DNA of 64,000 bases. Origin: Isoetes taiwanensis (Eukaryota; Streptophyta; Lycopodiopsida; Isoetales; Isoetaceae). Positions 1-64,000 of the stretch are shown one piece after another (position 1 is the first letter of the stretch; every line of letters starts with the position of its first letter). Made by a program: the position numbers and the translations under genes. The stretch covers positions 6,525,424 to 6,589,423 of the forward strand of contig JAJEKV010000053.1 in the NCBI GenBank assembly GCA_021234155.1, given 5' to 3'. Below the pieces are notes generated by a model, which saw only the letters and a list, made by a program, of their open reading frames with translations, ran no database searches and was not told where the DNA came from.

Positions 1-279
1 GATCATCCAATACACTTGCTAGAAGTTACACAGGTATGTTTTGATTCTTTTTTTTTTTGTTACTAATATGCCTATTCAGTTAGAACTAGTTTTCCAATTC
101 TAGAAAATGAGACCTGCGCTCTGAAGCTTGCCACAATCAATGTTTAGTCTGTAATTCTGACATTAGTATTGACAAAAAGATAGCATTTGAGTCAATCTTT
201 TTTGTTTTTAACATGCTTGTCTAGTTTCTGTAATTTTGACATTATTATCAGATCTGAATTCTCTTTTCTTTTTGTTCAG

Positions 280-2661
280 TTGCAGCTTTACCTTGCTTTT
301 CAAAAGGAACATGCTGATTTGAAGATATCCCAGCAGACTTTTGAGAGGTTGAAACCAAGCTATATCAGGAAGCTTCAAGAAAGAGAAACATGTTGCTGCC
401 AATACCATCTGCATCTTGAATTTGCCATGCAAGCAATAAATAAAATGAGGACTGATCTATATGGTGTACACAAAGATTGCAAGTGTAAGTGCAGAATTTG
501 TGGTTCAGGTCCAATATGTTTAGCTAAAGAACATACTATCAAATCCACTAGTGAATATTGGAGATAGATTGTGTGTTCAAAGGATGAGAATGAAGAATGG
601 TACAAGCATGCATGTCTAATGCAGACGTGTACTAAGTGTGGTTTGAAAAGGTAACGGCTCCTTTTCTTTTTCCTGTTTTGATTGTCTTTAATCTAATTTA
701 TTTGTTTACTGGCAGGCTTCCTACATGTCCTAGAGAGAAGGTTAAGAATAATAGGCAAGATGTTAATTGGAAAGTGTTTGAAAAGGTAAATGTAGTTTAC
801 ATTCTGCTCAATTTCATGTTAGTGAAGCAAAGAGGTCTGCTTAAAGCTGTTCACTTTTGCAGCAAGAAGTTCAGAACAAAAAAACCAGGTCTGGCAAGAA
901 ACCTGCAAAGGTTACCAGATTGGCATACAAATCAGGTTCTCCTTTTGAGTTCCATGAAGATGCCACTAAAACTTTGAAGACCTTTGTTCCACATAACTAC
1001 CGAGCACATTGGCAAGCCAAACAATTCAAGCAATGTTTGGCATCAATTCAAGAAGACACTATTGTGTCTGTAATAGATTTTGCAGAGAATTATGGATTCA
1101 AAATTCAGCAAGAAGCTCAATCATGCCATTGGCATACTGACCAAGTTTCTATTCTGGTGCACATCACTTACAGGAGAATGAGAAGATCAGAGGCAGAAGA
1201 AAGACAAAAGAAGGAAGAAGATAATAAAGAGTCCAAAAAGAAAAATGTTGCAAAAGAGAAAAGGCAAGACTCCTTGAAAGGAATTGTGAAGGAGACTCAT
1301 TTCTACATCAGTGATGATGACAAAACTCATGATACTGAGTTTGTTCAGCATTGTCTCCAAAATCATGCAGATTGGCTACAATCTATTGGAGTTAACTATA
1401 AAAAACATGTTTTTTGGAGTGATGGTTGTTCTGCACAGTTTACGTCTTCAACCATTTTACTTCCTTGGCAGGTTTCACAATCGACTTGAAAAGGATATTA
1501 TCTGGAATTTTTTTTCTAGCTCACATGGAAAAGGTGAGCATGATGGTGCTGGAGCTGTCATCAAGAGGATTCTAACAAAGGAACAGATGAAATATAATGG
1601 AAGGAAATTGCAATGTGCAAAGGAGGTGGTTGCATTTCTTAGGTGGCACTTCAGCAACAATCCTTCTGATAATGACTTATCAAGGTAAAATTTGCTTATG
1701 TTTTTCTGTAACCCTGTGAAGTGCTGAAGTGCTGCCAGCACTTCATCACATAAAGCACCTGTGTCTGAATTACTTCAAACAATAAATGGTTTGAACCTGC
1801 AAATATTGTTTGTAGCTATGGTTGTAATTTGCATATTACACACATTACAAGCAGGTTTCAGTTACTACTAAAGAATATTTGTTCATATTTTTACAGGTTC
1901 TTGTATATATTTTTTGACTATGTCAGCACTACAAGCACTTACAACACTTGGCACTTGTGCAGGTATTTTTGGGACATTGAATCCTCAAAAATAGACAGAT
2001 CAGACAGGTTTGATTGTCATACTTTGAAGGGAACCACACAACTCCACTGCATAAGACCATGTGACAGGGAGAACACTTTAAAGGTAGCTTATAGACCTCT
2101 TTCTTGCTTTTGTGAGAGTTGTGTTCAATTCCAATGGGACTTATGCAGCACCAAACCACGTATTGGTGGTTGGAAAACTTGTGAACTAAAACTGAAAGAG
2201 ATTAACTCAGCTAATGATGCTAATAAAACAACAGATGAGGACTTGCAGATAGAAGATGAACATGAAGAGGAGGAAGAAGAAGAAGACTATGACATAACTA
2301 GTTCTATGGTTGAGGTTGGAGATAACTTTCTTTGTCAATGCGTAAAGAAGGTAATGAAGAGGGAGTTGATTTTTATGTCTTAAAGTGCAGAGAAGCAAAA
2401 AACACATTGCTGGAAGACTATGTAGATGGATGGGGAAATGTATTTGGGGTTGAATCTGTTATTGTTTCAGGACATTATTATAAACAGCTGGGTGGTCTCC
2501 AATTTGAGCTACTGGATGACCAACCTGTGGCTAGTGTGTACAGCCATCTAGTAAGATTAGCTAACTTTGAAATGATTGCAGATGAAGAGAATTGTGGATT
2601 GTATACTATGGCTGAAGACACCTGCCAACAAATAATGTGTAACCTCCCAAACTCGGGTTGA
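280..2661 (+). pseudogene. DDE-transposase-like multi-exon gene, broken
   Basis: Intron-bearing locus; coding pieces near 280-646, 716-785, 863-1684 and 1963-2661, joined by plausible GT-AG sites (acceptors at 279, 715, 862, 1962). The first piece carries a Cys/His-rich region (CCCQYH, CKCKCRIC). The third carries an RNase H-like motif set: IDFAENY near 1072, WSDGCSAQF near 1417, then HGKGEHDGAGAVIKR near 1525-1566. The end reads like a small chromatin-type domain (DFYVLKC, GHYYKQLGG). I recognise this motif order from uncharacterised, repeated proteins in many animals and other eukaryotes, which look like captured or active DDE transposases; that assignment is from memory. Breaks: in-frame TAG at 565-567, a frameshift near 1450 between the second Asp and the HGKG block, and another near 2335. 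No start codon upstream of 280 is evident, so the 5' exon may lie outside the window. It converges on the minus-strand gene that ends at 2865. Confidence 0.5.
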
Positions 2662-2864
2662 AGTTACAAATCAAAAAGCGTATGCAAGAGATAATGATTT
2701 AAAACATTCATCTTGATTTAAGCATTGTAAACTGAAGATTTATATTTATATCAAAATTTGTACATCAAAATTGTGGCTTGTAAAGCCTCATGTATTGTGG
2801 CCTGTATATTTGCAATGAAAAATTACAAGCACTGACCTACATGTCAAGAAACTTTTGTACCTTT

Positions 2865-5586
2865 TCACTGTTTTCTGAAAGTGGATAAGTCTCTCTTAGC
2901 CATTGTAGTTGACCATTGCAATAAATTTTCACCGATCTTTGATGTCTCCTCTCCCAATTGTTGCTCTGCCATTGTATCCAAAATGTCAAGTGCTTCCTCT
3001 GTGTAATCTTCTGGTCTGCAGTTTGCTTTCAGAATTTGTGTGAAGTCTTCAACCTGAGAAACATCTTTAAGCACCTGCATGTATTTGTCCAACATAGTAT
3101 CATCTGGATCAAGTGTGAAGGATGGTATCAAAGAGATGTGAATGGTGGAGAAGCAAAAGTTTTGTGAATGCTATCATCCAACAATATCGTGAGCCATCAT
3201 ATTGTGGGTAGTCAATCACAACTCTTGACAGAGGCTTCATGTACAATGGTTTTGAAGACTGAATTGGCCATCTAAATGGCATCTCCAAGCACTTAGACTG
3301 ATCCCATATGAATACAAAGTCTCGTCTAATGATTGGTGCTATCACATCTAGAACTTCATTCACATTGTGCTGGTTCATGGAAGACCAAATGGCTATATCA
3401 AAATGAGTCATTGCTTCTTTCAGGAATTCTCGTGCATTAGGCCTTACCACAACTAGTTTTCTGCTTGTTTTTGTGATGTACAGGCTATTGTCCACATGCA
3501 CTGGACTGTCCCTATGATAAGTCTTAACTAGAACACCATTAACATCTAATATGAGCAGTTTCCTCTTCATAGAGGACTGTCCTGTACACCTATCAGTCAA
3601 AAAACATAAAGTAAACATAAAGGACACTTATTAAATAAAAACACAACTTCAAAATTCCATTATATTAACCTGTATGGTACAAGATTCAATTGAGTGTTCA
3701 ATTTCTCAACATGTTCAATTTCTTCTTCCAATACAAGTGTACCTGAGCATTAAAACATTAGCTAATAGAAATTCTTAATAGATACATTATCATTGCCCTT
3801 CAGACACTCTATCATTGCTTTCAATCTCTCAGCTTTGTTACCTGTAGTCTTGTCAGAAGCCACCTGAGATGCCATGTCATTTCGGGCATCTTCAAATATT
3901 TCTTCATCCTCTTCAATTCGTGCATCTACCAATTCTTTTAGTTCTTGGTGGCCACAGAGCGAGTTTGCTTGCTACTGCGGCTTCTTGATTCAAGTTTTAC
4001 CTTTCTGTATCGCCTTTTCCAAGTCCTTATCAAGTGCCCTCCTCCTGAAATTGTATTTCCTCTTCACAACTGATTCAATATTCTTTCCTTTCTTACTTGC
4101 TTTCTTAGCTGATTCTGTGTTCTTTGCTTTCTTCTTGTTTCCCATTTCAGTACCTGCACTTTTCCTCTTGGTTGCTGCCCTCTTCTCTCTAACAGGTGTA
4201 CTCTCTACCTCCTCATTGTCACCTGCATCCTTGTCAGCAGGTTCCTTATCCTCAGGACTTGCAATGGAAGCTTCTTCAGTAATTATCTTTCGACTGCTGG
4301 CTTTTCTCCTTAAGATCTTCCTAGGACTCGAGATCTTCCTAGGACTCATCATTAATTGGTCCATTAACAATTATTGTGCATTTCAGATATCGCTTCACTA
4401 CTTGGTCTTAGCAGGTGTACCATGTTGATTTAGAGGACTCTCATCTACATGTGCTGCATCTTCTACAGTAGCCTTTCGCTGTGGCACATCTATTACTTTA
4501 GGCAATTCTGCTGTCATGCCCAGTTCAATATATAAATCTGGATGAATGGACACATCACATACCTTGCACTTACCTTCCTTCAATAAAGCTGCACATGCTA
4601 GATGGTATTCATGATCACAAAATAAGGTCAATGACAATTTGTACCTGTCATGGAAAGTTAGGCCACACAAACAGCAAGTACCAAAATTGCAAAGCCCTGG
4701 TAGTGTTCTCCTTATAGTGTTGATGCAGAAAGGTGTGGAAGTCACATGCTTCAGTTCTGTCAAATGGTTAAGGTACCCTCTCAATTCTGAAATTCTTTCA
4801 TCCTTGTCTTTTATCTCATCTTCTAACTTTTGCTTCCTCAAAATACTTGTTTCCTGATCTGCAGATGTGATAAGCTTCTCGAGTCTCTCGTGATATAATA
4901 TATCTCCATAGTGAGAGACATCTCAAGATCTTTTTCTGAAATGCTTTTTCATCATCCAATTCGAAAATTGAAATCTTCAAATTCTCAACCTTTGTCTGCT
5001 CTCTTCTAACTCGTGATAAATTTTGAATTGGATTTAGCTTCAGCTGACTAAATTGACATCAATTGCCCGCACCTCTTCAAACATTTTCGCCCTCTCATTC
5101 TCAAGTTTGTTTGCATTTAATTTGATCAACTCAAAATTCTCTATCAAAGCGGTGGTCTAATTTAGAGTTTTGGGTAGGAGTACCTTTGCTTGAACTTGCA
5201 ACTTCCCTCCCCTTTGACCTCTGCAACTTCTGTACTTCATAATTTGAGCTCCAAAAGACGCCCAATTGATCTTATGATTTTCAGGATTTGCAGCAGCCGA
5301 GTCACAATTCTCCCAAGCAAAAGCGTAAGCTACACCTTTCTTACTTCATTGTTGGGAATGTTTTTCGTTTGATATAGCTTCTTCAACAATGTATTCAATT
5401 TTTCCTTGAGAAATTTTGGACCATAAGAAGTTTCATCTTATTGTTTGGTGCTTCTTGCCAAACTGAGTACCATTGCGCATCTGTTACATTTTGTTCAAGC
5501 CATTTCTGTCTCAAAGATGGCTGAATTCCTTCTCCTGCCAAACCGTGAATGTCTATGAATTCCTGCTCTGTAACTGCTTCGGCCAT
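2865..5586 (-). CDS. RING-like zinc finger plus FCP1/NIF-type HAD phosphatase protein, several exons
   Basis: Minus-strand pieces line up as one gene: 5586 to about 5340 (starts MAEAVTEQEF), a coiled-coil and RING piece about 4890-4398, a Lys-rich nuclear-type piece 4370-3990, acidic exons about 3975-3865 and 3745-3670, and a phosphatase piece 3591-2865. The RING-like part has CCLCG, then CDHEYHLAC, then CKVC (about 4700-4540). The HAD part has motif I LLILDVNGVL (3565-3535), motif II WSSMN (about 3395-3380) and LLDDS in a shifted frame (about 3185). The second acidic residue of motif I is Asn, a variant I know from plant members. The junction TACAG/GTGTACAGG at 3670/3591 keeps frame. Oddities: frameshifts near 5415, around 3180 and at 3131. 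It could instead be two adjacent genes, a RING protein and a phosphatase. The phosphatase domain is the firmest part. Confidence 0.55.
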
Positions 5587-5599
5587 GCTGAGACGATTG

Positions 5600-8500
5600 G
5601 ATCGAAGGATGAAAAGGAAAAATTGATTTCGTTGGAGGAGCTTTCGGAAATAGGGGATTCGAAAATTTGGGATCGAAAAAGGGGAAAGCCAGAAGCAAAA
5701 AGGCGCGCGGGAACCGAGGCAATCTGCGAGATTCTATGTATTATGGCTACTCGAATTTTAGATGGCTACTCGAATTTTAGGTGCGTCAAGTGCTTGGTGC
5801 TTTCGCTCAAAATTGGGTACCAATATCAAATTTACACCCAAAAAGCTCGCGACAAAAGCCACAAATTCATATTGTTCCTGCCTTTGCAGCCAAGATTTGC
5901 TTCTCCAGTTAGCTTCTGTGCAAGAGGAAGAAAACAGATTTCCTTCTCCGATTTGCTACTCCGACCAGCTTACAGTTGCTAGCAAAAGTAGCTTTATAAT
6001 TTTAAAGATGGTGTATGTAGTTCACGTGCTCTCCATTAACGCTTTATGTCAAAACTCCACAATTTAAAGGTGCAGCCCACTGCAGGACCACGACAACAAA
6101 GGTACATTATTTTGATACTTATATAGCATTCACCTCTTGAATCAGAACTGTACGTTATTCTCAAATTTGGCCACTGATATTCATTATTAAAGATTCACAA
6201 TCCAAGGTAACAGTTCTAAATGCTTCTTTTCGTATCCCTATAAAAAAGACACAGTTCATGGCCTTCAGTTTCATCCAGAATTTTAACTCCCAAGCTTCCT
6301 CATACAGTACTATCTCAGGAGAGCCTTTTCACTGGAATCCATGGACAAGAAGAGCAGATTGTAGCTCATTGTCTAGAAAAAAAACACATGACAATTTCTT
6401 AAGCTTTGATTGGTTCTTTAGACCTACAGTCATTTTCGCTTATTGCAAGGATCGTTTAGGCTGTACCTAAGCAACGCAAAACAGATATAAAACAGGCTGA
6501 TATGAGGCAAGATTGGATAGTCTATGACACAGATATTTTCTTATCCGTGAAGATTTTTCTTTGATATTCAATAGGATGATTACAATGGGCCAGCTTCCAA
6601 TGGATACCTGCGCAAGAAATAAATACATAGTCTCAGATTTGTTATACCCAATATTTCCTCTGAGACAAACTAATTTGGAGCACGTTCTTACTCTTTATGC
6701 ATTCTTTCCATGCACGTTGCCAACTTTGAAGAACAGCAGGACATTTCATCTTCACGTTGAAAAACTAACGCTCTTGCATAGACAATTAGCAAACTGTAGA
6801 TCATGTAGATATAACCATACGCTGTTGCCTATACCATTTGATGAGATTATTGAGCTCTTATCTTCAACCAGCATAATTGTTTACTCACTCAGAGCTCCTT
6901 GAAGCCAAGGGAATGCATTTGCTTTGATCAAAATGCCACAAAACCCATCTGCACACCAACTTATATTCGCACGGATTTATACTTGGGCTTTTGCATCAAA
7001 GCTTTCCACAACCACTGAGAAAATACGATTATTTATTTGCATGAAACAAGATCTGCTATAATCTGCTACTCACAATAAGCAATACAAACAATACACAACA
7101 ATATGAAAGCCAACATGAAACGTAGTTACGAATACAACGTAAATATCAAATGCTTATAAACAATACACATCCATTTCGTACATGTGAATTCCATCAAATT
7201 CAATTCCATCAAAATCGCATTCGAGCCAAATGCATACCATCACACAACAAATTGAATCAAATTGCATCTAGGAAAAAAAAGGCGGCCGATTTTCTAGTAT
7301 ATATATAATTACTCCTTCAATTTTTAGCACTCAAATAGCCAAAAACCTATTTTTTGGCAGCCAAAAACAATCCGAAGACGAAGGGCCTTCTATATAAACA
7401 CACCCCCGCCACCTGTTAACTTGCCTCCCTCCTGGCATTCACTCCAAAAAACGAACTTTTTGGAACCGGAAAAGCATTTTCCGGCGACGCCCTCCGCCCT
7501 CATACCACGGCTTTGGTTTCGTCCAGCCCCAGCAGCAGCAGCTTCAATTTGTGTGCTACCAGCGAAGGCAACGGTATGATCTGGCAAAGCGTTCTTTCCA
7601 AGAACTTCACATTAGAAGATTCTTCTAATCAAGACCAGAATGTTATTTCCCTCTCAAGCTTTTGTAACTAACCCAGTATCTTTGGGGCTTTTGTTATGGG
7701 CAGATCGGAAGGGCACAAACTCGGCCATTAGCTTGGATTTTTTTAGACATGAGCTTGGGTTTTTTGAACTCAAGCTTTTCACGGAATACCATATGGTTTG
7801 TCTTTGTCATGCATGCTGCGGAATCAAAGAATCAACAACAAATTCAACGTACCCATGAGCTCCTTGGCAAGTCAAGCGTTGCTGCGATGCTAATCCATGT
7901 AAGTACTAAGTTATTGAAATCCCGTGGCATTGGCATGGCATCAACAAAAAATTGAAAAGAAGCAATTCAAGGAGCTGAGAAGGAGCTGAGAAGAAGCTCC
8001 TGCTCTTGGATTGTATACCCAAGTAATAGGTGCTGCTCCAAGGCTCCAAATCATTTTGACCAAAACAGACAGCCCCTTGCTTCGAAGCTTATCCGTTCAC
8101 ATGTCTAAGAATGTAGTTCACTGTGTTGCTTGACAGAAAGCTACCCGCCGTCACTCCTTCCATTCTCAACTCTTTCACTTCTCTCTTTTCTCTCAAGCTT
8201 TCAAAACATTCGCGGCCACATATAGGAAGAAAGCATCATAATTCTCTCAGATGTATATTCCAAAATGTAAAGCATCTCACCTAAAATGTGGTCGTTGGAG
8301 CTGGATTTCCCTTGCAAATCACCCATTGAATGCCTCTTTCAAGGAAAAAGGGAGTCCACATTTGTTGCAACAATTACATCAACTGTATATTCACAGATCA
8401 GACAGAAAATGGCCTTATATAAAATCTCTATTTGCATATATTTGTAGAAGGAAGAGCATGGCCTGTAGATCCAGCAGTTCATGGAATGAGAGGGTAGCAA

Positions 8501-9720
8501 AAGAAGTTTGATAAAGGCACATTCTTCTCACAGAGCTTCTTCCTTTGAGATGTTCAGACAACGGGGTTTTAATGCAGTTAATGTCACTGATTGTTCTGTT
8601 CTGGGAACAGATTTGCTGGCAATAATCTTTGTAAAAGGAAGACCATAGCCTCACATCACTCTCAAATGACAGGATGATCATATATCTAGCTACTCAATGT
8701 ACAGTATATCTTGATACCTTCACTACAACATTTTGCTATGATGTTAGTAAATCCCACCTATATTGTCTTACGATGTTCATATTAATGCTACCATATGTCT
8801 ATATTTCATGACTGCTCATCTAGCTTCACTTATATGCAATATAAGACTTTCATTTCTCCAATCATCATTCACAAAAACCTCATGATTCACATGGAGCATT
8901 ACACGAAGGACTTCACACATGTACTATCTGCAGTGATCATATGCTAAATACCAGGAACAAAACTTATTGACAATCATCTAATTTCCAAAAGACAACTTGA
9001 CGTAAGAGAAAGCTTTACAAAAACTTCATTCTTTGATTCAATGTTGTGGCAACCTTATAAAATTGGCCGTATAATTATACGTTTAGCACCTCTCATGACC
9101 TTTTGTGGTATTAAATCTTAGGAACGTGGGCTTCTATCTTAGCAAACTTCTTGCATACATTAAAAAATCATGACTTTCTAACGTAAGCCAAACATTGCAA
9201 AATCAATCCATAGTCAGTTTCCATTACATACAAAAGCCAAAGCCTTTCAAACTCTCAAACACATGAGATATATAACGCATAACAATTTGCTTATAAAACA
9301 CATCTCAATACAATTCCTCTCAAATATAATCTCAAAAGCACATTAAGAAACACAGAGCCAAAACATCATAAGAAACCTAAATTCACTCACAATAATAACG
9401 TTACATGTCAGCACTTAAGCCAGTATTCGTTAATTTTATAAAATATCGTAATACTTAGAAAAAAGCCAAGTGAAGCAAAGTGCTTTTGCTCGATTTTGCT
9501 CCAAACTGAAATGGAATGAACATAGCTACCAGCAGTGGACAAAGCAGGCGCCATGGACAACAGACGATCCATGCATTGTGGCACACCATGTCTGTTGCAG
9601 CATCACCTTCCTCGAGCGGCATGCAGCCCTGGCGGCTGGTAGCCAACCTTGACTATGGTCAAGATGCTTGGTCATGAGCAACCTGCAAATGCCATAATTC
9701 AGAAAGTTAGTGAGAAACTC
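5600..9720. other. AT-rich intergenic DNA, no convincing gene
   Basis: Only short unsupported ORFs occur here. None shows a recognisable domain, consistent codon pattern or credible splice chain. Two short stretches could belong to a transcript: a TATA-like ctatataaac at 7389-7398 on the plus strand, and a pyrimidine-rich leader-like stretch before the ATG at 7640. The reading frame that follows (72 codons) is unrecognised, so I do not call it a gene. Nothing RNA-like (tRNA, rRNA, snRNA) was recognised by eye. Confidence 0.5.
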
Positions 9721-9900
9721 ATACCATTCTGAGCATTTTCCATGAGCCATGGCTCCTGGAAACTGCGTGATGAACAACTCATACCATTCTGAGCATTCTC
9801 CATGAGCCATGGCTCCTGGAAACTGCGTGATGAACAACTCAGACCATTCTGAGCATTCTCCATGAGCCATGGCTCCTGGAAACTGCGTGATGAACAACTC
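9721..9900. repeat. Three tandem 60-bp repeats
   Basis: Units 9721-9780, 9781-9840 and 9841-9900 are almost identical, differing at one base near the middle of the first unit and one at the start of the third. Each contains ccattctgagca and ccatgagccatggctcctgg, the latter holding a ccatgg-centred palindrome. Because 60 is a multiple of three, minus-strand frames stay open across the array and give a repetitive peptide (FITQFPGAMAHGECSEW). I regard that peptide as a by-product of the repeat. Confidence 0.9.
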
Positions 9901-12690
9901 AAATTATTCTTGCTGTCAGTTGGGCCTCCTTAGGATGAGCATCACAGTTTTCAGGTTTGCCCTGTATTTGCCCCTATCTGGGCTAATTATGCTGCTATTT
10001 TGCCTCTTACAGAACCGCTGCACGTGCTTCTCGACACTCCAACTGTCACCGCTTTGGCGTCTTACATTGCAGAGGTTCTTCATCGGTGGACTCAGCTGAT
10101 GTCCACTTGATGGCTAATGGCATCCTTCTGTACATACTTGAATATACTTCTATTCGAGGCTTATTACTGTCGAGATTCTTATTTACATCGGTGTGATTGC
10201 CGACTTTGTTCCAGAATGATCTTCAAAAACACAATTCATCGTCTTCTTGCCAGTTACTTTTGCTTCAATAACTGAGCTTTTAATGTCTTGTTACTGAAGT
10301 TACTTGACATGCTCATATTTGTTTCTTAGTTTCACTATGTTACTGTATGTTCAGGCTCTCCTATTATTGTTTTTGCTACTTTTGAAAGTCAATACAAATA
10401 ATTACATGTCTATATGGACATTGTTTTTTATTATTTTTGCACTAATATAGCATATAGTGGTATAACCTCCAGGTTTATATTAGATATAGGATCTTCATCT
10501 TCTATTACAAATGGACTTCAACATTTCTAGGGCTATGTTACATGTTTCTACCTATCTATGAGACGTTTATGAGTGGCCCAGACCATTCACTGGCCTTCAA
10601 ATCAAGAGTTAATGTTGATAATGAAACAGGTGCCAGCATCAACAATCTGTTCATAACACAAAGTGATTTTATAAGGTCATGGACTTGGCTACAATTTTGA
10701 TTTTTGTCAAATCGAAATACATGTTACATCAGATTATCAATGTCTTGTTGATTGTGTTGAAAACAAAACATACATTAATTTTGCTATCGGAGCCTGCACA
10801 TAAGCTTCATGTATTCAATGAACACATGTTAGCATTAATGCCACAGTTCATGTGGCGGATGAATCTCACAGTTCTTGTGCACCCGAACAACGTCTATAAC
10901 GTTCTCTGTGACACGTACGCTCTTCAAAAACACTTCATACTGGCATTGAGGAAACTGCAGACCTTAGACAGTTTTATGATTTCAAATATTTAAAATAACT
11001 GTATATCAAACTTTGTACTACTTCCCTCAAATGCTAATTTTACTAAATCTGCATATTACTTGAATGATTCTTCCTTAAAATAAAATAAGTTGCTTGCGTG
11101 TGGGAATATGGTGCTTGTTGTGGTGGATTTATGGTTTTGCACTTTTCAATATTTAGATTTTAACAAAGTATTTCGAGTGCATATCTAACTTTGAAACTCT
11201 ATAACAAGGTTCAGATAACAAAAACTCCAATTGAGATATTGAGAGAAAACATGTGCAAGCCAAAACGAATACAATTGTGCTCATCCCATAAGCAAATTAT
11301 CGATACTTCTGTATGATAGTAAATACATAAATTATGTCACATTCCTAGATCATGAATCACAATTGGAAACATTTATCTTGCTCCATTTAACCTCTGGAAA
11401 GCTGCCTCTGAGTGAGTGAGAGTAGTCCGTATCTTCGTTTTCTTCACCGTGAAATCGAAGCCATTCACTCACTTTGAAGCACTTCACACCTTTATTGCTG
11501 AGACATAAAAAAGGAATCTGATTGACATTGATAACAAGATTACCTTGCCTAGAAACATATCCCACTTATCATGTAAGTGAAGAAATTGAACCCATTGGAG
11601 AAATTGAATCCCATAATCATACTACTATAGTAGACAAGTATGTTCAGACCTTGAAACCCTGCCTAGCCAGCATGCTGCTGTGATCTTTGTACAGGTTAGC
11701 ATCTGTACTGACTAATGGACATACTTGCAGCTGCACTCCCCATTTGGTGAGCCAACGGTCTCGTTTTGTCTGCCAACAAGCTTGAAGACGCTGGGGGCCC
11801 ATGGCCAAGGCATATGCAAGATGAGGGAGCCTTGTGTCGCCCATGCGGACCACCTTTTGGAAGTAAAGGATAGTGCACGAGGCCACCTTCTTAATGAGTT
11901 GACAAAGAACAGTATATGGGTTATAGTATTGAATTGAATTGAATTGAATTTTATCGTCCATGGAGACCGACTTCATAGTGTGAAGCAATCGTATTATCAA
12001 TAAAAAACCACGTGGCCTTTGCATCATTTTCTTTTAATATGATTTTTATTGTTAGATAAAGGATAGTGCACGAGGGCATGAATACATAATTGTTATCCCA
12101 CAACATATAATATTTTCTGGACATATAATATTTTTCTTGATATCTGTTAATCGTATCATTCCATACTTATTACTTTTATTGTGTGGGGACAAGATGAAAG
12201 AGACCTCATTTAATTTTATTTAGTTTGTGTTGTATTTCTCACCTTTACCACATGGTTCGAAAAACTTTATAAGCCTTACCAGACAATTTGCCGCCTATAC
12301 CTAATATGTACCGGATTTAATAGATAACAAGATTCAAATATACCGGATTTTAAACTAAACTCTACTCTTTTGTACTGGAATTTTGCCAATCTAAAATGGA
12401 AATTTTGAATTCCAACCGGAATTTTAAGGGCCTAACCCTTACTTTTTCGAACCTTGCTTTACCATTGGATGAAGACAACTAGTCTTGTCCTACTAATAAA
12501 TGATTATCTAAACTTCCACATTTAGCATATATGCCTTGGTTAGTAGTTCCACTATGTCCAAGAATATATTTTGGTAAGGGACTCGCACAGAACACAGAAA
12601 ACCGCCGAAATAGATAGGCTTGGCATTCATCACAGCAGCAATATACAAGGGTTGGAAAAAACATGGAGTGGAGAGCTGACCATAGGAACA
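9901..12690. other. Intergenic DNA with weak coding traces only
   Basis: No gene can be supported. A minus-strand frame at 11644-11880 contains VVRMGDTRLPHLAYALA, which faintly recalls the tail region of non-LTR (LINE/RTE-like) polymerase ORFs; without a catalytic domain nearby I cannot claim it. A plus-strand frame of 104 codons at 10679-10993 is unrecognised and AT-rich. The left end of Ty3/gypsy element A begins near 12,700. Confidence 0.4.
11929..11951. repeat. (TTGAA)n microsatellite
   Basis: Four consecutive copies of the pentamer ttgaa, followed by a partial copy. It is a simple sequence repeat in otherwise unannotated DNA. Confidence 0.9.
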
Positions 12691-12699
12691 ACGTCGAGA

Positions 12700-13895
12700 T
12701 CCCCAAGATCTTCAACTGCAAAGTGTGGAGCATCCTGACGATATTGGTCTGCATGATGGCGGTACCGTTCCTGAGCCTGGACAAGGTGTCCCTGAAGATC
12801 ATCCTGGAGCTGACAAAGCTTGTCAAGTCGATCTTCGGCACTGGGGTTAATCGAATTAGAACCGGGAGCAATGAAGGACCAGCGCGGATGAGTAGCATAA
12901 TTCACAAAGAATGGCGTCTGCCTAGTGGAAGCATGAACTGAATTATTATAGGCAAACTCCGCCAACGGGAGCCAGGAAGTCCAGTCATCCTGCTGATAGC
13001 TGAGAAAACACCGCAAATACTGTTCCAGAGTCTGGTTGGTGCGTTCCACTTGGCCATTAGTCTCGGGGTGGTGCCCGGAAGACAGGTTGCGGTCCACTCC
13101 TAAGAGCTGCAGAAGCCGTTTCCAGAAACCGGCAACAAACTGGGGGCCCCGATCACTGATAGCAGAGTCTGGCAATCCATGAAGACGGACTACTTCCCGG
13201 AGGAACAGATCAGCCGTGCCTTCACTGGTGATGGTGGTACTGCATGGAATAAAGTGTGCCATCTTGGAGAACCGATCCACGACTACAAGGATGGCATCAT
13301 GCCCTTGAGAGGGTGGAAGTTCCACAATGAAATCTACTGAGATACTCTTCCATGGACCATCTGGGACTGGCAAGGGCTGGAGCAGACCGTGCAGGAGATG
13401 CTTAGGAGTCTTCGCCCGGCAACAAGTATCACAGGAGCGTACAAACGCCTCCACTGTGCGGCGGAGACCGGGCCACCAGTAATCTCGACCAATGAGCTCG
13501 AGAGTCTTGGCCACCCCAAAATGACCAGCTAGCGGAGTGTCATGACAGGACTGTAGAACTTGGAGCCTGGGATTCCCATCTGGGACATACAGGAGGCCAT
13601 TGCGGAACACGAGCCCATCCCGCACTTCAAACTGCTCATATTTCTCAGGGGAGGCGGCAGAAAACACTTCCTGAGCTAACGGGTCGGAGGGCAGAGCCCC
13701 CCGAACTGACTCCAACAGGACGGCATCATGAGGTCTGTCATATAAAGTGAGGGCCATGAACTGCAACCGGTCAGGTCCCAAAACCACCTGTGACTGTTGG
13801 TCAAATGCGGGATCTCCTGGCTTTGACTCGAGGGAGGAACGCCGAGACAAAGCGTCTGGCTTCCCCTGGAGTGCCCCGGGCCGATACTTGATCAC
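12700..13895 (-). CDS. Element A integrase (3'-truncated)
   Basis: Open minus-strand frame. From the N-terminus it has the RNase H/integrase connector (KYRPGALQGKPDALSRR), the HHCC zinc-binding module (SCHDTPLAGHFG, then CDTCCRAK), and the catalytic core with DDE residues in SVDFIVELP, SDRGPQF and NGQVERTNQTLEQ. The N-terminal part of the C-terminal domain follows (RYRHHADQYRQ, HFAVEDL). The motif after the last one should be the SH3-like and chromodomain region, but the frame runs into unrelated sequence. Integrase inserts element cDNA into host chromatin. The core looks intact; the truncation makes this copy unlikely to be autonomous. Confidence 0.9.
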
Positions 13896-14471
13896 AAAGT
13901 CTACACGTGACAGACAACACCTGCGTGTCCCACCGTGCCTGACGCCAGTTCAGAACTCGAGCAGACTGAAAATACTCCAAATTCTTGTGATCGGTGTACA
14001 CAGTGACCTTGTGAGGGGACCCTTCCAAGAACCTCCTCCATTCGTCAAAACAATCAACTATCGCCATCAGCTCCTTGTCATAAATGGGATAATTGATCTC
14101 TGCAGCCTGGAATTTCCTGGAATGGAAAGCAATGGGGTGCAACTCATGGTCATCCCCCTCCTGTGACAGAATACCCCCAAGGGCAAAGTCGGATGCATCC
14201 GCTTCTACCACATACGGCCGTGAAGGATCCGCATGGGCAAGGACTGGTGCCGAAGTGAAAGCATGTTTCAGAATGACGAAGGCCGTCTCTGCTTCCACAC
14301 TCCATTCGAAAGGCACATCCTTCGACGTAAGGCGCTCAAAGGAAGCACAATCTCCGAGTAATCCTTAATGAAGCGGCGATAAAAATTAGCAAACCCCAGG
14401 AAGCACTGGATATCTTTGACTGAAGAAAGTGTCTCCCACTCAAGCACGGTTCTGACCTTTTCTGGATCCAT
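13801..14471 (-). CDS. Element A RNase H and RT thumb/connection
   Basis: Two overlapping minus-strand frames, 14471-14268 and 14316-13801, shifted against each other near 14,300. The first has SVKDIQCFLGFANFYRRFIKDYS, the connection typical of Ty3/gypsy RT. The second has the RNase H signature VEADASDFALGGILSQ, then YDKELMAIVDCFDEWRRFLEG and VYTDHKNLEYF, supplying the catalytic acidic residues D, E and D. The frameshift breaks the polyprotein here. In the living element these domains are made as part of one Pol chain. Confidence 0.85.
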
Positions 14472-15030
14472 CGAAACACCATGAGGAGAGATGCAATGCC
14501 CTAAGAACTCAACGTGATTTTGCTCGAACTGGCACTAGCCCATGTTCACGCAACTTCTGAAGAACCTTCCGGACATGTTCTTCATGCTCTTCCAAGGTCT
14601 TTGAATAAATCAAGATGTCATCCAGGTAGATGATCACAAACAAATCCAGGAACTCACAGAAAACGTCTGCGGGGGATTGGTTAGGCCGAAAGGCATGACG
14701 ACGTACTCAAAATGTCCATACCGGGTCCGGAATGCTGTCTTCCATTCATCACCTTCTCTGATCCGGATAAGGTTGTAGGCACCACGGAGATCAATCTTGG
14801 TGAAATACCGTGCACCTTGCAGCCGCTCAAGCAATTCTGGAATCAGAGGCAGAGGGTACTGGTTGCGAACAGTGATCTTGTTCAACTCGCGGTAATCTAC
14901 AACCAACCGCAAAGATCCATTCTTCTTAGAGAGAAGAAGATGGGAGCGCCAACAGGTGACTGAGAATGCCGGATAAAACCTGTTGCAAGATTCTCCTCAA
15001 TGTAAGTGCGCAGAGTCTCCAACTCTGTCG
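14472..15030 (-). CDS. Element A reverse transcriptase palm, interrupted by element B
   Basis: Minus-strand frame 14963-14634 gives [35 protein letters not shown] and [12 protein letters not shown], followed in a shifted frame by [18 protein letters not shown] (about 14610-14560). YLDD is the catalytic motif. Upstream, at 15030-14964, the frame reads [19 protein letters not shown] and leads directly to the element B insertion. Breaks: a frameshift near 14,655 and a stop/shift near 14,530. The N-terminal residues of the RT are on the other side of element B, near 28,144. Confidence 0.88.
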
Positions 15031-15035
15031 GAGAC
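15031..15035. repeat. Target-site duplication gagac, left of element B
   Basis: The five bases gagac directly precede the TG of the left LTR. The same five bases follow the CA of the right LTR. Confidence 0.95.
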
Positions 15036-16682
15036 TGTGACGCTCCCTGCTAAACATACGGCGCCCAGCCGTACGCTCGGCAGGAAATCCCCCATCCGGC
15101 TCACAACCGCCGCGGGCCCGCCGTCTACCCGCTCTCGAGGTGACCCTTAGTGCGGGGGAGGGAATCTGAAAGGTGTCTTGGCGCGCCCCTTCCCCTATGG
15201 GCTCCTATAACAGCGGAAGCGATAACACGTCAGAACTAGCATCAAACATATACGAATACTACCCCGAGGGGTAGTGCATCACACATATACCAATGCAAAG
15301 ATGATAATCATGAACCATAAAACATGAGAGCTCCTACCCTGGTTCAGACTCATAAGGAGGATGACTGACCGGCTAGGCCTCAAGATAGAGCAGACCGAGT
15401 CATGGCAATGGCGAGGGCTGGCATAGAACAATGGCTAGGGTTGACCACTCCATCCGCCCCTCCTGTGCATACTTTGCAGATGGGCTAGATCAGGCTCTGA
15501 CAGGACTCTAGCCTTCCGGAAACGCAATCCCATGGTATCACCCATCGGGACTACTCCAGGTTGCATCTCCCTGGTCCGATGAGGCAGGAAGGGTTGCATC
15601 TCCCCTTCCCAGGGTCTAGAGGTGCCGTGGGCGGCTAGAGAATCGTGGCGACACACACACGGTCGTGCCGGATGAACCCCCAAAACGAGAGCCAAGCCAT
15701 CACTTGCAGCTCTCGAGAGGCGTGGCAACACCATTGCCCGGGGAGGTGTCGGACCCATGCTCGCCCACTGCTAAGTGACCGACCATAAGCCTAGCCCACT
15801 ATGGGATCCCCCGAAGCCCCCACTCGGCAGGGATCCTCCCTCCACATTCCCTCTAGCCCCGTTATCCGGTCTTTGAGTCAGTATCATAGCCTCCATAGCC
15901 GGTGGGCTCCTATGCACAGGCCGCAACTAATAGGAACTAAGGGATCTACTCTAGGAACATACTACATATGGCCCTAGGTCTCTACCCCCCTTCCCAATAC
16001 AAGAGGAGCAAACATGATCAACCATCAACATATAATCATCACATCATGAGAATAATCATAAGAAGAACATCTTAACCTAATCATACAAATCTAACTAATA
16101 GTTAGGGTTCCTTGATTAGGGTTCAAGATGTTGAATATGGGCTCTAGGATGGCTCTACTCTAGATACAAGATACTAGCATATCTGGAATGCTAATTCCAG
16201 ATAAGCTATCACAACTGCTATCCTACATACCGCTCCCGAAGCTCTCCCCCGGATCCCGGGCCTCCATGGTCTTCGACTCACAAGCTGCTGTTCCTCCTCC
16301 AAGAACAGGTCTACCCTGCTGGGGCTGCTGCACCAGCCTATGCCACAACGAACGATGTTCGAAACGGGGTTTCGAACAAGTAGGTGAGTCTCTGGGTGCT
16401 AGGGCTGGAAAGAGGTCTAGGGTTAGGGTTTATGCCTATATAAGTTAGGTCCACCTAGGATGCCACGTGGCACCAATCGGGTGAGTCTTGTGTGGCGGTG
16501 CCCCAATAGGTTAAGGCCACATGGATAATGGCTTAACCTATGGTTGGCTAAGTTATGAGAATAACTTGGCCATGCCCCCTAGTGCCACCCTTATGGTATA
16601 CAAGGCTATGAATGATAGACTTGTATGGTGACGGATCCAGGAATATACGTATTTATAGCGTATATTCCCCTGGACCGTCACA
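15036..16682 (-). repeat. Element B 3' LTR (left copy)
   Basis: 1,647 bp, starting TGTGACGCTCC and ending GGACCGTCACA, so the ends form a 7-bp inverted repeat with TG..CA termini. It matches the right copy almost throughout; small differences sit mainly at CTG/CCG-type triplets (for example aatctgaaagg here against aatacgaagg at about 26,627). It contains a perfect hairpin tgttcgaaac/gtttcgaaca at 16356-16378 and a TATA/telo-box block at 16423-16444. Confidence 0.95.
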
Positions 16683-16718
16683 TTCTCCCCCCCTTAGGAC
16701 AATGCTGTCCTCAGCATT
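16683..16718 (-). promoter_or_regulatory. Element B polypurine tract with adjacent hairpin
   Basis: On the minus strand, taagggggggagaa (16696-16683) abuts the 3' LTR, the expected place for the plus-strand DNA primer. Just upstream is a palindrome aatgctg-agga-cagcatt (16718-16701). The same hairpin plus purine tract plus TGTGACG occurs in plus orientation at 31473-31515 in element C, so the arrangement is conserved between elements. Confidence 0.85.
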
Positions 16719-17599
16719 GCGCTAAGGTGACGAACCTACCTTATACCTGCAACAAAACAACATGTCATAACCTTTAATTTTACTTTAGTAATCAAGTTTT
16801 ATTAGTTAAAGGTCAAAATTTAGGCTATATTTGTACTTATACAAAATTATATAGCCTTAACACGGTTATTTCCTACGATAATTCAAACATTATTATAAGA
16901 GTTATTAGGGTTCATAATCTAAATTATGGCTCCCCCTAGCTTCTCGTAACGCGCTCCTCGTTGAGGTCCTCCTTCTACTTGCCTGCAAAAAGGAGCACAT
17001 TACGTTAGTTTAGTTAATAATTTGTGGTTTTAGGGGACCACCCCCCTTACCTCCTTGAGCCGAACTACTGGCTCAAGGTTGTCCTACTACCTTGCCCAAG
17101 ATCATGGCCCTTTCGGATTTGAGCTTAGGGATCATTTAAGATGCTCCCATCATTGCCCATGATCGAGTGCTACCTTGTACACGATCCCCCGGATCGAGTA
17201 CACCCCAGTGCATCATGCCCCGAGGGTTTCAGCTAGGGAACGTCTCACGATCCCATCATCAGCAAGATGATCACTTAAGCTTCACCATGACCCTCCTACG
17301 GCCGGTGCGTGATTCCCGCATCGTGGCATAGAGATCATCCGATCGATGTCCCATCATCGCCCACCATGCCTCATTCCTCACTCACATGACCCTAATGGTC
17401 ATGCGCACCTCTTGGTGCGTGTGGCCTAGAGAATGCCCTAAAGGCGTATCCCATCATCGCCCCCACACGATCCAAGGTTCCGCACATGCACCCTCCTAAC
17501 TAGAATGCATCGCCCGGGCTCAAAGCTAAGCGCAACATACTAGCTAACCACCGGCAAGTCGGGGTCGACCAAGTTGGGAGACGACTTCGCCCATCAAAC
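16719..17599 (-). other. Element B 3' untranslated region
   Basis: Between the integrase tail and the PPT hairpin there is no sustained frame. The sequence is rich in short imperfect repeats around catcatcgccc and gatcc. I see no further gene. Confidence 0.6.
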
Positions 17600-18900
17600 T
17601 CCTTCATAAACTCGGGTATTGCTTCTCCAAATCCCGCTTCAATACCCACGCCGCATCTTCCACGGGTAAGTGCTTCCACTTAACCGGTATTGAGGAACTG
17701 AGACCTCCTAGTCTTCTTGAATGACTTATCAAGAAGTAACTCGGGGCACTATTTCTACTTGCTCCTCCGTCATTTCCAACAAGGTTGGAGTATCCAAAAC
17801 CTCCTCAGGGTTAGGATTGTGCCTTTTTAATAAACTTACGTGGAAGACCTTGTGGACCTTAAGATGGGCTGGAAGATCCAACTTATAGGCTTGAGAGCCC
17901 ACTCTCTCTAAAATCTTGAACGGCCCAGCCCACCTAGGGGCAAGCTTCTTGCAGCTCCCAATCCGCAGCTTGGCTTGCTTCACCTTGATCTTCAACCAAA
18001 CGGTATCTCCCACCTTAAACTCCCTTACGGTCCTGTGCTTGTCGGCTACACTCTTCTGCCGACTTCTTGCTGCCAATAAATAACCCCTTACTTCCTCTAC
18101 TAGTTGCTGCATATCCCCTAACATCTGTTGGGACACTTCTACCTTGGACACAGGATTGTGCCAGGTATCCGGGGTTAAGCACTGGTAGCCGTAGTTCACC
18201 ATGAAAGGCTTACATCCGGGATGACTCCCCTTGCAAGTAATCGCTTTGTAGGCTTAATTCCACCAAGTGAATGTACTCATCCCACTTGGACTGCTTGTTC
18301 CACACATAGCTTCGAAGCATGTCCTCAATGATCCGATTGGTCCTTTCCGTCTGGCCATCTGTTTGGGGATGATATGCCGTGCTCATGGAGAGCTTCGTCT
18401 GAATGGTGCTAAAGAGATCCTGCCAAAAGGCACTCATAAACTTAGAATCTCTATCAGATATTATCTCCCGAGGCATGCCATGGAGTCTAAAAATCTCCCT
18501 TACAAATAACTTTGCAGTATCTAATGCGGTGTCAGTAGTTTTGCAAGGCACAAAATGCGCCATCTTTGATAACTTATCTACGACAACCATCAATGCATCC
18601 TTGCCTCGAAGAGTTCTAGGGAGACCTGTGATGAAATCCATGCTTATGACCTCCCACTTTGCATTTGGCACCCCCTAATGGCTCTAAAGCACCGGAATCC
18701 GTAGCTTGCTCGCGCTTGGTCTCGGGCTGACACAACTGGCAATCCCGAATATATGCAGCTATCTGCTTCTTCATACCTGGCCAGAAGTAGCTACTTCGAA
18801 TCTTGAAATAGGTCTTCATAAAGCCAGCATGCCCTGCTATTGGGCTGTTATGTGTGTCATGAAGAATTAACTTCCTTACCCCCGATGATAGGGCACACAC
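17600..18900 (-). CDS. Element B integrase with chromodomain-like tail
   Basis: Frames 18900-18616, 18671-18210 and 18202-17729. The zinc-binding module is LHDTHNSPIAGHAGFMK then CQLCQPETK. The catalytic core has SMDFITGLP, IISDRDSKF and QTERTNRIIEDML, supplying D, D and E. The C-terminal domain reads FKVGDTVWLKIK, GPFKILERVGSQAYKLDLP, KVHKVFHVSLLKRH. Beyond 17,729, in shifted frames, the minus strand gives KWKHLPVEDAAWVLKRDLE (about 17,680-17,620), which resembles the end of a chromovirus chromodomain. Such tails direct insertion to heterochromatin. Confidence 0.85.
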
Positions 18901-19631
18901 AACTTATGCTTGTGATACAACAGTTGCCTTCCTTCTTATAATGTTTGAAGGCTTCCCGCTCCTTATATCCGTTTCGCTTCCTTGGAAAGACTTTCCCATA
19001 CCTCCTTGAAGTCTACATCTGTTGGCAAGGACTCTTCAATCTTCTTGCCAAACTCACTCGAAAGAGTGGAAATCGTGATTACAATGCGCCCTTGTCCGAA
19101 ATGGTCTCCCCGGAGAGGGCATCCGCTACAACATTAAGCTTACCGTGCTTATATATAATATCAAAATCATACTCCTCAAGGAATTCCATCCACCTCCTTT
19201 GCCTTAAGTTGAGGAGTGGTCGGGTGAAAAATATACCAAGGCTCGGTGATCAAGATCTAACTCAAACTTCCTTCCCAAAGAAATAATGCCTCCATATCCT
19301 CAATGCCCCGACAATGGCTAGCAGCTCCCGATCATGGGTTGGGTAGCGTTGTTCGGCGCCGTTCATCTTCTTCGAAGTCGAGGGCGACTACCCTTCCTTC
19401 TTGCATCAAGATCGCCTCTGTTGCTATCTTGCTTGCATCCGTTGCTATCAACTTATCCTTACCGGATCCGGAGAACAAGCACCGGTGTGCTGTTGTTAAG
19501 GCCTCTTTAAGCTTCTCAAAAGAAGCTTGACTTTTTCTAACCAATGGCTAGCCCAATCCTTAATCTTCTTGGCCTTAGTGAGGTCCGGACGGAGGGGACG
19601 CCCACCTAGCAAAGTCCTTCACTTTAACTTT
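18901..19631 (-). CDS. Element B RNase H region (degraded frame)
   Basis: A 70-codon frame (19544-19332) holds ASFEKLKEALTTAHRCLFSG and LIATDASKIATEAILMQEGR, the first RNase H block, including its catalytic Asp. The remainder to 18,901 is coding only with several frame changes; fragments of the KELLAIV-type and DHQSL-type blocks can be inferred only weakly. It lies in the correct place between RT and integrase. Confidence 0.65.
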
Positions 19632-20344
19632 CTATAGTATCCCGCCAACCCGAGAAAGCTTCTTACTTCGCCACATTCCTTGAGCTGGCCAATCAACTAT
19701 TGCCTCAATCTTAGATGGATCTCGTGGAGATTCCCCTGATGTTACCACATGCCCCAAATACTCCACTCTACTGCTGGTAAAGTGGCACTTAGAGAGCTTC
19801 CCATACAACCTATGACGCCTCAACTTCTCCAACACTTTCCCGAGATGTCGACAATGCTCTTCCGGGGACTTGTCTGAGATTAGGATGTCGTCGAAGAAGA
19901 CAATAACAAACTCATCCAAGAAGTCTCTCAAGATATCGTTCATGAGGCGATAAACGTTAAGGGAGCGTTGGACAATCCAAAGGGCATTATCAGTAAACTC
20001 AAAATGACCATACCCGCTGCTCAAAGCGGCCTTATGGATGTCCTCTTCTTTTTTATTCTTATCTGATGGTATCCTGATCTTAAATCAATCTTAGAGAATA
20101 CCTTTGCTCCTTGTAGCTGATCCATTAGGTCATCCGCCCTTGGCAATGCATACTTATTCTTTATCGTCTGCTTATTGAGCTGGCGATAGTCTATGCACAT
20201 TCTTAAGCTCCCATCTTTCTTCTTGACAAAGAGTATAGGTGCTCCGAAAGGAGACACACTTGCTCTTATAAATCCAAGCTCGAGCAATTCTGCCACTGTT
20301 TCTTGAGCTCGGCCAATGCGGGATGCTCATTCTATATGGCGCTT
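19632..20344 (-). CDS. Element B reverse transcriptase (frameshifted)
   Basis: Pieces 20296-20021 and 20024-19632 in different frames. Motifs in order: [74 protein letters not shown] (the catalytic YxDD with FFDD) and [20 protein letters not shown]. The expected PFGLTNAP block is damaged near 19,980. At least two indels break the frame in this copy. Confidence 0.88.
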
Positions 20345-22392
20345 TTATCGGTCGGCCAGATCCGGAGCCAATGTGATCTCACATTCCACACCCCTATAAG
20401 GTGGCAGCTGCCGGATTTCATCCGGAAATACATCCCTGAATTCTGAAATAAGCCTTGCTATCTGCCTGGGCAGCTGATTTCCCTTTGTGTCACTTCCATC
20501 CTGCTTGCCTGGCTCAACTGATTCCATCCTCAAGATGTAATCCACCTTATTCCTTTCTATACTCTTCCTTAGCTGCTTCAAAGAAATACACTGCATAGGG
20601 GATTCTAGCTTCTTACCTTTCACTATCAACTTGCTGCCGTCTGGTGCCGTCATGGTGACTTCGTTCCGGTCACAATCAATTACTGCTTTAGCTGGCTTCA
20701 AGAATTCCATCCCCACAATAAGATCATACCTTCCAATATCCATGACTTCTGCTCCCATCGGCCATTTAGCCCCACTAAGATCTATGTCAAAGATGATTCT
20801 CCTCCCCTTAGTGTGCCGGATGGCGCCGTTTGCCATAGCTACTGGCCTTGGCTTAGACTTCAATACCTTGTTCTTCATTAGAGCAGCCAGTCTAGGAGAT
20901 GCAAAATTATGAGAGCTACCTGTATCTATGAGGACTACATATGGCTTACTATCTATGATTCCCTCAGCCGCAATGACCGTTGACTGATTCTCTATATCAT
21001 CTGACTCAATGTTTGCACATATGTGGCACTCACCATCTATGAAGTCCTGGGCCTCCTGCTGTTCATCGTCCTCGTCCGCTTCTGTTGGGGAGTCCCAATC
21101 CATAAGCTCTGCCAAGGCTGACTGCATGACGAATGGACAATCATGTGTCCTGTGCCCTGGCTGGAAGCACCTGAAGCATAACTTCTTCTCAATGCATTCC
21201 TGTCTCTTTTCCTTCGGCAGACTGTCTAGGAGACGCTTAAGAGCACTTCCCCCTGATGCATTCTGTGGCTTACGGTCCCCAAAAGCTTTGCTCTTATCCT
21301 TACCTTGCTGCTGGCCCCCTGATGGTGTAGCTGCTGATTGCTTACCCTGATATTGTCCCTGATACTGCCCTGAACTCTTACCCCTGAAGGTTGACTGCTT
21401 CTCTGCTGGAGTTGCTGGTGCCTCCTCCAAACTTATAGCTTTATCTTCGGCCTCTGCAACTGACCTTGGGTTGATTGCTCTAACAAGCCTCTTGATATTG
21501 CTGTTCAACCCCTCAATATAGGTGTCCACTGCTTGCCTTTCTGATACTCCCGGGACATGAAGTCTAAGTCTCATGAATTCTTCGGTATACTTAGCCACTG
21601 ATAAGGTACCCTGATTCAACCTGTAAAACTGCTGAATCTGTCTACTAGTATGAGACCTCGGCACATAGTGCTTGCGGAAAGCCTTGCTGAAGGTCTTAAA
21701 CCTGCAATTATTCCTCTTCAGCTTGTTGGACTTAGCATATCCCTTCCACCAGATCCTTGCCGGTCCAATAAGGTTAGCTGTCGCGACTTTCCCTATGTCC
21801 TTGTCTTTCATACCGTATGAGTTGCCAAATTCTTCCATTTCATCCAGCCATGCTTCAGCCTCCATGCCTGATCTGTCTTTCCCTGAAAACTGGCCCAGCT
21901 TCCTTGTCTTCCACACATTGCTCATAGCACTATCCACCTTTTTCTGATAGTCATCCGTCTTTCTTGCCCTTTTTCTTGCCTTAGGTGTGTCGACTCACCA
22001 CCGTTTGAGCTAGAGCCGCGCCACCGGAAGAACTATCCGATGAGCCGGAACTAGATGATGATGGACTCCCCGGTTCTCCTTCTTCGTCTCTTGTCCCTGA
22101 CGTTGCCGTGGTTGCCCTCCCCTTCCTGCTGAGGGACTTCGTCACCACCCGGAACACAAGGTGGAGGCGGAGGACCATCTTCTTGTGCATTCATGAGAGG
22201 TGTCGCCCAGTTGATGAGATGTTGCATCTGATTCCTCATCTGTACCAACCTTGCATTAACCGGGCCCGTGACATATCCCCGCTCAAAGTCTTCCCCGCTC
22301 TCGCCGAACAAGTTCCTTGGTACCCAATTATGGTGGTCGGTGCTGGTCCCGAGACCCCGTGACTTGAGTTCCTTGCTGCAAGTATTGGTCAT
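20345..22392 (-). CDS. Element B gag and aspartic protease
   Basis: The N-terminal part is in two shifted frames (22392-22051 and about 22190-21981). From 21937 one 530-codon frame continues. It has a Ty3-type Gag (ARIWWKGYAKSNK, FSKAFRKHYVPRS, YTEEFMRLRLHVPG), a CCHC zinc knuckle CFRCFQPGHRTHDC near 21150, and a retroviral-type protease with active site VLIDTGSSHNFASPRL (about 20940-20890). The segment leads into RT with VFPDEIRQLPPYRGVECEI. Gag packages the RNA; the protease cleaves the polyprotein. The Gag-Pol fusion is in one frame here, with no slippage site needed. Confidence 0.9.
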
Positions 22393-22598
22393 TAATACGT
22401 GTTATTAAGTTAGGCAATGATCATTATTGCTTACAATTAAATTGTTGTTAGCCACAAAAGAAATCATATGAAAACTTCATTTATAGGTCAACATCATAGT
22501 AGTACATTAATTAGTATATAGGAATACATTCACTAGACTTCATGATAATACTTAAGAAGAATTACAATATACTTAAATCTTATGAGACAATTCTTCCA
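22393..22598. other. Short AT-rich spacer between ORF2 and gag of element B
   Basis: About 200 bp, clearly more AT-rich than flanking coding DNA. It may hold a splice acceptor or internal leader for gag expression; none can be proved by eye. Confidence 0.35.
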
Positions 22599-23264
22599 TC
22601 AATGATGTCGCTTGAAGAAGTTCTTGATTTTCTTGTATGCTGTGCCCTTTCCCATGTTCTCGCAAAGATTCTCGCCCGACCCTCCCTCTAATGCTCTTGC
22701 CACCTGTGGTGCTGGTAGTTCTGGTGCAGTTGCCGCTACCACTGACAAGTGCGCATCTCTGAGGTGGCCCCTTGCGAAGTCGAGGGCGTGAAGTGCTACT
22801 GCTCTCTTAAAGAGTATAACATGGTCCATTCCGACATCTATCTTGGCGTGATGCCCAAACCCTGTAAGCGCTATAAGGAGCGCCACTGATTCTTCACCTC
22901 TTGGGCTGAACTCCTTGTGAAAGACTATCATCTGACCTTGGCTAAGGGCCGGAAGATAGTACCTGAGTGATTTACCCCTATGTGGCCCCGTGGCTCCAGT
23001 GCCTTTCCTGCCCGCTGCCTGCCCGACGATGTCTATTGCTGTAAGATCTTCGTGGTCCCTCCACATTGTTGCTGCGTTTTCTAGATTAATGCTACTAGAT
23101 GCCTCGCGCATGCTCCTGGAGCGGACTGGTCGGCTCGAACTTGGGCCCCTTCCCGGCTTGTACAACCTGCTTTGGATCTCCTGAAATTCCTCCTCTGGAA
23201 TGTCGGGTTGTTTGTTCTTGAAACATCCGCCTTTATCTGGCTGGTGCGCTTGGATATCCGACAT
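22599..23264 (-). CDS. Element B unknown ORF2 (221 aa)
   Basis: Starts MSDIQAHQPDKGG, overlapping the end of ORF1 by 32 bp in another frame. That fits either a compact arrangement or a single longer protein split by an indel. The middle has a basic Ser/Arg stretch (SSSRPVRSRSMRE), followed by a more hydrophobic folded-looking half (VALLIALTGFGHHAKIDVGM) and a strongly basic end (KKIKNFFKRHH). Not recognised. Gag begins about 200 bp further on. Confidence 0.55.
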   Translation of the reverse strand: MSDIQAHQPDKGGCFKNKQPDIPEEEFQEIQSRLYKPGRGPSSSRPVRSRSMREASSSINLENAATMWRDHEDLTAIDIVGQAAGRKGTGATGPHRGKSLRYYLPALSQGQMIVFHKEFSPRGEESVALLIALTGFGHHAKIDVGMDHVILFKRAVALHALDFARGHLRDAHLSVVAATAPELPAPQVARALEGGSGENLCENMGKGTAYKKIKNFFKRHH

Positions 23265-24117
23265 GGTTTCCTAGCAGGGAGGAATGTCGCTCGGCTACCT
23301 CCCTCGGGATCTCCTGATAGGAGTAGTCGATGAAGTCGCTACCCTGTTCCTGTGCCATTAGTCCTAGGAGCTCGTCTATCCGGAGGTTTTCCTCTTGGCA
23401 ATAGGGAAGGTTAAGGATGTCGGTGGCGAATATATACTCCTCTCCGTCAATGATCACTGGGGTGAGGGCCGTGATACCTATTGGCGGTTCGAAATCTCGC
23501 CTTAGCCCCTCGTGTTGCTGAGCTATACGCCTCTCCATCCTTCTTGCCTCGCTTATCTCCCAGCTTGGGTTCTCTTCCTCTTCTTCCTCATAGTCCTGCT
23601 CGATCTGCAGTCTAGGTGTTTCTGATGTAGACCCATGGTATTCGTATTGCGCTGTTTCGATCTCGAGGATACCTATCTGCTGCCTTCGAGTGTCGAGAGG
23701 AGCTAAATCCAAGGGTTGAATGGACGGCTCGCCTGGTTGGTTGACTGCTCTATACTGCATGAATAAGGCTAAAGCTGCCTGGTTTGAGACGTACCTATGC
23801 CTATGATGCTTACAGGTCATGTAGTCTGGCATGTTTCTGGTTCTATCCCACAACCTACTCTTGCCCCTAGATCCCCCACCTATGGCTTGGGCAAGGGTGT
23901 CTAAGGAGACCCATTTCCCCCCCCTAGGTGGCAAGCTGACCTCCCCGGGTAAAATGAGCTGATCATATTGACAAATGATGTCAGTGTAGTAAGGAGTTCT
24001 GGTTAGGGTGGCGTGAAGATCAAAGAGATGATCGAAGACATGAAAGGCTTGGTCAGCAGGGAGTTCACGGATGTGATTGGAATCATTGTACCATCTAACA
24101 AAGTTTGATGGTGCCAT
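23233..24117 (-). CDS. Element B unknown ORF1 (about 294 aa)
   Basis: Open minus-strand frame; I prefer the ATG at 24117 (MAPSNFVRWYND) because upstream residues look like leader sequence. No family recognised. Visible features: an N-terminal aromatic-rich part (HVFDHLFDLHATLTRTPYYT), a central basic segment (KHHRHRYVSNQ), an acidic run (DYEEEEEENPSWE) and a C-terminal YSYQEIPREVAERH. No zinc knuckle and no membrane segment. It ends 32 bp inside ORF2. It could be an additional Gag-like structural protein or a captured host gene. Confidence 0.6.
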   Translation of the reverse strand: MAPSNFVRWYNDSNHIRELPADQAFHVFDHLFDLHATLTRTPYYTDIICQYDQLILPGEVSLPPRGGKWVSLDTLAQAIGGGSRGKSRLWDRTRNMPDYMTCKHHRHRYVSNQAALALFMQYRAVNQPGEPSIQPLDLAPLDTRRQQIGILEIETAQYEYHGSTSETPRLQIEQDYEEEEEENPSWEISEARRMERRIAQQHEGLRRDFEPPIGITALTPVIIDGEEYIFATDILNLPYCQEENLRIDELLGLMAQEQGSDFIDYSYQEIPREVAERHSSLLGNHVGYPSAPAR

Positions 24118-24407
24118 TGAGCAGAGATGGCTGTGAAAAATGGCTGATGGAAACAAGTAGGGAGCTAGAAAATCGCCAAAGGGGCTGGGAGCACTTTTGA
24201 TGGGAAGAAAATGACAAATGGGGCCCCTTTTATAGACTAGGGGTGCCCGGGTTCGTGTGCACAAAGGCTCTTGATGGGAAAGACTCCAAATCTATGGCCT
24301 TGGGTGTCCAAATGAGCTACCATGAAGTGCAATTCTAAACAAAACAAGGCAAGAAACACTACATGGCAGTTTGTTGGGTCAAATTTGGTCAAGCTAGGCG
24401 AAGTTCG

Positions 24408-24688
24408 GGAAAATCGGTGGCGTCGCTACGGATGGGGTCAAGCGTCATGGGCAGCAGCGATTCGGCGCGACGGGACCCGATTTCGGGTTATTTCAACTTT
24501 TAGGAAAAATTTTAGGGTGTTAGAAGATGCTAATATGACTTTCTAGCATGATTCTGACTTAATTAGCAACTTTTATTACTTAATTTGGACATGACTTAGC
24601 TAAAATTTGGCGAAATCGGGTGGCGTCGCGCGGATGGGGTCTGCGTCGCGAGCGCAGGCGCATTCGGCGCGACGGGACCCGATTTCGG
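24408..24688. repeat. Two direct repeats of about 80 bp between ORF1 and the H3-like ORF
   Basis: Segments about 24408-24488 and 24610-24688 share ggtggcgtcgc, cggatggggtc and cggcgcgacgggacccgattt. They flank an AT-rich stretch. They lie in the non-coding gap between the H3-like ORF and ORF1, a possible place for signals controlling expression of the downstream ORFs. Confidence 0.75.
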
Positions 24689-24836
24689 TTCCTGACCTAA
24701 AAAATTTTTTTAATTTCCTTTTCCTATTTAATTACTTAAACATGTTTTTACCCCTACTTTATATTTATTGCACAGTTTTACACAAAACTTTATATTTATA
24801 GGAAAATAATTACATTAGTTTGACAAAATTGCATCC

Positions 24837-25926
24837 TCAAGGGCGTTCCTTGCGGATGCGACGCGCCAAGTGGATGTCCTTGGGCATGAGGGTCACCCTC
24901 TTCGCGTGGATCGCGCAGAGGTTCCCTTCCTCAAACAACTGGGTGAGCTCGGCCTCAGCGGCCACTTGCAACACCCGAGTTGTAAGGGACGTCACCCTAT
25001 AGTCGGTGACGTACTCCGCCATTACCTCCCGCATAAGCCGCTCAAACGGCGCCTTCCTAATCAGGAGATTAGTGCACTGTTGAAAGTGCTTAATCTCCCG
25101 AAAAACTCGGGCGTGCGGGGAATTAGGTCCATGGTGGACCTTCTTGGGCTTCTCGGGCTGTGGCGGCGGCGGCTTGGGCTGGTTCTTTGGCGGCCGGCCC
25201 CCCTCCACTGTCCGCTGGACGTTCTGCCGGCAATACCAATCATTATACCTCGTCCACCGACGAAGGTATTCTTGGTATGCCTTGAGGCGGCGCTGGTAAA
25301 GGCGGTCCTCCTTCAAGGCGAAGCCTCGCTCGCCCGCCTTCTGCTTCTTTACCACCTTAGGTGGCTCGGGCCACACTGGATAAGGTGGTCTTGGTTCTGC
25401 CCCTTCCTCCTGTTCTTCTTCCTCCTCCTCCACTTCTTCCACCTGCTCCTCCTCCCGGCGGGGAGGCTCCTCGATGACGACGGTTCGGCGGGGACCGTCG
25501 TTCTTTCTTTCGTCCTCTCCTCACGCCCGCAACTCCTCCTCACGCTCCCTCTTCCTCCTGGCTGCCCTCTCCTCTGGCCACTCAGTGACCTTCTCCTTGC
25601 CCTTTTTCTTGGGCACCGAAGGCCCCGCTTCGTCCACCTGCTGCTGGACTTGCTCTTCCTCCTCTGTTCCCGCCGGTTATTGTCACGTGGCCCGAAGTGG
25701 CGTGGATTTCATCGGTTCTTTGTGTCCCCGCCGACGAGGGGCTGCTCTCGGCATCGTGGTAGGACTCGTCGCTGCTGCTGCTGCTGGTAGGGGGGAGCTC
25801 CTCTTCCCCCTTCTTGGGCCGTAGGTGCTCTGGTATCTTCTTCACATGGCGTCCCGCTGCTAGGTTCGCCATCGAGAGTGTGGGGCGCTGTCCTGGCTTC
25901 CTGTAGGTCTGTTTGGTCCTGGCCAT
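24837..25926 (-). CDS. Histone H3-like protein encoded inside retrotransposon B
   Basis: Reading starts at 25926 with [12 protein letters not shown]: residues A1-T6 of the canonical H3 tail are exact, A7 is Tyr, R8 and K9 are kept, S10 is Pro. A Ser/Glu-rich and Lys-rich linker of about 260 residues follows ([20 protein letters not shown], an acidic run [11 protein letters not shown], prolines [12 protein letters not shown]). The last 91 residues (25112-24840) are a complete H3 fold: [20 protein letters not shown] (alphaN/alpha1), YVTDYRVTS (loop 1, canonical H3 length), [20 protein letters not shown] (alpha2), [20 protein letters not shown] (loop 2/alpha3). [11 protein letters not shown] is identical to ordinary H3, including the Cys/His of the H3-H3 interface. 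One frameshift near 25,670 and an in-frame TGA at 25521-25523 split the frame in this copy. It lies between PBS and gag, on the gag-pol strand. The H3 identity is firm; the role (chromatin targeting, nucleoprotein packaging) is unknown. Confidence 0.85.
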
Positions 25927-26481
25927 ACTTAACGGTCTAGAAAACGGGTGGGGATAGGCTGGTCAAGAGAGAGGTGGAGGTGTAGGGTTGGAGAGAGAAA
26001 ATGAGGTGTCAGGGATATTTAAAGAGGAGGGTCCCTTAGAATATTCTCCTATCATCATTACCCCTATTTATTAGCCCCCCCTTATTAATTACACCCTATT
26101 TAATAGTTATTTAATTATTAAAATATATACTAAAATTCGTATTATACCTGTAATTTTTCAATTTTCCTAATGGTTTGAGGTGTTAATTATGTATTTGCGC
26201 CATTTTTCACCCGGGTCTCCGATTGGCATGATTCTTCGACCCATTTTAGGTGAAATTTGATGCAGATGCATAATTTTCACTTCAAATTTACTAGAAGATG
26301 AGTTTGACTCACTCAAACCTTCGTCTAACACTTAACCTAAATCCTGACCCACTACCTAGGAGAAAAAATTTTTCCCCCATTTCCGCGGTTCAGTGGTGGA
26401 AATGTTCATTTCACACCTCTATAGGCCTGTTAGACTACTTCATGGTTATGGTCAGTGCTAGTTCTTGGTCAACCAAGAACA
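25927..26481 (-). other. Element B leader between PBS and the H3-like ORF
   Basis: About 550 bp, AT-rich in the middle, no ORF. It would be the 5' untranslated leader of the genomic RNA and so the likely site of packaging signals. The first ATG of a long frame after the PBS is that of the H3-like ORF. Confidence 0.5.
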
Positions 26482-26496
26482 TGGCTCTGATACCAT
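26482..26496 (-). promoter_or_regulatory. Element B primer-binding site, initiator tRNA-Met type
   Basis: One base after the 5' LTR end, the minus strand reads tggtatcagagc, the standard complement of the plant initiator tRNA-Met 3' end. This fixes the element's orientation and the LTR boundary. Confidence 0.93.
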
Positions 26497-28138
26497 TGTG
26501 ACGCTCCCTGCTAAACATACGGCGCCCAGCCGTACGCTCGGCAGGAAATCCCCCATCCGGCTCACAACCGCACGGGCCCTTCGTCTACCCCGCACTCTGA
26601 GGTGACCCTTAGTGCGGGGAGGGAATACGAAGGTGTCTTGCGCGCCCTTCCCCTATGGGCTCCTATAACAGCGGAAGCGATAACACGTCAGAACTAGCAT
26701 CAAACATATACAAATACTACCCCGAGGGGTAGTGCATCACACATATACCAATGCAAAGATGATAATCATGAACCATAAAACATGAGAGCTCCTACCCTGG
26801 TTCAGACTCATAAGGAGGATGACTGACCGGCTAGGCCTCAAGATAGAGCAGACCGAGTCATGGCAATGGCGAGGGCTGGCATAGAACAATGGCTAGGGTT
26901 GACCACTCCATCCGCCCCTCCTGTGCATACTTTGCAGATGGGCTAGATCAGGCTCGACGGGACTCTAGCCTTCGGAAACGCAATCCCATGGTATCACCCA
27001 TCGGGACTACCTGTGTTGCATCTCCCCTGGTCCGGATGAGGCAGGAAGGGTTGCATCTCCCCTTCCTGTGGTCTAGAGGTGCCGTGGCGGCTAGAGAATC
27101 GTGGCGACACACACCATCTGCACTGACCGAACCCCCAAAACGAGAGCCAAGCCATCACTTGCAGCTCTCGAGAGGTGTGGCAACACCATTGCCCCGGGAG
27201 GTGTCGGACCCATGCTCGGCCCACCTAAGTGACCGACCATAAGCCTAGCCCACTATGGGATCCCCCGAAGCCCCCACTCGGCAGGGATCCTCCCTCCACA
27301 TTCCCTCTAGCCCCGTTATCTGGTGCTGAGTCGTATCATAGCCTCCATAGCCCGGTGGGCTCCTATGCACAGGCCGCAACTAATAGGAACTAAGGGATCT
27401 ACTCTAGGAACATACTACATATGGCCCTAGGTCTCTACCCCCCTTCCCAATACAAGAGGAGCAAACATGATCAACCATCAACATATAATCATCACATCAT
27501 GAGAATAATCATAAGAAGAACATCTTAACCTAATCATACAAATCTAACTAATAGTTAGGGTTCCTTGATTAGGGTTCAAGATGTTGAATATGGGCTCTAG
27601 GATGGCTCTACTCTAGATACAAGATACTAGCATATCTGGAATGCTAATTCCAGATAAGCTATCACAACTGCTATCCTACATACCTGCTCCTGAAGCTCTC
27701 CCTCCAGATCCGGGCGCCTCCATGGTCTTCGACTCACAAGCTGCTGTTCCTCCTCCAAGAACAGGTCTACCCTGCTGGGGCTGCTGCACCAGCCTATGCC
27801 ACAACGAACGATGTTCGAAACGGGGTTTCGAACAAGTAGGTGAGTCTCTGGGTGCTAGGGCTGGAAAGAGGTCTAGGGTTAGGGTTTATGCCTATATAAG
27901 TTAGGTCCACCTAGGATGCCACGTGGCACCAATCGGGTGAGTCTTGTGTGGCGGTGCCCCAATAGGTTAAGGCCACATGGATAATGGCTTAACCTATGGT
28001 TGGCTAAGTTATGAGAATAACTTGGCCATGCCCCCTAGTGCCACCCTTATGGTATACAAGGCTATGAATGATAGACTTGTATGGTGACGGATCCAGGAAT
28101 ATACGTATTTATAGCGTATATTCCCCTGGACCGTCACA
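26497..28138 (-). repeat. Element B 5' LTR (right copy)
   Basis: 1,642 bp, same termini as the left copy. It lies at the 5' side of the element as read on the minus strand, immediately followed by the PBS. It carries the promoter block at 27879-27900 and the hairpin at 27812-27834. Confidence 0.95.
27879..27900 (-). promoter_or_regulatory. LTR promoter: TATA box and telo-box
   Basis: On the minus strand cttatatag (27900-27892) is followed at once by aaaccctaa (27887-27879), a telo-box like those in plant promoters and leaders. The identical block is in the 3' LTR at 16423-16444. I infer this as the core promoter, with transcription starting a few tens of bases downstream on the minus strand. 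Confidence 0.5.
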
Positions 28139-28143
28139 GAGAC
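28139..28143. repeat. Target-site duplication gagac, right of element B
   Basis: Exact match to 15031-15035. A 5-bp duplication is the normal length for Ty3/gypsy integration. Deleting the element and one copy restores a continuous RT frame in element A. Confidence 0.95.
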
Positions 28144-29285
28144 AAACCATAGATGGGACCATACGGTGGAGTCTCCCCTGGCTGAAGATCAATGGGGCAA
28201 TCATATGGACGGTGTTCTGGCAGCTTACTGGCTTTGACCTTGTCGAAGACGTCCGAGAAATCTTTGTACTTGTCGGGAAGAACCGGAGCAGCTGTGGCAG
28301 GAGTCGAACTGGTTGCCGGATGAACTTGGATTGCAAATACTGAACTGGGGTCTTCTTTTCCGGACTGAACAAACTTTTGCAGCGAGATTGTCGAAATACG
28401 GAGCCGAGGACGTGAAGACGACTTGGAAAGATCGCCATCGCGATCCTGGCGAGCAGGAACAGGAACAGGAACAGGAACGGGAGCCGGAACAGATGCAGGA
28501 ACAGACTTCGGAGCATGAGCAGGAACACGAGCAGGAATTTCCTTTGGAGCTGGAACAGGGACTGGAACAGGATCAGGACATGAAGCAGGAACAAGAGTCG
28601 GGACAGAGACAGGATCAGGAACAGGGATCGAGACGGGAACAGGATCAGAATCAGCAACTGGGACATGGCAAGAAACAGGAACAGGATTCGAGACAGCAGC
28701 AGAGACAGGGTCAGGAGACCAAGAGACTCTACGGGACGGAGATGGCAGAGCAGAGGCAGGGTTTGTCGAAGAATCAGAACTGGAGCAAGAATTATCAAAA
28801 CGGAATGATCTGGAGCGCCAGTTAATCTGCGGATTGTGTAGCTCAAGCCAAGGAAGGCCCAAAACTACAGGTGCATGTGGGCTAGCGATGAGGTTGAAGC
28901 AGACACTACAAGCTGCTCCATCAAACAGGAGTCGAACCGGCGCGGTACATTCAGTGACCGCGCCCGAGGAGACCTGCTGTCCATCGGCCATACCAACAGC
29001 ACTGGGTTGCGCAACCCTGCTTCTAGGGATGGCGTGCTTGAAAGCAAACGCACTGTCCATAAAGCAAGCGTTGGCACCACTATCAAGGTGCGCAGATGCT
29101 TCCAACTTCCTGACCCCTGACTCCAACACCACAGGAATGAAGAACTCCTTACTGACCTTGTCCGAGGGGATAAACCCTTCACTGCAACTGGGTGGAGCCT
29201 GAGGATTGACGGTCAGTCGGCGAGAGACTCCTACTCCGACCGACCGCTGAAGTTTTCCGAATGACTCGGGAGCTTGACTGGGCAA
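28144..29285 (-). CDS. Element A protease and Pro-rich linker, start of RT
   Basis: A 383-codon minus-strand frame. The protease domain has ASAHLDSGANACFMDSAF (active site DSGA, about 29080) and SPHAPVVLGLPWLELHNPQI. It is followed by a long low-complexity linker of Pro-Val and Pro-Ala units (DPVPVSIPVPDPVSVP, PVPVPVPVPARQD; about 28730-28440). The frame ends with FSDVFDKVKASKLPEHRPYD and TPPYGPIYGLS, the conserved entry to a sushi-ichi/Tcn1-like RT, where element B is inserted. It overlaps gag by about 55 bp in a different frame, so Pol expression would need a frameshift, or an indel has occurred. Confidence 0.9.
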
Positions 29286-30136
29286 CTACGAACCACATGG
29301 CCAGCCCCACCACAATAGAGGCAGAGGTTGGCCTCTCTTCTACGTTGCCTCTCAGCAGCTGACAAGGGACCCCGAACTGCTCGATCAATTTGCATCGGCA
29401 CCGGCCCTTCTGGCCTAGACGGCGGTGCCGAAACCGCTGTGACCACAGGGGTGTGAGAAGCCGGGGGCACATATTGACTCCGCTTTTCTTGCCTATGCTC
29501 GAACAAGCGGTTGTCGCACCGAACAGCAAACTTGATGGCCTCTGCTAAATTCTGCGGCTCATCCATACTCAACAGCATGTCCTTGACATCTTCCCGCAAA
29601 CCTCTCCGGAAACAATCCCGAAGAGCCACGTCGTCCCAGGTGGTATCAATGGCAATCTGACGGAACTCTGACGCATAAGCCGAAGCTGGTCGTGATCCCT
29701 GTCTAAGATTACTGAGCCGGTTCACTGCTGTTCGCTGCCGGTCAGTGTCACCAAAACATGCTTCGAGCTCCGCAGTGAAGCTAGCAAAATCCTGCAATTC
29801 TGGTGCTTGCTTCTCTAGCAAAGGGGCGAACCAACTGAGAGCCGATCCCGAAAGGAGGGAACCGACTAATCCAACCTGTTCACGGTCTGTGGGGTACCTA
29901 TGAGGATGGAGCTGGATAACAAGCCGGATTTGATTCAAGAAACCCCGAAGCTTGGACCGGGTGCCATCAAACTTCTCCGGCAAACAAATCTTTGGCTCAG
30001 ACACCTTCCTTCCAGAGCTAGAAGCTGACTCACTGGAAGTGAGCCGTTCCCTGAGTTCCTGATTATCCTGTTGCAATTGCTGGCAAATCTGCGCAAGCTG
30101 TTGCAGTTGCTGAGCATACGACGAAAGTTCCCCCAT
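29231..30136 (-). CDS. Element A gag
   Basis: Start taken at the ATG at 30136 (MGELSSYAQQ), preceded on the minus strand by ttggtattatcaatcctc. Domains: an N-terminal Gln/Leu coiled-coil (LAQICQQLQQDNQELRERL), a Ty3-type capsid (PEKFDGTRSKLRGFLNQIRL, GSALSWFAPLLEKQ, FRQIAIDTTWDDVALRDCFR), and a CCHC knuckle CLYCGGAGHVVRSC near 29,300. About 300 residues, the usual size for such Gags. It looks intact. Confidence 0.9.
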   Translation of the reverse strand: MGELSSYAQQLQQLAQICQQLQQDNQELRERLTSSESASSSGRKVSEPKICLPEKFDGTRSKLRGFLNQIRLVIQLHPHRYPTDREQVGLVGSLLSGSALSWFAPLLEKQAPELQDFASFTAELEACFGDTDRQRTAVNRLSNLRQGSRPASAYASEFRQIAIDTTWDDVALRDCFRRGLREDVKDMLLSMDEPQNLAEAIKFAVRCDNRLFEHRQEKRSQYVPPASHTPVVTAVSAPPSRPEGPVPMQIDRAVRGPLSAAERQRRREANLCLYCGGAGHVVRSCPVKLPSHSENFSGRSE

Positions 30137-30181
30137 GAGGATTGATAATACCAAAAGCTACTCAGAGGGGTCGCCCAAATA

Positions 30182-31300
30182 ATGCCAAATATGCTCCAAA
30201 AAAAATCACACCACAAGTGTACCCAAATACAACTCCCAAACCCCCCTGCTGGGGGAACAAAAACCCAAAAGAAAAATACCTGTACAAGATGCTACTCTGC
30301 TATCGAACAGAGCTAAAGAACTGACACACAGCAACATTTGGGCACCCCTAAAATTTCCACCATAGCTCGATCAACCCAAGTAATCACTTCATTAGTGAAC
30401 AGTGGATGTTCTTGTCTTGTGTGGCAGCTACAACCTGCAGATGTGTTGTCTTTTGTGATGACTATATCTGGTCATCCATTAAAAATTAGAATATTCCTGT
30501 TGAGTTTCTGATGTACTCGAACCTGCGCACACTATTACCTATACCTATTCCTCTCACACTTACCTCGAACCTCACGCAAATCCCTTTACCACTACAACAT
30601 TACATACTTAGCCATTTTCCACCTGTTCCTTCAAGAGGTGCGCTGCTGCCCGAAAATGAGTCTTAACTTTTGATTCTGAACCCGAAATCGGGTAGGAGCG
30701 CACCCATGCAAATTAAGGTTTCTCTAGCCAAATTTTGGCAGCACCTAGGTCCACATGATAGGCTAATTCGACCCTTGGGAGTCGGGGGAAACTGTCAAAA
30801 TTCACAAAAAAATTTACCAAAACTGCTAAGAGGATTGCGCCCAAGCTGAACTTCCCAAGCTGAACCACGAGCGAGCCCCAAGACAGATCCGAGCTAATGC
30901 TGGATTCCGGTTCAAACTGTCATGAACCTACGCGAAGAACAGGGCAAATACACACAAGAAATACCAAAGAATCTTATATACAACAAAAGAATCTGATGTA
31001 CAATGGCCCGAGGGCGAACAAAAGAACAAGGCAGAAAAACAGGGTAGATGCGCGAAGGCGCTCAGGAACCATCAGGAACATGGCAAGAAACATGGCAGGC
31101 GCTAAGGAGGTTCAAGACTGGCGTTGAACCGGAATAGCGTGCCTCAAAAGAGGCTCTGCTATATATACCCATGACGACGGCCGAGATTGCGCCACACCAA
31201 TAGCTGCGATGACGCCAAGTGTCACCATGCATGCCGCCCGTGTGGCGACTATATTTGGTCAGAATACGCGTATTTGGTCAGAATACGTATGGTCGTCACA
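30182..31300 (-). repeat. Element A 5' LTR (inner boundary uncertain)
   Basis: The outer end is clear: the minus strand begins TGTGACGACCATACG at 31300, matching the TGTGACG termini of elements B and C. A TATA box (tatatatag, minus) lies at about 31160-31170. Two copies of tatttggtcagaatacg are at 31253-31288. The inner end is a guess from a TG at 30182 followed by a candidate PBS-like tttgggcgacc; a 3' LTR to compare with is missing. I saw no target duplication because the left end is truncated. Confidence 0.55.
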
Positions 31301-31816
31301 GCCGCTGCGCTACAGAATGAGAAACCATGATGGCGTGAGACGGGATATTATCCCTATTGTGTTAATCTTCTTTGTTAATATTGTGTTCTATTTTGGGATA
31401 ATGATATTCTGTAATTACCGTATTGTTCGTTCTGTCTCGTTGTTAGCGTTGTCGTGTTCTTTTTCCTTCCTAATGCTGAGGACAGCATTGTTTTTAAGGG
31501 GGGGAGAATGTGACGTTCCATGCTTGTATACGGGTATTTTTACGATATTCGACATGACACGTCAATAGTTTAGCCTAGGGGTATTAATATGGGTAAGTAT
31601 CTTAGCCTTTAAGTGTGTCATTAATGTGTCTAATTAATGTCCTTAGCTAAGGTATGGGATTTCCACGTGGCCAAATCCCATTGGCCAGGTGAAACCCCAA
31701 TTCCATTAAAAAGGCTAGAAGCCTCAACGTCCCCTTTTTTTTCTGGAACCAAAGGAGTGCCATAGCCAGCGCCTTCTTGCCCAAGCGCCTGCCAGCCTAT
31801 TAGCCAATCGAGCTCC
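31301..31816 (+). mobile_element. 3' end of a third LTR element (C): hairpin, PPT and start of LTR
   Basis: Plus-strand order: non-coding 3' region, hairpin aatgctg-agga-cagcatt (31473-31490), polypurine aaggggggagaa (31497-31508), then an LTR starting TGTGACGTTCC at 31509. The arrangement mirrors the 3' end of element B in opposite orientation. The LTR runs to about 31,816, where a CACTA-like end follows. Its upstream coding region is absent. Element A abuts it at 31,300, so A may have landed in C. Confidence 0.75.
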
Positions 31817-32210
31817 CACTACTACAAAAATAGGTAGAAATGACACAAATTAGTGTCATTTTTTATGTACACAAATGGCACTTTTGATGTGTGCCATTTG
31901 TGCAAATTTATGCCCTTTATCCTCTCCCCTTTTTGTGCCATTTTAGTGTGGTCAAAATATTTGTCATTTAAGTGTCGTTTAATTGACCCGTTTGTGCCAT
32001 TTAAGTGACATGCATTCTGACATCTGTGACTTGGTTATGCCATTCATGTGTGTTCTAAATGACATGCATTGTGCTATTTAAGTGCCATGCAAATGACATG
32101 CACTTGGACATGTATATGTGATGCTAGTGCCACTCAAGTGCCATTCATATGACATGTATCGTGACATGGGTGTTTGGGGGAGATGTATTTTGACACCAAT
32201 ACGTGCTATA
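31817..32210. mobile_element. CACTA (EnSpm-like) terminus with subterminal repeats
   Basis: Begins cactactacaaaaatagg at 31817, the classic CACTA end, preceded by tcc as a possible 3-bp target duplication. Up to about 32,200 the DNA is packed with variants of gtgccatt, aagtgacatgca and tgacac/gtgtca motifs in both orientations, as expected of subterminal transposase-binding repeats. No partner terminus was found by eye; similar motifs recur at 36,720-36,870. Confidence 0.65.
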
Positions 32211-32315
32211 CTATTATTTTTTATTAAAAAAGAATATACGTTATATTTCGTCATCAAAAGATAGAAATGGTTTTCCAAACCTCAACCTCTTCAAAATGAA
32301 CCAAGCTTTTGGCAG

Positions 32316-35300
32316 GCCAAGCGCATAATGCAAATCGTCTGCTTGATCCGGAGCTATAGCCCGTTTGGCAGATGCAGACACTACCATCCTTCTCTCGGAC
32401 TATGGAGGGAACGATTTACATACCATGAGGATCCCGATAAACCGCCCAGGTTCTTAGTGGTCCAACCTCGTATTCATCCCAAAACTCTGCTGAAGGCTAG
32501 GTTGCTAGAGGCTCTCCCGGCTATGGATTCGGTCGATGGCCCAACTTATTTGCGAGACAAGGAAGAATTGCCTCCATTTGTATTAGTTCAAAGCCCCCCT
32601 CGTAATAGACAACTACACGCAGGTAAGAACAAAGTCTCTTCTTGAAAGTCTACTGATATATGCCACTTGGTAGCTATGCAATAGAACATTTCCAATTATT
32701 GCAATCCTGGATTGAGAAAACAATGTGCCAATATAGGCGTGTTGTAAAGTTGAGCGCTGTTTTTGCAGGTGCATATTTTGGACCCGGAACTGCTGATATT
32801 ATTCGCGCACATGTTGATGTGGCAACGGTTAAGGTGTTCATTCAGCTCAATTTTGTTTTCGAGTTTACTAGCTTTTAGTAAAGGAAGTTGAAATATTATC
32901 TAATTCGTGATAGTCATAGAACACATATGATTATGGACAGAACTTTAGAGGCATGATTTTGTAATTGGTTAATGTCATTTTCAAACTTTGCATGTAAATT
33001 ATGCACCAAATGCTAAACATTTATCTTGTATTCTCAGGGTGGTATTGATGCTGTATTTGTCAATGCATCTCTCTCTGGTGACCAACAAAGAAATTTGGAG
33101 GTGTTTCTGAAACTTATGCCGATTTTCTTAATTAATGTAGTTGACTGATAGTAATTTGCATGCACTTTCAACTGTCCTCCTAGTTTAGACTGTTTAGACT
33201 GTCCTCTTATATTCAATGCACGATAGGCATACATTGTTGTAAACTAAATCAGTATCTTATTGAAAAATTTGGTTAGGAGTTTTGTATGCTTACTAAACGG
33301 AAATATTTTCATGGCCTCGAGCTATGTAGTTCATGTTTTTCGTACTGGTATCATAACAATGTTCTTAGATGCTTGCAAATGATGAGAGTAAGGTAAGATG
33401 CATTCAGAGGTCTCAAAAGTCAATTGGTATTTTTTTTAGCACATCATAGTCCGTATTGCTTACTATACTTCTAGTAGTGTCTGAACCTGTGTGCATGGTC
33501 TGCTAGATAGGACTATGTAGATTCCTTCCTCTATATATACAATCTTATGTAATCTTTATGGTCTACTGATTTTACATGACAGTAGCGCGCATGGGGAAGG
33601 CCTGTACTTGATCGTGTAGGCCTTATCATTGAAATTTTTGGTGCACATGCGCAAACAAAAGAAGCTAAACTCCAGGTCTAGTTCTGCAGGACATGCATGC
33701 ACGCTGATTAGAAAAGCATATTTTTTTATTTTCTGGTTACATTTCTAAAGATTGGTGAATCCAGGTCGAATTAGCAGCATTAGATTATAAAAAATCTCGT
33801 TTGGTACGTATGATGGGGAAAAAGGGAATGCTTGGATTTGGCACACATGGTGAAGCAGAGGTTGTGAGTGCTCGTGGGTAATGTTCTGTACTTTTGGCTC
33901 ACAAGAAATTCAATTTTTTTTAATTTATTTTGGTTAATTATAGGAGAGCTAGTGGTAGTGGTGGACGGGGATTCATTGGTGGTGCTGGTGAAACAGAGAT
34001 TCAACTGCAACGCCGAAGGTAATATTATAGTTGACACCCACTTTCTGAACGATTGGCATGTGCTTTATTGCTTCTTTTTGCCCAGCCAACATGAAGGAAG
34101 CCACAATATGTGTTGAAATGGTTGTTGACATAGTGAACTAGGGTCCTTAGAATAAGAAGATTCTCGTTTCTATAGCATAGCAGCTATTCCACTTTCTGGA
34201 ATCATAGTTTTGTTGCTTTTGAAAATTATGTAACGTACACAATCATGATTTTACATGGAATTAATATAAATGCTGTTTATTTAATTCAGGATATCAGATC
34301 GTAGAACAAGGCTTTTAGCTTTGCTTTCCGAAGTTCGGCAAACTCGTCTGTTGCAGAGATCTAATCGTCATGGAGTGCCTGTTGTTGCCGTTGTGGGGTA
34401 CACAAATGCTGTACGTAGTTTCTGAAATTTCCCTTGTGAGTGGTGCAATAGGCAGAAAGAACTGCCAATATTTGGCACACGTGGTTACATGGCCATTCTG
34501 AACTGTTTAATTTTATTTTTGCATTAATAAATAGATGATAGCGAGTTTCCATATGTTAAACACAAAGTGTACGGGAGGCTTGCTGTAGTCTTGCTGACGG
34601 TCTTTCCACTGAAAGAATGTAATCTACCAAATAAGATTAATAAACAGATTATACATTCAGGAGGTTACAGCGCAATCTATTAATACTAAAGTTTGCACGT
34701 GAGCGTAATGTTCAAAGCTAGAAAAAATGTATCGGTTATTCCCTTCATACCCTCTAGCCTGAATTTGTATTTTCTTTTAATTGAGTCCCCTATGTTGCTT
34801 TGTAGGGGAAATCAACATTAGTAGGGCAGTTATCCAAAAGCAAAATTTACGCAGACGACAGGTTTGATATTCTACTCTTTTATTTTCCAATGTTTTGTAC
34901 CAGGTTTTAATTTATATCTTAAATATGATGTTGTAGACTCTTTGCGACACTGGATCCACAGCTTCGAAGTGTTATTCTTCCATCAGGGTACAAAGCTGTT
35001 ATTTAGTATGGATTTCTTCCTTTGTTCCTGTTCTAACTTGAAGTTTATAGGAGGAAAGTTCTTTTTAGTGATACAGTTGGTTTCATCTCAGATTTGCCAA
35101 CCCAGGTAAGATGCTTGTCATTGGGCTTGCATTGCCCATGTTGACCTAATAAATTGGTGCCATTTTTATCTATAGCTTGTGGAAGCATTTCATGCAACTT
35201 TGGAAGAAGTAGTGGAAGCAGACCTTATTTTGGTAAGTACAAAAAAGCAACACGTCTATACCAAAGTATTTACACAGAGAATGTTTCTGTCGTTTTCTTC

Positions 35301-35930
35301 CTTATGATACATGGGATTGTAACTCTGCGTCATTCTTCCAGCATGTTATGGATTATAGTGCCCCAAACATGGAAGAGCAACAACTGACAGTCCTTCAGGT
35401 CCTCAAAGATATTGGAGTCCCTGAGGAGAAGCTTGGAACTCATCTAGTGGAGGCGTGGAACAAGGTCATCAACTTTTATGCTACATTATTTGCTAAGTTT
35501 TGATTGCATTATTGGTCATTATTGGCTCGAGCACATTATTGGCTCGAGCACAATTTTGGTGGCTCAGGTTATTGATATACATGAAAGATGATGCTTAAGA
35601 ATTGCTGAAGGTATTCATGGTGTTATATGTGCAGGTTGATCTTGTTCAGAAAACATTGAAGGATGATGGAGAAGAGGAAAACAAATGCCCTTTGTTAGGT
35701 GGACAAACAGACGATGATGAAAACGATGATCAGGACACTGTAATAAATGAAGAGACATTAGAACGGTCGTGTAGTTACAGCTTCCCCTTGGAGGAAGGGC
35801 TGGGTGGTCGTCCTCCAGACTACATGGAAAAGTTTCTAGAGTTGCAGCATCTGCTATAAAGGGTATTGGATTACATGAGCTTCTAGAAGCAATTGATAAG
35901 AAGCTTGAGAAGATCTCAATGGCAACATGA
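32316..35930 (+). CDS. HFLX: HflX-type GTPase (GTPBP6/HflX family), about 13 exons
   Basis: Exons with in-phase GT-AG joins: 32316-32622, 32769-32833, 33038-33100, 33586-33675, 33765-33877, 33944-34018, 34290-34410, 34806-34861, 34937-34987, 35051-35105, 35176-35232, 35342-35464, 35635-35930. Domains: HflX N-terminal part (PPRFLVVQPRIHPKTL, YFGPGTADII, RPVLDRVGLIIEIFGAHAQT), glycine-rich linker (SGSGGRGFIGGAGETE), then the G domain: G1 VGYTNAGKST, G3 SDTVGFISDLP, G4 WNKVD, G5-like SAIKGIGLHEL. The family binds ribosomes and GTP; plant members are organellar. The 5' transit region is not found, so an upstream exon is missing or not seen. A 1-bp shift near 35,828 separates PDYMEK from the G5 segment; read as is, the protein stops at 35859. 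The donor gtcatc at 35465 is weak. Confidence 0.88.
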
Positions 35931-36476
35931 TTCCTGTGTATCTTCCATGGCGTTGACGTTTTCTATCTCTCAGCTCTGTCCGGGTGGAAAGCCTGAAATG
36001 CATAGAATGGCGTTGCAAAGGAAAATTCACTTGTCTACACAAATCACAAACACAATCTCAGGTCTGAGTATTATTGGCGAACATTTGAAGAAAAAGCAAT
36101 GGAGTTTCTGCCAGATGAACAAGTAAAATCCCCCTTGCAATAAGCAGCACCTGGAGGAATTGGCCTTCTCTAAATGAGGACGAAATGTAGGATTTTGAAG
36201 GTACTGAACACGATGAAGTCTGAGTTTACACGTGCTTCACTGGGAATTACAATGTGTTTCATAAGAACTGGTTTTAGACTTCCTATAATGTGCTCTTGAA
36301 CTTATGATCTACTCTACATTACAAAGCGTAGAATGTTTGAGTTTGGTGCATGTCCAAATCAATTCAATGTATAATTCCAAAAGTTAGCTAACGATGAACT
36401 TCATGAGAAAAACTCAGGTCTAAGCCTTAGTTAAGTTATGAGCGTCATATGTCAGCAAGGAGTCTCCGTAATATAC
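35931..36476. other. 3' flank of the HflX gene, no feature seen
   Basis: Probably 3' untranslated region and spacer. Only short shadow ORFs; no domain seen. Confidence 0.4.
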
Positions 36477-36700
36477 AAAATGATCAAATCATCGTCCAAC
36501 CCGTAAGGACAATTGTAATTGATTGCATGACCTTGTTCAATCCCAACAACTGCATTCATGCAAGGCTGTTAAAATGCAAAATGATCAAACTATCATTTTT
36601 AACAAAATGATCAAATTATCATTATCCAACTTCTAAGGACAACTGTAATTGATTGCACGGCCTTGTTCAATCCCAACAAGTGCATACATGCAAGGTTGTT
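36477..36700. repeat. Imperfect direct repeat, about 95 bp twice
   Basis: Copies at 36477-36570 and 36604-36700 share aaaatgatcaaat, aaggacaa.tgtaattgattg, ccttgttcaatcccaacaa and catgcaagg.tgtt. They are about 90% alike by eye. Confidence 0.8.
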
Positions 36701-36717
36701 CATACTTGGGCTTACCT

Positions 36718-36870
36718 GTATATGTGCTGATTGTGTCATTCAAGTGTCGTGTATATGTAGTGGTTGTGACATTCAAGAGGTATTGATATGACATGCATTA
36801 TGACACATTTATGTGAAGTAATTGCCAATTTTAAATTATTCAAGTATCATGTATTATCATGTTATACTAT
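36718..36870. repeat. CACTA-like subterminal repeat cluster
   Basis: Contains gtgtcattcaagtgtcgtg, gtgacattcaag, atgacatgcattatgacac and related motifs, close in type to those at 31,840-32,200. It may be the opposite subterminal region of the same CACTA element, which would place the HflX gene inside it; the terminal inverted repeat itself was not found. Confidence 0.4.
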
Positions 36871-37609
36871 TTGTATGTTGGTCGTTTTACAGATCAAACT
36901 TATAGACAATATGAACAAGAAATAATCTCGATATCATTATAAAGAAAGAGGTTTACAAACTTGCAATAGCAATACATTCAACAAAGTGTCATAAATAAAG
37001 GCTCAATAGATTTATCGAGAAATATTACTTAATAAAGATAGTTGCCCCTTCTTCCTGTGTTGATAATTTGCTTTTGATCAGCTCGGGCCTTTTTGTTGCG
37101 AGTGCTTGAGTTCTAAAGAAAGCCAACTTAGTATTGCATCAAAATTATCCAGATGACGTAAGTAAAATGGTAAATTTACCTCTTAAGTTACATGGTTTGC
37201 AAACCTAGAACTATACCAAGAGAAATGTCTGTCAAAAAAAATTTGGCATCTTCAAATTCGATTTATTTAGATGTGACAGTGGAGTACCTTCTTGATGCTG
37301 CAAATAATGCATGTTGATAATGAACTGCCACTAGATAGCTCAATCAGGTCTTGCAATAAATCACATGTGGACAATCCTATAATGCCAAAAACTCGACAAG
37401 GAATGTTACCTATGTCAAGAAAACCAACTCCATTGGTGTCTCTGCAAGAGAGAAACCACTCGAGTTTATGCCTCCTCTTAACGATCGCGATCCGCATCTG
37501 GATAGCCCATCATACCAAGAGGATTGGCAACTGTTGCTTGTAATGCCATTTTCTACATTTTCAATGAAATATTTATAAATTGATGGGCACAAAAATTCTG
37601 AACATTTAA

Positions 37610-38520
37610 ATCACCTGGAATGCTATCTGCTGCTGAGAATGCTTTAAAATACTTGCTTGATCTGGATTTGCTTGAGCATTTTGCACATTATATTATGTGG
37701 AAGCAATAGTAACCATCATAAATGACTAATCAATATGTAAACAATGGTTGCAATGCACAATACTTTGCGGGCCCAACCGAACGGTTTATTCCCCATTTTT
37801 ACACCAATAAGCACAAAGACATGCAACATCTTTCACGCTGAGGTTTCTACATAAGAGATGGTTTACAAATCCCAATATTTAAAACAAAACTAAAAGTAAG
37901 TTTTACAAACCTGATAGACACAAAATGCATATTCTACAAAATGCATATTCTTTTGAGGTCCCTGTATCACGATGAAGATTGAAACCACGCAAAGGCCTGG
38001 AAAGATCATAGATGCTACTAAATATAAAGAACATAGAAATCAAAAATACAAATAAATCGCCCTTACCTCAAAGATTCCAACAACTGTATTTCAGTTAAGT
38101 AAAAAAAAAAGGCCTCCAACAAACACTTGATCAGACCCATCAGCACTCTCAGCTGCATCGTTGAAAAACAAATCCAGTTATGTCCAATTGTTATTCACAT
38201 GTGTCATATGCAGAAAGGAAGTCAAATTACCGAGGCTTTGAACAACTGCAGCAAGATTCAAATTTTGTTTTGGCGCTGCCATGGGTTATAATCGCTTGGC
38301 CATGTTACACGCACTCATTGGAACACCTTGTAATTTAGGAGACAAATAAACACCAACGCAACCAAGATGGCATGTAAGTTTTAAATAAGATGCGCTTCAA
38401 ATATAATGCCATCTAAGCCATTGCATTGCTAGCTTCCTCAACTGTCCTCATTTCTACAAATGCAAACTTCTTTTCATGGTTGATGTACACATTGACCACA
38501 ACATCACCTGTTTATAAAGA
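37610..38520 (-). pseudogene. U2AF65: U2AF65 (splicing factor large subunit) gene remnant
   Basis: On the minus strand, exon-like pieces match the RRM region of plant U2AF65 in order: DVVVNVYINHEKKFAFVEMR then TVEEASNAMA (about 38520-38420), a damaged GVPM...NPMAAPKQNLNLAAV (about 38335-38245), SADGSDQVFVGGL (about 38145-38105), PLRGFNLHRDTGTSKEYAF (about 38000-37940) and QNAQANPDQASILKHSQQQI (about 37685-37620). U2AF65 recognises the 3' splice-site polypyrimidine tract. Stops, missing residues and absence of the RS domain and third RRM mark it as a fragment. Its 5' end runs into a large inverted repeat shared with the neighbouring gene-fragment mosaic. Confidence 0.75.
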
Positions 38521-38595
38521 TATGCTACTAATGTTCCCCATTTCAAGCAACCGCAAAAAGATCTAAATGATATACCTAAACACAATATAGGCAAA

Positions 38596-38894
38596 ATGAG
38601 ATGTAATTCTTGCAATGCTACAATCCACAAACCTTCCCAAAACCAAAACTAAAGAAGCGTACCTATTTGAGATACACAAAGTACTTCGAGTTTTTTATCC
38701 TTCCAATGTCAAAGTTTCCATAATCACTAAATAATGTTCTCTTATATTAGCGGGGTGCTTAGCAGAGAGAACATTATTTAGTGATTATGGAAACTTTGAC
38801 ATTGGAAGGATAAAAAACTCGAAGTAGGTACGCTTCTTTAGTTTTGGTTTTGGGAAGGTTTGTGGATTGTAGCATTGCAAGAATTACATCTCAT
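38596..38894. repeat. Large inverted repeat (147/129-bp arms, 23-bp loop)
   Basis: The left arm 38596-38742 is the reverse complement of the right arm 38766-38894, except for an 18-bp deletion in the right arm (ctttgtgtatctcaaata, which is present in the second mosaic copy near 51,077). The left arm continues the U2AF65 remnant's intron; the right arm opens mosaic copy 1. The near-perfect arms imply a recent event joining the two pieces head to head. Confidence 0.92.
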
Positions 38895-38904
38895 ATCTCA
38901 ACTT

Positions 38905-39310
38905 CAGGTCTTTCAGGTAATGCCTCAAACGAATTTAGTGTCTTGGAATTCCATGGTAACGGCATATGCACAAAACTCTCATGCTAAACAAGCTCTCCAA
39001 CCAATTCTTTCAAAAAATGCAGCTGTAAGGGCTAATTCCAGATAAGCTAACGTTCATAAGTCTACTGAATGCTTGTGTTGCCCAGGAAGAATTAGCTCAG
39101 GGAATTAGAATGCACAAACTTATTGTAAAGGCAAGATTTGATTCCGATGTGGTCGTGAGGAATCTAAAAACATAACTCCAGATGATGTTACATGTGTCAC
39201 CATATTATCAGCATTTGCTATTGAGGAGGGTATTGCCAAAGGTAAGAGAATACATGCTCGGATTATGGGAATGAAGTGGATACTTGTTAAGAATTCCCTT
39301 ATGAATTGGT
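38905..39310 (+). pseudogene. PLS-type pentatricopeptide repeat fragment
   Basis: Reads VFQVMPQTNLVSWNSMVTAY, then shifted frames giving GLIPDKLTFISLLNACVAQE, LAQGIRMHKLIVKARFDSDV, and TPDDVTCVTILSAFAIEEGI followed by AKGKRIHARIMG. These are the L/S/P repeat signatures of plant organellar RNA-editing PPR proteins. Only about four repeats survive, with at least two frameshifts and no start or C-terminal E/DYW domain. Confidence 0.8.
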
Positions 39311-39332
39311 CCGGCTGGTGGGTCTTCATGGT

Positions 39333-40136
39333 TGCCTGCCTCTATTTCCAAGGTCGTGCATTCCACTGCTTTTTCCAGCCCAGCAGTGGTAGCAGCCTTT
39401 GCAGCCGCTGGAGTAACATTCTCGCCCCTTGGACAACATGGCTGGGCTAAGAATGACTTTTCCTTCAGGTTAGTCTACTTGATCCCAAGTTTTTCTCTTT
39501 TCTGTATCTTTTCTCTTTATTATTTTCTCAATCAAAACGAGAGCTTTAGATCGCCAACGAACTTGGCAATTTTGTTTGACATATGATAAATTCTTAGTTA
39601 GAGTTTCTACAGCATACTACATTGTCTGAAATTCAGATATATGTTGGATAGTTATTACAAATTGTTAAATCAAAGTAGAATGAAAATTGGTGTTGGATGA
39701 TTTTAGGGATTGGTCAGGAAACACTGTATACTGTGATGCAAGCATATATTCGGACAATGTGAAATGGGCACCAGGATTTTCTACTCATGAGAAATATAGA
39801 CGTGCCAACAAGACATATGATGTAGAGCTGAAGCCTCTGCTTTCTGCATTTACCCCGAGGCCATTGGCACTCACAGTTCTCCGGGCACTACTTATCAATT
39901 TTGGGCCATTGTTAGAGAATTTCATGCAAGTTGATGAAGATGACATGGAAGACTATGCAGAAAGGCCTCTACCCCCAGATTCTGCAGTCTTGTTGAAACG
40001 GTCTGGTACACACATTCCTCGAGAGGTATTTTCTTTCCCAACTGAAGACGGGGCTTCTAATATGGTTGTCACTTGCTGTTTAGAAGAGAAAGTAGGCAGA
40101 AGGATTATTTTTCCTACTGATGTAAGTATCAATTAG
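39333..40136 (+). pseudogene. Fragment of a conserved plant hypothetical protein
   Basis: Two exons joined by GT-AG: about 39333-39468 (ending ...KNDFSFR before gttagt) and about 39706-40136. The second exon is cleanly open: DWSGNTVYCDASIYSDNVKW, STHEKYRRANKTYDVELKPL, VLRALLINFGPLLENFM, CCLEEKVGRRIIFPTDVS. I do not recognise a named domain; the sequence looks conserved and soluble. The first exon looks like a chloroplast-targeting Ala/Ser-rich stretch (AVVAAFAAAG). There is no start codon in context and the 3' end is probably cut. Confidence 0.55.
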
Positions 40137-40296
40137 AAAGGTCTTTGGGCGATGGCAAGACAAAGGTTAGTCAAGTAGATATGCATAGCTTCTTCAACCT
40201 TTCTTTCGGAGGTTTGCGAAGGCCATTTCTACCGCTAGCCTTGAAAAGAGCCGACACACCTTGCCCTTCGTGTTCGTCGTCGTCTTCGCCCTCAAA

Positions 40297-40674
<378 letters not shown>

Positions 40675-41705
40675 GTAAGTGACTTAATGCTCCAAGTTTT
40701 CTTTTTCTGGGCATCTTGAATTTCACTTACTCTGCTTCAACAATGAGTTCTGTTGTCACACTCAACCCAGCAGCGATTAGTTTCGTTTCATTTTCGAGAA
40801 GCTAAGATTAGTGTCAATGTTAATATTTGCTTAGAGCATAGCACATCCAACATCTTTGCTAGGAGCATAACAGCTGAGACTCCATGAAACATCGTTGCTT
40901 GGAGCAGAGTAGTTGGACTCCAGATGGTCCAACGATTGCAATATTCTTTGCCCCTTTTGTTTCTCATTGTTATATTTTGAAACTTTTACTACAGTTGCAG
41001 ATGTCTTGGTTTTAGTTAAGTTACAGAGGCATAACTTCCAAATGCATAGGCAACAGGTTCATACAATAAGTTTGATCGGCCAGTAAGTGCAGATAGGCAA
41101 CTCTGCGCAACACAAATTGCAGAAAATGGAAACAGATATCAAGTACGAAGACTCCTATTTATAATGTCAAGTGCAAACCTTTACACTACTTCTGCAAATA
41201 GAGAGCCTCCAAGATTAATAGAAGCATCTGGAACTCATGCTTTACATATTCATAACATTTCCAAGGATTGAGAGTCTTGCCTCCTTGTGTATTTAGAGGA
41301 TAATTGTTTTGCTAATGCAAGCAGTGACCACAATTACAAACGGTTTTATTCTCGGCTTCTATTTGACGTGTTAACATTGGCATTGGTTTTGTAGCTGTGT
41401 TGAAATATCTGGGTTTTAAGTTTGTACAATATGAATGTGAATGTTTGGAGATATGGCTGCAGCAACAGGCCTAGGCACATAAGTTTGTATACCTAAATCT
41501 TAACTGCCATACCTTGTATCGCTAACGATCCTTTAGCAAGATACAAGGTTCCCTTAGTTGAACCTTACTGCCAAGATTGGTGCTTGAAGAGCCTACAAAA
41601 GTGGCAAGGCGTGGGCTTCATTCATGGTGTTCTTGACACTGAAATATATATGTATAGCTATAAAATTATTGCATTTCTCCAAGCCCTCTCACTCATTTTG
41701 CATGC
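40675..41705 (+). other. Unassigned part of the mosaic between eL43 and BRCT fragments
   Basis: Intron-like and unknown sequence. A piece at about 41,330-41,480 reads HNYKRFYSRLLFD and GIGFVAVLLKYPGFKFVQYE in copy 2 (53,590-53,730), where the frame is better kept. It may be one more captured exon, of unknown origin. Confidence 0.4.
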
Positions 41706-42445
41706 AGGAACTATTGACGAGATTTGCATCAGTGACTGGGGCCACATTAAGAAAGGCATGGAGCAGGGATGTCACACAAATTATTGCCCGAACAGACCAA
41801 AATGGGTCTGCGAGGAGAACATTCAAATTTCTGATGGCGATATTGGAAGGAAAGTGGATATTCAAAACTGATTAAGCAGCATAAAAATATAAATTTGCAG
41901 TTTCTGCTAGACCAATATTTACTGGTCTCTGACATTTTGTACATCAAACAGGGATTCATGCATGCCTTACTAATGGGTGTTACGTCCATGAAGAGCAATT
42001 TGAAGTGAGCAATGACATACATGGAGTTGTAGGAGGACCAAAAAAGGGAAGGGCACTAGCTGCATCTAAGGTAAGACACAATTCCATCTTCTGTCTATAT
42101 TAAGCAACACAATATCCATAGTTTAATCATCATTCAATGTAATTGTGCATGCAGGGACCAAAGCTTTTTGATGGATTCAGCTTCTACTTTGTTGGTTCTT
42201 TTGAAGGATGTAAAGCAGATCTGCAAGCTTTAGTTGGCGCAGGCGGGGGAACTGTTTTGCACAGAAAACCAATTTCAACCGAGGAGAAATGTAGCAAGTG
42301 TTTAGTGGTATATGGTGAAGATGGCAAGAAGAGTGCAGAGGTGGAAGCAAAGGCAATTGCACATGCAGCAGGAGCAACTTTTGTTCCCCATAGCTGGCTC
42401 TTGGATTCTTTAGCTGCTTGTACATTACAACACATGCCAAGCTGA
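41706..42445 (+). pseudogene. Tandem BRCT domains of a BRCA1/BARD1-type gene (3' exons)
   Basis: Exon about 41709-41870 encodes BRCT1: ELLTRFASVTGATLRKAWSR, VTQIIARTDQNGSARRTFKF, MAILEGKWIFKTD. Exon 41952-42069 gives GIHACLTNGCYVHEEQFEVS then NDIHGVVGGPKKGRALA. Exon 42155-42445 gives BRCT2: GPKLFDGFSFYFVGSFEGCK, GGTVLHRKPISTEEKCSKCL, FVPHSWLLDSLAACTLQ and a natural stop. Plant BRCA1/BARD1 proteins bind phosphopeptides through this pair in DNA repair. The N-terminal RING half is absent, so this is a 3' fragment. The donor at the first junction is not clear. Confidence 0.8.
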
Positions 42446-44379
42446 CCTCTGAGAGAGCTGATGGCTGCAAAATGTAAATTCTGTGTACATTTTAAAAATG
42501 GCCTTTTTTGGCTTAATTTTTCTGAAACACTGAAAAGCTAATCTGATTGCAAGAGCAATACGACGAATGAATGCAACCATGTCTTGAAATTCGGCATACT
42601 TGTTTGATTTAGAAGGGCATCTTGGTTCTGGTCAACGCTTTACAAATATCAAAATGTAGAGATAACGTTTTGCTTTGCACTATCTACTTCACAGTAAACT
42701 TGCTATAGAAATTGTTGGCTTACCACGTTGAATACCAATGCTTGATCTAGAAGATATATTGAGGAGGTTGCTAGGGGTCGCATCCGTATTTTTTTTGTGC
42801 TGCAAATTCGCCCAAATTCGCAATCTTCTCTGAACATCAGAATATAAACCCCAGAAAGTAACATGCTTATTAAAATACTGGTTGGATATGTAACTCATTT
42901 ATTCGCCCAAATTCGCAATCTTCTCTGAACATCAGAATATAAACCCCAGAAAGTAACATGCTTATTAAAATACTGGTTGGATATGTAACTCATTTATTGG
43001 ATATTTTGTTGAGATCGTGTATGGTGTTGTTCATGCTGTAGATTTCAGTGAACTTACTTTTGAAGTTGCGGCTCTGGTATGCATTCCACCAAGTAATTAT
43101 CTATGCTCTCAAATCCAAAGAGTTTGCACCCTAAGCACTTTAATTGGTTTATACCATTGCTGAGAACACGTATAAGATGGTTGCACAAAAAAGTGATGCG
43201 GGTTTGCTCTTGAAAATGGTAGATGAGCCATCCTTCATGTCGCTTAATGACCTTTTACATAAATAATTATGGGGCGTCTCACACATCTAAATAACAAACA
43301 AGGTCACTATTGCACCTTGAATTCAACCTCAATGCACACTACACCCTATTCACACCAATATTGCATTCTACAAATGATCTTGTAGAAGCTTGAAAATCAT
43401 CTCGCCTTAAAAGGGTAGTCCAAGAAAAATTCTTAGAAAACAAGTAGATACACCTTCCGAGTTAGTCAATGGTTTGTTACGGAAGTAATTCTATTAATCA
43501 AAGTATAGCCTTACTAAGCTCTAGATGATATGGTTTTTGAAGCTAATAACCTTTAAATGATTTGTTTTTGAAGCTAATAACCTTTAACTTCACAGGCATG
43601 AACTAGCTACATATGCACAAAATATTTTCACCTGACACGCATTCGAGACGTGCTTTATTTTAGTTTCAATATAAGAGGGGATACATTATCATTCATTACA
43701 CAATCGTTTCACAGTGCATAAAATGCACAAAAAATCTGCTATATTGTTAAGGATGCATAAGAAAAGTTTATAAGCCTATATTGTTAGGGGTGCATTAGAA
43801 AAGCTTGTAATCCTTAATGTGTCTCAAAATGCTTACAATATGTAAGCCGAGCTTTCCAGATCAAAAAGATCATAGTACGCCTACTCGAAAGACCAAACAA
43901 AGTATAGCACACATACTTGGATGCATGCAAATTGCAAGTCATAAATGTAGCTCGACCAATGCTTGAGACGATTTGCACTACTTACTTTTCAATTGCTATC
44001 ACTTGCATGCTATCACATTCTATACAACCCTTGCAAATGTAGCCCTAGCAACGTCCGGGCATAAACACATGAAACCCTTTGTTCAATTGTCCTACATCAA
44101 GTAATTTTGTTTTTTTACTTGAAGGCTTGATTCGCTTAAGGACGCACAACATGATGGGTCTAAACAAGACAATAGCACTTGAAGGGTGCAATAGAAATTT
44201 GATTTTACTTAAGAAATCAAGAACCTCTTTTAAGAGCAGCATGCAACGTGGGGAACCTACGACCAACGCATAGGAAACTCAAATATATAGGTTGTACCCT
44301 GTAAAAACGCTATAGCGTAGCACTAATGGGCTTGGTTTGCTATATCTATGTTAATTTTTAAATTAAAGCTCGATAAAAA
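42446..44379. other. AT-rich region containing a 95-bp perfect tandem duplication
   Basis: No gene seen. Units 42806-42900 and 42901-42995 are identical. A shorter repeat, ttttgaagctaataaccttta, occurs twice at about 43,535-43,585. If the Helitron interpretation is right, this is the element's right-hand non-coding part. Confidence 0.6.
42806..42995. repeat. Perfect 95-bp tandem duplication
   Basis: Two head-to-tail copies, each starting attcgcccaaattcgcaatc. No difference was seen between them, so the duplication is very recent or an assembly effect. Confidence 0.92.
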
Positions 44380-44407
44380 GCCCAGCAACGCTGGGCACTT
44401 TTTCTAG
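44380..44407 (+). mobile_element. Helitron-like 3' terminus (hairpin then CTAG)
   Basis: gcccagc-aac-gctgggc forms a perfect 7-bp stem with a 3-base loop (44380-44396). It is followed by acttttt and CTAG (44404-44407), with T as the next base. A GC-rich hairpin 6-12 bases before CTRR, inserted between A and T, is the diagnostic 3' end of Helitrons. The body would extend leftward, covering the gene-fragment mosaic. No 5' TC terminus was identified with confidence and no Rep/helicase ORF is present, so the element would be non-autonomous. Confidence 0.65.
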
Positions 44408-44512
44408 TATTTATATAAAAAACCAATTTTTCCTTAAAACTCCGCAGTTTATAATTTGAAAACAATGTAACTTAAAAAAATGTTCAAGAAGAAATTACTT
44501 GAACAAAGTCTT

Positions 44513-44927
44513 TCAAAGTCTAAAGGACTCTCTACAATTCTCCAATACACCTCTCCTTCTCATCCATTCCTTGTAGAGAGATGACCAATCTACTTCTTCA
44601 ATGTTCTCTGGCCCATTTAGTGACATAAACATTAACATATTCAAGCTTTTGAAGCTCAATCTAATTCTATCCTCATCTTTGTATTGTTCAACTTTAAAAA
44701 CCCCTTGCACATTTCACTGTAGATGATGGAATCACTAGATTCATTTGTCGTAATTTCTTTATCTCAGGATACAATTGACCTAGGTCCAATTCAAGTCCGC
44801 TTAAAAGCAAACCTAGTGTAAAGACTTTCCTGGACAACGACCATGCATCCTCAAGGTGAAATCCATGTATTAACTCTACATTCCTTGCATCAATCTTTCC
44901 ACTAAACTTAGCAAGAAGCATTTCCAT
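44513..44927 (-). pseudogene. Possible hAT-like transposase C-terminal remnant
   Basis: Two minus-strand frames, 44927-44694 and 44710-44513, shifted by an indel near 44,700. Together they read LLSGLELDLGQLYPEIKKLR, then DRIRLSFKSLNMLMFMSLNG and PENIEEVDWSSLYKEWMRRR. The last part resembles the dimerisation tail of hAT transposases and their domesticated zinc-finger relatives. The match is by eye and modest; no catalytic region is present. Confidence 0.3.
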
Positions 44928-45345
44928 CTATTTATCACATGTTTCAGCATGCACATCATCATCATGTATGCTAATAATAATAAAATAAATTAAACATATA
45001 AAAGACATCATTGGGCCTTAAGAAAACTTTAAGGGTTTTGTAAAGGCTCGCCCTTATTTCCAAGGTTGATTATTATTTTGCCCTTTCATGGGGAAGGGTA
45101 TTTTTTTAATCTCGCCCTTATTTACAATGGCTATAAATTTTTTCCCTTCCTTTTTGAGGGCAGGAGGCCTCTGTAAGGGTGGGCAGGCCATGAAAGTTGA
45201 TCCATGAATGGAAGTTTTTTGATAGTTTGTCATGTTTCGTATCCTTTTCGATTTAATTCTTTGTCTTCGTTTTTGTTTAGGGTTTCTGCCCGACTACATT
45301 TGTCGGATCCTACACTATGGCAGGGAAGGAGTTTACACATACCTT

Positions 45346-45594
45346 TTATTTATCTTGGCTTTTGGTTTTATTCATGTTGGAGTGATCAGGCACTCTGCTT
45401 TGTGATGCTGAGGTGAACGTTGATATTCTTTTCAAGCATTCTCATAGTCATCGTCTTGATTGCTTGGAAACCAAGAAGGAGAATGCACATACGTATTGCT
45501 TATTTGGCTTTTGGTTTTATTTATCTTGGAGTGCGCAGGCACTCTGCTTTGTGATGTTGAGGTGAACATTGAGATTCTTTTCAAGCATTCTCAT
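45346..45594. repeat. Diverged duplicate segment, about 100 bp twice
   Basis: 45346-45445 and 45497-45594 share ggcttttggttttatt, caggcactctgctttgtgatg and attcttttcaagcattctcat. Each contains an acceptor-like cag followed by a frame reading LLCDVEVNIEILFKHSH. The parent gene is not recognised. Confidence 0.7.
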
Positions 45595-46298
45595 GCATGG
45601 GAACATGGTTGGCCTTATACGTTATCCTTTAAAAACTATGTGCATGTATTCGGAATTTATTTTTACAGGGAGCAGAACTGCTTAGTAATATTATCCATGT
45701 GCGATTCGGTCTTACGTTTCATGTCTTCGGCTTATGCCGACTGTTTCCTCGTAGATAGACAACCAGGCCTCAAACAGGTTAGATGCCATCAAAGCCATTC
45801 TTGCAGATTGTTCATTTGATAAATGCTTCTTCTTGATGTTTCAGGAAGTCATTCAGCAAACAAGAACTAGAAAGAAGACAAAGGTCGTGAGCAGCTACAG
45901 AGTCAGCAATTTTTTGGCTCTCTGTATTAACAGTGAATCTTTCTGTTCTCAATGTATCTTCATGTCCTTCTCTTTCATGACTTTCATCTATTTTATCCTT
46001 ATCTACCTTTAGATCAAACACCAATGTTAATGCTGTTTACTGAATCTGCATTGTTTTGTAAGAGGGGCTTTGTGTTTTAGTATACAAACACGGGGATCGT
46101 GTAGGAAATTAAGAGCTGCCTATGCTCATTAGACATTTCTGGTCCCTACCTACGGGCAACCTGTCTTAGTTGCGATAGCAACTTGTTTCTACTAAAGCTT
46201 GGTTCGGTTAAGATACTTGGAGTTGTCAAAACGTGTTGGAGCTGGTGAGTTGGTGACCTCTACTTGATATCTCTGTGACTTACTTTGGTGCAATTAAG

Positions 46299-46407
46299 AT
46301 GTTCTTAGCAGATATTTTAGAAGAAGATGCAACTAAGTATGTTCTTAGCAGATATTTTAGAAGAAGATGCAACTATGTTCGTAGCAGATATTTTAGAAGA
46401 AGATACA
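46299..46407. repeat. Three tandem copies of a 36-41-bp unit
   Basis: The unit is gttcttagcagatattttag followed by aagaagatgcaacta; the third copy has gttcgtagcag and ends agatacataa. Confidence 0.9.
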
Positions 46408-46538
46408 TAAAATCTGCTCTATCTGCATCTACAGCATCATGCAACCACGTTTAACCGGGAGCAGGTAAAGAGCAATTGGGAAAACGACTATATATTTGTG
46501 AATGATTATATGGAGCTATATTGGAAGCAGAAAGATGA

Positions 46539-46660
46539 GCATGCCTCCTTGAAATGGAGATGCTCTAGCCGTCGTCTACAATAAAAAATCGAAATGCTTC
46601 TAGCAGCATGCCTCCTTTTGAAACGGAGATGCTCTAGCCGTCGTCTACAATAAAAAATCG
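46539..46660. repeat. Two tandem copies of a 55-67-bp unit
   Basis: Each copy runs gcatgcctcctt...gagatgctctagccgtcgtc then tacaataaaaaatcg. The second copy has a small insertion and differs at a few bases. Confidence 0.88.
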
Positions 46661-46922
46661 TTCACGCTGGTTTCACAAAATAAGAACTAACTGCCGAACG
46701 GTCCAAAATGAAGTTGTGAAAAAAAAACAGACGGCCGAGATGCTCTGCACACACTACATTTTGCTTTTATTACTATACTATATATAGATAGATATGTGAT
46801 TTTTTATATAAAAAAGGTGTCCTATGAAAAAAAAGGGTAGATATAATTTTAACCTACACACAAAAGGGCAACTCAAAATGTGCCCTTCAAAAAAAAAAAA
46901 GGTAGGGTATACCCTTATAAGT

Positions 46923-49900
46923 TATCCCTGCAACCACTGCAAGCGAAGCACCAGTTCCACATTTCAACAACGAAGTCTGCGTCAAGACTGAAGACGGCAC
47001 CGTGATTTCTAAGATTCGAATGGCCGAGGCAATCAGCGATTACTTGTTTTCCAAGTTCCCGGGCAAGGCGACCGCCGTGGATAAGTGCATCCAGGCTCTA
47101 AGTTTAGAGGCTATTGAGTTTCTCAGCGAACTGAAGGAGTTCACGTACGATGAAATCTGCCAATTGGGGGTGCCCAGGCTTTTTGCCAAGCAGTTGGATA
47201 AAGAAGGGTACCTGAAGGCAACAGGTAACCCTCTCTCCCCAGATCTGATTTCTTCCCCGATGCTCTCTGTTAGTCTCTGTTGCCCAGAGCTGTGTACTTC
47301 TTGCGAAAGCCCCTTCGTGTTCCCAATTAGTCAGTTTTCTGAAAGCCCCTTGTTTCTTTCTCCCTCCCTTGTTCGCATTGTTCTGTGCATTTCTTGGATT
47401 GAAATCATGTTCTTTTGTCGAAATTAGTTGCATTTGGCCATAAAACAAGTGAGAAATCCTCGTAGTATGGATTGTTGGGCTCCTAATATCAATCAACTAA
47501 AAGGTACAGAACTCCTTTTTCTAACTCCTTTTCCCAAGGGTATTGGCCATAGCTATGGCATCTTTATACATAGCAGGTTTTCCGTTTTTTGCTGTTGATT
47601 TTTTTGTTTCTTTGTTTCTCATTCTAACTTAAATCTGTTTCGAATGTTGTAGGCCCAGTTGTTGGAGCCCCGGGATACGATAAGAACGTTTTTTGATTCC
47701 TTGGAAATACCATTTGTGTTTCTGTTTTTTGTTCTTTTGTGCATGTATTTTGTCCTGTGGGAATATAAGAAGATAGAATATGTTTTTCTCACCTCCTCCC
47801 ATTTTGTATATTCCATTCTTCTTACTTATAAGGTTATAGTCTGGAATATGTTGAGTCTGCAGTTGTGTGAATACTATGCCTGCAGTTGTTTCTTTCTCCC
47901 TCCCTTGTTGTTTGTGTTGTTTTTTTCTGATTTTCCCCTCCTTCTCCTTGTCTCACTGGCGTTTGGTTCATTCTTTAATGTGCAGTGGTCGGATCTGGAT
48001 TAGCCGTTTATGGCGTGCCTGGTAAGTAACTGCTGATTCCTATTGTAGTGCTGTCTTCCTGAGTTAGCTGTTTTGCTCTTTTTTGCAGTGCCAAAGCCCC
48101 TTGGAAATGATGAAATCTTAGCTTTACTTGACGATTTCTGTGACAAGAAACGCCCCTCCCTCAAAATGCTACCACACGATGAGAAGGATGACAAGGTCAA
48201 GTTTCCTTCTTCACAGGGAAATATCTGTTCTGTTGGTGGTCAACCGTGCTTGTTGTGGGAAGGTGTAGGCAGTGGCCTTGTGGAAGTGGATCCCAGTTTT
48301 ATGGCAATGAGCAGGCATTGACAGTGGTTTTAGCCCCAAGTGGATCAGGGAAAACAAGGACGCTGATTGAGTTAGCGAGTGAAAGGTTCTCTATCTTCCT
48401 TACTGGTAATCGTCCACAGAACGGATTTGGGGGTGGTTCTAGGGATTTGCAGGAATTGGCAAGGACTGTAGTACGTCTCTATTCAGGACAGACTGATTTG
48501 ATTGACAAAGGTGATGCTGGTGTGGGTTGTTGTGTGAATGCGTTGGTGCTAGAAAGGCTGTGTATTTTGAGGCTACTCAAAGAGTTGAAGCCAGATCTTT
48601 CTCCAAGAGATTGGGCCTTTTTCCAGCTAGAATATCCTGCTGTCCAGGACGTATTCAAAGAGCTTGCACAATCCCTGCTGTGCATTATTCATGACATAAG
48701 CCAGTGTTCGCATTATAAAAGTGCATTTGGGTCTCTCATTTGGGATTTTATACAGAAGGTGGATTGGAGGCATGGTTTGGTAGTCTTAGATGAAGCTCAA
48801 GAGTTATTGAAAGTTATGACTCGTCGCTTCACATCAACGGTCAAACTTGATGAGGGGCAGTCGTTGCTTAACCCTTTCGTGCGGGCTTTGAATGAGCAAG
48901 GCTTGCTCAGGAGTCCATTCTTTGTATCTGGAACAGGAAGAAGCATGATAACTGTGCGTGAACAATTCCTGTCAGGATGCATGAAGCCTTTCAATGTTCA
49001 GAATATCTACCAGATGGCAGGCTTTGACAACACCAATTTGCAAGCTTTCATGGAGAAATTCATCGATGTGTCTGCAGTGGACATGGAGGCCATTGTTCGC
49101 ACCTACGAGGGAAGAAGGCATTTGGTCACTTTGCATTGGAGCGCTTACATATGTGAAGTGAATCATGGGAGAGATTGGTTCATGCATTTCGCGCGAAGGA
49201 TGATATTAGAGACAGGTCATCAGTTGGGTGTTATCGTTCAATAGGCGACAAGTGCGGTGGGAGCTGGGCAAACAACGAAATTAGGCAAGTCTTTGGAGAA
49301 AATAGTATTTACATATTATTTGTCAGGTGGAGGACAGGTTATTTACCCTAGTGAAAGACGTATTTTGACACTTATAGATTGTGGCTTAGCAACCTTGCGC
49401 GAGAAGAAGAGGATGGATGATGGAATTGAAACTGGAATATACATGCCGTTGATTCCATGGATTCAGGGGTAGAAGGCATGAATGTTGATGAAAACCATGA
49501 AGTGGTCTTCTATGAGCCGTTAGTGATGAATGCTTTGTGGCAGCACATGCCAAGAGGTACAGTGTCACCCTATTTTACAAACATATCACAGGGAGATGCA
49601 GCAGTTGGTATCAATTATGAAAAGTACATTTGTCCCACCCTTGGGAGTGCTTTCAATGATAAGGTGCCTGCTGAGGTTATGGATGTTGTTGGAGCTGCAC
49701 AAGTATACTTGGAGAAGTATCAACTTCTTGAGTCTAGAGCCATTAGTCCGGTATTGGTGCAGTCTATCAATTCTGCTGGAGATTTGGATGCTTGGATAGA
49801 TAGTATCATGCTCGGGGATTCGTTCCCAACATATGCTCATACAGGGCCATTGAAGTTGAAAAATTTATCAGGCCCCGATATGATATTCATTCTTCACAAC

Positions 49901-50272
49901 AAAGTGCAGCAAAAGAAACTTCCCGTCTTTGTGCAGGTCAAGACGGGAGTAAATGTGGAGGCTTCTAAAGCTTTTAAATCTCTGGATGTTAGGAGTTTTG
50001 ATGATTCCCTAAATTCGACAGGGAGTGGTATGTTGAAGAGCTGGTGCAAGAGTGGATATATCCAGTTGATTTTTACAACTCCCTCACATCATATGCGAGA
50101 TTATTCTTTTGCAGAACGAAGATCAACTAGGAGAGTACAAAGTGATGTTCAGCCTCTGGCTGGTCTTTGGTCTGGTAACCGAATCGCTGGTCTGATGAGA
50201 GACGGAAAACCATTGGAATTGTCTGATGCAATGGAAGAGCTAAAAAGAAATGTGAAAAGGAAGAAAAATTAG
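46923..50272 (+). pseudogene. Crinkler-RHS-type P-loop NTPase plus REase-fold nuclease, broken
   Basis: Exons: about 46923-47224, mini-exon 47986-48021 and 48089 onward; phases match at each join. The N-terminal part reads RMAEAISDYLFSKFPGKATA. The NTPase has Walker A LAPSGSGKTRTL (48333-48356), Walker B GLVVLDEAQE (about 48775-48803) and SPFFVSGTGRSM. The C-terminal part has GPDMIFIL (about 49869-49893) and VFVQVKTG (about 49924-49947), matching the D...QxK pattern of REase-fold nucleases. This NTPase-nuclease pair defines CR (Crinkler-RHS-type) proteins, known from oomycetes, fungi, trypanosomes and some free-living eukaryotes. Breaks: a shift near 48,297, an in-frame TAG at 49242-49244, and a shift near 49,455. 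Otherwise conservation is good, so some breaks may be sequence error. No start ATG is seen in exon 1. Confidence 0.7.
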
Positions 50273-51003
50273 GATGAAACTCCTTTGTATTAGAATCTTT
50301 GTATTTCCTGTTACTTTTATAAAGCAGCTGATTTGATATAAATCCTATAGACTTGAAGAAGCTCAATTGTGAGACCCTATGTTGCAGTGCCGTTCAATCT
50401 CGCCCAGATGCTATGGCGCTCGGCGTAGTCAATAGCCTAAACTTTAGATGCATGCAAAGTTTCTACTTGGTTCAAACAATGTTTGGTATGAGATCAATCT
50501 GTCTTTACGTTATTCTTTTGAGATCTGTCTTTTGAGACGAGACTATGGCGCTATCTTAACATGGCAAAAAAAAAACTCTTATCTGAACAGTTGCTCTGTC
50601 AAAATACCGATTTGGTGCATTTCGTATGCTGCTTGCCAGTTTGGCGCTTGTGCAACATGCCGAGAAGATGTCTATACAGATTCTTTGGGTTCAGGTATAA
50701 TCTTGAGTTGCTTCCTGTGCATTCAAGTAGAAATGATGGATTCCTAACTCATAGAGCTATTGCTTTGCAAAAATGCCGGAAGGGATGTAAGCCTTGTTTA
50801 TTTCATATGCTGCTTATGTGGATGCTTATGCATCAAATTGAAATAGGTATGAAGCATCAAGGTTTCATCACATAGCAGGTGGGCTACCTTCAGGCTGCAA
50901 ATCACTATTAGAAACATTAGATCGCCTTCTTTTTGCTTGTCAATTGTTCTAGCTTTGAAAATGACCGATGTTTATGTTAGTTTCTGAAATACATTTGCAC
51001 AAG
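50273..51003. other. Spacer between the CR gene and mosaic copy 2
   Basis: No domain recognised. Short overlapping frames at 50,350-50,880 are AT-rich and not convincing. Confidence 0.4.
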
Positions 51004-52565
51004 CGGGTGCTTAGTGAGAGAACATTATTTAGTGATTATGGAAACTTTGACATTGGAAGGATAAAAAACTCGAAGTACTTTGTGTATCTCAAATAGGTAC
51101 GCTTCTTTAGTTTTGGTTTTGGGAAGGTTTGTGGATTGTAGCATTGCAAGAATTACATCTCATATCTCAACTTCAGGTCTTTCAGGTAATGCCTCAAACG
51201 AATTTAGTGTCTTGGAATTCCATGGTAACGGCATATGCACAAAACTCTCATGCTAAACAAGCTCTCCAACCAATTCTTTCAAAAATGCATTTGTAAGGGC
51301 TAATTCGGATAAGCTAACGCTCATAAGTTCATGAATGCTTGTGTTGCCCGTAAAGAATTAGCTCGGGGAATTAGAATGCACAAACTTATTGTAAAGGCAA
51401 GATTTGATTCCGATGTGGTCGTGAGGAATCTAAAAACATAACTCCGGATGATGTTACATGTGTCACCATATTATCAAGATTTGCTATTGAGGAGGGTATT
51501 GCCAAAGGTAAGAGAATACATGCTCTCGGATTATGGGAATGAAGTGGATACTTGTTAAGAATTCCCTTATGAATTGGTCCGGCTGGTGGGTCTTCATGGT
51601 TGCCTGCCTCTATTTCCAAGGTCGTGCATTCCATTGCTTTTTCCAAAAGCCCAAAGAAGTGGTAGCAGCGCCTTTGCAGCCGCTGAGTAACATTCTCGCC
51701 CTTGGACAACATGGTGGGCTAAGAATGACTTTTCCTTCAGGTTAGTCTACTTGATCCCAAGTTTTTCTCTTTTCGTATCTTTTCTCTTTATTATTTTCTC
51801 AATCAAAACGAGTTTTAGATCGCCAACTAACTTGGCAATTTTGTTTGACATATGATAAATTCTTAGTTAGAGTTTCTACAAAGATACTACATTGTCCGAA
51901 ATTCAGATATATGTTGGATAGTTATTACAAATTGTTAAATCAAAGTAGAATGAAAATTGGTGTTGGATGATTTTAGGGATTGGTCAGAAACATCAGATAC
52001 CGTGATGCAAGCATATATATTAGGACAATGTGAAATGGGCACCGAGGATTTTCTACTCATGAGAAATATAGGCGTGCCAACAAGACATATGATGTAGAGC
52101 TGAAGCCTACGCTGCATTTACCCCAAGGCCATTGGCACTCCGCAGTTCTCTGGGCACTACTTATCAATTTTGGGCCATTGTTAGAGAATTTCATGCAAGT
52201 TGATGAAGATGACATGGAAGACTATGCGTGAAAGGCCTCTACCCCCGTGATTCTCAAGTAGCCTTGTTGAAACGGTGCGGTACACACATTCCTCGAGAGG
52301 TATTTTCTTTCCCAACTCAAGACGGGCTTCTAATATGGTTGTCACTTGCTGTTTAGAAGAGAAAGTAGGCGTAAGGATTATTTTTCCTACCGATGTAAGT
52401 ATCAATTAGAAAGGTCTTTGGGCGATGGCAAGACAAAGGTTAGTCAAGTAGATATGCATAGCTTCTTCAACCTTTCTTTTGGAGGTTTGCTGGAAGGCCA
52501 TTTCTACCGCTAGCCTTGAAAAGAGCCGACACACCTTGCCCTTCGTGTTCGTCGTCGCCCTCAAA

Positions 52566-52945
52566 ATGGTAAGCTCGATACAATCTTCAAGGCAAAAAGA
52601 ACTAAGAAGGCTGGAATCATCGGCAAATATGGTATGATGGTTGCGTTCAATCTCAATTTATAGCGAGTATTTTCCTGTTAAATTTTATTGCTTGGGCTCT
52701 ATGTTGTAGGCACACGTTATGGTGCCGCCATAAAGCAGATCAAGAAAATGGAAGTTAGCCAACATTCAAAGTACTTACGCGAATTTCGTGGAAAGGTATC
52801 ATGATAGGATAAGTTATTTTTTTTGTTAGATTCTTTGGTAACATGTTGTTTTGGACGATTCGCAGTGAAGAGGAAGGCGTTGGGAATTTGGACTTGTAAA
52901 GACTGGTGGGAAGGTTAAAGTCGGTGGGGCTTACACATTAAAGTA
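52566..52945 (+). pseudogene. RPL37A: eL43 (RPL37A) fragment, copy 2
   Basis: Same exon layout as copy 1, with the collapsed first intron. Compared with copy 1 the zinc-binding segment is altered (acttacgcgaatttcgtgg in place of acttctgcgaattctgtgg), and acttgtaaagactggtggg has an extra base. All three changes touch CTG/TGT sites. Confidence 0.82.
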
Positions 52946-53979
52946 AGTGACTTAATGCTCCAAGTTTTCTTTTTACGGGCATCTTGAATTTCACTTACTC
53001 GCTTCAACAATGAGTTCATTTGTCACACTCAACCCGGCCCGATTAGTTTCGTTTCATTTTCGAGAAGCTAAGATTAGTGTCAATGTTAATATTTGCTTAG
53101 AGCATAGCACATCCAACATCTTTGCTAGGAGCATAACATTTGAGACTCCATGAAACATCGTTGCTTGAGCGAGTAGTTGGACTCCCGGATGGTCCAACGA
53201 TTGCAATATTCTTTGCCCCTTTTGTTTCTCATTGTTATATTTTGAAACTTTTACTACAGATTTGCAGATGTCTTGGTTTTAGTTAAGTTACAGAGGCATA
53301 ACTTCCAAATGCATAGGCAAAGGTTCATACAATAAGTTTGATCGGCCAAGAAGTGCAGAGATAGGCAACTCTGCGCAACAACACAAATTGCAGAAAATGG
53401 AAACAGATATCAAGTAACGAAGACTCCTATTTATAATGTCAAGTGCAAACCTTTACACTACTACGCAAATAGAGAGCTTCCAAGATTAATAGAAGCATCC
53501 GGAACTCATGCTTTACATATTCATAACATTTCCAACGATTGAGAGTCTTGCCTCCTTGTGTATTTAGAGGATAATTGTTTTGCTAATGCAAGCGGTGACC
53601 ACAATTACAAACGGTTTTATTCTCGGCTTCTATTTGACGATGTTAACATTGGCATTGGTTTTGTAGCCGTGTTGTTGAAATATCCGGGTTTTAAGTTTGT
53701 ACAATATGAATGTGAATGTTTGGAGATATGGGCAAAGAATGTGCCTAGGCACATAAGTTTGTATACCTAAATCTTAATCGCCATACCTTGTATCGCTAAC
53801 GATCCTTTAGCAAGATACAAGGTTCCCTTTAGTTGAACCTTACCGCCAAGATTGGTGCTTGAAGAGCCTACAAAAGTGGCAAGGCATGGGCTTCATTCAT
53901 GGTGTTCTTGACAATCGAAATATATATGTATAGCTATAAAATTATTGCATTTCTCCAAGCCCTCTCACTCATTTTGCAT

Positions 53980-54611
53980 GCGGGAACTATTGACGAGATT
54001 TGCATCGCTGGATCGGGGCCACATTAAGAAAGGCATGGAGCAGGGATGTCACACAAATTATTGCCAGAACGGACCAAAATGGGTCTGGCGAGGAGAACAT
54101 TCAAATTTCGATGGCGATATTGGAAGGAAAGTGGATATTCAAAACCGATTAAGCAAAGATAAAAATATAAATTTGGCCGCTAGACCAATATTTCTTGGTC
54201 TCGACATTTTGTACATCAAACGTGGATTCATGCATGCCTTACTAATGGGTGTTACGCCCATGAAGAGCAATTTGAAGTGAGCAATGACATACATGGAGTT
54301 GTAGGAGGACCAAAAAGGGAAGGGCACTAGTCGCATCTAAGGTAAGACACAATTCCATCTTCGTCTATATTAAGCAACACAATATCCATAGTTTAATCAT
54401 CATTCAATGTAATTGTGCATGCAGGGACCAAAGCTTTTTGATGGATTCAGCTTCTACTTTGTTGGTTCTTTTGAAGGATGTAAAGCAGATCTGCAAGCTT
54501 TAGTTGGCGAAAGGGAACCTGCTTTTGGCCACGTAAAACCAATTTCAACCGAGGAGAAATGTAGCAAGTGTTTAGTGGTATATGGTGAAGATGGCAAGAA
54601 GAGTGCAGAGG
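53980..54611 (+). pseudogene. BRCT-domain fragment, copy 2, cut by satellite
   Basis: Carries the BRCT1 exon and the start of BRCT2 (GPKLFDGFSFYFVGSF to DGKKSAEV). At 54,611 the sequence passes directly into the satellite (gcagag/gtttacgttt), so the last part of BRCT2 and the stop are missing. Confidence 0.8.
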
Positions 54612-57600
54612 TTTACGTTTCTGAGGCTCTATGCTTGTCAGATTTGACTAGGACCTTGCGCCGTGTTTGGCGCGTGGGGGGGTGTTGACCTTGAGCACGG
54701 ACCCTAAAAACCACCCGGGCGCTTTTGCCCCAAAAGTCCTCTCCGGAAGGCCACCGGCGACGGACGGGCAACTTCCCTCTCCGGAACCGCGGATCTGTCT
54801 CGCCAATGGATTCGAACGTCGACATTGCCCTAGGGACCAAGTTTTGTGGCGTAAGCCCACCCCTTCTCGAAGAAGCGTCAAACTATCTCATGTGCAACAC
54901 ACTCGTAGTCAATTGGCCTAAGAGGTGGGGCTGAATCTTTACCGCAATGTAGGGCGTAAGTGTTTCTTTCTTTTTGCAAAACTGACCGTGTAACTTGGTC
55001 CCTAGGGTAATTTTGGCATTAGGACGATGTGGCGAAGTCGGGATCGCATTTTGAACCTCCTCAATGTCGAACGACAAAACACTTTGGTTTCTACAATGTC
55101 GCCGCCTTAGACGCTTCAGCGGTTTGATATGTTCTCCCGGACGGATGTTGGATTTTTGAACCTTCTCGGACCAGGTTCCCGGAACAAAGGATTCAATGGT
55201 CGGATCACGGAGGCGAGATCCGGGAGTGTGGTCTTTAGCGTATGCCCCGGCGGGCTGCCGGAAAGGCTGCCTCGGGAAGCTTTTGGGGCTCGCCTCACGG
55301 GGTTCGGACTCTCCCTCTAATGAGGAGGCCTTGCAAGGTCCTGGCCTTGTTTGACTTGGGCAAGTGTGTGCTCGGCTGCCCAACAACAACAGCTGCCCCG
55401 GAATGTTCTAGTGCAAACTATTTGATCTAAACCTTATCAAAATTTTTTGAAAGCTGGCTGTATGTTGGCGATGACCTAGGAAGCTAGCTGACAAAAATCA
55501 GAATTTAAGTCCGTACTATGCATTAATTACGAATTTACTGAATGTCTTCTCTCTTCGCAAAGCGGGCCTTGACTTCTAAGCGCCACAACGGAGGAGTACA
55601 GGTCCAAACTCCATTCCGTCAGTTCCCCTTGCTTCGCGTTCTCAACTGCATGTGATCGGCCACGTCCCAAGTGCAAAAGACCAAAACTCGGCACCCAAAA
55701 CGCAAACCCTGCTAGAACCTGGCAACTCATAGGGTTTTCGTTTGGAGGCTCTATGCTTGTCGATTTGACTAGGACCCTTGCCGTGTCTTGACGTGGGGGG
55801 TGTTGGCTTGCGAGCACGGACCCTAAAAACCACCCGGAAGCAGCTTGCCCCAAAAGTCCTCTCCCGAAGGCCCTGGCGACGGACGGGCAACTTCCCCTCT
55901 CCGGAACCGTGATCTGTCTCTACCAATGGACTCAGAACGTCGACATTGCCCTAGGGACCAAGTTTTGTGGCCAGAAGCCCACCCCTTCTCGAAGAAGCGC
56001 CAAACTATCTCATGTGCAACACACTCGTAGTCAATTGGCCTAAGAGGTGGCTGCTGAATTTTGCAATGTAGGGCGTAAGTGTTTCTTTCTTTTGCAAAAC
56101 TGACCGTGTAATTTGGTCCCTAGGATAATTTTGGCATTCCGGACGATGTGGCGAAGTCGGATCGGCATTTCGGAGCCTCCTCAATGTCAGAACGACAAAA
56201 CACTTTGGTTTCTACACCGCGCGCTTGGGGACGCAGCGGTTTGATATGTTCTCCGGACGGATGTTGGATTTTTGGACCTTCTCGGACCAGGTTCCCGGAA
56301 CAAAGGATTCAACGGCCGGATACGGGAACCGAGATCGGGAGTGTGGTCTTTAGCGTCACGCCCCGGTGAGTCTTTGCCGCCGGAAAAGGCGCCGGGGAAG
56401 CTTTTGGGGCTCGCCTCACGGGTTTGGACTCTCCCCTCTAATGAGGAGGCCTTGCAAGGTCCACGGCCTTGTTTGACTTGGGCAAGTGCAAAAGCCCATT
56501 TCGGCTGCCCAACAACAAGTTGCCGGGACTGTTCTAGTGCAAACTATTTGATCTAAACCTTATCCAAAATTTTTGAAAGCTGGCCTGTATGTTGGCGATG
56601 ACCTAGGAAGCTAGCTGACAAAAATCAGAATTTAAGTCCATACTATGCATTAATTACGAATTTACGAATGTCTTGCTCTTTGCAAAAGCGGGCCTTGACT
56701 TCTAAGCGCCACAGCGGGAGGAGTACATGTCCAAACTCCATTCCGTCGGTTCCCCTTGCCAGCGTTCTCAGCGCATGTGATCGGCCCACGTCCCAAGTGC
56801 AAAGACCAAACTTCGGCACCCAAAGCGCCAAACCCTGCTAGAACACGGCAACTCATAGGGTTTACGTTTGAGGCTCTATGCTTGTCGAGATTTGACTAGG
56901 ACCTTGCGCGGTGTCTTGGCGTGGGGGGGTGTTGGCCTTGAGCACGGACCCTAAAACCACCGGGAAGCGGCTTGCCCCAAAAGTCCTCTCCGAAGGCCAC
57001 GGCGACGGACGGGCAACTTCCCTCTCGGGAACCGTGATCTGTCTCGCCAATGGACTCGGAGGCGTCGACATTGCCCTAGGGACCAAGTTTTGTGGCGAAG
57101 CCCACCCCCTTCTCGAAGAAGCGTCAAACTATCTCATGTGCAACACACTCGTAGTCAATTGGCCTAAAAGGTGGGCTGCTGAATACCGCAATGTAGGGCG
57201 TAAGTGTTTCTTTCTTTTGCAAAACCGGCCGTGTAACTTGGTCCCTAGGGTAATTTTGGCATTCCGGACGATGTATGAAGTCGGATCTGCATTTTGAACC
57301 TCCTCAATGTCGGAACGACAAAACACTTTGGTTTCTACGCTTTGTCGCCGCAGGGGCGCTTGGCGGTTTGATATGTTCTCCGGGCCGGATGTTGGATTTT
57401 TGGACCTTCTCGGACCAGGTTCCTGGAACAAAGGATTCAACGGTGGGATACGAGAACCGAGATCCGGGAGTGTGGTCTTTAGCGTCGCGCCCCGGAGCCG
57501 CGCCGGAAAGGCTGCCTCGGGAAGCTTTTGGGGCTCGCCTCACGGGTTTCGGACTCTCCCCTCTAATGAGGAGGCCTTGCAAGGTCCTGGCCTTGTTTGA

Positions 57601-60600
57601 CTTGAGCAAGTGTGCCGGCTCGATTTGCCCAACAACTTTTGCTGCGGGAATGTTCTAGTGCAAACTATTTGATCTAAACCTTATCCAAAATTTTTGAAAG
57701 CTGGCACGTATGTTGGCGATGACCTAGGAAGCTAGTGACAAAAATCAAATTTAAGTCCGTACTATGCATTAATTACGAATTTACGAATGTCTTTGCTCTT
57801 TAAAAAGCGGGCCTTGACTTCTAAGCGCCACAGCGGAGGAGTACATGTCCAAACTCCATTCCGTCAGTTCCCCTTGCAGCGTTCTCAAGCGCATGTGATG
57901 GCCACGTCCCAAGTGCAAAAGACCAAAACTTCGGCACCCAAAAGCGCAAACCCTGCTAGAACACGGCAACTCATAGGGTTTTACGTTTGGGCTCTATGCT
58001 TGTCGATTTGACTAGGACCTTTGGTAGGTGTCTTGGCGTAGGGGGGTGTTGGCCTTGAGAGCACGGACCCTAAAACCACCCGGGCGGCTTGCCCCAAAAG
58101 TCCTCTCCCGAAGGCCACGGCGGCCGGACGGGCAACTTCCCCTCTCAGGAACCGTGATCTGTCTCTCCCAATGGACTCGAGCGTCGACATTGCCCTAGGG
58201 ACCAAGTTTTGTGGCGGAAGCCCACCCCTTTCGAAGAAGCGCCAAACTATCTCATGTGCAACACACTCGTAGTCAATTGGCCTAAGAGGTGGGTTTCTTT
58301 GAATCTTTGCAATGTAGGGCGTAAGTGTTTCTTTCTTTTGCAAAACCGACCGTGTAACTTGGTCCCTAGGGTAATTTTGGCATTCGGACGATGTGGCGAA
58401 GTCGGATCGGCATTTTGAACCTCCTCAATGTCGAACGACAAAACACTTTGGTTTCTACAACATCGCCGCGGGGGGCGCTTGGCGGTTTGATATGTTCTCC
58501 GGACGGATGTTGGATTTTTTTGGACCTTCTCGGACCAGGTTCACGGAACAAAGGATTCAGCGGTGGGATCACGGAACCGAGATCCGGGAGTGTGGTCTTT
58601 AGCGTCGCCCCGGCGAGTCTTTGCCGAGAAAGGCTGCCTCGGGGAAGCTTTTGGGGCTCGCCTCACGGGGTTGGACTCTCCCCTCTAATGAGGAGGCCTT
58701 GCAAGGTCGGCCTTGTTTGACTTGGGCAAGTGTGCGGCTCATTGCCCAACAACAAAGCTGCCGGACTGTTCTAGTGCAAACTATTTGATCTAAACCTTAT
58801 CCAAAATTTTTGAAAGTTGGCACTGTATGTTGGCGATGACCTAGGAAGCTAGCTGACAAAAATCAGAATTTAAGTCCGTACTATGCATTAATTACGAATT
58901 TACGAATGTCTTGCTACTTGCAAAAGCGGGCCTTGACTTCTAAGCGCCACAACGGGAGGAGTACATGTCAAACTCCATTCCGTTGGGTTCCCCTTGCAGC
59001 GTTCTCAAGCTGCATGTGATCGGCCCACGTCCCAAGTGCAAAAGACCAAAACTTCGGCACCCAAAGCGCAAACCCGCTAGAACACGGCAACTCATAGGGT
59101 TTACGTTTGAGGCTCTATGCTTGTCGGTTGACTAGGACCTTGCGCCGTGTCTTGGCGTAGAGGGGGTGTTGGCCGAGCCACGGACCCTAAAAACCACCGG
59201 AGGCGGCTTGCCCCAAAAGTCCTCTCCTCGAAGGCCACGGCGACGGACGGGCAACTTCCCCTCTCGGGCCGTGATCCGTCTCGCCAATGGACTCGGAGCG
59301 TCGACATTGCCCTAGGGACCAAGTTTTGTGGCGAAGCCCACCCCTTCTCGAAGAAGCGTCAAACTATCTCATGTGCAACACACTCGTAGTCAATTGGCCT
59401 AAGAGGTGGCTGGCGAATCTTTGCAATGTAGGGCGTAAGTGTTTCTTTCTTTTTGCAAAAGCGGCCGTGTAACTTGGTCCCTAGGGTAATTTTGGCATTA
59501 GGACGATGTGGCGAAGTCGGATGCATTTGAACCTCCTCAATGTCGGAACGACAAAACACTTTGGTTTCTACAATCGCCGCCGCGGGGACGCTTGGCGGTT
59601 TGATATGTTCTCCGGGCCGGATGTTGGATTTTTGGACCTTCTCGGACCAGGTTTCTGGAACAAAGGATTCAGCGGTCGGATCACGGGAACCGAGATCGGG
59701 AGTGTGGTCTTTAGCGTCGCCCCGGGCGGGCTTTGCCGAGAAAAGGCTGCCTCGGGGAAGCTTTTTGGGGCTCGCCTCACGGGGTTTGGACTCTCCCCTC
59801 TAATGAGGAGGCCTTGCAAGGTCTGGCCTTGTTTGACTTGGGCAAGTGTGCGGCTCATTTGCCCAACAACAGGCTGCCCGGACTGTTCTAGTGCAAACTA
59901 TTTGATCTAAACCTTATCCAAAATTTTTGAAAGATTGGCTGTGTATGTTGGCGATGACCTAGGAAGCTAGCTGACAAAAATCAGAATTTAAGTCCGTACT
60001 ATGCATTAATTACGAATTTACGAATGTCTAACTCTTTGCAAAGCGGGCCTTGACTTCTAAGCGCCTGGCGGGGAGGAGTACATGTCCAAACTCCATTCCG
60101 TCGAGTTCCCCTTGCTTGGCGTTCTCAAGCTGCATGTGATCGGCCCACGTCCCAAGTGCAAAAGACCAAAACTTCGGCACCCAAAGCGCAAACCACGCTA
60201 GAACACGGCAACTCATAGGGTTTACGTTTGGAGGCCCTATGCTTGTCGATTTGACTAGGACCTTGCGCCCGTGTCTTGGCGTAGGGGGTGTTGGCCTTGA
60301 GCCGCGGACCTAAAACCACCGGGAGGCGGCTTGCCCCAAAAGTCCTCTCCCGAAGGCCCAGCGACGGACGGGCAACTTCCCCCCTCTCGGAACCGTGATG
60401 CATCTCTGCCAATGGACTCGAGCGTCGACATTGCCCTAGGGACCAAGTTTTGTGGCGAAGCCCACCCCTTCTCGAGAAGAAGCGTCAAACTATCTCATGT
60501 GCAACACACTCGTAGTCAATTGGCCTAAGAGGTGGGCTGGCGAATCTTTACCAATGTAGAGGCGTAAGTGTTTCTTTCTTTTGCAAAAACCGGCCAGGTG

Positions 60601-63600
60601 TAACTTGGTCCCTAGGGTAATTTTGGCATTCGGGGACGATGTGGCGAAGTCGGATCTGCATTTGAACCTCCTCAATGTCGGAACGACAAAACACTTTGGT
60701 TTCTACATGCCGCCGCAGGGGCGCTTGGCGGTTTGATATGTTCTCCGGACGGATGTTGGATTTTTTGGACCTTCTCGGACCAGGTTCACGGAACAAAGGA
60801 TTCAACGGCCGGATCTGGGAACCGAGATCGGGAGTGTGGTCTTTAGCGTACGCCCCGGCGGAGTCTTTGCCGGGGAAAGGCTGCCTCGGGGAAGCTTTTG
60901 GGGCTCGCCTCGGGGGTTCGGACTCTCCCCCTCTAATGAGGAGGCCTTGCAAGGTCCTGGCCTTGTTTGACTTGGGCAAGTGTGCCCATTTCGGCTGCCC
61001 AACAACAAAGGCTGCCCGGTTTGTTCTAGTGCAAACTATTTGATCTAAACCTTATCCAAAATTTTTGAAAGTTGGCTGTATGTTGGCGATGACCTAGGAA
61101 GCTAGCTGACAAAAAATCAGAATTTAAGTCCGTACTATGCATTAATTACGAATTTACGAATGTCTTGCTACTTTGCAAAAGCGGGCCTTGACTTCTAAGC
61201 GCCACAGCGGGGAGGAGTACATGTCCAAACTCCATTCGTCGGTTCCCCTTGCCAGCGTTCTCAAGCGCATGTGATCGCCCGTCCCAAGTGCAAAAGACCA
61301 AAAACTTCGGCACCCAAAGCGCCAAACCACCGCTAGAACACGGCAACTCATAGGGTTTCGTTTGAGGCCCTATGCTTGTCGATTTGACTAGGACCTTGCG
61401 GTGTCTTGGCGTAGAGGGGGGGTGTTGGCCTTGAGCCACGGACCCTAAAACCACCGGGCGGCTTGCCCCAAAAGTCCTCTCGAAGGCCTGGCGGCGGACG
61501 GGCAACTTCCCCTCTCGGAACCGTGATGATCTGTCTCGCCAATGGACTCGAGCGTCGACATTGCCCTAGGGACCAAGTTTTGTGAAGCCCACCCCTTCTC
61601 GAAGAAGTCAAACTATCTCATGTGCAACACACTCGTAGTCAATTGGCCTAAGAGGTGGGCTGCTTTGGAAATTGCAATGTAGGGCGTAAGTGTTTCTTTC
61701 TTTTGCAAAACTGACCGTGTAACTTGGTCCCTAGGGTAATTTTGGCATTCCGGACGATGTGGCGAAGTCGGATCTGCATTTCGGAGCCTCCTCAATGTCG
61801 GAACGACAAAACACTTTGGTTTCTACATATTATTCGCCTTGGGGCGGCTTGGCGGTTTGATATGTTCTCCGGGCCGGATGTTGGATTTTTGGACCTTCTC
61901 GGACCAGGTTCACGGAACAAAGGATTCAGCGGTCGGATCACGGGAACCGAGATCGGGAGTGTGGTCTTTTAGCGTCGCCCCCGGAGTGCTGCCCGAGGAA
62001 AAAGGCGCCTCGGGAAGCTTTTGGGGCTCGCCTCACGGGGTTGGACTCTCCCCTCTAATGAGGAGGCCTTGCAAGGTCCTGGCCTTGTTTGACTTGGGCA
62101 AGTGTGCCATTTCGGCTGCCCAACAACAATTTGCCGGACTGTTCTAGTGCAAACTATTTGATCTAAACCTTATCCAAAATTTTTGAAAGTTGGCATGTAT
62201 GTTGGCGATGACCTAGGAAGCTAGCTGACAAAAAATCAGAATTTAAGTCCGTACTATGCATTAATTACAATTTCACGAATGTCTTGCTCTTGCAAAAGCG
62301 GGCCTTGACTTCTAAGCGCCACAGCGGGAGGAGTACATGTCCAAACTCCATTCCGTCAGTTCCCCTTGCTTGGCGTTCTCAAGCTGCATGTGATCGGCCA
62401 CGTCCCAAGTGCAAAAGACCAAAACTTCGGCACCCAAAGCGCAAACCACCGCTAGAACACGGCAGCTCATAGGGTTTACGTTTGGAGGCCCTATGCTTGT
62501 CGGATTTGACTAGGACCTTGCGGGTGTCTTGGCGTGGGGGGTGTTGGCGCTTGAGCCACGGACCCTAAAACCACCGGGGCGGCTTGCCCCAAAAGTCCTC
62601 TCCAGAAGGCCACGCGACGGACGGGCAACTTCCCCTCTCGGAACCGTGATGCATCTCGCCAATGGACTCGAGCGTCGACATTGCCCTAGGGACCAAGTTT
62701 TGTGGCGAAGCCCACCCCTTCTCGAAGAAGCGTCAAACTATCTCATGTGCAACACACTTTCGTAGTCAATTGGCCTAAGAGGTGGGCTTTGAATCTTTGC
62801 AATGTAGGGCGTAAGTGTTTCTTTCTTTTGCAAAACTGGCCGTGTAACTTGGTCCCTAGGGTAATTTTGGCATTAGGACGATGTGGCGAAGTCGGATCTG
62901 CATTTTGAAGCCTCCTCAATGTCGGAAAGACAAAACACTTTGGTTTCTACTTTGTCGCCCAAGGGGGCGCTTGGCGGTTTGATATGTTCTCGGGGCCGGA
63001 TGTTGGATTTTTGGACCTTCTCGGACCAGGTTCACGGAACAAAGGATTCAGCGGTGGGATCACGGGAACCGAGATCGGGAGTGTGGTCTTTAGCGTCGCC
63101 CCCGTGTTCTTTGCCGAGGAAAAGGCTGCCTCGGGGAAGCTTTTGGGGCTCGCCTCTGGGGGTTGGACTCTCCCCTCTAATGAGGAGGCCTTGCAAGGTC
63201 CTGGCCTTGTTTGACTTGGGCAAGTGTGCCCTCGGCTGCCCAACAACAGGCTGCGGACTGTTCTAGTGCAAACTATTTGATCTAAACCTTATCCAAAATT
63301 TTTGAAAGCTGCTTTTGTATGTTGGCGATGACCTAGGAAGCTAGTGACAAAAATCAAATTTAAGTCCATTACTATGCATTAATTACGAATTTCTGAATGT
63401 CTTGCTCTTTGCAAAAGCGGGCCTTGACTTCTAAGCGCCACAGCGGGAGGAGTACATGTCCAAACTCCATTCCGTCGGTTCCCCTTGCCCAGCGTTCTCT
63501 CGCATGTGATCGGCCACGTCCCAAGTGCAAAAGACCAAAACTTCGGCACCCAAAAATGCAAACCACGCTAGAACACGGCAGCTCATAGGGTTTACGTTTG

Positions 63601-64000
63601 GAGGCCCTATGCTTGTCGATTTGACTAGGACCTTTGCGCCGTGTCTTGGCGTAGGGGGGTGTTGGCCTTGAACGGACGGACCCTAAAACCACCGGAGGCG
63701 GCTTGCCCCAAAAGTCCTCTCAGAAGGCCGGCGGCGGCGGGACGCTTCCCCTCCCTCTCGGGCGTGATCATCTCTGCCAATGGACTCGAGCGTCGACATT
63801 GCCCTAGGGACCAAGTTTTTGTGGCGAAGCCCACCCCTTCTCGAAGAAGCGTCAAACTATCTCATGTGCAACACACTCGTAGTCAATTGGCCTAAGAGGT
63901 GGGCTCTTGCGAATCTTTTGCAATGTAGGCGTAAGTGTTTCTTTCTTTTGCAAAGCTGCCCGTGTAACTTGGTCCCTAGGGTAATTTTGGCATTCCGGAC
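54612..64000. repeat. 1.12-kb tandem satellite, about 8.4 units, open-ended
   Basis: The landmark ctctatgcttgtc/ccctatgcttgtc recurs at about 54,628, 55,751, 56,873, 57,991, 59,113, 60,236, 61,370, 62,488 and 63,606, spacing 1,118-1,134 bp. Conserved blocks in each unit include ttggtccctagggtaatttt, ggacggatgttggattttt, gaggaggccttgcaaggtc, gatctaaaccttatccaaaa, tatgcattaattacgaattt and cgtcccaagtgcaaaagacc. Units differ chiefly at CTG/CAG/CCG/CGG sites and short indels there. All ORFs across it change frame from unit to unit, so I regard it as non-coding. It begins mid-unit at the mosaic copy 2 junction and continues beyond the window. Confidence 0.95.

Follow-up and report, generated by a model that had tools for sequence, protein, structure and literature searches.

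A histone H3-like gene within a Ty3-type LTR retrotransposon of Isoetes taiwanensis

The capture of genes by LTR retrotransposons is known. In Bs1 of maize and in Ogre, extra coding sequence is found inside the LTRs, in Ogre before gag, and in this respect both resemble the retrotransposon described here, which is designated element B; the cargo of element B, in contrast, is a core histone. No LTR element is known to carry a captured H3 gene. Plant Ty3/gypsy chromoviruses share with element B the LTRs, a primer-binding site of the initiator-Met type, the order gag-protease-reverse transcriptase-integrase, and an integrase with an SH3 part, which in element B is followed by a chromodomain-like remnant. 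Element B differs from them in its pre-gag region of about 4.5 kb, which contains an H3-like gene and further ORFs without family match, and in that its chromodomain match stays below the cutoff and lies in another frame. Mobile agents that make use of histone or H3-tail sequences are also found among viruses, namely, in the histones of Marseilleviridae and Medusavirus and in the tail of influenza NS1; these are, however, either DNA viruses or cases of a short tail only, and none of them is an LTR element. Chromodomain integrases read H3 marks, and H3 itself is among the most constrained proteins.

The locus lies in a window of 64,000 nucleotides, which is the whole stretch of DNA that was analyzed. 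With a probability of roughly 0.5, a Ty3-type, probably chromodomain-bearing element would have captured an H3 gene before the present insertion and would carry it along as a variant of H3 borne by the element. For an LTR element, cargo in the form of a core histone would be unusual and surprising. If the gene recurs across copies of the element, it becomes directly testable whether a retrotransposon shapes the chromatin that it targets, and the gene would provide a natural example of an H3 that is strongly altered and in which a long insert separates the tail from the fold.

Structure of the element

Self-comparison of the window revealed two copies of about 1.64 kb (15036-16682 and 26497-28138), which bound an insertion of 13,103 bases on the minus strand (15036-28138). 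Read on that strand, both LTRs start with TGTGACGG and finish with GTCACA, and a target-site duplication, GTCTC, stands outside each of them, at 28139-28143 on the 5′ side and at 15031-15035 on the 3′ side. The 5′ LTR (26497-28138) is followed by A-TGGTATCAGAGC, the primer-binding site TGGTATCAGAGC (26484-26495) being of the plant initiator-Met type, while AAGGGGGGGAGAA, which is named polypurine tract by its position (16683-16695), is found directly before the 3′ LTR (15036-16682). With paired LTRs of the TG...CA type, primer-binding site, polypurine tract, and target-site duplication, element B is an LTR retrotransposon.

By profile matches to protease, reverse transcriptase, and integrase in this order, element B is assigned to the Ty3/gypsy group (Metaviridae). 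The gag-protease ORF of 549 codons (20345-21994) matches PF03732 (E = 5.5e-17) and RVP_2 (E = 2e-10) and includes a CCHC knuckle below the cutoff. Reverse transcriptase is distributed over two frames (19632-20326; PF00078, E = 2e-12 and 1.3e-10), and the integrase comprises a zinc-binding piece (18616-18903; PF17921, E = 3.1e-19), a core piece (18210-18674; PF00665, E = 4.6e-11), and a C-terminal part of the SH3_Tf2-1 type (17729-18253; PF24626, E = 9.4e-24), all on the minus strand. Since the reverse transcriptase and integrase pieces are in different frames, pol is broken in the examined copy. Past the SH3 part, a chromodomain-like remnant of 41 residues is read in another frame (17607-17729); it matches PF00385 at E = 0.0034 and 17.7 bits, under the Pfam cutoff of 25.1. 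A chromodomain in this place would mark element B as a chromovirus.

An outer Ty3-type element is split by element B into parts at 12630-14364 and 28134-30157. Its gag, with DUF4939, is found at 30157-29231 and is accompanied by a weakly matching protease (29285-28134), while RNase H and integrase are at 14364-12630; a degenerate 6-base repeat at 28454-28686 gives rise to a Pro-Val-rich stretch in its protease frame.

Besides the H3-like gene, the pre-gag region of element B contains three ORFs on the same strand. The ORF starting from ATG 24117 (24117-23233, 294 codons) has no Pfam match, and the longer stop-to-stop frame containing it has no NCBIfam match; its sole PDB match is the chain SAKe6DEtal at E = 0.00062, with no stretch passing alone. 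The ORFs of 223 codons (22599-23270) and of 116 codons directly before gag (22051-22401) match neither Pfam nor NCBIfam. Several gene-like signals were recognized by eye, that is, AT-rich flanks around the H3-like gene, a TATA-like TTTAAATAT at 26015-26023 on the minus strand about 90 bases before its ATG, a TATAAAA at 24234-24228 about 110 bases upstream of ATG 24117, and an acceptor-like TTGCAG on the minus strand that ends at 22376 before gag. A layout in which the pre-gag genes would be transcribed separately and the gag-pol transcript would be spliced fits this arrangement. Between the H3-like gene and ORF 24117, at 24401-24688, a GC-rich 27-base repeat is present in two exact copies 202 bases apart, together with imperfect inverted repeats.

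The H3-like gene and its coding signal

The H3-like gene occupies positions 25926-24837 of the minus strand, which is the gag-pol strand, between the primer site (26495-26484) and gag (21994); position and orientation are as given in the earlier note. It is composed of an N-terminal frame (25582-25926) beginning with MARTKQT at 25926 and a C-terminal frame of 227 codons (24837-25520), in which an acidic, proline-rich linker is followed by an H3 histone fold of 93 codons (24840-25118). Tail and fold were searched apart. The exact H3-type start that had been claimed is borne out, as the DNA pattern of MARTKQT matches exactly and once in the window, where 0.07 matches to the degenerate pattern with up to two mismatches are expected by shuffling. 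The retention of R8 and K9, claimed likewise, holds true; A7, however, is replaced by Y and S10 by P, and past residue 9 there is no significant likeness to the H3 tail, the score of this part being matched in 354 of 2000 and in 104 of 2000 shuffles at two gap costs.

That the fold is complete was confirmed by the profile search, which gives PF00125 at E = 5.9e-30 and 104.5 bits versus a cutoff of 26.4. The C-terminal frame matches H3 chains of the PDB at E = 2.2e-29 (among the best 60 of 187 matches), and MPKDI is present in the fold together with a second motif of 11 residues, as had been noted. In tblastn searches of the window with H3 at E up to 10, core (4e-32) and tail (0.49) are found at the H3-like gene, H3 matches in the rest of the window occur only at E 1.8 and 7.2, and H4 gives no match in the window at the same threshold. 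The NCBIfam match of the H3 frame to archaeal histones (17.8 of 50 bits) is far under the cutoff. Single-sequence AlphaFold2 models are of low confidence, with a mean pLDDT of 50.6 for 227 residues and 52.9 for 101 residues, and are uninformative.

A charged linker between tail and fold had also been described, and a stretch of 230-260 residues of this kind is indeed present; the two parts, however, are read in two frames and not in one open frame. In the examined copy, the reading frame of the gene shifts once and is interrupted by one stop, both in the linker. An in-frame TGA stands just upstream of 25520; the period-3 phase of G+C has a single shift, near 25.8-25.65 kb, and is unchanged at this TGA. 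From the exact MARTKQT start, the order of the parts, and the weak phase signal, we infer a single gene of about 363 codons that comprises both tail and fold and has a frame change and a stop in its linker.

Period-3 power amounts to 5.0-7.2 over the C-terminal frame (five overlapping segments, 25738-24839), which is the highest value of the element, and to 3.9 or less in the remaining segments tabulated for element B. In the N-terminal third of the gene there is little coding signal, with a power of 0.8 (26038-25739) and 1.4 (25888-25589) in 300-base segments and a G+C content of 0.60, 0.60, and 0.63 at the three codon positions. It is therefore certain that the H3 fold is coding, but less certain that the tail belongs to it. 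Frame length alone is weak evidence, because among 1000 Markov sequences with the same composition, 8 contain an open frame of 227 codons; a frame of 323 codons is open in antisense as well. The C-terminal frame contains no visible intron, and no long poly(A) follows the gene. Rfam, by which a histone 3′ stem-loop or other RNA was sought, gives no match at the gathering threshold in the window; the five hits at 24300-26500 are all under their gathering scores. No tRNA genes were predicted by ARAGORN in its bacterial setting.

Divergence of the core and timing of the insertion

Alignment with Arabidopsis H3.1 shows 55 of 92 core residues to be identical without a gap, corresponding to a divergence of 40%. 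Identities are distributed unevenly, with 4/14 in αN, 4/5 in the pre-α1 loop, 8/16 in α1, 3/6 in L1, 18/30 in α2, 4/5 in L2, 11/12 in α3, and 2/3 at the C-end. Of the residues of the H3-H3 bundle, 9 of 10 are identical, and of the DNA contacts, 13 of 19. With canonical H3.1/H3.3, which is nearly invariant in plants, the gene thus shares the MARTKQT start, the full ungapped fold, and the near-unchanged α3 and L2; it differs in the divergence of the core, in αN with its 4/14 identities, in the inserted linker, and in a tail that is for the most part unrecognizable. Judged by its fold and its H3-specific sequence, the core is that of a histone H3.

The last 32 core residues, a segment picked after viewing the alignment, include 27 that are identical to H3.1, a value that 2000 neutral simulations, each ended at equal overall identity, did not reach once. 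Stop avoidance and mildness of the changes do not show selection, because 316 of 2000 neutral simulations are free of stops and in 272 of 2000 the changes are no more severe than the observed ones. What speaks for past constraint is therefore the uneven conservation.

The LTRs diverge by 1.6-3.8% by substitutions, depending on the aligner (26 mismatches with 25 gaps in one alignment, 62 mismatches with 15 gaps in the other). An interpretation of the frame changes as sequencing errors was based on the former counts and was rejected, MAFFT giving the latter. The earlier note had considered a host H3 pseudogene present in this copy only. For a canonical H3 dropped in after integration this is unlikely, because such a copy would be almost identical to H3, differing by a few percent as the LTRs do and not by 40%; the divergence of the gene therefore predates the insertion and may have built up either within the element or in a variant of the host.

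GC3 is 0.72 in the C-terminal H3 frame, 0.75 in the core, and 0.63 in the N-terminal frame. The corresponding values are 0.51 for gag-protease, 0.53-0.62 for the remaining pre-gag ORFs, 0.58 for the end of the integrase, and 0.53-0.54 for the outer element. The higher GC3 of the H3 frame agrees with an origin that is different or more recent and would count against long residence in the element. Five ten-base words occur in like orientation in both flanks of the gene, a number also shared by 14 of 1000 Markov pairs. Four of these words are A/T runs or nearly so; the fifth, GCATGATTCT, is found at 24546-24555 and 26226-26235, and there is no terminal inverted repeat inside this pair (6 of 20 positions). 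The flank repeats thus lend no support to a separate insertion of the H3 gene, although one may have occurred.

Origin and possible role of the H3-like gene

In the favored scenario, a Ty3-type LTR retrotransposon would have captured a histone H3 gene before the present insertion. The captured gene would encode a diverged variant of about 360 residues, with an H3-like start, the charged linker, and a fold in which the H3-H3 interface and most of the residues that contact DNA are kept. The gene has its place in the pre-gag block beside other ORFs, with gene-like flanks, and would be present in other copies of the element and be expressed. The bounded element, the histone match, the matches to H3 chains at about 1e-29, the uneven conservation, the period-3 power over the C-terminal frame, the contrast between LTR and core divergence, and the end of the gene without long poly(A) argue for such a capture, while the single, broken copy, the weak N-terminal coding signal, the high GC3 of the C-terminal frame, the low conservation of αN, the chromodomain below cutoff, and the words common to the flanks count against it.

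The breaks in the examined copy would also be compatible with a one-off transduction, in which a single copy acquired the gene of a diverged H3 variant from the host, perhaps along with a neighbor, as a passenger without a role, shortly before or during the present round of transposition. The contrast in GC3 between the C-terminal H3 frame and the other measured frames (0.51-0.62) and the AT-rich flanks with TATA-like sites recognized by eye point in the same direction. Such an event requires, however, a host H3 variant of about 360 residues with just 60% core identity, and this course of events is regarded as rather unlikely in view of the near-invariance of plant H3. Had an H3 retrocopy or a fragment of an H3 gene entered this copy once the element was in place, the intronless appearance of the C-terminal frame and the words common to the flanks would agree with it, and a copy of a diverged host variant would escape the divergence argument. 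Such an insertion is very improbable given the nature of these words, the pair of GCATGATTCT without terminal inverted repeat, and the end of the gene without long poly(A).

As to the identity of the captured gene, centromeric H3s (CENH3s) have long variable tails that often begin with MARTK, and the gene of element B resembles them in its long variable N-terminal part and in the motifs HFQ..TNLLI and VTLM, which are common to it and Arabidopsis CENH3. Nevertheless, the scores decrease from H3.1 (265) over rice CENH3 (210) and CENP-A (191) to Arabidopsis CENH3 (167), so that the gene is nearer to H3.1 than to any of these three centromeric sequences, each of which needs gaps (identities of 42/83 for human CENP-A, 46/93 for Arabidopsis CENH3, and 50/93 for rice CENH3). 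Loop 1 carries no insertion, MPKDI and RIR are canonical, and capture of a CENH3 is accordingly improbable. A chance reading frame or an assembly artefact, to which the Markov sequences with 227-codon frames and the open antisense frame would lend themselves, has next to no probability in the face of a histone match at E = 5.9e-30, an exact MARTKQT start in the right order, and LTR, primer-binding site, and target-site duplication that all fit.

For a captured, element-borne H3, pairing with host H4 and entry into nucleosomes, or else binding to DNA, as an H3 variant can be envisaged. The variant would thereby mark chromatin or element DNA for the chromodomain integrase of the element. This chromatin-targeting role is a proposal, and a doubtful one. 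In its general form, which is equally speculative, a chromodomain LTR lineage would encode its own H3 variant, which would be placed in chromatin or on element DNA and be read by the integrase chromodomain or by host H3K4/K9 factors; the element would then write part of its own integration address or shield itself from silencing.

Relatives were sought in viral contigs with the H3 core, ORF2, and gag and in genome contigs of prokaryotes with the H3 frame and gag; no relative was found in either. As a plant element is not expected among viruses and prokaryotes, these negative results carry little weight. The DNA pattern of MARTKQT, a poor probe as it represents one peptide, matches 115 stretches of viral contigs. 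These were rejected as H3 candidates, since tblastn at E 1e-3, with the core from the window and with plant H3 as queries, gave no match in any of the 115 records.

Further features are found at higher positions in the window. An ORF of 350 codons (48192-49244) shows a weak AAA_22 match below the cutoff and a P-loop-like GSGKT, recognized by eye. A direct duplication of about 3.6 kb (38749-42342 and 51002-54612) is 94% identical, and an inverted copy of 147 bases (38596-38742 and 51017-51163) is 100% identical. An array of tandem repeats of about 1121 bases each, of which about 8.4 copies with 86.8-90.8% identity in the self-comparison are contained in the window, extends from 54610 to the window end at 64000.
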